Of a stretch of DNA of 40,291 nt, positions 1-40,291 are shown piece after piece. Both the position numbers and the translations under genes were made by a program. The stretch is from contig NZ_NHYM01000015.1 of the NCBI RefSeq assembly GCF_003288815.1, forward strand, positions 1-40,291, written 5' to 3'. The DNA is from Helicobacter sp. 16-1353 (GTDB lineage Bacteria; Campylobacterota; Campylobacteria; Campylobacterales; Helicobacteraceae). The notes beneath the pieces were generated by a model that saw only the letters and a program-made list of their open reading frames with translations, made no database searches and was not told the origin of the DNA. Position 1 is the stretch's first letter. Each line of letters opens with the position of its first letter.

Positions 1-49
1 ACATAATGTAACGCTTGTTCTTAAAATATATATTTGAATCTTTTCCCAT
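1..49 (-). CDS. Start of an unidentified gene, cut by window edge
   Basis: An ATG at 49-47 opens a frame that stays open for 16 codons to the window edge, beginning M-G-K-D-S-N-I-Y-F. A weak AGGA ribosome site lies just upstream. A run of 14 G (on this strand) sits about 10 bases before the start. It lies downstream of bioD in the same direction. Too little is visible to name a product. Whether this is the true start is uncertain: the frame is also open through the G tract, but I see no usable ATG upstream. Confidence 0.4.
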   Translation of the reverse strand, partial: MGKDSNIYFKNKRYIM

Positions 50-58
50 AATCCTGTT

Positions 59-72
59 CCCCCCCCCCCCCC
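59..72. repeat. Homopolymeric C/G tract, 14 bases
   Basis: Fourteen consecutive C on the plus strand (G on the minus strand) lie between the bioD stop and the start of the edge gene on the minus strand. Tracts of this length in Helicobacter are known to change length by slipped-strand mispairing and switch surface or restriction-modification genes on and off. Here the tract sits in the 5' leader of the edge gene, so it would act on transcription or translation initiation unless the real start lies upstream. Confidence 0.9.
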
Positions 73-111
73 AAAATATTAAAAAAAGGTTTGATTATTG
101 TATAAATATGC

Positions 112-738
112 TTAATTTTTTTTGAATATTTCACATATAAAATTAATTACTTTTTCTTTTTCCATTTGATACATAAAATTTCTATCTAAGTATTTTATAT
201 ATGGATAGCTTATTTCTAAAAATTCATTTTTATTAAAAATATTTACAATACTTATAAAATCGATATGGTATTTTTCTAACATCATTCTAGAGATGATAAT
301 ATCATTAATGCAACCTAGTTTAGAACTAGCAACCAAAAAGCAAAACGCATCTAAATCTTTTATTAAATCAATCATAAAATAATCTTTTTTAATAGGCACG
401 AAAAGCCCACCAGCACCTTCTATTATCAAAATATCACATTTTTTTTCTAGATTCTCTAACTTTTGTTTTATGTGGTTTATGTCTATGGTATTTTTTTTAT
501 CTGCTACAAATGGCGATGCTGGAATCTTAAATTGATAAAAACAAATATCTTCTATATTGTATTTTATACTTTGATTTTGCATATGTAATGTAGAATCTTG
601 TGGAATCGTAACTACTCCTGTTTCTATTGGTTTGGCTATGCTAATAATGAGGTTTTTTTGCATTAAGGCTTTAGCGATGTTATTTGTTATGAATGTTTTC
701 CCCACATCTGTATTTGTTCCGCTTATAAATAATTTCAT
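112..738 (-). CDS. bioD: Dethiobiotin synthetase BioD
   Basis: ATP-dependent dethiobiotin synthetase, the penultimate step of biotin synthesis: it closes the ureido ring of diaminopelargonic acid with CO2 in the cytosol. The 208-residue length is normal. The N-terminus carries the family P-loop (GTNTDVGKTF, residues 7-16), followed by AKPIETG (35-41), which matches the conserved K-P-x-x-T-G substrate segment, and a central E-G-A-G-G motif near residue 110. Its ATG overlaps the der stop in TAATG, so the two genes are probably translated in sequence. A BioC-like methyltransferase gene lies far downstream at 28.4 kb, so biotin genes are dispersed. Confidence 0.95.
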   Translation of the reverse strand: MKLFISGTNTDVGKTFITNNIAKALMQKNLIISIAKPIETGVVTIPQDSTLHMQNQSIKYNIEDICFYQFKIPASPFVADKKNTIDINHIKQKLENLEKKCDILIIEGAGGLFVPIKKDYFMIDLIKDLDAFCFLVASSKLGCINDIIISRMMLEKYHIDFISIVNIFNKNEFLEISYPYIKYLDRNFMYQMEKEKVINFICEIFKKN

Positions 739-2114
739 TATTCTAAATTATCATCACTAGAATTATCATTTTCTTTATTGGTGGAATCTGTATTTTTTGG
801 CTTTGGTAGTATCAAAATAGGGCTTCCTTTGAACTCAAAGTTTTTTCTAAGATAGTTTATTAAATATCGTTTATAGCTAAAATGTAATGCTTTTGGTTTA
901 TTCATAATTAGCACAATTTGTGGCGGAGCAGTTCCAATTTGTGTTGCATAATATATTTTTATCATTTTTCCTTTATCGCTAGGAATAGGGTGTTTTTTCG
1001 TGGCATTTTTAATAGTGTCGTTTAAAATAGAAGTTGGAATCCTTTTATTAAAATTTTCATAAACCTCTAAAATCATACCTTTTATATCATTAATATGTCT
1101 TTTTGAGATTGCACTAGCAGTTATTATCGGGGCATAGCTAAGATATGCAAATTTACGCTTTATCTCGCTTCGTATATGTTGAAATTCAGCATATCGTATA
1201 TCCCATTTATTTAGAATGATGATTATTCCAAGATGATATTTATCGCTAAGACCGCTAATTTTCTCGTCTAAATCAACAAATGGTTTAGAAGCATCCAATA
1301 TTAATAAAACAATACTACTTAGCTCTAGAATCTTTTTTGTTCTATCTAAAGCGTATTTTTCAATGCCTTCTATTTTTGAATGCTGTCTAATCCCAGCAGT
1401 ATCAACAAAATTTAGAATCTTATCTTTATAGGCTATTTTTTCATCTACTGGGTCTATTGTAGTTCCGCCAATATCACTTACGATGGAACGTTCTTTATCT
1501 AATAAGGCATTTAGTATAGAGCTTTTGCCGACATTTACGCGACCAATGATGCCTATATTTATTATTTCTTTATATTGAGATTCCAAGTCATTTAAAAGAG
1601 CATTATCTAAACTCATATTATCCATTTGTGATTTTTTTTGACTAAGTCTAAATGCGACAAAATCCCTTAAACCAGCCAATCCACGATTATGTGTAGTGGA
1701 GATAAAAAATATATTTTTTGCACCAAAAACGCCGTATTCCCAATCATCTAATTTATTTTTTAATAAATCAATCTTATTTACGACTAGAATGGCATTTTGC
1801 AATTTTCTAAATAACTTTACATCATAATCATCTATTATCTCTTTACCATCGATTACATAAAGCACAATATCATCATTCTCTACAAATGATAGAATCTTCT
1901 TTTTTATATCAATAAAGATTCCATCGCTTTTTTCTACAATACCGGCTGTGTCGCATAAAATCGCATCTATATTATTTATTTTAATTGGTTTTATATTTAT
2001 ATCTCTTGTTGTGCCCTCTGTTGGAGAAGTGATTGCAATTCTTTCTTTAAAAAAGCAATTAAAGAGTGAGCTTTTACCGACATTTGGTTTGCCTAATATG
2101 ATTATTTTTTGCAT
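738..2114 (-). CDS. der: Ribosome-assembly GTPase Der (EngA)
   Basis: Double-GTPase needed for maturation of the 50S ribosomal subunit. Two G domains are visible. Domain 1 has GKPNVGKS at 8-15, G-T-T-R-D around 34-38, DTAG at 55-58 and NKID at 113-116. Domain 2 has GRVNVGKS at 191-198, DTAG at 238-241 and NKWD near 303. A C-terminal KH-like domain follows (I-x-Y-A-T-Q near 390). At 458 residues the protein is of standard length; the last 15 residues are Asn/Asp/Ser-rich. It is transcribed away from the gene at 2181 and overlaps bioD by one base. Confidence 0.97.
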   Translation of the reverse strand: MQKIIILGKPNVGKSSLFNCFFKERIAITSPTEGTTRDINIKPIKINNIDAILCDTAGIVEKSDGIFIDIKKKILSFVENDDIVLYVIDGKEIIDDYDVKLFRKLQNAILVVNKIDLLKNKLDDWEYGVFGAKNIFFISTTHNRGLAGLRDFVAFRLSQKKSQMDNMSLDNALLNDLESQYKEIINIGIIGRVNVGKSSILNALLDKERSIVSDIGGTTIDPVDEKIAYKDKILNFVDTAGIRQHSKIEGIEKYALDRTKKILELSSIVLLILDASKPFVDLDEKISGLSDKYHLGIIIILNKWDIRYAEFQHIRSEIKRKFAYLSYAPIITASAISKRHINDIKGMILEVYENFNKRIPTSILNDTIKNATKKHPIPSDKGKMIKIYYATQIGTAPPQIVLIMNKPKALHFSYKRYLINYLRKNFEFKGSPILILPKPKNTDSTNKENDNSSDDNLE

Positions 2115-2180
2115 TTATTTACTTTAGTTTTATTTAAAATGATTTAGAATCATACCAAAACATTTCTATTTGGAAATTAT

Positions 2181-2642
2181 ATGAGAATCTTTTTTCTATT
2201 TATCCCAATATTTATTTTTGGATTTGATTTTGAATTTGCTGTGGCAAATATATATAAATTAAAGTCAAATGAATTTAGCATAGAAAATGGGCTTTTAAGC
2301 GTTAATACCATCTTTGATAAAACAAATAATCAATTAAATAAGAGCATAAAAACGCAAGATTCCAAATTAGTAATGGATAAGAATCTTAGATATTATTATC
2401 ATACAAATAGATTTATGAATTTTAAAGAGGACTTAATAGAATTGACATTATCAGGAAATAAATATATGGCAAGTGTTAAAAAATTAGATTCTAATAATTG
2501 TTTTATCATCGTAAAACATATAGTTCAAAAAACCTTAGATACGAAATCTCGTGCAATGGTGGTGGATTTGGATACATTAGATTTAGATAATAATAGCAAG
2601 ATTTATTTTACTTGCTTGAAAAATAATAATTATATTTATTAG
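2181..2642 (+). CDS. Exported protein of unknown function
   Basis: A 153-residue protein with a hydrophobic N-terminal segment (residues 1-14, rich in Phe and Ile) that looks like a signal sequence or membrane anchor. The rest is polar, Lys/Asn-rich and probably beta-rich. I recognise no motif. It stops one base before the next ATG (TAGATG), so it is probably co-translated with the UDG-like gene. It shares a divergent upstream region of about 66 bases with der. Confidence 0.7.
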   Translation: MRIFFLFIPIFIFGFDFEFAVANIYKLKSNEFSIENGLLSVNTIFDKTNNQLNKSIKTQDSKLVMDKNLRYYYHTNRFMNFKEDLIELTLSGNKYMASVKKLDSNNCFIIVKHIVQKTLDTKSRAMVVDLDTLDLDNNSKIYFTCLKNNNYIY

Positions 2643-3275
2643 ATGTTATCCAAAGCATTATTACTAAAGCAGCTTTATTTGCGAAAGCTTATCGGTGAGA
2701 GATATTGTGAGAGTATTCAATTTAGAGCAAGTAAGGATTCTGTTTTCAATAAAAATAATTTGAATGATGTTATAAATAATTGTAATTTATGCGAATTATC
2801 CAAAATCTCTAAAGAAAAAATATTAGGTTTATGCGATAATACAAGCAAAATCGCATTTGTTACACTAAAACCAATATTGCCCTTTAGTATGAGCCAAGAG
2901 ATGATTAAAAATATTGCAAATAGAGTATTCGAAGTGGAATCTTATAGTTTATTATCTATTATTAAATGCAATGCAAATACCAATATCAAAGATACGCATA
3001 TTTCTATTTGCAAAGAGTATATAAAAACACAATTAGATTCCATAGAGCCAACATTGATTATTCTTTTTGGTGCGGACATTGCTAAATATCTTTTACATAG
3101 TGATGAGAGATTAGAGGATTTACGAGGTAGAATCCTAAGGAGTAAGAATCTTTTAAATAAAGAAAGGGATTTTATAGTAACATACGCAATTAATGATTTA
3201 GTAAAAAATCCATCATTAAAAAAGCTTTCATTTGAGGATTTTAAGATTGCAAAAGAGTTTTTAAATAAAAATTAA
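2643..3275 (+). CDS. Degenerate family-4-like uracil-DNA glycosylase homologue
   Basis: The layout resembles the iron-sulfur (family 4/5) uracil-DNA glycosylases. Cys47-x2-Cys50 is followed by Cys109 and Cys123, the spacing expected for the cluster-binding loop, then P-T-L-I-I-L-F-G (about 136-143) and L-R-G near 160. The catalytic signature near the first cysteine pair, normally Gly-Glu-x-Pro-Gly, is replaced by V-T-L-K-P, and the distal His-Pro motif reads T-Y-A-I-N-D-L. The fold is therefore suggested while uracil excision is doubtful. Length 210. It sits directly downstream of an exported unknown protein and upstream of a periplasmic protein. It could be a structural or nucleic-acid-binding derivative. 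Confidence 0.6.
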   Translation: MLSKALLLKQLYLRKLIGERYCESIQFRASKDSVFNKNNLNDVINNCNLCELSKISKEKILGLCDNTSKIAFVTLKPILPFSMSQEMIKNIANRVFEVESYSLLSIIKCNANTNIKDTHISICKEYIKTQLDSIEPTLIILFGADIAKYLLHSDERLEDLRGRILRSKNLLNKERDFIVTYAINDLVKNPSLKKLSFEDFKIAKEFLNKN

Positions 3276-3294
3276 TAAAAATTAAAGGTTTAGA

Positions 3295-4518
3295 ATGAAA
3301 AGCAAAATATTATTATTGTTATTGCCATTATTTGTTTTTGCACAAGGTAATATTTTTTCAAATATCCCACCTGCAAAAATAGAAGTAATAAATATAAATC
3401 CAGAATTTTGCGATGAGAGTTGTTTATTTGAGTTAAGCAATAATAAAAAAATATTTTCATTTGTCGCGAGATTCGATAAAAGTATCCAAAATAAAGAATT
3501 ACAGAATCTAATGGAGATTTATTCTAGTGAAATTGGCATTTACTACAAACTTCGATTTGACCCATTAGGGAAAACTCTTGAAATAGCACTTTTAATTCCA
3601 AAGAAAATTATTGGTAAATATTCCACGACCACAATCGACACTATACTTGCGTATTTGCTATCAAGAGATATTGATTTTAGATTTAAGATTTTTGATAGCG
3701 TAGATGAGAATCTAGATTCCCTAAATGCAACAATAGAGAAAATCAATAATGAGCATTTTAATTTTGTCGTGGCAGTTTTATCAAAAAAGGAAAGTTTAGA
3801 AGCATTAGATAGTATCGATATTCCTATTTATATCCCAACAATGACAAATAAAGATATTCAAGCTAAATCAAATATCGTATTTGGTGGAATTGACTATGAA
3901 TTGCAAGTTCAAACACTAATCAATCAAGAAGATGGCGGAATAACCATTATTTATAATGATGATAGTTCGCTTGGTAGGCAATTAGGAGAAATAACGAAAT
4001 CGTTAAGTAAGTTTGTATTTATAGAAGACACCATAACAAACAGAATAGCGGCAAATTTTTCTCAAAATCTAGAAAGAGAAGAAATGTTTTTAGCTGGAAG
4101 CAATGTATTTTTAAATACGCCTGTTGTTAAATCTGGTTTACTATTATCGCAGATTGGTATTTCTAGTGAGAAACCAAATAATATTCTATCAACGCAAGTT
4201 AATTTTAATCCAGCTTTATTGTCCCTTATTCGTGGAAATGATACGAGTAATATTTTGATTGTAAGCTCCATTGGTGATACAAATCAAAAGCTAATCGAAT
4301 ATGGATTATTGCTTACAAGTGATATGAAATATGATTGGGTGAATTACTCTACTGCACTTGGAGTGGATTTATTCCTAAGTAATATGTCGCAGGATATTGA
4401 AAAATATTTTGTAGAATCTTTTGACAAAAATCAGGCTATTTATAATATTAGCTTGTATAGAATCCACAATGGAATATTTGTAAAACTAGATGAAGATGAA
4501 ATAAAAAAAGTTGAATAA
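3295..4518 (+). CDS. Periplasmic protein, possibly of periplasmic-binding fold
   Basis: A 407-residue protein with a clear signal peptide (M-K-S-K then a Leu-rich core, F-A-Q at 15-17). Alternating beta-alpha segments and a segment around I-Y-I-P-T-M-T-N suggest a two-lobed type-1 periplasmic-binding-protein fold, like amino-acid receptors or LpoA-type synthase activators. This is an impression from texture, not a motif match. Two cysteines near residues 39 and 43 could form a disulfide. It follows the UDG-like gene by 19 bases, with AAAGG as ribosome site, and is probably in the same transcript. Confidence 0.65.
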   Translation: MKSKILLLLLPLFVFAQGNIFSNIPPAKIEVININPEFCDESCLFELSNNKKIFSFVARFDKSIQNKELQNLMEIYSSEIGIYYKLRFDPLGKTLEIALLIPKKIIGKYSTTTIDTILAYLLSRDIDFRFKIFDSVDENLDSLNATIEKINNEHFNFVVAVLSKKESLEALDSIDIPIYIPTMTNKDIQAKSNIVFGGIDYELQVQTLINQEDGGITIIYNDDSSLGRQLGEITKSLSKFVFIEDTITNRIAANFSQNLEREEMFLAGSNVFLNTPVVKSGLLLSQIGISSEKPNNILSTQVNFNPALLSLIRGNDTSNILIVSSIGDTNQKLIEYGLLLTSDMKYDWVNYSTALGVDLFLSNMSQDIEKYFVESFDKNQAIYNISLYRIHNGIFVKLDEDEIKKVE

Positions 4519-4580
4519 TATTATATTTTATCTATTGTTTTAGTAAAATAATCATTATTATTTTCAATAAAGGGAGCAAG

Positions 4581-4811
4581 ATGACTTTAGTAGATATGAA
4601 ACAAAATAAAACCTATAAGATTCATAAAATACTTACAGATGATAATGTATTAAGAGAGAGATTAGTCGCACTTGGTATTTGTGAAGGCACAGAGGCAAAT
4701 TTACTTCAAAAGTCGATAGATAAAGCCACTATCGCCATTCTTGCAAATAATTCACGCATTGCATTAAGAGCAACAGAGGCAAGAGAAGTTAGTGTTGAGG
4801 AGATTGCATAA
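4581..4811 (+). CDS. FeoA-domain protein
   Basis: A 76-residue stand-alone FeoA/SH3-like domain. The family pattern is visible as R-E-R-L-V-A-L-G-I-C-E-G-T (residues 25-37) and the terminal L-R-A-T-E-A-R-E-V-S-V (near 62-72). FeoA proteins are small cytoplasmic partners of the ferrous-iron transporter FeoB. No intact feoB is present, although a decayed feoB tail lies near 39.4 kb. A strong ribosome site (AAAGGGAG) precedes the ATG, after an AT-rich 62-base gap that could hold its own promoter. nth follows after 6 bases. Confidence 0.85.
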   Translation: MTLVDMKQNKTYKIHKILTDDNVLRERLVALGICEGTEANLLQKSIDKATIAILANNSRIALRATEAREVSVEEIA

Positions 4812-4817
4812 TATTCT

Positions 4818-5459
4818 ATGCCAACCTCTAAGAAAGCGATATATAAACAAATAGAAGATATTTTTGTAGAGAGATATAGAAATGCACAAACAGAATTAAG
4901 ATATAAAAATCTATACGAGATTCTTATTTGTGTGATTTTATCGGCACAATGCACCGATAAACGCGTAAATATGATAACACCTGCATTATTTGAAAAATAT
5001 CCAGATATAAACTCTTTGGCAAATGCGTCCTTAGATGATGTAAAAAGCCTAATTTCTAGTTGCTCATTTTTTAACAACAAAGCAAAAAATATAATCAATA
5101 TGGCAAAACAAGTTATGAATGATTTTAACGGCAATATCCCGCTTAATAGCAAGGATTTAAAATCACTTTCAGGTGTTGGGCAGAAAACTGCAAATGTCGT
5201 TTTATTGGAATATTGTGGAGAGAATCTTATGGCAGTAGATACGCATGTATTTCGCGTTTCTCATAGATTAAATCTAAGTAAGGCAAAAAGTGCTGAGGAA
5301 ACAGAAAAAGATTTGAATAAGATTTTTAAAAAAAATAGAAATATTCTACATCAAGGTTTTGTTTTATTTGGGCGATATATTTGTAAATCAATTAATCCGC
5401 AATGCTACACCTGCTTTGTTTATGATTTTTGTAAATATGAAAATAAATTGCAAAAGTAA
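4818..5459 (+). CDS. nth: Endonuclease III
   Basis: Base-excision-repair DNA glycosylase and AP lyase for oxidised pyrimidines. The helix-hairpin-helix segment L-S-G-V-G-Q-K-T-A carries catalytic Lys123, and V-D-T-H-V carries catalytic Asp141. The C-terminal 4Fe-4S loop has the exact C-x6-C-x2-C-x5-C pattern (Cys189, 196, 199, 205). Length 213 is standard. It lies in a plus-strand run with a FeoA-like gene before it and flagellar-motor genes after it, an order resembling the H. pylori nth-fliN neighbourhood. Confidence 0.97.
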   Translation: MPTSKKAIYKQIEDIFVERYRNAQTELRYKNLYEILICVILSAQCTDKRVNMITPALFEKYPDINSLANASLDDVKSLISSCSFFNNKAKNIINMAKQVMNDFNGNIPLNSKDLKSLSGVGQKTANVVLLEYCGENLMAVDTHVFRVSHRLNLSKAKSAEETEKDLNKIFKKNRNILHQGFVLFGRYICKSINPQCYTCFVYDFCKYENKLQK

Positions 5460-5476
5460 AATGGAAATAAAATATT

Positions 5477-5878
5477 ATGGAAATACTTCAACTTGCACTT
5501 TTAAATACATTAAAAGAAACACTAAATATTTCTATGATAGAGGAGAAAAAGCCACTTTCTCGCTCTATGTCTTCTAGGATAAATTTAGATTCCAAGATTT
5601 TTGTAATAGTGGCAAATAAGCCATTATTAAGATTATTTGCAAAAGATTTTTTACATGAAACTAATCCAAATGAAGAAATATTAATTGATATTTCAAAAGA
5701 AATTACCAATCTAATTATAGGAAAAGCAAAGGTTTTATATGCCAATAATGGCAAAACCTTAAAACTCGGGATTCCAGAATTTCTTGGAAATAAAGCAATT
5801 AGTAATTATAATAAAGCAATTCATTATAAATATAAAGATATAAGATGTAGTATTTATGAGGTGAATTTGGAGGCATAA
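5477..5878 (+). CDS. CheX-like chemotaxis phosphatase
   Basis: A 133-residue protein whose middle reads E-I-T-N-L-I-I-G-K-A-K (75-85). This matches the E-x-x-N signature of CheX/CheC/FliY phosphatases, whose Glu and Asn act on phospho-CheY. A family-typical L-G-I-P-E-F-L-G-N segment follows near 97-105. It is 17 bases after nth and ends one base before fliN, so the context supports a flagellar-switch or chemotaxis role. Only one E-x-x-N site is seen, as in CheX rather than CheC. The sequence is divergent, so activity is inferred. Confidence 0.72.
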   Translation: MEILQLALLNTLKETLNISMIEEKKPLSRSMSSRINLDSKIFVIVANKPLLRLFAKDFLHETNPNEEILIDISKEITNLIIGKAKVLYANNGKTLKLGIPEFLGNKAISNYNKAIHYKYKDIRCSIYEVNLEA

Positions 5879-5879
5879 A

Positions 5880-6233
5880 ATGGCACAAGATGATATTTTA
5901 GATGATAGATTGGTGCATAATCCAAAAGATATTGAATTAGCAAATTATTTACAAGAGATGATGGAAAGCTACTCCGGACTTCTTGATATGGATATTACTT
6001 TTAAATCCGAGTTAGGTAGCACAAAACTTACTATTGCAGAAATATTAAAGTTTGAAAAAGGCACAGTTATAGACTTGCAAAAACCCGCAGGTGAGAGTGT
6101 GGAAGTTTTTGTAAATGATAGGATAATAGGCAAAGGCGAGGTTATGGTATATGAAAAAAGCCTTGCTATTAGAATAAATGAAATATTAGATTCTAATGCA
6201 ATTATCTATTATCTAACTAAAGAAAAACTATAA
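5880..6233 (+). CDS. fliN: Flagellar motor switch protein FliN
   Basis: C-ring subunit of the flagellar switch, cytoplasmic face. At 117 residues it has a short acidic lead and the SpoA (FliN/FliM C-terminal) domain: D-M-D-I-T-F-K-S-E-L-G (about 38-48), L-K-F-E-K-G-T-V-I-D-L (57-67), V-N-D-R-I-I-G-K-G-E-V (78-88) and a closing R-I-N-E-I-L. The gene begins one base after the CheX-like stop and is followed after three bases by the FliO-like gene, so these look like one operon. Confidence 0.95.
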   Translation: MAQDDILDDRLVHNPKDIELANYLQEMMESYSGLLDMDITFKSELGSTKLTIAEILKFEKGTVIDLQKPAGESVEVFVNDRIIGKGEVMVYEKSLAIRINEILDSNAIIYYLTKEKL

Positions 6234-6236
6234 ATA

Positions 6237-7064
6237 ATGAAAATCTTATTTTGTATTTTTGTATTTTTTTTAACACTAAATGCCACAACTATACAAGATA
6301 TTAATATTATTTCAAATGATGAGTTAATCGAGATTTCATTTATATTAGATAGAAAATTCGATAGCAAGGTGGTAAAACAAGATTCTACTTCTTTTAGCAC
6401 TATCATATTAAAAGATACAAATTATAATAAAAACAAGATTCTAGCACAAACAAAGCTAATTAGGCAGATTGAGATTTTTCAGCAAAATAATGATGTTTAT
6501 GTGATTTTTGCTGTGGAAAATTTCAATCTTTATTTTTCATTTGAGGTTTTGAGTGCGGATAATATCTTAAAGATTCTAATCACACCAAAAGATACCATTA
6601 CTTCTAGTCTTTTATCTAATCCAAGTAATTCACTAGAAAGTGCCATTAGTGGCATTAAAAATCAAACATCTATACAGAATCTACCTAGTAATAATCCATC
6701 GCAATTGGAATCTTGGCGTTATGCTGCAGTTATTTCGATATTAGTAGCGTTGCTTATAGCATTGGTTATTATTAAACGAAAAATGAAAAGCCAAAATATG
6801 GAATTTTCATATTTTCAAAAACCTTTAAGCAAATATAAAGGTAATGCAAATATTTCCATTAATAGAGTGGTAAATATAGACTTAAACAATAAAATTATTG
6901 TGTTAGATTCTGGAAATTTTCAATATATGTTATTTATCGGGCAACATAATAGTTTTATTATCGATAGAATAGAACATAAGCAAAATGATGTTTATGATAG
7001 TTTTACAAAACTTTTAGAGCATAAAGAAGCAAAATTATCATCTTTACTGAAAGAATATAAATGA
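6237..7064 (+). CDS. FliO-like flagellar export component
   Basis: A 275-residue protein with a signal-like N-terminus (1-16), a beta-rich periplasmic region resembling an AMIN-type domain (about 20-115), a Ser/Asn linker, one membrane helix (about 162-181, A-A-V-I-S-I-L-V-A-L-L-I) and a small cytoplasmic domain. That domain has V-V-N-I-D-L then Y-M-L-F-I-G (about 216-240), the FliO-like beta pattern. FliO assists assembly of the flagellar export gate. I recall that Helicobacter FliO has an unusually large periplasmic part and lies beside fliN. It overlaps the TonB gene by 4 bases (ATGA). Confidence 0.65.
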   Translation: MKILFCIFVFFLTLNATTIQDINIISNDELIEISFILDRKFDSKVVKQDSTSFSTIILKDTNYNKNKILAQTKLIRQIEIFQQNNDVYVIFAVENFNLYFSFEVLSADNILKILITPKDTITSSLLSNPSNSLESAISGIKNQTSIQNLPSNNPSQLESWRYAAVISILVALLIALVIIKRKMKSQNMEFSYFQKPLSKYKGNANISINRVVNIDLNNKIIVLDSGNFQYMLFIGQHNSFIIDRIEHKQNDVYDSFTKLLEHKEAKLSSLLKEYK

Positions 7065-7852
7065 ATAAAAATATCGTTTTTAGAATCTCTTTTATAATCT
7101 CACTCATTATCCATCTAATACTTGGAATCTTAATCTATCTATTAATGGATAAATATAAATCTAGTGAAAATGTAGAAGAAAAAAAGGTAAAACTTGCCTT
7201 TAAACGCGGTGGAGATAGTGCAAAAGAAGATAGTAAATTTAAAGAAAATACTTCTTTACCTAAAAGTCCGCCACAGCAGCCAGCCCAACCCAAACAGCAA
7301 ACAATAAAACAACAAGCACAAGAACCCAATCAACACAAAGCCCAACCAAAAAATACAACCAATATAGATAAACAAATAGATTTATCAAAACTTCAAGTCT
7401 ATAGTCAAAATGATGTGCAAGATTCCAATATCCCGCCACAAAACCAAACATCACAAAGTAATATCACTCAAATGCTACAGAATCTCCCGCAAGATACCAG
7501 AGAAGAGATAATTGATTTATATGGCGATGAATTAGGCGATTATGGCGAAGCAGAGCGAGATTTTATTATTAATAATTTGCGAGAGATTGGGAGAATTACG
7601 CAATATCATCTAAATTTACGCGGTTATCCACCTGATGCAGGATATTTGGGGCAACAAGGTAAAAATGCTGTGGAGTTTTATTTATATCCAAATGGCGATA
7701 TAAGCGATTTGAAAATCATTTTGGATTCCAAATCAATGATACTTGATAAAAATACTATAAAAACGATACAAATTGCGTATAAAGACTATCCACATCCAAC
7801 CACAAAAACAAAAATCAAAATATATGTAAAATATTATTTATTCTATTATTAA
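7061..7852 (+). CDS. TonB-family energy transducer
   Basis: A 263-residue TonB-type protein. The N-terminal membrane helix (8-30) contains Ser14-x3-His18, matching the S-x3-H motif that TonB uses to couple to ExbB/ExbD. A long Pro/Gln/Lys-rich periplasmic spacer follows (about 65-150). The TonB C-terminal domain reads Y-P-P-D-A near 190, V-E-F-Y-L-Y-P-N-G-D-I-S-D and a final basic beta strand. It would transmit proton-motive force to outer-membrane receptors. exbB and exbD are not adjacent. Its start lies inside the end of the FliO-like gene, so it is translationally coupled to a flagellar operon, an odd pairing. Confidence 0.88.
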   Translation: MNKNIVFRISFIISLIIHLILGILIYLLMDKYKSSENVEEKKVKLAFKRGGDSAKEDSKFKENTSLPKSPPQQPAQPKQQTIKQQAQEPNQHKAQPKNTTNIDKQIDLSKLQVYSQNDVQDSNIPPQNQTSQSNITQMLQNLPQDTREEIIDLYGDELGDYGEAERDFIINNLREIGRITQYHLNLRGYPPDAGYLGQQGKNAVEFYLYPNGDISDLKIILDSKSMILDKNTIKTIQIAYKDYPHPTTKTKIKIYVKYYLFYY

Positions 7853-7888
7853 CATTTATTTTAGAGATGACTTTTTGGAATGCTAAAT

Positions 7889-8596
7889 TTATTTTAATCT
7901 TGCAATTAATGCAAATCTCCCACATTCCTTTTGCCTCCTATAAGAATAAAAGCTATCATTGCAACACGAGCATTGTGGCATTATCTCAAAATCTCTAATC
8001 CCATTTTGTAGAAACTCATCTTTTATTATCATTTCCATATCTAAATAATATTTATTATCCCGTAAATGTAGGTATTTTGCATTATGTTTTTTATAAGATT
8101 CTAGTAATTTCCCATTTATTTCATAACAACATTTTTTGATACCTACTCCAACGAAAGCATATATATTCTTAGTATTTAGTAATGTTGTCGCTTTTGTGAT
8201 TATATTTCGCTCCAATCCCACACGCCCAGCATGTAAAATAGCAAATCTATCCCAATCATATAGTATTATAGGATTGCAATCTGCTACGCTAATCATAGCA
8301 AATTGATTTTTCTTATCACATATTATGCCATCTCCATCACCTAAAAGCTCATCGATATTATTGTTAAGAGGGATTATTTTATCGCTATGCACTTGATTTA
8401 GATAAAAAATTGTTTCTGTTTGTAAGAATTTTTTTAGTATAGCTTTATTTTTATAAACATTAGAATCATTTGTATTCTCTCCAAGATTGAAGCTAGAAAA
8501 TGGCGGTTTGCTAACACCGCCGAATCTATCAGTTAGATAAAAATCTATATTTTTATTACAAAATATAGAACTTTTATTACTAGCGTAAAATATCAT
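7889..8596 (-). CDS. pgeF: PgeF/YfiH-type purine nucleoside phosphorylase (laccase-domain)
   Basis: Cytosolic enzyme of the DUF152/LACC1 family, once called polyphenol oxidase. Members show purine nucleoside phosphorylase and adenosine deaminase activity, and PgeF is linked to peptidoglycan editing. The metal and catalytic set is visible: His70 in N-Q-V-H-S-D, Cys107 in V-A-D-C-N-P and His122 in L-H-A-G-R. The C-terminus has the family C-S-C-C-N-D-S-F-Y-S-Y-R-R segment. Length 235 is normal. Its ATG overlaps the stop of the upstream outer-membrane gene (ATGA), so translation is coupled. It converges on the TonB gene with a 36-base gap. Confidence 0.9.
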   Translation of the reverse strand: MIFYASNKSSIFCNKNIDFYLTDRFGGVSKPPFSSFNLGENTNDSNVYKNKAILKKFLQTETIFYLNQVHSDKIIPLNNNIDELLGDGDGIICDKKNQFAMISVADCNPIILYDWDRFAILHAGRVGLERNIITKATTLLNTKNIYAFVGVGIKKCCYEINGKLLESYKKHNAKYLHLRDNKYYLDMEMIIKDEFLQNGIRDFEIMPQCSCCNDSFYSYRRQKECGRFALIARLK

Positions 8597-9912
8597 ATTG
8601 CAAATTCTATATAGCCTTTTGCAAAACTCATATTTCTTTTATTTTCCATCATATATACACCAACACCGCCAATATATACGCCCTCTATGATATTCCATTT
8701 TGCTCCTAGTGAATATTGGTCTTGCCTTTCTTCTTTACTTTTTGAATTTCGCCCTAAAAACATCAATGAAAATTTATCGATTTCAAATCCCACAAAGCCA
8801 TAGATTGTTCTAGTATTTGCATCAAACATATTTGTTGTATTTTTTCCATTTTCAATTCCGCCGGGCTCAATTACATCATATCCTGTGTGGCTATGTGTTT
8901 CAAAACGAGAAGTGTTGCCTATATTTGCAAGCTCAAAATATGATTTCCACACCTTAGTAAATCCAGCTCCAAATAAAATCGAGCTATTATAAAGGCTATA
9001 TTTTAAAGCTTCTTCAGCCCAGAAAATCGAGCTATTACCAAGATCTTTTTCATGTGCGTGGTCGCCATGAGCGTGCATTACATGGTCGGTTTTGGCGTGA
9101 AGTGAAACATAATGTAGGGTTGTTGTTGAGTTCCAATTCTCACTTATATCAATATCAAGAGCGATTTTCCCGCCAACACTCCAAAAAATATTGTTTAAAT
9201 AATAATATTGCGGTTCGATTTCAATTCCAAATAGATTTACATTTATCCCACCTGCGGCTAACCATTGCTTGTTATAAGTAGTTTTATACACATCAAAATC
9301 ATGCACATGCTCTCTATTTGCGTGGGCTTGTTCATCAACCCAATTTCCCCAAACACTTATCCAATTATAATTAATATCTATGCCAATGCCCTGCACATAG
9401 TGCCTAAGCCAATCCCTGTCTTCGTGGTATCGCCCACCAGTAATGCTGAAAAATCCCTCTGCGATGTATTTCGCATATGCATTATTTGTAATAAATTTAG
9501 AATGGACATAGTTTTTGGCATTGTGAGTTTGGCTTGGATATTCCATAAATGGGGTCATTCCATAGATTCCAAGACCAAAATATAACATATCTTGCACATT
9601 ATATGTAAGCCCCATAGACGCACTGAAAACGCCATAGCTATCATTCTCTTTACCTAGCATATTTGTTTTACCAAAAATCCCTACATGTCCATAAAAACTA
9701 TTGAGTATGGAATCATGGTCATGACTATGGTCATGATTGTGATTAGTCATCGGTGCTGTTTGGATTTTCTCTTGGTTTGTTTGATTTGTATTATCTAATG
9801 GGCTTTCTTGCTCTAGTTGCATTCCCGGTGGCGGAGAATTATATTCCGTTATAATATTATCTTGTGCGTTTAACATAGCAATAGTGCCAATAAATAGTAG
9901 TTTTAACTTCAT
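8593..9912 (-). CDS. Histidine-rich Hof-type outer-membrane protein
   Basis: A 439-residue predicted beta-barrel with a signal peptide (1-16, ending L-N-A-Q) and a C-terminal barrel-like strand ending Y-I-E-F-A-I. Glycine/aromatic alternation through the body and its similarity to the protein at 23436 (paired G-H-x-G starts, S-A-S-x-G and G-R-Y segments) place both in the Helicobacter Hof/HP_OMP_2 family. Two His-rich stretches are notable: N-H-N-H-D-H-S-H-D-H-D at 57-67, just after the signal peptide, and H-V-M-H-A-H-G-D-H-A-H near 277-287. They suggest binding of nickel, zinc or another metal at the surface or in the periplasm. The gene overlaps pgeF by four bases. Confidence 0.82.
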   Translation of the reverse strand: MKLKLLFIGTIAMLNAQDNIITEYNSPPPGMQLEQESPLDNTNQTNQEKIQTAPMTNHNHDHSHDHDSILNSFYGHVGIFGKTNMLGKENDSYGVFSASMGLTYNVQDMLYFGLGIYGMTPFMEYPSQTHNAKNYVHSKFITNNAYAKYIAEGFFSITGGRYHEDRDWLRHYVQGIGIDINYNWISVWGNWVDEQAHANREHVHDFDVYKTTYNKQWLAAGGINVNLFGIEIEPQYYYLNNIFWSVGGKIALDIDISENWNSTTTLHYVSLHAKTDHVMHAHGDHAHEKDLGNSSIFWAEEALKYSLYNSSILFGAGFTKVWKSYFELANIGNTSRFETHSHTGYDVIEPGGIENGKNTTNMFDANTRTIYGFVGFEIDKFSLMFLGRNSKSKEERQDQYSLGAKWNIIEGVYIGGVGVYMMENKRNMSFAKGYIEFAI

Positions 9913-9943
9913 TTTATTCCTTTATATGTTGTTTTTAATTGTT

Positions 9944-10543
9944 TTAATCAAGAATGAGAGATTTTTTTTGTTTTACTAATTTATTTATCTCATTAACCAA
10001 TGATAATGCATATAATTTATTTATTTCTTCTTTTGTGGTTAATCTATCAAGCCAAGTGGCACAAATGCTTTTTAAGCTCACTCCCTCACTTTTTTCTATA
10101 TCAAAATAATTTGCTTCTGTAAGATATGCCGTTGTGTATGTTGCTATAGCGAAATCTGTCAATTTTGCAATATTGCTCCACCCATCATTTTGCTGTTTTA
10201 CTTTTCCTGTATAAATTAAACAACCAAGTGCCAATTTAGAGGATATTTCTTCAGGATAGACTTTTATTTTACTAGGTTGTATATCACCAAAATTTTCTCT
10301 TGATAGCTCTTGTAATTGTAGATTTACAGAATCTCTTTGTATAAAAAAATCCACAATTTCCTTATCGCTAAGTCCAGCTTGTCTTACACTTGCAATGTCA
10401 TATCCATTGATATTTTTCGATACATAGTCTAATATTTCTTTATCGGTATACCCCTTTTTTCTTGCATCAACGAAATCAAAATTAATGCTATCTGCATACA
10501 TAAATAATGCTATACCAAGAACAACTAAAAGCTTTTTAATCAC
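9944..10543 (-). CDS. Secreted protein with two short helical repeats
   Basis: A 199-residue protein with a signal peptide (residues 1-17, cleavage probably after M-Y-A). Two similar segments follow: R-K-K-G-Y-T-D-K-E-I-L-D-Y (28-40) and R-Q-A-G-L-S-D-K-E-I-V-D-F (54-66), a G-[YL]-[ST]-D-K-E-I helix-turn unit. The C-terminal half is alpha-helical with two cysteines (about 108 and 161). No family is recognised. It is expressed in the same direction as the His-rich outer-membrane gene, 31 bases upstream of it, so the two may share a transcript. Confidence 0.7.
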   Translation of the reverse strand: MIKKLLVVLGIALFMYADSINFDFVDARKKGYTDKEILDYVSKNINGYDIASVRQAGLSDKEIVDFFIQRDSVNLQLQELSRENFGDIQPSKIKVYPEEISSKLALGCLIYTGKVKQQNDGWSNIAKLTDFAIATYTTAYLTEANYFDIEKSEGVSLKSICATWLDRLTTKEEINKLYALSLVNEINKLVKQKKSLILD

Positions 10544-10648
10544 TACCTACTCCTTAATACTATTTGTAAATTCATATTTGAAATTATATCTATAGAAACT
10601 CAAATTTCATAATAATTAAATAAAATTTTCAATACAATAACAATCTTT

Positions 10649-10654
10649 TATAAT
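10649..10654 (+). promoter_or_regulatory. Predicted -10 box for pheS operon
   Basis: TATAAT lies in AT-rich DNA 26 bases before the pheS GTG. No convincing -35 box is seen, which is usual for Helicobacter housekeeping promoters. An AAAGGG ribosome site follows at 10668-10673. Confidence 0.6.
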
Positions 10655-10680
10655 ATAAAATTTAAACAAAGGGTTTTATT

Positions 10681-11679
10681 GTGGAATGGGTGGATAAAAT
10701 ATTAAAAGATATTAAAAATTTAGAGCATCTAAAGGATTTAGAGCATCTAAGATTAAGTATTTTTGGTAAAAAAGGCTTTTTAACAAAGGAGTTTAGCAAC
10801 CTAAAAAATATAAGTGATGAAGCAAGAAAAAAGGTCGCAAAAGATTTGAATGATATTAAGCAAAAGTTAGAATCTAGCCTATTAGAAGCAAGGGAAAAGC
10901 TAGAAAAAATGGAGCTAGATAATAAAATAAAATCACAAAAAATTGATGTTAGTTTATTTAGCCCTGATTTATCACCGAATTACGGACATCCTATAAATAT
11001 AACTTTTGATAGAATCATAGATTATTTTGTAGGAATGGATTTTGCAATTCGCTATGGACCTTTGGTTGAAGATGATTTTCATAATTTTGAGGCATTGAAT
11101 CTCCCTAAATTCCACCCAGCAAGGGATATGCAAGATACATTTTATTTCAATGATGGAAAGCTACTTCGCACACATACTTCGCCTGTGCAGATTCGCACGA
11201 TGGAGGAGGGTAATTTGCCAATCCGCATAATTAGCCCCGGTGCAGTTTTTAGGAGAGATTATGATATGACGCATTCCCCGATGTTTCACCAAGTTGAGGG
11301 GCTTGTGGTGGATAAAGATAGAGATGTCAATTTCGCACATTTGAAATTTATCTTAGAGGATTTTTTAAAGTATATGTTTGGTGATGTTAAGATTAGATTC
11401 CGCTCGAGTTTTTTCCCATTCACAGAGCCAAGTGCGGAAGTTGATATTAGTTGTATATTTTGCAAAGGTAGTGGTTGCAGGGTTTGCTCAAATACAGGTT
11501 GGCTTGAAGTTCTTGGCTGTGGTGTTGTAGCTGATAATGTATTTGAAGCCAGTGGATTAAAAAATGTGAGCGGATATGCCTTTGGAATGGGAGTTGAGCG
11601 GTTTGCGATGTTGCTTTATGGTGTGAATGATTTGAGGTCATTTTTTGAAACAGATTTAAGATTATTGGAGCAGTTTTAA
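10681..11679 (+). CDS. pheS: Phenylalanyl-tRNA synthetase alpha subunit
   Basis: Catalytic alpha subunit of the alpha2-beta2 enzyme that charges tRNA-Phe. An N-terminal coiled coil (about 1-80) precedes the class II core. Motif 2 is visible as [15 protein letters not shown] (about 177-191), with T-H-T-S-P-V-Q upstream and G-M-G-V-E-R motif 3 near 310. Length 332 is standard. GTG is used as the start: AAAGGG lies 7 bases upstream and this start gives the normal N-terminus. The stop overlaps pheT (TAATG). Confidence 0.97.
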
Positions 11680-14039
11680 TGAAATTTAGTAGAAATTTAT
11701 TATCAAGATTCATTGATATTTCACAAATTAGTGATGAACAACTTGCCAAAACACTAAATGATATTGGCTTGGAAGTGGAGAATATCACCAAAATCGGGAT
11801 TCCCAAAAATGTCGTGCTTGGCAAGGTTATAAGGAAAATCAAACATCCAGATGCTGATAAACTAAGCGTTTGCGATGTGGATATTGGGAATGAAATCTTG
11901 CAAATCGTGTGTGGTGCGAAAAATGTCTCCAAAGACCAATATGTGCCAGTTGCATTAGTTGGGGCAAATCTTGGGAATCTAAAAATCAAAAAAAGCACAT
12001 TGCGCGGGATTGAGAGTAATGGTATGATTTGCTCTAGCACGGAGCTAGGGTTGCCAAAAATCGAAGATGGAATCTTTGTGCTAGATTCTAGTATTGGTGA
12101 GCTTGTTTTGGGGCGTGAACTATGCGAATATGAGATTTTTAATGATACATTATTTGAGGTTGGAGTTACGCCAAATAGAGGCGATTGCTTTAGTTTATTA
12201 GGAATTGCTAAAGATTTAGCTGTTGCATTTAATCTAAAATTAAAAATATTCAAAGAAAAAGAAAGAAATAATGATGTAACGCCCGGAATAGGGCGAATCC
12301 TAAATGTATCATTTGATAATAACCTGCAATCTTCGCTTTATTATAAAGTAGTAAAATTTGAAAAATTAGAGATTCTCGTTACATTAAAATTTGCACTTGC
12401 ATTATGTGATAAATTGCAAAAAGATTCTTTACGCAATATTGTAGAATTCGCTACTTATATGACAGGTGTTTTGATAAATGCATATAAGTTTGATTCTTAT
12501 AATAGTAATTTTTTAGATAATAATGCAAAGATTCATCTCCATATCAAAAAAGACCAAAAAGGTATCGAGAGTGTTTATTGTGAAAATAATAAATTATCTG
12601 ATATTGGCATTTATGTTGATAATAAATATAATGCTAATGAAAACTCGGCATTAGTGGTATTTGAGGCTATTTTTATCCCAGCTAAATATGTATCAGAAAT
12701 CATATTTAATAATCAAATCCAAGTAACTGATGAAATATCTTATTATAGTAAAAGAGGTAGCTCTCCATTACTAGAAGATGGTATAGCATTTTTGTGTTAT
12801 TTGATAAGTGGAATGTCAAAAAGCACTATCTATTCGTCGTCTCAAGATATTATTCAAAATTATCCTTTAAAACGAATTGATTTTAATTTTGATGATATAA
12901 ATGACATTATAGGAAATGTTATTAAAAGTGAGGAAATTACAGATATTTTAAAAAAGATGGATTTTAAAATAAATCCAACATCCGATGATAGTTTTATAGC
13001 GGTAAATCCACCACTTTATCGACAAGATATAAATACTATTCAAGATGTCGCAGAGGAAATTTTACGAATTAAGAGTATAGATTCTGTTACTTCTATTCCG
13101 CAGAAATTTACACAATATCAAAGTATAGATATAAATTATTATATGTATAGATTTAATCGCTCCATCGCACAAAAGGCTATAGCAAATAAATTTTTTGAGT
13201 GTGTGCATTATGTGTTTTACAAAAAAGATATTTTGGAATCTTATGGCTATGAGACATTATTGGAGAATCTTGATTTATCAAATCCAATAACAAATGAGTT
13301 AAATACATTGCGAAGCTCGCTTATCCCTGCGATGTTAGATTCCATAGCTCGTAATAAAAACTATGGCTATGATAGCATTAGACTATTTGAAATCGGTAGC
13401 ATTTATACTAAAAATAGAGTAGAATCCAAATCCCTAGCATTTGTCGCAAGTGGCAATAAAACGAGCCCAAAATATCCAAATCCAAAGGGGGAATCTTGGG
13501 ATTTTTATAGCTTTGCTTCAAGCATTAGCAATGTTATTGGACGCTTTAATCTAGAATCTACAAGTGCAAATATAATCTACCATACAAATATCTGTGCAAA
13601 TATTATGCTAAATGGGCAAAATATTGGTTTAATTGGGAAAATCAATCCATATATTTCAAATAAACTTGAGATAAGCGAAGAAACTTTTGTGTGTGAAATA
13701 TCTTTTGATAAACTTTTTTCTAACCACAAAATGCCACAATTTAGGGAGTTTTCCAAATATCAGGCATCGCAGAGGGATATAACGATTTTACTTGATAGCA
13801 AGATTAGCTTTGGGGCGATTAAGGAGGCGATTTTAGCAAAAGTTCAAAGTGGCGAACTCCCGCATATTAGGGAAATAACCCCGCTAGATAGCTATAAAGA
13901 TAAGAGCCTTTGGGATAAATACAGCCTTAGCTTTAGGATTACTCTGCAATCGATGAGTGGGACGCTAAGCGAGGAGGAGCTAAAAATCGATAATTTGCTT
14001 AATCTTTTAAGCACGGAGTTTGGGGCGGAGCTTCGATGA
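11679..14039 (+). CDS. pheT: Phenylalanyl-tRNA synthetase beta subunit
   Basis: The 786-residue beta subunit binds and edits tRNA-Phe. Domains in order are: the EMAP-II-like tRNA-binding domain (about 40-150, V-L-G-K-V then H-P-D-A-D-K-L-S-V-C-D-V), the B3/B4 editing region, B5 (near 400-470, with N-P-P-L-Y-R-Q-D-I), the pseudo-catalytic core and the C-terminal anticodon-binding FDX-ACB domain (about 690-786, Q-R-D-I-T-I-L-L-D). Base composition shifts inside the gene (see findings). It overlaps pheS by one base and aroA by four. Confidence 0.97.
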   Translation: MKFSRNLLSRFIDISQISDEQLAKTLNDIGLEVENITKIGIPKNVVLGKVIRKIKHPDADKLSVCDVDIGNEILQIVCGAKNVSKDQYVPVALVGANLGNLKIKKSTLRGIESNGMICSSTELGLPKIEDGIFVLDSSIGELVLGRELCEYEIFNDTLFEVGVTPNRGDCFSLLGIAKDLAVAFNLKLKIFKEKERNNDVTPGIGRILNVSFDNNLQSSLYYKVVKFEKLEILVTLKFALALCDKLQKDSLRNIVEFATYMTGVLINAYKFDSYNSNFLDNNAKIHLHIKKDQKGIESVYCENNKLSDIGIYVDNKYNANENSALVVFEAIFIPAKYVSEIIFNNQIQVTDEISYYSKRGSSPLLEDGIAFLCYLISGMSKSTIYSSSQDIIQNYPLKRIDFNFDDINDIIGNVIKSEEITDILKKMDFKINPTSDDSFIAVNPPLYRQDINTIQDVAEEILRIKSIDSVTSIPQKFTQYQSIDINYYMYRFNRSIAQKAIANKFFECVHYVFYKKDILESYGYETLLENLDLSNPITNELNTLRSSLIPAMLDSIARNKNYGYDSIRLFEIGSIYTKNRVESKSLAFVASGNKTSPKYPNPKGESWDFYSFASSISNVIGRFNLESTSANIIYHTNICANIMLNGQNIGLIGKINPYISNKLEISEETFVCEISFDKLFSNHKMPQFREFSKYQASQRDITILLDSKISFGAIKEAILAKVQSGELPHIREITPLDSYKDKSLWDKYSLSFRITLQSMSGTLSEEELKIDNLLNLLSTEFGAELR

Positions 14040-15514
14040 GAAATACGCTAATAACGCCGTTTGGAGATTTTGTAGATTCTGGGCGTATTGGAGATTCTGC
14101 AGATTCCGCGTCGCTTAAAGATTCTGTAGATTCCGCGGAATCTAGGCGGTTTAAAGATTCCGCAGATTCCAGCGATTTCATCATTATAGATTCCATTGCA
14201 AGTGATAAGTCTATTTCCCATAGGAGCGTGATTTTTTCACTTTTGAGTGATAAAAAAACTCGCATTAAAAACTATCTTTTTGGTGAGGACACGCTTGACA
14301 CGCTTAAAATCGCTCTAAAACTAGGGCTAAAACTAGAATCTAACAAGGGGAATCTGAGCGATTTAATCGCCCTTGCAAAGAATAATTACGATGAATTAAA
14401 GGGCGTTGAGCTTATCTTGGAGCCGGAAAAAAGTGGAATCCAAGAGCCAAATGACATATTATATTGTGGCAATGCGGGGACTGCCATACGCCTATATATG
14501 GGGCTTTTAGCGAGGTCTAAGGGGCAGTTTATCCTAAGTGGGGATAAATACCTTAACTCCCGCCCAATGGGTCGCATTATAAATCCGCTTAAATCTATCG
14601 GTGCAAATATCAGTGCTAGGTGCAATGATACTCTAGCCCCTATTTGCGTAAGAGGGGCGAATTTAAAGCCTTTTAAATACCATAGCGAGATTTCCTCAGC
14701 CCAAGTTAAAAGTGCGATGATTTTAGCGGCACTTGGGCTAGAGGGAGAGAGCCATTTTAGCGAGGTTTCAAAAAGTCGCGACCATAGTGAGAAAATGCTA
14801 CTTGGAATGGGGGCAAATCTAAAAATAGAAAATAACAATATCACCATAATCCCAGATTCTAAGCCCCTAAATCCGCTAGATATCGCAATCCCAAGCGACC
14901 CATCGAGTGCGTTTTACTTCGCCGTGCTTGGGGCGATTATCCCAAATGCTAAAATTTGCTTAAAAAATATCTTGCTAAATGAAACACGAATCGAGGCGTT
15001 TTATGTCTTGCAAAAAATGGGTGCGAATATCGATATTAAAAAGACGAATTCCACTTATGAGGATATTGGCGATATTTGCGTAAGTGGCGGGAATCTAATG
15101 GGGATTGAGGTAGATTCTAACATTGCGTGGCTTATTGATGAGATTCCAGCACTTGGCGTGGCGTTCGCCTTTGCAAAGGGAAAAAGCAAGGTAATTAACG
15201 CAAAGGAATTGCGAATTAAAGAGAGTGATAGGATAAAAGCCACCATTGAGGGGCTTAAATCTTTTGGCGTCAAATGCGAGGAGCTAGAGGACGGTTTTAT
15301 CATCGAGGGCGGTGTAAATGCACCCAAAAAGTATATTCAAAAGAAGCACATTCAAATCAATAGCTACGGCGACCACCGAATCGCTATGAGCTTTGCAATT
15401 ATGGGCGTTTTGTATAGCGTGGAGATTTTAGATTCTGCGTGTATCGATGTGTCGTTCCCAAACTTTTTAAATATCCTATCACGCTTTGCTAAAATCGAAA
15501 ATGCCATAAATTAG
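14036..15514 (+). CDS. aroA: EPSP synthase AroA with repeat-encoded N-terminal insertion
   Basis: 5-enolpyruvylshikimate-3-phosphate synthase, the sixth shikimate-pathway step, cytosolic. Family motifs are present: D-K-S-I-S-H-R (58-64), G-N-A-G-T-A-I-R, S-R-P-M-G-R-I, K-E-S-D-R-I and D-H-R-I-A-M-S-F-A. The protein is 492 residues against about 430 usual. The excess is mainly an Asp/Ser/Ala-rich stretch (about residues 14-52) inserted between the first strand (L-I-T-P) and the D-K-S-I-S-H-R loop; it is encoded by a GATTC-rich tract. The frame is intact and all later motifs follow, so the enzyme is probably functional. Its ATG overlaps the pheT stop (ATGA). Confidence 0.95.
   Translation: MRNTLITPFGDFVDSGRIGDSADSASLKDSVDSAESRRFKDSADSSDFIIIDSIASDKSISHRSVIFSLLSDKKTRIKNYLFGEDTLDTLKIALKLGLKLESNKGNLSDLIALAKNNYDELKGVELILEPEKSGIQEPNDILYCGNAGTAIRLYMGLLARSKGQFILSGDKYLNSRPMGRIINPLKSIGANISARCNDTLAPICVRGANLKPFKYHSEISSAQVKSAMILAALGLEGESHFSEVSKSRDHSEKMLLGMGANLKIENNNITIIPDSKPLNPLDIAIPSDPSSAFYFAVLGAIIPNAKICLKNILLNETRIEAFYVLQKMGANIDIKKTNSTYEDIGDICVSGGNLMGIEVDSNIAWLIDEIPALGVAFAFAKGKSKVINAKELRIKESDRIKATIEGLKSFGVKCEELEDGFIIEGGVNAPKKYIQKKHIQINSYGDHRIAMSFAIMGVLYSVEILDSACIDVSFPNFLNILSRFAKIENAIN
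14075..14193. repeat. GATTC-dense tract inside aroA
   Basis: I count eight GATTC and one GAATC in about 120 bases. Nearly all are in the frame that reads GAT-TCN or GAA-TCN, giving Asp-Ser or Glu-Ser. The tract coincides with residues absent from ordinary AroA proteins. Confidence 0.9.
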
Positions 15515-15524
15515 GAAAGAATCT

Positions 15525-16349
15525 ATGCAGACAAAACGAGCGAATAAATACGGCTTTTGCTTTGGTGTAAAACGGGCGATTAAACTTGCCGAGCAGAATA
15601 AAAACGCCACTACAATCGGTCCGCTTATCCACAACCAAAAGGAAATCGATAGATTAAAGGTCGATTTTGGTGTGAATGTAGAGACGAATATCGGGGCAAT
15701 TGAGGGAGATTCAAGTGTGATTATTAGAACGCACGGAATCCCCAAAAATGACCTAAAAGAGCTAAAAAATCGCAATGTAAATATTATCGATGCTACCTGC
15801 CCTTTTGTTACAAAACCGCAAAAAATATGCGAGGAGATGAGTAAGGAGGGCTATGAAATCATCATTTTTGGCGATGAAAATCACCCTGAGGTAAAAGGCG
15901 TAGTTAGCTACTGCACGAGTCCTTGCCAAGTCGTCTTAGAAAAAGAGCAGATTAAAAATATCCATACGCACTCCAAAATCACGCTTATTTCTCAAACCAC
16001 TAAGAATGTTAGTAAATTTTTAGAAATCGCAAATTACTTGATTGAAAACTGCTATGAAGTGCGGATTTTTAACACTATTTGCAATGCTACTTTTGAAAAT
16101 CAGGAATCTGTTAAGATTCTAGCCCAAGAGGCGGATATTATCATCGTTGTAGGTGGAAAGCAAAGCTCAAACACCAAACAACTCCTAAATATCGCGCTTC
16201 AATACTGCAAGGATAGCTATTGTATCGAAGATGAAAAGGAATTGCAAAAAGAGTGGTTTAGTGGCAAAAAACTATGTGGGATAACCGCTGGGGCTTCCAC
16301 TCCTAATTGGATTATTGATAATGTGGAGAATATAATTAAGGAATTTTAG
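15525..16349 (+). CDS. ispH: HMBPP reductase IspH (LytB)
   Basis: 4-hydroxy-3-methylbut-2-enyl diphosphate reductase, the last enzyme of the MEP isoprenoid pathway, using a 4Fe-4S cluster. The three cluster cysteines are recognisable: Cys12 in Y-G-F-C-F-G-V, the Cys of D-A-T-C-P-F-V (about 92) and the Cys of N-T-I-C-N-A-T (about 187). T-H-G-I-P and H-P-E-V motifs are present, as is the terminal G-I-T-A-G-A-S-T-P. Length 274 is standard. It follows aroA by 10 bases, matching the pheS-pheT-aroA-ispH order I recall for H. pylori. rpsA, expected next, is absent here. Confidence 0.97.
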   Translation: MQTKRANKYGFCFGVKRAIKLAEQNKNATTIGPLIHNQKEIDRLKVDFGVNVETNIGAIEGDSSVIIRTHGIPKNDLKELKNRNVNIIDATCPFVTKPQKICEEMSKEGYEIIIFGDENHPEVKGVVSYCTSPCQVVLEKEQIKNIHTHSKITLISQTTKNVSKFLEIANYLIENCYEVRIFNTICNATFENQESVKILAQEADIIIVVGGKQSSNTKQLLNIALQYCKDSYCIEDEKELQKEWFSGKKLCGITAGASTPNWIIDNVENIIKEF

Positions 16350-16444
16350 TGTGGGTGCTCTATAGCTTATGCTTGGGTTGCATTACAAGCTGGAGATTTG
16401 CTTATAGCTTTTATCTCAAGGCATTTGTGCTAAATACTGAGTAA
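16349..16444 (+). CDS. Possible 31-residue hydrophobic peptide
   Basis: A GTG overlapping the last base of the ispH stop opens a 31-codon frame (V-W-V-L-Y-S-L-C-L-G-C-I-T-S-W-R ...) ending at TAA. It is hydrophobic and could span a membrane once. There is no clear ribosome site, and the position suggests either translational coupling to ispH or debris at a synteny breakpoint. Low confidence that it is expressed. Confidence 0.2.
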   Translation: MWVLYSLCLGCITSWRFAYSFYLKAFVLNTE

Positions 16445-16547
16445 CACAGCGGATTTTAAATATCAACATTGGCTGGTAGATTTTCTTATACAGAATTTAT
16501 AATGTTGATTTTATAAACTGCAAAAAGTAGGATTTTAAATTAACAAA

Positions 16548-16665
16548 ATTTAAGATTTGCAGTTATGGGATTCTGCTAATCATCGCAAATATACTTGTAA
16601 TTCCACTATTTTACCAACACCTCCCATTTAAAGATACGCTAGATAAAATCCTAAGTTTTATTTAA
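16548..16665 (+). pseudogene. Decayed 3' remnant of the array's B gene
   Basis: The DNA matches the 3' part of the two intact B genes (17041 and 17678). It has L-R-F-A-V as in the first copy, then, after a shift of frame, L-L-I-I-A-N-I-L-V-I-P-L-F-Y-Q as in the second, ending P-F-K-D-T-L-D-K-I-L-S-F-I and a stop at 16663-16665. About four bases are missing relative to the 17678 copy, breaking the frame, and no 5' half is visible. This shows the array once had at least one more unit. Most of the 397-base gap after ispH otherwise holds only short inverted repeats. Confidence 0.8.
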
Positions 16666-16688
16666 GTTGCATTTTGCTACAAGTAACG

Positions 16689-16717
16689 GATTATTATTGA
16701 TTTCATTAATAATAATC
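16689..16717. repeat. Inverted repeat before first A gene
   Basis: A 10-base arm GATTATTATT pairs with AATAATAATC across a 9-base loop, between the decayed B remnant and the A gene at 16747. There is no T-run after it, so it may be an mRNA leader hairpin rather than a terminator. Confidence 0.5.
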
Positions 16718-16746
16718 TAACTTAAATTTTCCATAAGGAGAATAAA

Positions 16747-17031
16747 ATGGCAAATAAAATTGCTAAAATTAAGCCAAACGAAAATCTGGGCGAGAATCTA
16801 GAATCCACAAAGCTAGAAACATATTTTTTACTAGCAAAATTCGCAGTATTTGCGGGTATTTTAGTAAAAATAGGGGAATATTTAGTTAATGAAACATTAA
16901 ATAGATTCAATGTTAATAAAGACAATAAGTATAAATTAGGATTCATTGGCTTTAGCATTACGCTGATATTACTACTTATCAATATGTTTAAGATAGGAAA
17001 TAATATAGAAACCGCAGAATCTAACCAATAA
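16747..17031 (+). CDS. Array protein A1: small two-helix membrane protein
   Basis: A 94-residue protein of unknown function. A polar N-terminus rich in Asn, Glu and Lys (1-25) leads to a first membrane helix (about 26-47), a short loop (48-65), a second helix (about 66-82) and a short acidic tail. Residues 7-59 are identical to those of A2 (17388), and the underlying 159 bases differ at only one, silent, position. The rest diverges. A good AAGGAG ribosome site precedes the ATG. B1 follows after 9 bases. The paired arrangement suggests a two-component membrane complex or a toxin/immunity-like pair; neither is shown by motif. Confidence 0.8.
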   Translation: MANKIAKIKPNENLGENLESTKLETYFLLAKFAVFAGILVKIGEYLVNETLNRFNVNKDNKYKLGFIGFSITLILLLINMFKIGNNIETAESNQ

Positions 17032-17040
17032 AGTTGGCAT

Positions 17041-17328
17041 ATGGATGGCGAACTTACCATAATGTCCTATGAGGATTATACGCTTCTTGTATGTGCCTTT
17101 CTTGCTGGTATCTGGTCGCTTTTTGCTATGTGTTGGGCGGAGCAAACTTTCTTTAGATTTACTATGAAAATATTTGCAAATATTCAAAATAAGCAGTTGG
17201 CGATGTTTTTAAGATTTGCAGTGATAACTTTTATTACGATAATTCTCGCAAATATATTTGCAATTCTATTTTTCTACGAAAGCCTCCCATTCAAAGATAC
17301 GCTAGATAAAATTTTGAGTTTTATTTAA
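17041..17328 (+). CDS. Array protein B1: small membrane protein
   Basis: A 95-residue protein with two predicted membrane helices (about 13-33 and 57-79) separated by a basic loop containing M-K-I-F-A-N-I-Q-N-K. The last 15 residues (S-L-P-F-K-D-T-L-D-K-I-L-S-F-I) are identical in B2 and nearly so in the decayed remnant, while the N-terminal half diverges. The ATG at 17041 has only a weak ribosome site; M-S-Y-E-D-Y at 17062 is an alternative start, as B2 has a similar internal M-T-Y-W-D-Y. It follows A1 and is probably co-translated. Function unknown. Confidence 0.75.
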   Translation: MDGELTIMSYEDYTLLVCAFLAGIWSLFAMCWAEQTFFRFTMKIFANIQNKQLAMFLRFAVITFITIILANIFAILFFYESLPFKDTLDKILSFI

Positions 17329-17387
17329 GTGGTATTTTGCTATAAGTGATAGATTTTTAATAATATTTTTATAAAAAGGAGCCAAAT

Positions 17388-17672
17388 ATGGCAAAGCAAG
17401 TTACAAAAATTAAGCCAAACGAAAATCTGGGCGAGAATCTAGAATCCACAAAGCTAGAAACATATTTTCTACTAGCAAAATTCGCAGTATTTGCGGGTAT
17501 TTTAGTAAAAATAGGGGAATATTTAGTTAATGAAACATTAAATAGATTCAATGTTAATAAAGACGGCAAATATCTATATGGAATCATTGGTTTTATTGCT
17601 GTATTATTTATGATATTTCTTAATGTGCGCGATATAAACGATAACATAGAAAGTGCAGAGATTAAAAAATAA
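17388..17672 (+). CDS. Array protein A2: paralogue of A1
   Basis: Second copy of the A protein, also 94 residues. Residues 7-59, covering the polar N-terminus, first helix and loop, are identical to A1. The second helix and tail differ (G-I-I-G-F-I-A-V-L-F-M-I-F against A1's L-G-F-I-G-F-S-I-T-L-I-L). The ribosome site is AAAAAGGAG. The near-perfect DNA identity against otherwise divergent flanks points to recent duplication or gene conversion. B2 begins 5 bases after its stop. Confidence 0.8.
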   Translation: MAKQVTKIKPNENLGENLESTKLETYFLLAKFAVFAGILVKIGEYLVNETLNRFNVNKDGKYLYGIIGFIAVLFMIFLNVRDINDNIESAEIKK

Positions 17673-17677
17673 ATTAA

Positions 17678-17968
17678 ATGGAAGCCGAACCTATAGTCAT
17701 AATGACATATTGGGATTATTTTCTCGCTGTTGTCGTTTTTTGGGGTTGTGCTTTTGGCTTTTTTATGTTGAATTGGCTACTTAGCCGTTGGCATAAATTT
17801 ACTGATAAGATGTTTGCAAATCTTAAAAACAAGCGATTGGCGGAATTTTTAAGATGGACACTTATAGGATTTGTTTTGCTAATCATCGCAAATATACTTG
17901 TAATTCCGCTATTTTATCAAAGCCTTCCATTCAAAGATACGCTGGATAAAATTTTGAGTTTTATCTAA
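17678..17968 (+). CDS. Array protein B2: paralogue of B1
   Basis: A 96-residue membrane protein. Its first helix (about 13-33, rich in Phe and Val) and following Arg/His/Lys loop differ strongly from B1, while M-F-A-N-L-K-N-K-R-L-A and the C-terminal S-L-P-F-K-D-T-L-D-K-I-L-S-F-I are shared. The start is ATG at 17678; an internal M-T-Y-W-D-Y start at 17702 is possible. It is the last complete member of the array; after it the sequence changes character and a 22-codon frame remains. Confidence 0.78.
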   Translation: MEAEPIVIMTYWDYFLAVVVFWGCAFGFFMLNWLLSRWHKFTDKMFANLKNKRLAEFLRWTLIGFVLLIIANILVIPLFYQSLPFKDTLDKILSFI

Positions 17969-18001
17969 AGCCAAATAACTATTTAAGGTAAGATTATACA
18001 A

Positions 18002-18070
18002 ATGAGTTGGAGTGAAATTCTGTGGTTTGCATTTATTTCATTTTACGACGCATTGCCTATTGCCAAATGA
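18002..18070 (+). CDS. Possible 22-residue peptide or truncated array gene
   Basis: An ATG with an AAGGTAAG ribosome-like site opens M-S-W-S-E-I-L-W-F-A-F-I-S-F-Y before a stop. It resembles the hydrophobic start of the B proteins (M-S-Y-E-D-Y ..., M-T-Y-W-D-Y ...) only loosely. It may be the stump of another array member or not a gene. The remaining bases up to 18150 hold nothing I recognise. Confidence 0.25.
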   Translation: MSWSEILWFAFISFYDALPIAK

Positions 18071-18150
18071 CATTTAAAAATCATCAATTACCTTTTTACC
18101 TCCTTAATAATATTTCTCTCACATTTTCCCATTTTTTTAGCAATAAATCC

Positions 18151-18156
18151 TATAAT
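18151..18156 (+). promoter_or_regulatory. Predicted -10 box for hemerythrin gene
   Basis: TATAAT lies 26 bases before the ATG at 18183, in AT-rich DNA, followed by an AAGGAG ribosome site about 5 bases before the start. This suggests an independent promoter for the hemerythrin unit. Confidence 0.55.
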
Positions 18157-18182
18157 ACAATTATTTTTGACAAGGAGAAAAT

Positions 18183-18620
18183 ATGCAAATTAGAGAATAC
18201 ATGATAAACGAGCATAGAGAATGCGATGAGATATTAAGTCAGCTTGAAGATGCGGTGATTAGCGGAGATTGGGGGAATGTGGGGGCGAAATTTAATGAGT
18301 TTAGAGATGAGTGTGAGCGACACTTTTTAGAAGAAGAGCAGGTGATGTTTGTGGAGTTTGAGGCAAAAATAGGTATTGCTGATGGTCCTACAAAGGTGAT
18401 GACAATGGAGCATAATATGGTGCGTGAGACGCTAAAAGAAATGCAAACCGCCCTAGAATCTAGCAATAAAGATAGAATGCTTGGTTTAATAGAATCTGTA
18501 ATGCTAATCCTCCAGCAGCACAATATGAAAGAGGAGCAAATGCTCTATAATATGGTGCAAATGCACTTAAGTGATAAAAATGACGAGATAATTAATAGAA
18601 TGAAAGAGATTAAGGTTTAA
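18183..18620 (+). CDS. Hemerythrin-like di-iron protein
   Basis: A 145-residue four-helix HHE-type protein. Candidate di-iron ligands are His11 (N-E-H-R), His47 and Glu51 (E-R-H-F-L-E-E), His77 (M-E-H-N) and His113 with Glu117 (Q-Q-H-N-M-K-E-E), the spacing of hemerythrin/HHE domains. Such proteins bind O2 or NO, or repair iron-sulfur clusters under nitrosative stress. The neighbours, a DUF2249 protein and a heme-copper-oxidase-like membrane protein, are the usual company of NO-response HHE proteins and support that reading. Cytosolic; no signal peptide. Confidence 0.88.
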   Translation: MQIREYMINEHRECDEILSQLEDAVISGDWGNVGAKFNEFRDECERHFLEEEQVMFVEFEAKIGIADGPTKVMTMEHNMVRETLKEMQTALESSNKDRMLGLIESVMLILQQHNMKEEQMLYNMVQMHLSDKNDEIINRMKEIKV

Positions 18621-18702
18621 GGAATCTTTGGGGATTTTTTAAAGTTTGTAAAAGGCGTAATTTGGGGCAATTTTTAAGTCTAGATTTTGTTTTTTGGCGT
18701 AA

Positions 18703-18812
18703 GATTCGGCGGGATTTTGTTGAAACCCGTATGGATTTAGATTCCACAGATTTTGCCGAATCTTGCTTTAGATTCCGCCTAGATTCCGCGAAGTTCCAAA
18801 ATTTAAGATTCC
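18703..18812. repeat. GATTC-dense intergenic tract
   Basis: The 208-base gap between the hemerythrin and DUF2249 genes carries repeated GATTC/GAATC, several as GATTCCGC or GATTCCAC, the same variants found inside nearby coding insertions. A short open frame through it reads Asp-Ser and Glu-Ser but has no ribosome site, so I treat it as repeat DNA. Confidence 0.75.
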
Positions 18813-18828
18813 ACATTTAGGGCAAAAA

Positions 18829-19278
18829 GTGAGAGAAATAATCAAAAATGTCGCACATTTAGAGCACCCCGAACCGCTGGAGATTATGACAAAAGCGATA
18901 GCAAATCTTAGAGATAATGAATATATAAAAATGATTCATAGAAAAGAGCCACTTCCGCTATATGAAATATTGAAAGCAAATGGCTTTTTCTACCACACGA
19001 TAAGTGCGGAATCTAGTGGCGATTTTAGAGCGAAATCTGTGGAATCTAAAATAAAATCCGCGGATTTTGTGGAGTCTAAATTGGATTTAGTTGAATCTGC
19101 GAAATCCATAAAGTTCGAACTAGATTCAGCGGAATCTACGGAATATAAATCCAGCAAACCAGTAGAATCTGCACTCAAATCCAACTCAATATGTTTAGAA
19201 AATGGCGAATTATTCCACATTTTCATCACCAAAGAAAGCAATAAAGAAAAATTATTGCAATTGCTCCCAAATTTATAA
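18829..19278 (+). CDS. DUF2249 protein split by a repeat-encoded insertion
   Basis: A 149-residue cytosolic protein. The N-terminal part fits DUF2249: H-P-E-P-L-E-I-M (about 13-20), then A-I-A-N-L, K-E-P-L-P-L-Y-E-I-L (about 40-49) and G-F-F-Y-H-T. The final strand (L-F-H-I-F-I-T) appears only near residue 130. Between them lie about 65 residues of Glu/Asp-Ser-Ala-Lys low complexity encoded by GATTC/GAATC repeats. DUF2249 domains occur with or fused to hemerythrin domains and are linked to NO and denitrification responses, matching the gene before it. GTG is used as start, with AGGG upstream. Confidence 0.72.
   Translation: MREIIKNVAHLEHPEPLEIMTKAIANLRDNEYIKMIHRKEPLPLYEILKANGFFYHTISAESSGDFRAKSVESKIKSADFVESKLDLVESAKSIKFELDSAESTEYKSSKPVESALKSNSICLENGELFHIFITKESNKEKLLQLLPNL
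19009..19169. repeat. GATTC/GAATC-dense tract inside DUF2249 gene
   Basis: Repeated GGAATCT, GTGGAATCT and GATTC units over about 160 bases are read mostly as Glu-Ser and Asp-Ser. The tract splits the domain before its last beta strand. Confidence 0.85.
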
Positions 19279-19297
19279 ATCTTACAAAGGAAATCAA

Positions 19298-20605
19298 ATG
19301 AATTTCAGTGGCATTTCCCTCCAGCAGTCGCCTCCGTATTTTGTAACGATAAAGTTTTTTATAACCGCTCCATTATTTTTGCTACTTTGTGGGATTCTGC
19401 TTATCTATGGGGATTTGGGCGGAAATGCAAGCGATTTTGCGATTTATAATTCTTTTAAATCTCTCGCATTTATGCACTCTATGACGCTTGGATTTATGCT
19501 ATTTTCGATGCTTGGGGCGTTACAGCAGATGCTACCAGTGCTTGGCGGGGTGAATATCAAATATGCCACAAGTTTCTCCCATCTCGCCTATTTTAGTGCT
19601 ATTTTTGGGAGCATGAGCGTGATTTTTGGCTTTAATTTTTCGATGACAAATCTGCTATTTTTTGGCTCTCTTATTATGCTATTTTCTGCGATTTTTTTCG
19701 CCTCTGTGGTAGTTTTTAAGCTTTTTAGGGCGAATTTTACGACCCACACGATAAAGGGCATGATAATTGCCACTATTTTTCTCCCGCTTGTGGTTTTTTG
19801 TGGCGTTTTGTTGGCTCATTTCTACGCATTTGGGGAGTTTTTTGGCGGAGTTTGGACGCTTTTAGCGGACTTAAACCCATTTGATTTTTTGCAAAATTTA
19901 CATGTCAAAAGTGCGATATTTGGCTGGATTTTCTTGCTTATTGTGGCGGTTTCTTATCAGGTGTTGCCTATGTTTTATGTCGCCCCGGATTATCATAAAA
20001 ATTTTAGGCGATTTTTTGTGCCTCTTACAGCTTTTATCGTAGTTTTATCGGCATTTTTTGATTTTTTTAGTCTTATTTTGCAAGTTTTGGCGATTATTTA
20101 TGGAATCTATAATATCCGCATTTTAAAGGCTCGCAAACGCAAAAACAGCATTGATACGACCATTCGATATTGGTATTTTGGGGCGATTTGCCTTATTTTT
20201 GGGGCGGTGGCTGGAATCTTAGATTATCTTTTGCCCCTTTTTGCGGACTTTAGCCACTCTAGCGACCAAAATAACACCCTAAACTTGCATTATATGAGCC
20301 TTTTTCTGCTTGTTTTTGGCTTTGGTGGGAGTGTGGTTAGCGGTATGCTATATAAAATCGTGCCGTTTCTAACTTGGTTTCACCTAAGTGCCACGGGGAA
20401 TTTCAGCATTCCAAGCATTAGGGAGATTATCAAGGAAAAATATATGTTCGCTCAATTTGCCCTGTATTGCGTCTTTATCGCCTCATTTGTGCTAAATCTT
20501 TATCTTGGATTTTTTTGGGTTTCTGGGGTGATTTTATCGCTTGGTGCCTTGCTACAGCTACTAAATCTAATTTTATCAATTAGGGTTTATCTTAGATTCC
20601 GCTAG
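19298..20605 (+). CDS. Heme-copper-oxidase-subunit-I/NnrS-like membrane protein
   Basis: About 435 residues with roughly twelve membrane helices. Conserved-looking His positions lie in helices: A-F-M-H-S-M-T-L-G-F (about 60), L-H-V-K-S-A-I-F-G-W (about 200), L-H-Y-M-S-L-F near 330 and T-W-F-H-L-S near 365. The pattern resembles the heme-binding histidines of CcoN/NorB-like or NnrS-type proteins. The start at 19298 is preferred over an upstream in-frame ATG at 19202, because AAAGGA precedes it and the upstream 32 residues would overlap the DUF2249 gene. With the hemerythrin and DUF2249 genes it suggests NO handling or sensing at the membrane. Confidence 0.7.
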   Translation: MNFSGISLQQSPPYFVTIKFFITAPLFLLLCGILLIYGDLGGNASDFAIYNSFKSLAFMHSMTLGFMLFSMLGALQQMLPVLGGVNIKYATSFSHLAYFSAIFGSMSVIFGFNFSMTNLLFFGSLIMLFSAIFFASVVVFKLFRANFTTHTIKGMIIATIFLPLVVFCGVLLAHFYAFGEFFGGVWTLLADLNPFDFLQNLHVKSAIFGWIFLLIVAVSYQVLPMFYVAPDYHKNFRRFFVPLTAFIVVLSAFFDFFSLILQVLAIIYGIYNIRILKARKRKNSIDTTIRYWYFGAICLIFGAVAGILDYLLPLFADFSHSSDQNNTLNLHYMSLFLLVFGFGGSVVSGMLYKIVPFLTWFHLSATGNFSIPSIREIIKEKYMFAQFALYCVFIASFVLNLYLGFFWVSGVILSLGALLQLLNLILSIRVYLRFR

Positions 20606-20611
20606 GCTATT

Positions 20612-21268
20612 ATGATAGAATCTAAAATGCAATATAAAATCACAAGAAAGCGTATAAAAAACATCATAATTAGGCTTGATAAATATGGTAATATCAAGGT
20701 TAGTGCTCCGTATTGGGCAAAGATTATTGATATTAATAATTTTGTAGAATCTAATAAGAATTGGATAGAAACTAGACAAAAAAAATTAATAAACAATATC
20801 CAAAGATATGAAAATGGCATAGAGATTTCATATTTTGAGCATAGATATATATTGAAATTAATGCCATATTCTAAAAGCAGGATTCTGCAAAATGGTAACT
20901 ATTTGGAGATTTGGACGCCAAATATTGATGATATAAATAAGATTGAAAAATTGGTGCTAAAGTGGTATATTAGTCAATCACAAGATTATATTGATTCTAT
21001 TATTTCTAAGTATGGCAATGCTATAAATAGAGATGTTTGCGGTATTAGATTTCGTAGAATGACTACGCGTTGGGGAAGTTGCAATGTTAGAAAAGCTACT
21101 ATCTCGTTAAATTCGATACTTTTTAGTAAGCCAAAGATTTGCTTAGAATATGTTCTATTGCATGAATTGGTTCATCTTATTCACGCAAATCATAGTAGGA
21201 AATTTTATGATGTTTTAGAATCTCTTATGCCAAATTGGCGTAAAATAAAAAATATTTTAGAAACTTAA
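20612..21268 (+). CDS. YgjP-type zinc metallopeptidase-like protein
   Basis: A 218-residue cytosolic protein of the YgjP/DUF45 (WLM-like) family. The signature R-W-G-S-C at 153-157 precedes the zinc motif H-E-L-V-H at 184-188, and His194 is a probable third ligand in H-A-N-H-S-R-K-F. Substrates of this family are poorly known. It begins 6 bases after the heme-copper-like gene. Its lower GC content makes it look like a different genomic layer from its upstream neighbour. Confidence 0.88.
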   Translation: MIESKMQYKITRKRIKNIIIRLDKYGNIKVSAPYWAKIIDINNFVESNKNWIETRQKKLINNIQRYENGIEISYFEHRYILKLMPYSKSRILQNGNYLEIWTPNIDDINKIEKLVLKWYISQSQDYIDSIISKYGNAINRDVCGIRFRRMTTRWGSCNVRKATISLNSILFSKPKICLEYVLLHELVHLIHANHSRKFYDVLESLMPNWRKIKNILET

Positions 21269-21279
21269 AAGGAGAAATT

Positions 21280-22032
21280 ATGGTTATTTTAGTTACAGGT
21301 GCATCTGTTGGGTTTGGAGCTGCGATTGCTAGGAAATTCGCAAAAGAAAATCACAAGGTAATAGCCCTAGCAAGGAGAGAGGACAAATTAAAAGAATTAC
21401 AAAATGAGTTAGGAAGTGATAAATGCCAGATAATTGCAGTAGATATTTGCGATACAAAGGCTGTTAAAAATGCGATAGATAATCTAAGAGATGATTTTAA
21501 AAATATTGATGTTTTGGTGAATAATGCTGGGCTTGCACTTGGCTTATCTAGAGCGTATGAAACGGATATTAATGATTGGGAGAGAATGATTGAGGTTAAT
21601 ATTTTATCATTGGTTCGATTAACTAGAATGCTACTTCCTAAAATGGTAGAAAATAAAAGCGGACATATTATCAATATAGGCTCTATCGCTGGGACTTATC
21701 CATATCCCGGAGGCAATATTTATGGTGCTACAAAAGCATTTGTAAAGCAATTTAGCTTGAATCTTAGGGCTGATTTATATGATAAAAGCGTAAGAGTTAC
21801 TAATATTGAACCGGGTCTTTGTGGCGGGAGTGAATTTTCCTTTGTGAGATTTAAAGGTGATAAAAATATGGTAGATGAGCTTTATAGAGACGCTAATCCA
21901 ATTATGCCAGAAGATATAGCGGAGGCTGTTTTCTGGGTTGCGACACAACCAAAACATGTAAATATAAATAGAATAGAAATGATGCCTACAACACAAGCTT
22001 CAAGTGCATTAAATGTTTATAAACATAAATAG
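21280..22032 (+). CDS. SDR-family NAD(P)-dependent oxidoreductase (YdfG-like)
   Basis: A 250-residue classical short-chain dehydrogenase. The nucleotide motif T-G-A-S-V-G-F-G is at 6-13, N-N-A-G at 81-84, and the catalytic set is Ser135, Tyr148 and Lys152. The C-terminal P-E-D-I-A-E-A-V-F-W and N-R-I-E-M-M-P segments resemble YdfG-type 3-hydroxy acid (serine/allo-threonine) dehydrogenases. The ribosome site is AAAGGAG. It ends at a strong palindrome shared with the convergent GtrA gene. Confidence 0.9.
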   Translation: MVILVTGASVGFGAAIARKFAKENHKVIALARREDKLKELQNELGSDKCQIIAVDICDTKAVKNAIDNLRDDFKNIDVLVNNAGLALGLSRAYETDINDWERMIEVNILSLVRLTRMLLPKMVENKSGHIINIGSIAGTYPYPGGNIYGATKAFVKQFSLNLRADLYDKSVRVTNIEPGLCGGSEFSFVRFKGDKNMVDELYRDANPIMPEDIAEAVFWVATQPKHVNINRIEMMPTTQASSALNVYKHK

Positions 22033-22037
22033 CTATT

Positions 22038-22061
22038 CCTAGAATCTTTAAAGATTCTAGG
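22038..22061. terminator. Perfect palindrome between convergent genes
   Basis: Two 12-base arms, CCTAGAATCTTT and AAAGATTCTAGG, abut as a perfect 24-base palindrome, built from the window's recurrent GAATC/GATTC word. It lies 6 bases after the SDR stop and overlaps the last codons of the convergent gtrA-like gene. A bidirectional terminator is the natural reading. Confidence 0.7.
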
Positions 22062-22440
22062 ATTTATTTCTAAATGCGTAAAGTTTGCTTAATATATATC
22101 CACTTAGCGTATAGAAAACCCCAGCTATAATCTGTGAAACATACTCGTTTATTAAGAAATATCGATATGAGATTATTAAAATAATTAGATTTATTGCATA
22201 AGCAATTCCCATCGATATTAAGAATCTAAAAAATTCTTTTCTAATGTGATTATTGCTTTTAAAAGTAAAATATTTATTTAATATAAAAGATAAGATAATG
22301 CCACATAAATATCCAATAAAATTTGCTATTTCAGGCAATAAACCATAATACATTAGGATAAAAATTATTCCAAATCCAAATAATGTATTTATAATACCAA
22401 CTATTAAATATTTGATAAATGAATATTTTAATATTTTCAT
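22057..22440 (-). CDS. GtrA-family membrane protein
   Basis: A 127-residue protein with four predicted membrane helices. It opens with the family segment F-I-K-Y-L-I-V-G-I-I-N-T (8-19) and has N-K-Y-F-T-F-K near 55-61, both typical of GtrA. Members are thought to help flip polyprenyl-linked sugars across the inner membrane for cell-surface glycosylation. No glycosyltransferase is adjacent. It is transcribed divergently from the radical SAM gene, from an AT-rich 88-base gap. Confidence 0.9.
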   Translation of the reverse strand: MKILKYSFIKYLIVGIINTLFGFGIIFILMYYGLLPEIANFIGYLCGIILSFILNKYFTFKSNNHIRKEFFRFLISMGIAYAINLIILIISYRYFLINEYVSQIIAGVFYTLSGYILSKLYAFRNKS

Positions 22441-22528
22441 AAAATCCCTTAATTTAAGTAAAATAAAATTCTACTTAAATTTTTAGGTTAGAATCTATGT
22501 TGTATTTAAAATTATTTTATTAAAGTAA

Positions 22529-23374
22529 ATGATGAAATTTCAAAAAATTTATATAGAAATAAGTGATATTTGTGGTTTAGACTGCTCATTTTGTCCAAGT
22601 ATGAAAAATACACGCGGGAAAATGCCACTTTGGCTTTTCCAAAAAGCATTAAAAGATTGTAGTTCTTATACAAAATTAATTGCTTTGCATATATTAGGCG
22701 ACCCGCTAAAAATGCCAAATATTAGGGAGTATTTAGCCATTGCGACGAATTATAATCTAAATGTTGAGATAACTACAAGCGGGGTTTATTTAAACGAATT
22801 TGAGTTTTTATTAAAATCTCCTATAAGACAAGTGAATATCTCACTTGATGCAGTAATGGAGATAAAATCATCTCATTTAAGAAAGCAAATATTTAGAAAG
22901 ATATTTGATTTTTGTCGCACTAGAATGGAATCTCAAAGTGAGGTTTTTATTAATCTACGAATCCAAAAAAGAGCACAAAATAAAGAATTATTAAATATAT
23001 TACAAGAAGAATTTAAAATGCCAATAAGTTTAGATTCTAATACTAGGATTGGCAAAAAAACAATCATCGTCGTAAGAGAGCCATTTTTATGGAATCTAGA
23101 ATCTGCTAAATCTCATCATATAAAACATACAAAAGGATTCTGTTATGCACTACAAACGCATTTTGGAATCTTGGCAAATGGCGATGTAGTTCCTTGTTGT
23201 ATTGATGTTGGGGGAAATATTATTTTAGGAAATATTGCTAAGGATTCTATTGCTACAATTTTTAATTCTAACCGCACAAAATCAATGATTAAAGGGTTTA
23301 AGAGTGGAATTATAGTAGAATCTTTTTGTATAGATTGTTCTTTTAGAAAACAATTTGATTGGTTTATTGTTTAA
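22529..23374 (+). CDS. Radical SAM protein with SPASM-like C-terminus
   Basis: A 281-residue radical S-adenosylmethionine protein. The cluster motif C-x3-C-x2-C is at Cys15, Cys19 and Cys22 (I-C-G-L-D-C-S-F-C-P). The C-terminal part has N-G-D-V-V-P-C-C and, near the end, C-I-D-C-S-F, a short SPASM/twitch-type arrangement for extra clusters, with G-N-I between them. SPASM enzymes often modify peptides, but no peptide precursor is visible nearby and the substrate is unknown. The start may be at the first or second of two adjacent ATGs. Confidence 0.85.
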   Translation: MMKFQKIYIEISDICGLDCSFCPSMKNTRGKMPLWLFQKALKDCSSYTKLIALHILGDPLKMPNIREYLAIATNYNLNVEITTSGVYLNEFEFLLKSPIRQVNISLDAVMEIKSSHLRKQIFRKIFDFCRTRMESQSEVFINLRIQKRAQNKELLNILQEEFKMPISLDSNTRIGKKTIIVVREPFLWNLESAKSHHIKHTKGFCYALQTHFGILANGDVVPCCIDVGGNIILGNIAKDSIATIFNSNRTKSMIKGFKSGIIVESFCIDCSFRKQFDWFIV

Positions 23375-23381
23375 ATAATGT

Positions 23382-23400
23382 TATAATTTGACGATATAAT
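23382..23400 (+). promoter_or_regulatory. Predicted promoter of the Hof-type gene
   Basis: Two TATAAT boxes (23382-23387 and 23395-23400) precede a GGAGG ribosome site at 23424-23428 and the ATG at 23436. This is the best-formed expression signal in the window and fits a strongly expressed porin. Confidence 0.6.
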
Positions 23401-23435
23401 AAAATAAATTTCAATTTTTAAATGGAGGAATCCCT

Positions 23436-24587
23436 ATGAACAAAAAAATAATATGTGGCTCGTTTGCTCTTGCTGGTTTATTTACTTTTGCTCAAGCAGC
23501 AGAATTTGACTTATATGGGCATTTTGGTGCAGCAGGACAAAAAAATACTAATTACAACGATAGCGATTATGCTGGAGCTAGTGCTTCTATTGGGTTTAAT
23601 GTATTTTTCACCAATGGAATCTCAATTGGATTAGGTGGTTGGGCTGCAATTCCTATATATGAAAATGTAAAAAATAATGCAGACCAAATCTATAAAGATA
23701 TTTTTGTATTAAGCGATGCTTATTTTGCCTATAATGGCGATATATTCAATATAGCACTTGGAAGATATGATACAAATAATATGGGATATGATTGGTTTAG
23801 CGGACACAATCAAGGTGTATCTTTAGGCTTCAATATAGGGAATTTTCTAAGTATTTGGGGATTGTATTCACATCAACAAGCATTCCAATTCCAACGATTT
23901 AATAGAGAAACATCTAGCCAAATTAATGCTTTGTGGAACTATAAAGGTCATTATGGATATTATAAAACAAATGAAGGCGGTGGTTTAAAAAGCAATAAAG
24001 AGCATTTTGCGGCAGCTGGTGTTGATGTAAAAATTGGTGAAGTATTTAGAATAACACCTTATGTTTATTTTGTAACAAATAACCTTACTGCTCCGGGTGG
24101 AACAGCCAAATTAACACTAGGAAGGCATAATGATTTATATTCTGATACGACATTAAAATATACACATGTAAGCCAAGTGGGTGCTCCAGATGGACATTTA
24201 CTTTTAGCTGACCAAGAGTTTGGCTATAGCTGGTTTAGAATAGGTGGTGGTTACTATAAGACAATAGATGCAGGTGCTGGAAGATTGACAGATTTTGGTG
24301 ATGATAGCCGATTCTATGGTGGAATCGTTGAAGCAAATGTTAATAATAGAGCAAGTGGCGGATACTATGGCTACGACCAATCAACTTGGTATGTATTTAC
24401 AGGTGCTAGACACGAAATGTTTAAATTCGACCTTTTATATGCAAATGGAGGCTATAAAGAGTTCTCAGCATTGCTTTCAATTACTTTATTTAAACATTTA
24501 GATTTTGGTGCTGGGTATGTTGATTTAGCAAATATAGAGAATAATAGAAGAAATTATGTTACAGGATTTGTTAAAGCAATTTGGTAA
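23436..24587 (+). CDS. Hof-type outer-membrane porin
   Basis: A 383-residue beta-barrel protein with a classical signal peptide (1-21, ending A-Q-A-A) and C-terminal strand ending V-K-A-I-W. Gly/aromatic-rich strands run throughout, e.g. D-L-Y-G-H-F-G near 25 and A-L-G-R-Y-D-T-N-N near 107. It is related in order and motifs to the His-rich protein at 8593 but lacks the histidine clusters. Hof/HP_OMP_2 proteins are Helicobacter-specific porin-like proteins. It is monocistronic: strong promoter before, hairpin terminator after. Confidence 0.88.
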   Translation: MNKKIICGSFALAGLFTFAQAAEFDLYGHFGAAGQKNTNYNDSDYAGASASIGFNVFFTNGISIGLGGWAAIPIYENVKNNADQIYKDIFVLSDAYFAYNGDIFNIALGRYDTNNMGYDWFSGHNQGVSLGFNIGNFLSIWGLYSHQQAFQFQRFNRETSSQINALWNYKGHYGYYKTNEGGGLKSNKEHFAAAGVDVKIGEVFRITPYVYFVTNNLTAPGGTAKLTLGRHNDLYSDTTLKYTHVSQVGAPDGHLLLADQEFGYSWFRIGGGYYKTIDAGAGRLTDFGDDSRFYGGIVEANVNNRASGGYYGYDQSTWYVFTGARHEMFKFDLLYANGGYKEFSALLSITLFKHLDFGAGYVDLANIENNRRNYVTGFVKAIW

Positions 24588-24602
24588 TTTGATATTATAA
24601 AC

Positions 24603-24633
24603 GCTATAAAGAAAGATTAGCTTTCTTTATAGC
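24603..24633 (+). terminator. Hairpin terminator after Hof-type gene
   Basis: The 13-base arms GCTATAAAGAAAG and CTTTCTTTATAGC pair perfectly around a 5-base loop, followed within 8 bases by a T-rich run. It sits 16 bases after the Hof-type stop and may also serve the convergent cytochrome gene. Confidence 0.85.
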
Positions 24634-24665
24634 TACTTCTCTTTTTAATCTTTTAATTTAAGGCT

Positions 24666-25019
24666 TCAATTTTTTGGTGGATTTAGGAATATATATAAAC
24701 TCACCATTTCAGATGCAGTTAGATTATATCTCGGCATAAATCCCTTTCCAGACTTTAGTCCTTGCTCGAATCTTGCGAATTTTAATCCAGTTATTTTTGG
24801 TGCAATGATTGGTTTTAATTTACCATTTTGTTTTATGTAGCTTATAATTGCCCCTTCTCCATTTTGTCCGTGGCATTTTATACAGCCGATATTTCGTGGA
24901 TTGTTATACAATGCTTTTCCATATTCATATTGCGTTAAAAACTCTTTTCTTTCTCCATCGGCATTGAGCATAGGAAATGAAAAAATTATCAAACAAAATA
25001 TTGATGAAATCTGTTTCAT
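24666..25019 (-). CDS. Small periplasmic c-type cytochrome
   Basis: 117 residues from the preferred start at 25019, which gives a signal peptide (M-K-Q-I-S-S-I-F, cleavage near L-N-A-D); an upstream in-frame ATG at 25061 would put 14 charged residues before it. The heme motif is C-I-K-C-H at 46-50 and Met95 in F-M-P-R-Y is the likely distal ligand. It resembles single-heme class I cytochromes such as c553 that carry electrons in the periplasm. Partner enzymes are not adjacent. Confidence 0.88.
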   Translation of the reverse strand: MKQISSIFCLIIFSFPMLNADGERKEFLTQYEYGKALYNNPRNIGCIKCHGQNGEGAIISYIKQNGKLKPIIAPKITGLKFARFEQGLKSGKGFMPRYNLTASEMVSLYIFLNPPKN

Positions 25020-25184
25020 ATGTTGAACCCTTTGAAATCTTTTGGTAGATTTATATATCAATAAAACTTATAATAATTTATTTCGTGCAATTCTAATTGA
25101 TTTTTTTTAAAATAATGCAAATAATTCAAAAATATTTTTATAAATATGGACTGAGCAGAATCTAAATTTTATTTAAAAATTCAT

Positions 25185-25190
25185 TATAAT
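25185..25190 (+). promoter_or_regulatory. Predicted -10 box for folD operon
   Basis: TATAAT lies 37 bases before the TTG start of folD, in the 208-base divergent region between the cytochrome gene and folD. A GAATC-containing segment precedes it near the -35 position. An AAGAGG ribosome site is at 25215-25220. Confidence 0.55.
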
Positions 25191-25227
25191 ACGAATTAAT
25201 AATTTATACAAGGTAAGAGGCTAGATT

Positions 25228-26109
25228 TTGGATAATAAAATTTTAGATGGACGAGCATTAAGCAAAGTTATAGAAGAGAGATTAACTTTAGAAGTAAATG
25301 AGATTAAAAGTCAAGGCATTTTCCCCAAGCTATGCGTGGTTTTAGTAGGCGATAATCCAGCCTCTCAAAGCTATGTAAAGATGAAAGCAAATGCCTGTAA
25401 GCGTGTGGGGATAGAATCCCAGCTTTTGCATTTTGGGGAAAATACGAGCCAAGATGAGCTTTTAGCCACGCTAGATTCCCTAAATAGCGATAAAAGCGTG
25501 AATGGCATTTTAGTCCAGCTCCCGCTCCCAAGCCACATTGATACGAATCTAATCTTAGAAAAAATCGCTGTTGAGAAAGATGTAGATGGATTCCACCCTT
25601 ATAATGTGGGGCAGTTGCTAATTGGCGGTGATTTTGCCCCAGATTCTCTAAATGCGTGTTTTGCTCCAGCTACGCCACTTGGCGTTATGTTGCTTTTGAA
25701 GCACTACAATATCGATGTTAGGAGCAAAGATGTAACCATAATCGGCGCTAGTAATATCGTAGGGAAGCCCCTAAGCTCCCTTATGCTAAATGCTGGGGCG
25801 AGTGTGAGTATCTGCCACATATTAACTAAAGACTTAAAAGCCCACACGATAAATGCAGATATCATCTGCGTTGGCGTCGGCAAGGTCAATTTGCTAACTA
25901 GCGATATGATAAAAAATGGTGCGATTATCATTGATATTGGTATTAATAAGCTTCCTAACGGGGCAATCGTGGGCGATGTGGATTATGAAAATGTCGCAAA
26001 AAAATGCTCTTTTATCACGCCAGTTCCCGGCGGTGTGGGTCCTATGACGATTAGTGCCTTACTCCAAAATACCATCAAATCCGCCAAAATCCAAAACCAA
26101 AGGCTATAA
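25228..26109 (+). CDS. folD: Methylene-THF dehydrogenase/cyclohydrolase FolD
   Basis: Bifunctional one-carbon enzyme interconverting methylene-, methenyl- and formyl-tetrahydrofolate. Motifs: S-Y-V-K (about 49-52, catalytic Lys region), V-Q-L-P-L-P, D-V-D-G-F-H-P, T-P-L-G-V, the NADP site G-A-S-N-I-V-G-K-P and the terminal P-V-P-G-G-V-G-P-M-T. Length 293. The start is TTG at 25228, 7 bases after AAGAGG. Its stop abuts the lepB ATG directly. It opens a plus-strand block in the order I recall for H. pylori folD-lepB-M50-rpiB. Confidence 0.96.
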   Translation: MDNKILDGRALSKVIEERLTLEVNEIKSQGIFPKLCVVLVGDNPASQSYVKMKANACKRVGIESQLLHFGENTSQDELLATLDSLNSDKSVNGILVQLPLPSHIDTNLILEKIAVEKDVDGFHPYNVGQLLIGGDFAPDSLNACFAPATPLGVMLLLKHYNIDVRSKDVTIIGASNIVGKPLSSLMLNAGASVSICHILTKDLKAHTINADIICVGVGKVNLLTSDMIKNGAIIIDIGINKLPNGAIVGDVDYENVAKKCSFITPVPGGVGPMTISALLQNTIKSAKIQNQRL

Positions 26110-27111
26110 ATGAAGTTCTTACGCTCAATCTACCGCTTTTCGACCACTTGGGTTGGCACGATAATTATCGTCTTGCTTGTGATATTTTTCATCGCCCAAG
26201 CCTTCATAATCCCAAGTCGCTCAATGGTAAATACCCTATACGAGGGCGATATGCTCTTTGTGAAAAAATTCTCATACGGGATTCCAATCCCTAGAATCCC
26301 ATGGGTAGAAATCCCCGTTTTCCCAGATATTAATGATAACGGACATATTATAGAGGGAGAGCGACCAAAAAGGGGCGAGATAGTGATATTTATCCCGCCA
26401 CATGTGGAAAAAACCTATTTTGTCAAACGCACATTTGCCACTGGTGGCGATGAGGTCATTATGGCAGAAGATGGGCTGTATCTGCGTCCAGCTGGGGGCG
26501 ATAGCGAGATAGAGGCACAATTTGGCGAGGCAGAGACTAAGATAATTATGGGGAAAAAGTTTATCCACAATCCATATATGAATAAATATGCTGGAATCCA
26601 CTACGGAAGCGAGCCTGTAGCCTATGAGCTATTAAATAAATTCGCACTTCATAACGCCGGGGCGATGAGTGCATTTAGCGAGAATGGCGAGGTTTATTTC
26701 TATTATAAGGTCGAGGACGACCACTTTTTTATGGTTGGGGATAATCGCGATGGGAGCGAAGATTCCCGTTTTTGGGGGAGTGTGGCGTATCGCAATATCA
26801 TTGGCTCTCCGTGGTTTATCTACTTTAGCCTAAATTTACAAAATAGCGATGAATCTAAACTAGATTCTAAAAATCTCTATAAAATCCGCTGGGAGCGAAT
26901 GTTTAAAGGGGTTGAAGGCATAGAAAAACTAGCTATAAAAAATGCGGAATCTGGCAAGTTTAAAGAATCCGGAGAATCCGCGAATTTCGGCGAACTTGGG
27001 GAATCTAGGAAATCTGCGGAATCTACGAATCTTAGAGATTCCGGCAAATCTATAGACCCAAACTCTAAAGAATCCAAAATGCAAGATTTTATGGATTCTA
27101 ATCCTAATTAA
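26110..27111 (+). CDS. lepB: Signal peptidase I with low-complexity C-terminal tail
   Basis: Type I signal peptidase that cleaves exported preproteins at the outer face of the inner membrane. An N-terminal membrane helix (about 12-34) leads into P-S-R-S-M-V with nucleophile Ser38, then F-V-K-R with general-base Lys106, and box E as G-D-N-R-D-G-S-E-D-S-R. The catalytic domain ends near residue 280. About 50 further residues are Glu/Ser/Gly/Lys-rich, encoded by GAATC/GATTC repeats, and are absent from ordinary LepB. The tail should be periplasmic or fold back; its role is unknown. Confidence 0.94.
   Translation: MKFLRSIYRFSTTWVGTIIIVLLVIFFIAQAFIIPSRSMVNTLYEGDMLFVKKFSYGIPIPRIPWVEIPVFPDINDNGHIIEGERPKRGEIVIFIPPHVEKTYFVKRTFATGGDEVIMAEDGLYLRPAGGDSEIEAQFGEAETKIIMGKKFIHNPYMNKYAGIHYGSEPVAYELLNKFALHNAGAMSAFSENGEVYFYYKVEDDHFFMVGDNRDGSEDSRFWGSVAYRNIIGSPWFIYFSLNLQNSDESKLDSKNLYKIRWERMFKGVEGIEKLAIKNAESGKFKESGESANFGELGESRKSAESTNLRDSGKSIDPNSKESKMQDFMDSNPN
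26947..27098. repeat. GAATC/GATTC-dense tract at lepB 3' end
   Basis: At least eight GAATC/GATTC units in about 150 bases are read mainly as Glu-Ser or Asp-Ser, forming the extra tail of LepB. Confidence 0.85.
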
Positions 27112-27131
27112 AAAAATGTAAAAGTAAAAAA

Positions 27132-27779
27132 ATGGATATAAATATCATCAATATTATTGCGATGTTTATCGCCCTTTTGGTGGCAATTATCGGGCATGAG
27201 ATTATGCATGGATATTTAGCGCTTTATTATGGTGATAATACCGCAAAACTCTTGGGGCGACTAAATATAAATCCAATTAGGCACATCGATATAGTCGGCT
27301 CAATCATCTTGCCACTGGGACTTTTTCTGCTAAATGCGCCATTTTTATTTGGCTGGGCGAAGCCAGTCCCAGTAAATATTCGCCAAGTTATAAACAATGG
27401 CGGATATACCGCTGCAATCGTGGTTTCACTGGCTGGAATTGCGTATAATTTGACCTTAGCATTAATCGCCGCAATTTTAATAAAAATGGCGATAGTCCCA
27501 CCAAATGGGCTGTTTGGCGCGGTTTTCTACACGCTATTAATAAACCTTGTGATTTATAATGTAATCTTGGCGGTTTTTAATCTCTTACCAATCCCGCCAC
27601 TCGATGGCTCCCAAGCACTAGGCTATTTATCGCTAAAGCTAAATAGCTCGGCAATACCGCGCTTTTTCAATAAAATTGAGCGATTTGGAATCTTGATTTT
27701 AATGGGGATTTTGCTATTTTTAGGGCAGTTTTTATTCGTGCCAATAAGGGGCTTAATCAACATTTTACTAGGTGCATAA
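27132..27779 (+). CDS. M50-family (site-2-protease-like) membrane metallopeptidase
   Basis: A 215-residue polytopic inner-membrane protein. The zinc motif H-E-I-M-H is at 22-26 in the first helices and the second ligand motif N-L-L-P-I-P-P-L-D-G is near 150-159, as in small M50B proteases. Such proteases cut within the membrane, but the substrate is unknown. It follows lepB by 20 bases and precedes rpiB, matching the H. pylori block. Confidence 0.92.
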   Translation: MDINIINIIAMFIALLVAIIGHEIMHGYLALYYGDNTAKLLGRLNINPIRHIDIVGSIILPLGLFLLNAPFLFGWAKPVPVNIRQVINNGGYTAAIVVSLAGIAYNLTLALIAAILIKMAIVPPNGLFGAVFYTLLINLVIYNVILAVFNLLPIPPLDGSQALGYLSLKLNSSAIPRFFNKIERFGILILMGILLFLGQFLFVPIRGLINILLGA

Positions 27780-27809
27780 TGCATTCAAATTTGTTTAAAA
27801 GGGGTTTAA

Positions 27810-28388
27810 ATGACTTGTATTATCGGTAGCGACCACGCTGGGCGGAATCTAGCAAATGAGATTGTGGAGTTTTTAGCGGAGTTTGAACCAAAAGAGGCGG
27901 ATTTGAAAATAGATTCTAGTTTGCAAATAGATTCCTTGCAAAACAAGATTAAAATTATTAAATTTATCCCAGAATCTGGGCTTAAGGTGGATTATCCGGA
28001 TTTTGCAAAACTCGTATGCGAGGAAGTAAAAAAACGGAATCTAGAATCCAGCAAGATTCAATCGCAAAATACAGAATCTAAGAATCTAGATTCTGCGGAT
28101 TTGAGCGGAGAATCTCCCAAATTAAATGCATTTGGAATCTTGGTTTGCGGAAGTGGCATTGGAATGGAAATTAGTGCAAATAAATGTAGCGGAATTAGGG
28201 CGGCAAACTGCGTAAATGAATATATGGCAAAATACGCTAGGCGGCATAATAATGCGAATGTGCTATGTTTAGGAGAGCGGATTGTGGGCGTTGGGCTGGG
28301 GCTAGACATCGTGGAGGCATTTTTAAATGCCGAGTTTGAGGGCGGTCGCCACGAAATTCGAGTAGATAAGATTAATTTATTAGATTAA
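27810..28388 (+). CDS. rpiB: Ribose-5-phosphate isomerase B with internal insertion
   Basis: Pentose-phosphate isomerase interconverting ribose-5-P and ribulose-5-P. N-terminal G-S-D-H-A-G-R carries the conserved Asp8-His9, then V-D-Y-P-D-F, V-C-G-S-G-I-G with the catalytic Cys (about 112), R-A-A-N-C and the C-terminal A-R-R-H-N-N-A-N. At 192 residues it is about 40 longer than typical. The excess lies in two low-complexity stretches (about 29-58 and 75-103) rich in Ser, Asp, Glu and Lys, flanking the V-D-Y-P-D-F segment and coded by GATTC-rich DNA. Confidence 0.93.
   Translation: MTCIIGSDHAGRNLANEIVEFLAEFEPKEADLKIDSSLQIDSLQNKIKIIKFIPESGLKVDYPDFAKLVCEEVKKRNLESSKIQSQNTESKNLDSADLSGESPKLNAFGILVCGSGIGMEISANKCSGIRAANCVNEYMAKYARRHNNANVLCLGERIVGVGLGLDIVEAFLNAEFEGGRHEIRVDKINLLD
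27912..28114. repeat. GATTC/GAATC-dense tract inside rpiB
   Basis: Two groups of GATTC/GAATC units flank the V-D-Y-P-D-F codons. They coincide with protein segments that typical RpiB lacks. Confidence 0.82.
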
Positions 28389-28395
28389 TTTCAAG

Positions 28396-29211
28396 ATGAC
28401 AAAATTTTCTTTTAGCAAAGAAGCAAAAAATTATTTAGTTTATTCTCAACTCCAAAATAAGATTGCAAAAGATTTACTTTCGAAATCTATGAATAAAGAT
28501 ATTAAAAGAATATTAGATTTAGGCGCAGGAAGTGGCAATATAGCTAGAAATTTGACATATAATATTGATTATTTCTTAGGAATCGATAGTGCGGAATCTA
28601 TGCTTTTATTGCATCCTACAAACCTATCAAATATCAAGCTTTTAGAGCTTAGGAAAATGGATTTTGAGGATTATGAATTTAGCGAAAAATTTGATTTAAT
28701 AATCGCCTCCTCCTCGCTCCACTGGGCGAAGAATCTAGAATCTATTTTTCAAAAAATCGCAGATTCTGCATTCCAAAACAAGGGAGATTCTAAAGCGGAA
28801 TCTATACTTAAAAATGTGGAATCTAAAGCAGATTCCACATTAGATTCCACGCTAGATTCCACCCCAAATGACCACAAAAATCCGGCAAATCCAAAACTTG
28901 CCTTTAGCTTTTTTACTGCTAAAAGCTTGGAAACTTTGCATAATTTCCTAGGCACGAAATCGCCACTAAGAAGCTCTTTTGAGATTGAAATCCTATTGAA
29001 AAAGTATTTTATTGGCGAGATAGAAATCCAAAAGATAACAAAAACTTTTGATAATAAAAATGACTTATTGGCACATTTGAAAAATAGCGGTTTGCTTGGC
29101 GGTGGGAATCTCCCCTTTAGAGCGAAAAAAAAGCTAAAATTCGATATTCCATTTTTGGAGCTTTCCTATGAAGTTTTATTTTTCATCGGGGAAGCGAAGC
29201 AAAAAAATTAA
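28396..29211 (+). CDS. BioC-like malonyl-ACP O-methyltransferase with insertion
   Basis: A 271-residue SAM-dependent methyltransferase. The opening [10 protein letters not shown] and Q-L-Q-N-K-I-A fit the BioC start; motif I is [10 protein letters not shown] (about 41-50), followed by L-G-I-D-S-A-E-S and [17 protein letters not shown] resembles the BioC segment after the core. BioC methylates malonyl-ACP to start pimelate synthesis for biotin, fitting the presence of bioD. A GATTC-encoded stretch (about residues 114-160: D-S-K-A-E-S ..., T-L-D-S-T-L-D-S-T) interrupts the fold between strands. An alternative is another small-molecule methyltransferase. Confidence 0.72.
28731..28859. repeat. 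GATTC/GAATC-dense tract inside bioC-like gene
   Basis: I count five GATTC and four GAATC in about 130 bases, including two consecutive 12-base units reading S-T-L-D. It encodes the extra loop. Confidence 0.85.
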
Positions 29212-29227
29212 TAAAAAAGGTAGAAAA

Positions 29228-30214
29228 TTGAGTAAAAAAGCGGTGTTTTCGGGCATTCAGCCCACTGGCAATATTCATCTTGGGAATTATTTGGGGGCGA
29301 TTAGGAACTGGGTAAATATGCAAGATTTGTATGAAAATATCTTTTGCGTGGTGAATTCCCACGCTATTACCATTCGCCAGAATCCAGCCGAGCTGCGTGA
29401 AAAAACGCTAGATTTAGCCTGTATGCTGGTGGCGTGTGGGATAAGCCCGGAGAAATCGAGCCTTTTTATCCAAAGCGAAGTGGATTTTCACCCCGCACTA
29501 GCGTGGATTTTAGATTGCAATATTTTTATGGGCGATATGAGTAGAATGACGCAGTTCAAGGATAAATCGCAGAAAAATCCTAAAAATATCAATGTGGGGC
29601 TTTTCAACTACCCCGCGCTTATGGCAGCGGACATCTTGCTATATCAAGTCGATTTTGTCCCAGTGGGCGAAGACCAAAAGCAGCATATCGAGCTAACGCG
29701 TGATGTGGCGATGCGATTTAACCGCGATTTTGGGGAGTGCTTTAAGGTGCCCGAGCCACTTATTTTAGAATCTGGAGCTAGGATTATGGGGCTTGATGAC
29801 CCAAATTCCAAGATGAGTAAGTCTGCCACGGGGAAAAATCACGCTATTTTCTTGCTAGATTCCCCGGATATTATTGCTTCAAAAATCAAAAAGGCTACGA
29901 CGGATTCTAATAGCGAAATCGTCTTTGATAAGAGCCGAGCGGGGCTTTATAATCTCCTAAGTATCTATGAGATTTTAAGCAAAAAAGATAGGGGGAGCAT
30001 TGAAGCTGAATTTAATGGCAAGGGCTATGGGGTCTTTAAAAATGCCCTTTCTGAGGTCGTCATAGAGAGCCTAAAGCCCATTAGAGAATCTTACTTGCGA
30101 CTAAAAAGCAACGAGGATTATATCCGCAAAATCCTAAACGAGGGCTTAGAGAGCGTAAAGCCCAAAGCCGAAGCAACCTATAATAGGGCAAAAGAGCTGA
30201 TTGGGCTGGTGTGA
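29228..30214 (+). CDS. trpS: Tryptophanyl-tRNA synthetase
   Basis: Class I synthetase charging tRNA-Trp. From TTG 29228 the protein is 328 residues and begins [14 protein letters not shown], the normal TrpS N-terminus; the HIGH-like signature is N-I-H-L-G-N-Y-L-G and the KMSKS motif appears as K-M-S-K-S. An in-frame ATG at 29168 lies inside the preceding gene and would add 20 basic residues of no known role, so I prefer the TTG, which has AAAAGGT upstream. It is not in this block in H. pylori as I recall it. Confidence 0.93.
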
Positions 30215-30230
30215 AGATTGTGATGAATAA

Positions 30231-30359
30231 GATTTTATTAAAATTATAAGTAGCTCTAATGCTGAGTTTATCGCCAAAAATAAATTAGAGTATAGAGATA
30301 AAATCTACTTGATTTTTGGGCGAGAAAATGACAAATATCATAAAAAAATCCTATCGTAA
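30231..30359 (+). pseudogene. Open fragment overlapping methyltransferase start
   Basis: A 42-codon frame without a start runs from just after a stop at 30228-30230 to TAA at 30357-30359. It reads A-E-F-I-A-K-N-K-L-E-Y-R-D-K then I-Y-L-I-F-G-R-E-N-D-K-Y-H. It overlaps the methyltransferase start by 32 bases, the arrangement often seen when a nuclease gene ends over its methyltransferase gene. I suspect the tail of a deleted restriction-endonuclease gene; no motif proves it. Confidence 0.35.
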
Positions 30360-31236
30360 ATCGCCACTTAATTACATTGGTGGAAAATATAAGCTTCTGC
30401 CACAGATTCTGCCACTTTTTCCAAAAGAGATGGATATTTTCTTGGATTTATTTTGCGGTGGGCTAAATGTGGCGTTAAATATCGATAAAATCGCACATTG
30501 CAAGGAAATTATTTGTAATGATAATCTAATCTATCTAATTGAGCTTTATAGATTTTTGCAAAATAATAGTTTAGATTCCACACTTAACGACATAGAAAAT
30601 ATCATAAAAAAATACAATCTAAATTTACACAATAAGCAAGGCTATCTTGCCCTAAGGGACGCTTATAACGCCGATAAATCCCCGCTTATGCTTTTTACTT
30701 TAATCGCATTTGGTTTTAATCATCAAATCCGCTTTAATAACTCACATCATTTTAATACGCTATTTGGGGAAAATCGCTCTAGTTTTAATAATAATATGAA
30801 GCAAAATCTAGTTGATTTTATAGTATTTTTACAAGAGAAAAATATTAGATTCTGCTCTTTTGATTTTATGCAAAGCTTAACTCTCTCAAATCTCACAAAT
30901 AAAAGTTTTGTATATGCTGACCCGCCATACTTTATCGCCAAAGGGACTTATAATGACGGCAAACGCTGCTTTAGTGGCTGGAATGAAATCTTAGAATCTA
31001 AGCTTTTAGAATCTCTTAAAAAATTAGATTCTAAACATATTAAATTTGCCTTATCAAATGTGCTTATTCACAAAAATAATGAAAATAGAATCCTAAAACA
31101 TTGGATAGAAGTAAATAATTTTAATGTGTATTATTTAAGCTCAAATTACACGAACTCAAACTATCAAGCAAAGCATAAAAACGCCACCCAAACGCAAGAG
31201 ATTCTAGTAACAAACTATAAAGCGAGTTTATTTTAA
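30328..31236 (+). CDS. D12-class adenine DNA methyltransferase 1
   Basis: 302 residues from ATG 30328 (an upstream TTG at 30316 is less likely). Dam-type D12 N6-adenine methyltransferase: S-P-L-N-Y-I-G-G-K-Y-K (about 12-22) and L-F-C-G-G-L-N-V form the SAM site (motifs X and I), and A-D-P-P-Y-F is the catalytic motif IV. Q-T-Q-E-I-L-V-T-N-Y closes the domain. Target sequence unknown. It overlaps the next methyltransferase by one base (TAATG), suggesting a matched pair that modifies the two strands of an asymmetric site. No nuclease gene is visible on either side. Confidence 0.9.
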   Translation: MTNIIKKSYRKSPLNYIGGKYKLLPQILPLFPKEMDIFLDLFCGGLNVALNIDKIAHCKEIICNDNLIYLIELYRFLQNNSLDSTLNDIENIIKKYNLNLHNKQGYLALRDAYNADKSPLMLFTLIAFGFNHQIRFNNSHHFNTLFGENRSSFNNNMKQNLVDFIVFLQEKNIRFCSFDFMQSLTLSNLTNKSFVYADPPYFIAKGTYNDGKRCFSGWNEILESKLLESLKKLDSKHIKFALSNVLIHKNNENRILKHWIEVNNFNVYYLSSNYTNSNYQAKHKNATQTQEILVTNYKASLF

Positions 31237-32300
31237 TGCGATTTATTGGCAATAAGGAAAATCTAGTCGCTAGAATTTATAGCGTTTTGCAACAGCATAA
31301 AGCTATTTCGCAAGATTCTAACTTTTTTGATTTATTTGCTGGGAGTGCGAGTGTGGGGCGATTTTTTAAATCAAATGGATTTTCGGTTTATAGCTGTGAT
31401 TTGCTTTATTTTTCCTATTGTTTGCAAATGGCATATTTGGCAAATAACACCAAGCCTAGATTTGAAAATCTAAAAGATATTTTTAAAAAGCCAGATTCCA
31501 CTCTTTTTAGTTCTCCATATGCCCAAGTTTTAGAATTTCTAAACGCACTAAAACCCCAAAAAGGCTTTATATATGAGAACTATTCCTCAAGTGGCACGAA
31601 AGATTTAAGTAAACCTAGAATGTATTTTAGCGATGAAAATGCCAGTAAAATAGATGCTATAAGACTACAAATAGAAGAGTGGAAAATCCAAGATAAAATC
31701 ACCAAGCAAGAGTATTTTATACTTTTAGCTACGCTGATAGAATCTGTCTCATATTTTGCTAATGTGGCGGGAGTGTATGCGGCATTTTGCAAAAAATGGG
31801 ATAAAAGGGCGTTAAAAGATTTTAGATTAAAAGAAATAAATTTGATAGAAAGCAATAAAGAACATCGTTGCTTTTGTGGGGATTCTATTAAATTATTAGA
31901 GAGTTTTAAGGATAAGATTTTTGATATTTTATACATAGACCCGCCTTATAATCACCGCCAATATGCACCAAACTATCACTTAATCGAAACAATAGCAAGA
32001 TATGATAGCCCAAAGATTCGTGGCGTGGCTGGTATTAGAGAGTGGGCGGAGCAGAAATCGAATTTTTGTAATAAGAAACTAGCACTAAACGAGCTAGAAA
32101 AGATTGTGAAAATCAATAATTATAAAATCTTGATTTTAAGCTATAGTAGCGAGGGCTTGATGAATAAAGATTCTATTGATGAAGTTCTTAAATCCGCTGG
32201 CAATGTGGCTTTTACACAGACTTGCTACCCTAGATTTAAAAGTAACGCAAATAATGGCACAAGATTTATAAGCGAATATCTGTGGATTTTGGAAAAATGA
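31236..32300 (+). CDS. D12-class adenine DNA methyltransferase 2
   Basis: A 354-residue second D12-type methyltransferase, divergent from the first. R-F-I-G-N-K-E-N-L (2-10) and D-L-F-A-G-S-A-S-V-G (about 33-42) form the SAM site; I-D-P-P-Y-N-H-R-Q-Y is motif IV. The Y-N-H-R-Q-Y-A-P-N-Y-H extension is found in a subgroup of type II/IIS modification enzymes. Start and stop are clear and it is coupled to the preceding gene. After it, 187 AT-rich bases contain no nuclease gene. Confidence 0.9.
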   Translation: MRFIGNKENLVARIYSVLQQHKAISQDSNFFDLFAGSASVGRFFKSNGFSVYSCDLLYFSYCLQMAYLANNTKPRFENLKDIFKKPDSTLFSSPYAQVLEFLNALKPQKGFIYENYSSSGTKDLSKPRMYFSDENASKIDAIRLQIEEWKIQDKITKQEYFILLATLIESVSYFANVAGVYAAFCKKWDKRALKDFRLKEINLIESNKEHRCFCGDSIKLLESFKDKIFDILYIDPPYNHRQYAPNYHLIETIARYDSPKIRGVAGIREWAEQKSNFCNKKLALNELEKIVKINNYKILILSYSSEGLMNKDSIDEVLKSAGNVAFTQTCYPRFKSNANNGTRFISEYLWILEK

Positions 32301-32487
32301 TTAGTTTATTTCCATAAAATCTATTAATATTAAAATAAATTTTCAAATCTTTAATATATTTTTGCTAGAATCTTAAGCATATTTGGCTTTTATGGATTTC
32401 TATAAATTTTTTATGCTATTTGGATTCTGCTTTGAATTAGATTCTACAAAAGCCCTTTAATTAGCTTAAAAGTAACAGAGGTTTGTT

Positions 32488-32826
32488 ATGGGTGAGATTA
32501 CGCAATGGTTTTTGCTGAGTGCGTTCGTGCTATTCGTGCTTTTTATGATTGCAAGGACATTTTTCTACAAAAGTATCGCACAAAAAGAGGAGAAAACCTC
32601 CGCTTCCATTAAGCTCACTTTGCACGAGGCAGAGATATTAATCCGCAAACACCAGCTTCAGCTCCAACGCGCTTTGGGCAATATCGATATACTAACCGAA
32701 GAAATGAATACGATGAAAAACGAGATAAAAGCCCTAAAACAGCGAAATTCCCAATATAAAATCGAAAGCGATAAATATAAATCTAAAATAAAAGATTTGG
32801 AGCAGAAAATCGAGGCGTTATTATAA
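32488..32826 (+). CDS. Membrane-anchored coiled-coil protein
   Basis: A 112-residue protein with one N-terminal membrane helix (about 8-26) and a long charged coiled coil (about 45-112, heptad-like Leu/Ile with E-I-K-A-L-K-Q-R and K-S-K-I-K-D-L-E-Q-K). The ribosome site is AGAGG. It occupies the place of an unnamed small gene before apt that I recall from H. pylori. It is probably structural or a scaffold; function unknown. Confidence 0.78.
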   Translation: MGEITQWFLLSAFVLFVLFMIARTFFYKSIAQKEEKTSASIKLTLHEAEILIRKHQLQLQRALGNIDILTEEMNTMKNEIKALKQRNSQYKIESDKYKSKIKDLEQKIEALL

Positions 32827-32855
32827 TGGCGTGGCGTGTGATGTGGTGTAGTGCG

Positions 32856-32975
32856 GAATCTTGTGGAAATTCAAGCGTGGAATCTAGTGGAATCTAAATC
32901 GCAGAATCTGTAAATATAAGGCAAGAATTTAAACGGAATCTGCAAGATAATTACATTTTTAAATTCTAAAGATTC
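32856..32975. repeat. GAATC/GATTC-dense intergenic tract
   Basis: The 186-base gap before apt carries about six GAATC/GATTC units, several as GTGGAATCT, outside any gene. This shows the word accumulates independently of protein coding. Confidence 0.75.
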
Positions 32976-33012
32976 CGCCCAATCTTAACCCAAACTTAAA
33001 AAAAGGACCAAA

Positions 33013-33555
33013 ATGGATATAGAAACTCTAAAAAAATCACTAAATGAAAACCTGCGAAATGTCCCAGACTTCCCAAAGCCCGGCATTCAGTTCAAAGACA
33101 TTACCACGCTTTTAAATAATGCTGAGGTTTTTTCCGCGCTTATGGAGTTTTTGGAAAATCACTATAAAAATTATGGGCTTGATTTCATCGCTGGTATTGA
33201 GAGCAGGGGCTTTATCTTTGGTGCGGCGTTGGCTACTCGCCTACAAGTGGGCTTTGTGCCGATTCGAAAGAAGGGAAAGCTCCCATTTACCACCATTGTA
33301 GAGAAATACTCGCTAGAATATGGCTTTGATGAAGTGGAAATCCACATTGACGCATTGCGTGATAAAAAGGGTGCAAAAGTGCTTTTAATCGATGATTTGA
33401 TAGCCACTGGCGGGACGGCGGAAGCAGGCATTAAGCTCATAAAATCACTTGGTGGAAATTGCGTTGAGGCGTGTTTTTTACTCAATCTAGCCGAGTTTAA
33501 TAGCGTGAAAAAGATAGAAAAATACTGCAAAGTTTTTAGCATTTTAGATATATAA
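33013..33555 (+). CDS. apt: Adenine phosphoribosyltransferase
   Basis: Purine-salvage enzyme converting adenine and PRPP to AMP, cytosolic. Length 180. The family opening [13 protein letters not shown] (19-31), [10 protein letters not shown] (about 61-70) and the PRPP loop [14 protein letters not shown] (about 118-131) are all present. The ribosome site is AAAAGGA. It heads the conserved apt-dedA-pepA-ychF run. Confidence 0.97.
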
Positions 33556-33563
33556 GATTTATT

Positions 33564-34205
33564 ATGGGAATAGAAGAATTTATTATTAATTTATGGGACA
33601 CATATGTCGCTGACTGGGGATATTTGATACTATTTTGCTGGAGCATTTTAGAGGGCGAATTGGGGCTTATTTTTGCCGGGATTGCCGCGCATACGGGGCA
33701 TATGAATGTGTTTTTAGCCATTTTTGTAGCAGGACTTGGGGGCTTTGTAGGCGACCAAATATATTTTTATATCGGGCGATTTAATAAGCCCTATATCCAG
33801 CGGAAGTTTAAGAACCAGCGACGCAAACTTGCCCTAGCACACTTGCTTTTACAGCGATATGGGTGGCCTATAATCTTTATCCAGCGATATATGTATGGAA
33901 TGCGGACGATAATCCCTATGAGTATCGGGCTAACTCGCTACAGCGCGATAAAATTCGCATTCATCAATCTCATTAGTGCGTGGATTTGGGCGGCGATAAC
34001 GATAGTTTTGGCGTGGTTTTTTGGGGAGTATATTTTAGAGTTATTGAAGTGGTTTAAATCCCACCCATACATATTTGTCGCCCTAATCGTCGTATTTTTG
34101 GGTGGTATTTTATATTATTTCAACACGCAAACCAAAAAAGTCGATAAAAAAATCGAAAAATTACAGCAAACGCTAATACAAAAGGAGAAAATAAATGAGT
34201 TTTGA
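33564..34205 (+). CDS. DedA-family inner-membrane protein
   Basis: A 213-residue polytopic protein of the DedA/SNARE-associated family, implicated in polyprenyl-phosphate or lipid recycling across the inner membrane. Family segments are visible: E-G-E-L-G-L-I-F-A-G (about 28-37), G-D-Q-I-Y-F-Y-I-G-R (63-72) and the basic motif Q-R-Y-M-Y-G-M-R-T (about 105-113). The C-terminal tail is Lys-rich. It overlaps pepA by 11 bases. Confidence 0.93.
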   Translation: MGIEEFIINLWDTYVADWGYLILFCWSILEGELGLIFAGIAAHTGHMNVFLAIFVAGLGGFVGDQIYFYIGRFNKPYIQRKFKNQRRKLALAHLLLQRYGWPIIFIQRYMYGMRTIIPMSIGLTRYSAIKFAFINLISAWIWAAITIVLAWFFGEYILELLKWFKSHPYIFVALIVVFLGGILYYFNTQTKKVDKKIEKLQQTLIQKEKINEF

Positions 34206-35838
34206 TTTAAAAATCAGCAAAGGCGAAAAGGTCGACATTAAGGTCGTTTTAGTGGATAAAGAGGATATAAAAAAGCTCCCAGCGAATTTTGCAAATGGCG
34301 TTTTTAGCTTGGCAAAATTTAGCGGAAAAGATGGCGAATCTATCTTTATCCAAGGCGAGAAAAAGCTATATTATGGCGTGGAATCTAAGAGTGAGGATTA
34401 TATCCGTGAGGCTGGAGCAAGGGCGATTCGGGCGTTAAAAAAATACAATATCAAAAGTGCAAGTTTTGGCGGCTTTGAATGTGGGTGCTTAAACTACGCC
34501 CTAATGCTTGGAATCTTGCTAGGGGACTATGAATTTAGCGATTATAAAAGCAAGAAAAATAAGAGTAGTTTAAAAAGCGTGTATGTGGAGGTAGATTCTG
34601 CTAAAGGCTCTAAGGCGGACTTGGCGAAAGATTCTTGCAAAGATTCTTGCGTAGATTCCGCTGTAAGCCCAGCGGAATTATTGGCAAAAGCAAAGATTCT
34701 CTCAAATAATATAAATATGGCACGAAATATCGTAAATACACCGCCGCAGGACTGCACGCCGATTGATTTGGCAAAAATCGCCCAAAAAATCGCAAAAGAT
34801 TCCAATCTAAAATGCACTATCGGCGATAAGAAATTTTTGGAAAAAGAGAATATGAACGCCTTCCTTGCGGTCTCAAGGGCTAGTGTGAATGAGCCAAGAC
34901 TTATCCACCTAAGCTACAAGCCGTCCGGAAAAGCCAAAGCCGAATCCGGGGCTAAATCTAGGGGCAAATCTCCAAAAATCGTAGTAGTCGGCAAGGGGCT
35001 TACATACGACACTGGGGGACTTAGCTTGAAGCCAGCAGATTATATGACGACTATGAAAGCCGATAAAGGCGGTGGCTGTGCGGTGCTTGGCATAATGAAA
35101 ACGATTGCCGAACTCGCCCCAAATATCGAAGTAGAGGGCATAATCGGTGCTTCTGAAAATATGATTGGAGGCGATGCCTACAAGCCAGATGATATCTTAA
35201 AAACTAGAGAGGGCATTAGCGTCGAGGTGCTAAATACCGACGCTGAGGGGCGATTGGTCTTGGCGGACTGCTTGTCTTACGCACAGGACTTGAAGCCGGA
35301 TTATTTGATTGACTTGGCGACGCTGACTGGGGCGTGTGTGGTCGGCTTGGGCGAGTATACGAGTGGCATTATGGGCTATAACACCGCCTTAAATAGGGAG
35401 TTTGAGGAGGTCGCGCTAAAAAGCGGCGAGTTGGTGGCAATCTTGCCTTTTAATCGCCATTTGGAGAAACTCATAGATTCCCCAAATGCGGATATTGCCA
35501 ATATCACAAATACGCGTTACGGCGGAGCGGTGAGTGCTGGGCTATTTTTGGGGCGATTTATAAGGGAGGAAAATAAGGATTCTTGGATTCACCTTGATAT
35601 TGCTGGACCTGCGTTCGTGGCGAAAGAATGGGATATAAATCCATATGGGGCAAGTGGGATTGGGATTCGCAGTGTGGTGGAATTTATCTTAAAAATGGCA
35701 GATTCTATGGGTGTGGCGGAATCCGGAAATTCTGCTAAGAATCCGAGCAAGGCTGTAAAATTCGCCAAGAATCCGAGCAGGGCTGTAAAATCCGCTAAAG
35801 CTGTAAAATCCGGCAAGAAACCAGCCAAAAGAGCCTAA
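34195..35838 (+). CDS. pepA: Leucyl aminopeptidase (M17) with extra low-complexity segments
   Basis: Hexameric cytosolic M17 aminopeptidase. Metal and catalytic motifs are intact: V-G-K-G-L-T-Y-D-T-G-G-L-S, the K-A-D-K-G-G-G segment and N-T-D-A-E-G-R-L-V-L-A-D. Length 547 compared with about 480-500. Extra parts are a Ser/Asp/Lys/Ala stretch near 134-158 (V-D-S-A-K-G-S ..., D-S-C-K-D-S-C), a Lys/Ser/Gly loop near 244-257 and a basic C-terminal tail of about 40 residues (A-K-N-P-S-K-A-V-K repeats). The tail is chemically unlike the other insertions, being cationic, and could bind nucleic acid; E. coli PepA is known to bind DNA, though by other means. Confidence 0.94.
   Translation: MSFDLKISKGEKVDIKVVLVDKEDIKKLPANFANGVFSLAKFSGKDGESIFIQGEKKLYYGVESKSEDYIREAGARAIRALKKYNIKSASFGGFECGCLNYALMLGILLGDYEFSDYKSKKNKSSLKSVYVEVDSAKGSKADLAKDSCKDSCVDSAVSPAELLAKAKILSNNINMARNIVNTPPQDCTPIDLAKIAQKIAKDSNLKCTIGDKKFLEKENMNAFLAVSRASVNEPRLIHLSYKPSGKAKAESGAKSRGKSPKIVVVGKGLTYDTGGLSLKPADYMTTMKADKGGGCAVLGIMKTIAELAPNIEVEGIIGASENMIGGDAYKPDDILKTREGISVEVLNTDAEGRLVLADCLSYAQDLKPDYLIDLATLTGACVVGLGEYTSGIMGYNTALNREFEEVALKSGELVAILPFNRHLEKLIDSPNADIANITNTRYGGAVSAGLFLGRFIREENKDSWIHLDIAGPAFVAKEWDINPYGASGIGIRSVVEFILKMADSMGVAESGNSAKNPSKAVKFAKNPSRAVKSAKAVKSGKKPAKRA
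34594..34658. repeat. GATTC tract inside pepA
   Basis: Four GATTC units in 65 bases, read as V-D-S, K-D-S, K-D-S and V-D-S, mark the first extra segment of PepA. Confidence 0.8.
35734..35811. repeat. 30-base tandem repeat at pepA 3' end
   Basis: Two 30-base units (35734-35763, 35764-35793) encode A-K-N-P-S-K-A-V-K-F and A-K-N-P-S-R-A-V-K-S. A shortened third (35794-35811) encodes A-K-A-V-K-S. They differ at few bases and form a basic, alanine-rich tail. GAATC is present in each full unit, here read in a different frame (aag-aat-cc). Confidence 0.88.
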
Positions 35839-35839
35839 A

Positions 35840-36943
35840 ATGGGGCTTAGCGTAGGAATTATTGGGCTTCCAAATGTAGGCAAATCGACCACTTTTAACG
35901 CACTCACCAAAACGCAAAACGCCCAAAGTGCGAACTATCCATTCTGCACGATTGAGCCAAATAAGGCGATTGTCCCCGTGCCGGATGCAAGGCTAAATGA
36001 GCTATCCAAAATCGTAAATCCACAAAAGATTCTGCACTCCACTATCGAATTTGTCGATATCGCTGGGCTTGTGCGTGGAGCATCAAAAGGCGAGGGGCTG
36101 GGAAATCAGTTTTTAAGTAATATTAAGGAAGCAGACGCACTGCTTCATATCGTGCGGTGTTTTGAGGATTCTAATATCACGCATGTCGAGGGGCGAATAG
36201 ACCCCATTGATGATGTGAAAATTATCGAGCTAGAGCTACTTTTTGCGGATTTGGCGACTTTAGAGAAGCGAATCTTGCGACTTCAAAAGGCGAGTAAATC
36301 AAGCAAGGATTCCCCAAAAATGCTGGAATTGGCACTGAAATTAAAATCGCACTTGGAATCTAACCTGCCAATTAGGATTTTTAGCGATAGGGAAAGTGCG
36401 GAGTTTAGGGAGCTGGAGCGAGATTTGCGATTTTTAACAAATAAGGAAATAATCTATGGTGCAAATGTCGCCGAAGAGGACATAAACAACGCAAATAACC
36501 AGAATCTAACTAAGCTTAGGGAATACGCTAGCGCCCAAAATAGCGAGGTAATTACCATTAGTGCGAAGCTAGAGGAAGATATGATTGATATGAGCGAGGC
36601 GGAGAAGCGGGAGTTTTTGGAGAGCTTGGGGGCGAGTGAGAGCGGGCTGGAGCAGATTATAAGGACGAGCTTTAAGAAGCTAAATTTGATTAGCTACTTC
36701 ACAGCTGGCGTGAAAGAGGTGCGTTCATGGACTATTCCAAATGGTGCGAGTGCCCCAAATGCCGCAGGTGTGATACATAATGACTTTGAAAAAGGCTTTA
36801 TAAAAGCGGAGATTATCGCATATGATGACTTCATAAAATACGGTGGTGAGGCAAAGGCGAAAGAGGCTGGAGCAATGCGGATTGAGGGCAAAGAATACAT
36901 TATGAAAGACGGAGATGTAGCGCATTTTAGATTCAATGTGTGA
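35840..36943 (+). CDS. ychF: Obg-family GTPase/ATPase YchF
   Basis: A 367-residue translation-associated ATPase of the YchF subfamily. G1 is G-L-P-N-V-G-K-S (9-16), V-D-I-A-G-L is G3, and N-V-A-E-E-D replaces the usual guanine-specific NKxD, in line with ATP preference. A coiled-coil arm and a C-terminal TGS domain follow (Y-F-T-A-G-V-K-E-V-R-S-W ... G-D-V-A-H-F-R-F). It begins one base after the pepA stop and is the last gene of the conserved block; accessory genes follow. Confidence 0.97.
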   Translation: MGLSVGIIGLPNVGKSTTFNALTKTQNAQSANYPFCTIEPNKAIVPVPDARLNELSKIVNPQKILHSTIEFVDIAGLVRGASKGEGLGNQFLSNIKEADALLHIVRCFEDSNITHVEGRIDPIDDVKIIELELLFADLATLEKRILRLQKASKSSKDSPKMLELALKLKSHLESNLPIRIFSDRESAEFRELERDLRFLTNKEIIYGANVAEEDINNANNQNLTKLREYASAQNSEVITISAKLEEDMIDMSEAEKREFLESLGASESGLEQIIRTSFKKLNLISYFTAGVKEVRSWTIPNGASAPNAAGVIHNDFEKGFIKAEIIAYDDFIKYGGEAKAKEAGAMRIEGKEYIMKDGDVAHFRFNV

Positions 36944-37143
36944 GGGAATGTGTTATTAGATGTTAGAACTAATTTTATTTTAAATTCTATATTAAATTTA
37001 ACTCGATAGTTTAAAGTTTTTTAGTTGAGTTTTCAAAAAATAGAGTTGGGGTTTCATAAATTGTATAGAATTTAGCAATCTAAATTTCAATATTAAATTT
37101 TGTATGCATAATTTACTGTAACAATAAAGACGAGGGTAAAAAT
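36944..37143 (+). other. AT-rich gap marking the edge of the accessory tail
   Basis: This 200-base region is AT-rich, with no gene and no strong hairpin. A GAGGG ribosome site lies at its end, before the ATG at 37144. A weak -10-like GCATAAT occurs about 40 bases upstream of that ATG. Composition drops abruptly compared with ychF. Confidence 0.5.
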
Positions 37144-38064
37144 ATGAAAGAAAATTTAAAAGCTTCTGTGTTTAAAGTCGAATATCGCAAGGATTTATTC
37201 ATTCTTTCCTTTGATGATATACTAAAAGAACTTTATACAAGACTAGATGACAAAGAGGGAAACAATGTTCGTATTTTAGATTCTTGTCGCAATAAGGAAA
37301 CTTCAATTTGGTTTGATTCTTTTGATTATGATAAAGATTTTTTAGAAGATAATATTTTTACAAACGCTATATGTTTTTTATTAGCAAAAGATATGGATAT
37401 TTCCTTTGTAGAAGATAGAGAAAGTAGGCGGTTAAATAGTGTTGAAACAAGTGGTAATATTAGACCAAAAATTCCAAGTCATTGTATATATTTATCTGAT
37501 AAAAATATTTTAATTATTGAAGAATCTGACAAGTCCGCCAATATTAGCACAATACAACGTGGTATTGGAAACATATTAGGTAAAACAAAACCAGATATAT
37601 TATTTACCCCAAAAAATAGAGATGATATAATTGAGAGATTAAGTATGTTAATAGAGAAAATTAAATCTATTGAATTGATAGACTTAAACTTGCACAATTA
37701 TTTAAAATCAGATGACGATATAAGCAATTCCATCTTGTTAAATATTATTACTAACCCTAAATGTAAGATTAATGGCATTTTGAGAATAACAGACGAAAGT
37801 CAATCTTTCAAAAATACTATTTTAGATTTTTTTATTGCCTGTTTTAATAATCCTATAGATTTATCAAACATTAAAATCAATTTAAAAGATGAGAATGACC
37901 GACGAGAAATTATAGAATTATATAATAATTTATTATTTCTAAAAATTACTATAGAAAACTACTATGGTGATATATCTGAGCTACAAGATGATGAGAAAAA
38001 GCGTATAGAATATTCAAAAAGCGTATATAGAGCTTTAATTGAGGTATACAATGAAACCGAATAG
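37144..38064 (+). CDS. Soluble protein of unknown function, partner of membrane protein at 38051
   Basis: A 306-residue cytosolic protein, Asp/Asn/Lys/Ile-rich. The first half is alpha/beta: I-W-F-D-S-F-D-Y-D-K then P-S-H-C-I-Y-L-S-D-K-N-I-L-I-I-E-E-S (about 116-133), a strand pair ending in acidic residues. The second half is helical. I do not recognise a family. The gene overlaps the next by 14 bases, so the two products are likely made together. Its very low GC content and place between ychF and an hsdR fragment suggest acquisition and perhaps a defence role; that is inference from context only. Confidence 0.75.
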   Translation: MKENLKASVFKVEYRKDLFILSFDDILKELYTRLDDKEGNNVRILDSCRNKETSIWFDSFDYDKDFLEDNIFTNAICFLLAKDMDISFVEDRESRRLNSVETSGNIRPKIPSHCIYLSDKNILIIEESDKSANISTIQRGIGNILGKTKPDILFTPKNRDDIIERLSMLIEKIKSIELIDLNLHNYLKSDDDISNSILLNIITNPKCKINGILRITDESQSFKNTILDFFIACFNNPIDLSNIKINLKDENDRREIIELYNNLLFLKITIENYYGDISELQDDEKKRIEYSKSVYRALIEVYNETE

Positions 38065-38572
38065 ATGTATTAATGTTTATAATGTATTGATTGTAATATT
38101 AATAATATTAATGGTGATAGATAAAGATATGTTTATACATTTTTCGGAATTGGTTTTGTGTAATAAATATCTATTTGCATCTCTAATCACTTTAATAGCT
38201 GGACTATTTGGCTTTACGATTGCAGTAATACCACTGATAATGCAACTTGTAAATCAAAATAATAATTTTATTAATAAATTGAATGAAAACAATAATTTCA
38301 ATTGCTATATAAAGCCGTTGCTTAATAGATGTGTAAAATTCTTAGTGAATATGTTTATGTTGTTTGTGTTTATAATGTGTGTGCAAGTATTGATAGATTT
38401 TAAAAATGTATATTATATTAAGGAGCATCATATTGTTAAAGATGTAGTAACTGCTATATTTATATACTTATATCTAATATTAATATATAGGTTTCTATAT
38501 AGTCTCTATATTTTTATTAAAGATATAAAAAGTTTGGTTAATATTTTTTTGCAAACAAAGAGAGTAGATTAA
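38051..38572 (+). CDS. Four-helix membrane protein, partner of 37144 product
   Basis: 173 residues from ATG 38051, chosen over TTG 38039 because GAGGTA lies just before it. Predicted helices are at about 9-25, 39-65, 92-112 and 132-155, with basic loops. A polar Asn-rich segment (about 67-83) sits between helices 2 and 3. No family is recognised. Overlap with the soluble gene upstream indicates a stable pair, as in membrane-effector defence modules or two-part signalling systems, but no catalytic motif is visible. Confidence 0.72.
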   Translation: MKPNRCINVYNVLIVILIILMVIDKDMFIHFSELVLCNKYLFASLITLIAGLFGFTIAVIPLIMQLVNQNNNFINKLNENNNFNCYIKPLLNRCVKFLVNMFMLFVFIMCVQVLIDFKNVYYIKEHHIVKDVVTAIFIYLYLILIYRFLYSLYIFIKDIKSLVNIFLQTKRVD

Positions 38573-38654
38573 TTTTTTAAATACAATAAACACCTAATGT
38601 GATAAATATAGTATTACAAATAAAAGGAATAACAATTTAGCAAATGAGCTATGA

Positions 38655-39374
38655 CAAGCCGCACAAATAAGATTCCACGAGATTTGCAACTTTGGCAAAT
38701 ATGAGATTCAAATGCAAAAATTGCTTGATACTTTTGTAAATGCAAATGGCGTAAATGAGCTTACAAAATTAGTAAATATATTTGAATCTGAGTTTGATGA
38801 TGAGGTGGAGAGGGTAACTGGCAAAAGTGCAAAAGCTGATACGATATTAAATGCAATTAATGCGGTGGTTGTGGAAAAAATGGATTCCAATCCGGCATTT
38901 TACAAGAAAATTTCCAAGCAAATCCAAGATATAATCGAGGAATATGGGGCAAAGCGACTAAGCGAAGAGGAAAAACTCGCCAAAGCACAAAAGCTAAAAG
39001 ATATTATTACTGGTGCATTAAAGCCAAATGACGATAAATATCCAAATGAATTTATAGAATCTGGTAATAAAAAAATTCTATGTAATTTCTACGATAATTT
39101 AAGTGAGCTTTTAGAAAAAAGCCTAGATAAGCTAGAAACAGCGGAGTTTGAGGAGGTTATCAGGAATCTTGCTTTTAAATTTAGCGACATTTATGCAAAT
39201 GCCACCAAAAAGCCCGAGTGGCATAAAAATAGTGATGTGGAAAAGGATATAGCTAGTAAAATGCAAGATTGCCTTTGGAAAGTGGAAGATGATTATTTAG
39301 GCAGTAAATATATCGAAAATAAAAAGGAAATCTATCAAGTTATCCGCAAAATTGGGATAAATTTCTATGCGTGA
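38655..39374 (+). pseudogene. hsdR: C-terminal fragment of type I restriction subunit HsdR
   Basis: A 239-codon frame, open from just after a stop at 38652-38654 and with its first ATG at 38712. H-E-I-C-N-F-G-K-Y-E-I, then K-L-V-N-I-F-E-S-E-F, G-K-S-A-K-A-D-T-I, L-S-E-E-E-K-L-A-K-A and the terminal P-E-W-H-K-N-S-D-V match, as I recall them, the C-terminal helical region of HsdR proteins, which contacts the methyltransferase core. The nuclease and helicase domains are missing, as are hsdM and hsdS. It is therefore a deletion remnant; a short protein from 38712 could still be made. Confidence 0.75.
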
Positions 39375-39384
39375 AAATATCTAA

Positions 39385-39589
39385 ATCATTAAAAAAGATA
39401 TAAGCCTCCCAGTGGCAGTTGGATTTGTGCTATTTATAATGTTTTATTTGCCGAGCTTTGCTGCCACAATCGTATTCACCAAAGAAGATGGAAAGTAAAT
39501 CTATGGGCTGTATCTATTCCTTTTTTGCCAGCCTAGTTGCCTACATCGCCGTATTTATAGGCTATCGCGTGGCATTGCTAGTTTTATAA
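39385..39589 (+). pseudogene. feoB: Decayed C-terminal fragment of ferrous-iron transporter FeoB
   Basis: One frame (39385-39498) reads L-P-V-A-V-G-F-V-L-F, then Y-L-P-S-F-A-A-T-I-V-F-T-K-E-D-G-K and stops. The next frame (from about 39500) continues F-F-A-S-L-V-A-Y-I-A-V-F-I-G-Y and stops at 39587-39589. Together they resemble the last two membrane helices of FeoB (the P-C/S-x-A-A-T-I-V-F and final helix). A stop plus frameshift separates the halves and nothing upstream remains. It explains most of the 407-base gap before the BspA gene; the remainder holds GAATC words and the inverted repeat. Confidence 0.68.
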
Positions 39590-39709
39590 ACGGCGGTTTG
39601 GTTTTAATAGAATCTTGCAAGGAAATTTAGGGCAAATTTCGCGGAATCTCACAGCAAATTTGACACAGAATCTCACACAGAATCTTAGAGGCGACATTTT
39701 TGGCAATTA

Positions 39710-39766
39710 AAGATTCTAATCAAAATTTAGGGGAATCCTTAAAAATCCCCTTAAGATTAGAATCTT
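39710..39766. terminator. Long inverted repeat, probable bidirectional terminator
   Basis: The 12-base arms AAGATTCTAATC and GATTAGAATCTT are perfect complements. Inside them a second pairing (GGGGA with TCCCC) can form. It lies between the plus-strand remnants and the convergent BspA-type gene, 15 bases from the latter's stop. The arms again contain the GATTC word. Confidence 0.7.
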
Positions 39767-39781
39767 GCTTTGCTAATAAAT

Positions 39782-40291
39782 TCACTTAAAAATATCATTA
39801 ATGCTGTTAATATCGCTAACACTTGAAATATCCCAAGAATCTTCTAATAATTCTTTAAAGCTGAATTCATATGCATCATGAAACATTGCCCTCATTTCCT
39901 TAATATTTGAAGTATCCCAATTAACTAAAGGTTGATTAAAAGATGTTGCGGAGTCAAACATATGGCTTATATTCTCAACTTTTGAAATATCCCACTTAAC
40001 TAAAGGCTGGTCAAAAGATATTGCTTCACAAAACATATAGCTCATGTCTTTAACTTTCGAAGTATTCCATTCATTCGCATATGCATTCAAAGAGCGATTA
40101 AAAGATTCTGCACCGAAAAACATAGCCTCCATGCTCTCTACATTCCAAGTATTCCACATATTCAAAGGCTGGTTGAAAGATTTTGCCCATTCAAACATAT
40201 GACTCATATCCTTAACGCTCGAAGTGTCCCATTTATCCAAAGGTTGGTCAAAAAGTCGTGCCATTTGAAACATTGCTTTCATATTTTCTAC
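39782..40291 (-). CDS. BspA/DUF285-type surface repeat protein, partial
   Basis: The last 170 codons of a gene that runs off the window; the start is not visible. Five tandem units of about 24-28 residues share the DUF285 pattern W-[DN]-[TI]-S-x-V-x-[DE]-M-x-x-M-F-x-x-A-x-x-F-[ND]-[QR]-[PS]-L, followed by a short end (W-D-I-S-S-V-S-D). Such BspA-like proteins are exported or surface proteins that bind host or bacterial partners, and their repeat number varies by recombination. No membrane anchor or signal is in the visible part. Confidence 0.88.
   Translation of the reverse strand, partial: VENMKAMFQMARLFDQPLDKWDTSSVKDMSHMFEWAKSFNQPLNMWNTWNVESMEAMFFGAESFNRSLNAYANEWNTSKVKDMSYMFCEAISFDQPLVKWDISKVENISHMFDSATSFNQPLVNWDTSNIKEMRAMFHDAYEFSFKELLEDSWDISSVSDINSINDIFK

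Follow-up and report, generated by a model that had tools for sequence, protein, structure and literature searches.

RGAWTCY, a highly iterated palindromic word in Helicobacteraceae, and the hairpins made from it at gene ends

Word palindromes in the window

The window, that is, the whole stretch of 40,291 nucleotides analysed (contig NZ_NHYM01000015.1 of Helicobacter sp. 16-1353, hereafter the host genome), contains the 26-bp perfect palindrome TCCTAGAATCTTTAAAGATTCTAGGA (22037..22062, no strand), in which two RGAWTCY words are inverted around TTAA. It lies between two convergent genes, the upstream one encoding an SDR (short-chain dehydrogenase) protein (21280..22032, + strand; PF00106, E 5.8e-54) and the opposite one a GtrA-family membrane protein (22057..22440, - strand, ending at 22057; PF04138, E 4.5e-25), whose TAG stop sits within the right arm of the palindrome. 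The original prediction described here a 24-base palindrome at gene ends, CCTAGAATCTTTAAAGATTCTAGG (22038-22061), which is indeed perfect and extends to the 26 bp given above; because the right arm holds the GtrA stop codon, its location at gene ends is correct for the SDR and GtrA genes alike. The element folds with -15 kcal/mol on either strand (z of -3.9 and -4.3) and scores terminator-like on the + strand, with a stem of 11 bp and the tail TTTATTTC. With its stable stem, T-rich tail and position behind a stop codon, it has the pattern of an intrinsic terminator and is a predicted terminator. Like the inverted-repeat (intrinsic-like) terminators, it folds well and lies between convergent genes, whereas a terminator role accounts for a tiny share of the RGAWTCY words. 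The 18-mer AGAATCTTTAAAGATTCT occurs only 3 times in the 1.9-Mb genome, and therefore the exact element was rejected as a repeat family.

The second element consists of the 12-base arms AAGATTCTAATC (39710..39721, + strand) and GATTAGAATCTT (39755..39766, + strand), which are exact reverse complements as had been predicted, with a second, G+C-rich stem (GGGGA/TCCCC) nested between them. This element (39710-39766) folds with -28 and -26 kcal/mol on the two strands (z of -5.6 and -4.8). It belongs to a word-rich intergenic stretch with many GAATC/GATTC (39600..39766, no strand), downstream of a DUF285 repeat gene that lies at the end of the contig (39782..40282, - strand); the DUF285 family is best known from Mycoplasma. 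The composition of both palindromes from AGAATCT/AGATTCT words proved exact, and the high density of the word in the window was borne out by 270 occurrences of GAATC/GATTC against 87 +/- 8 in dinucleotide shuffles. These 270 GAWTC sites of the window (1..40291) stand mostly in the RGAWTCY context and are both genic and intergenic; AGAATCT alone is found 100 times against 8.4 expected.

Two 94-aa reading frames of the window, 16747-17031 and 17388-17672, carry most of their words at matching offsets, an apparent local gene duplication. At 30328-32300, two genes of D12 (Dam-type) adenine methylases stand next to each other in tandem.

Abundance and context of the word

The word statistics were obtained from about 1.02 Mb of the host genome (a 53% sample of 1.9 Mb), with the gene calls made by our own simple caller. 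The enriched unit is RGAWTCY, a 7-bp near-palindrome or palindrome with a W centre, reading TRGAWTCYA at its strongest; its 5,264 copies in 1.02 Mb correspond to one per 194 bp. Relative to the dinucleotide expectation in the same 1.02 Mb, AGAATCT is enriched 10.5-fold (2511 vs 239), GGAATCT 10-fold (1510 vs 151), AGAATCC 5.6-fold and GGAATCC 4.2-fold, while TGAATCA is depleted and single substitutions in the core drop to about 1-fold. With the proteins held fixed, RGAWTCY is 4.3-fold above synonymous-codon shuffles, and it is enriched on both strands and in every reading frame.

The density of RGAWTCY is 7.0/kb in intergenic DNA vs 4.8/kb in genes, and 4191 of the 5264 words (80%) lie within genes; they become sparser at start codons and over the final 30 bases of genes and rise to 8.5/kb just past stops. 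The word also marks the proteins, with Asp-Ser (GAT TCN) as the most over-represented dipeptide of the host proteome (1.75-fold); among the remaining genera sampled, the same dipeptide reaches 1.2-2.1-fold in most of those rich in the word, the g5 sample standing at 0.95, and 0.73-1.08 in those poor in it. The spacing of intergenic words is clustered, 4.3-fold at 7-12 bp and about 2.5-fold out to 60 bp, and an even spacing, also looked for, was not seen. The clusters fall in little-constrained stretches, in coding linkers and intergenic DNA alike, and the rRNA operon has long stretches free of RGAWTCY. The restriction-modification genes are not depleted in the word (3.7 vs 4.4-fold), and a few islands are low. 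Two such word-poor islands, L039:11864-16926 and L057:14152-17791 (pab-type genes; type I HsdM/HsdS), are perhaps recent arrivals.

Inverted pairs at gene ends

For the predicted excess of inverted word pairs at gene ends, the word windows were shuffled among intergenic places in 60 simulations, with a position within 80 bp counted as near a stop. No excess of inverted order was observed among neighbouring intergenic words (at 11-20 bp apart: AT 54, TA 48, AA 68, TT 74), and stems with arms of at least 7 were at chance overall in the intergenic DNA of the 1.02 Mb (51 vs 50.8). However, the long perfect stems near stops numbered 13 vs 4.2 +/- 2.1 with an arm of at least 9, and 10 vs 1.9 +/- 1.3 with an arm of at least 10, each value being reached in 0 of the 60 simulations. 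As these stems exceed chance, inverted pairs do surpass expectation behind genes, and the prediction is partly supported, for the long perfect stems near stops, but not for an orientation bias or for short arms. In the relative G114, 7 vs 1.9 such stems were counted over all intergenic DNA, with a weaker difference near stops (3 vs 1.1), and the samples from other genera were too small for judgement. The long word stems near stops concern roughly 1% of genes and no more than a few percent of the words between genes; inverted word pairs are thus rare in the Helicobacter genome, in contrast to Neisseria, where inverted pairs of the DNA uptake sequence (DUS) occur in high numbers (PMC3630211). 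The palindromes at gene ends, a small real set, are a by-product: ordinary hairpins of terminator-like form, made from whichever word abounds.

Turnover of individual sites

The host genome and G114 were compared over 134 kb of aligned sequence at 72% identity. The identity within the words was 72% vs 73% in their flanks, so that the words are conserved no better than the flanks and site-by-site purifying selection was rejected; the retention of the word class was 33% vs 14-28% for the better-sampled control palindromes. Individual sites therefore turn over rapidly while a pressure across the whole genome maintains the density, and under such a pressure a turnover equal to that of the flanks is expected. 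Neither a single-change neighbour specifically depleted as a 'source' of the word nor the mutational halo of decayed one-off copies, expected for an uptake word, was found. The abundance of RGAWTCY is probably kept up by a pressure that bears on the DNA itself rather than on RNA, protein or individual loci.

Distribution across the family and the order

The 8-mer GGAATCTA was counted against a control in 121 genomes of the family; for the order, counts of RGAATCTA were taken from 398 genomes. The host genome contains 997 copies of GGAATCTA vs 84 of the control; the enrichment peaks at 36-fold in G114, with a median of 3.2-fold in the 62 tabulated genomes outside the genus g2. Within g2, which we infer to be the H. 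pylori group, the 8-mer is at or below the control in 34 of 34 genomes (median 0.35, maximum 0.63). The word is strong in 9 of the 13 genera of the family, whereas g8, g11 and g13 have it weakly or not at all, and the preferred flanks depend on the genus, being mostly the A-flank in g4 and g5 and TAGAATC followed by A or T in g6 and g8. The highest absolute density is that of G042, with 16,584 AGAATCT in 2.7 Mb. Among the 398 genomes of the order, the RGAATCTA signal is limited to the family, with weaker values in individual genomes from f2 and f5 and mostly near 1 elsewhere. RGAWTCY is, with certainty, a strong, family-restricted, palindromic and highly iterated word.

The H. cinaedi plasmid pHci1 (NC_017762.1) is as rich as the chromosomes (AGAATCT 91 vs 9). 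None of 198 viral loci, taken irrespective of host, included a word-dense contig of chromosomal density, which is a weak test. The plasmid pHci1 (L309) contains three annotated T6SS amidase (Tae4-family) effector genes among mostly hypothetical genes.

Uptake machinery and self-recognition of DNA

The PilC/GspF family (T2SSF, PF00482) was found in 85 of the 86 family genomes outside g2, with the lone exception being 67% complete, and in 0 of the 34 genomes of g2. In the host genome, the PF00482 gene belongs to an operon with the genes of a secretin, PilB and PilMN-, PilO- and PilP-like proteins, the last three labels being read from size, order and topology, not from family matches. The two-state match between the word and PF00482 across genera is the main support for a role of RGAWTCY in DNA uptake, and this match agrees with a published account that limits ComB/ComH uptake to H. 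pylori and the two relatives nearest to it (PMC13395361). Pilus-type (Cts) uptake in C. jejuni accepts only DNA bearing the methylated short palindrome RAATTY (PMC8468864), and because this member of the same order reads a methylated R...Y palindrome as a self mark, a self-recognition role is plausible for RGAWTCY. The two cases differ in that the mark of C. jejuni is the methylation of a common site (PMC8468864), whereas the RGAWTCY site is itself over-represented and is not tracked by the methylases examined here.

Accordingly, it is tentatively proposed that RGAWTCY is kept abundant by self-recognition in DNA uptake through a pilus-type machine. The putative pressure would act through a type-IV-pilus or Cts-like machine, with the word-rich fragments being taken up and recombined more often, by which the word would spread; where two words came to lie near each other, inverted, behind a gene, a few pairs might have been extended into terminator-like hairpins. 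With somewhat more reserve, it may be suggested that the enterohepatic-type Helicobacteraceae use a palindromic self word, the densest known, read by pilus-type uptake, and that, on switching its mode of uptake, the genus resembling H. pylori gave up the word together with the machine.

The hint at an uptake word in the original prediction thus gains from the genus-level match with pilus-type uptake genes and loses by the clustered spacing of the intergenic words and the richness of pHci1, which equals that of the chromosomes. Several further findings speak against uptake: the g2 contrast reflects a single event in evolution, each genome of genus g11 has two to four PF00482 matches and yet no word, g13 and f2 are weak, the restriction-modification genes are not depleted and the mutational halo is missing. 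No uptake or competence experiment on a word-bearing species was found in the literature searched. The known uptake words are, to our knowledge, not palindromes. The DUS of Neisseriaceae and the uptake signal sequences of Pasteurellaceae resemble RGAWTCY in the thousands of copies of a single short word, both genic and intergenic, in the restriction to a family with variant forms between genera, in the hairpins from inverted pairs behind genes and in the co-occurrence with a type-IV-pilus-like machine. However, they are asymmetric 9-12-mers, whereas RGAWTCY is a palindromic 7-mer, clustered, rare in inverted pairs and at full density on a plasmid, whose uptake role is putative; its density also exceeds that of the most densely repeated DUS found in reports, 5,918 copies in 2.4 Mb (PMC3630211).

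Also counted in favour of the uptake proposal, VirB4 was matched in only 4 of 16 word-rich genomes and not in the host genome. In the search for mobile elements, terminase as well as VirB4 matches were located.

Methylation and other explanations

The main rival, possible but rather unlikely, is that a methylase with a linked repair or recombination process creates and keeps RGAWTCY, as proposed for HIP1 (GCGATCGC) in cyanobacteria, where such palindromes are accompanied by methylases (PMC4390886). RGAWTCY is found at hundreds to thousands of copies per Mb across the clade, as are the highly iterated palindromes, and its about 5,200 per Mb in the host genome lie above the 300-2700 per Mb of HIP1; as with HIP1 and other such cyanobacterial words, it is a dense palindrome throughout the chromosomes of a clade, with variant forms in some genera and loss in some lineages. 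The palindromic shape, the sharp borders of the word, the equal density on pHci1, the clustering in little-constrained stretches and the missing halo would all suit such a process, and GANTC is methylated in H. typhlonius (PMC4705304). Unlike HIP1, RGAWTCY is an odd-length, A+T-rich palindrome with a W centre, and no associated methylase was recognised among the families surveyed. Thus, the RAMA domain of the CcrM/HinfI type is absent from the host genome, which rejects a GANTC methylase of this type as the writer; the D12 methylases (PF02086) are patchy among the word-rich genomes, being absent from G113, G088, G102, G100 and G069; and the widely shared orphan-like N6_N4 methylase (215 aa) next to dprA, present in 47 of 120 genomes, is absent from the word-rich G114, G103, G081 and G042 and does not track the enrichment (p 0.55). 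These results make the methylation model less likely among the methylase classes surveyed. Conversion from a depleted neighbour by mismatch repair was also rejected, since none of the neighbours shows a specific depletion of the kind expected of a 'source', and the only depleted ones are words under the general avoidance of GATC/GASTC.

The 215-aa methylase gene of the host (L074:1495-2142) adjoins a dprA-like gene (L074:272-1069), is about 70% identical across nine genera and has 52% identical relatives on Campylobacter plasmids; it seems to be mobile and associated with competence genes.

Less probable still is that RGAWTCY is the binding site of an abundant, family-specific chromosome-organising protein, such as a nucleoid or replication/segregation factor. 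The palindrome with its central W and the clustered sites would suit the cooperative binding of a dimer, and the word is alike on both strands, but the protein is hypothetical, individual sites are not conserved and the rRNA operon has its long word-free stretches. That the word became common through making transcription-termination hairpins is very improbable: the excess of long word stems near stops and the raised density just past stops would fit, but 80% of the words lie within genes, neighbouring pairs have no inverted-order bias and a genome has only a few dozen stems, so that terminators were rejected as the main cause. That the word merely follows from codon usage, amino-acid content, an AT-rich composition or the avoidance of restriction sites is hardly credible, even though the host genome strongly avoids GATC, GGCC, GTAC and GCGC, because the word stands 10-fold above the dinucleotide and 4.3-fold above the synonymous-codon expectation and is more enriched in noncoding DNA, and a positive excess this large is not producible by avoidance.

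RGAWTCY, with only 7 bp, recurs about 5,000 times per Mb and visibly alters proteins, which places it among the strongest signals of short words in bacteria; no earlier report of it was found in the literature searched. If it serves self-recognition in uptake, as tentatively favoured here, it would be, as far as known, the first uptake word in the phylum recognised by sequence alone, would explain how the non-pylori Helicobacter restrict gene exchange to kin and would offer a natural experiment on the origin and loss of such words. If it is instead akin to HIP1, RGAWTCY would add an independent example from beyond the cyanobacteria and would help to settle a question standing since the description of HIP1, which reportedly dates from 1995.

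Among other short words of the host genome, strong avoidance is seen genome-wide for GATC (54 vs 8335 expected) and likewise for GGCC, GTAC, ACGT, GCGC and GATATC, which points to many restriction systems, past or present; GACTC/GAGTC stands at 0.28-fold genome-wide. Homopolymer C/G tracts are in excess (CCCCCCC 337 vs 24), which suggests phase-variable genes.
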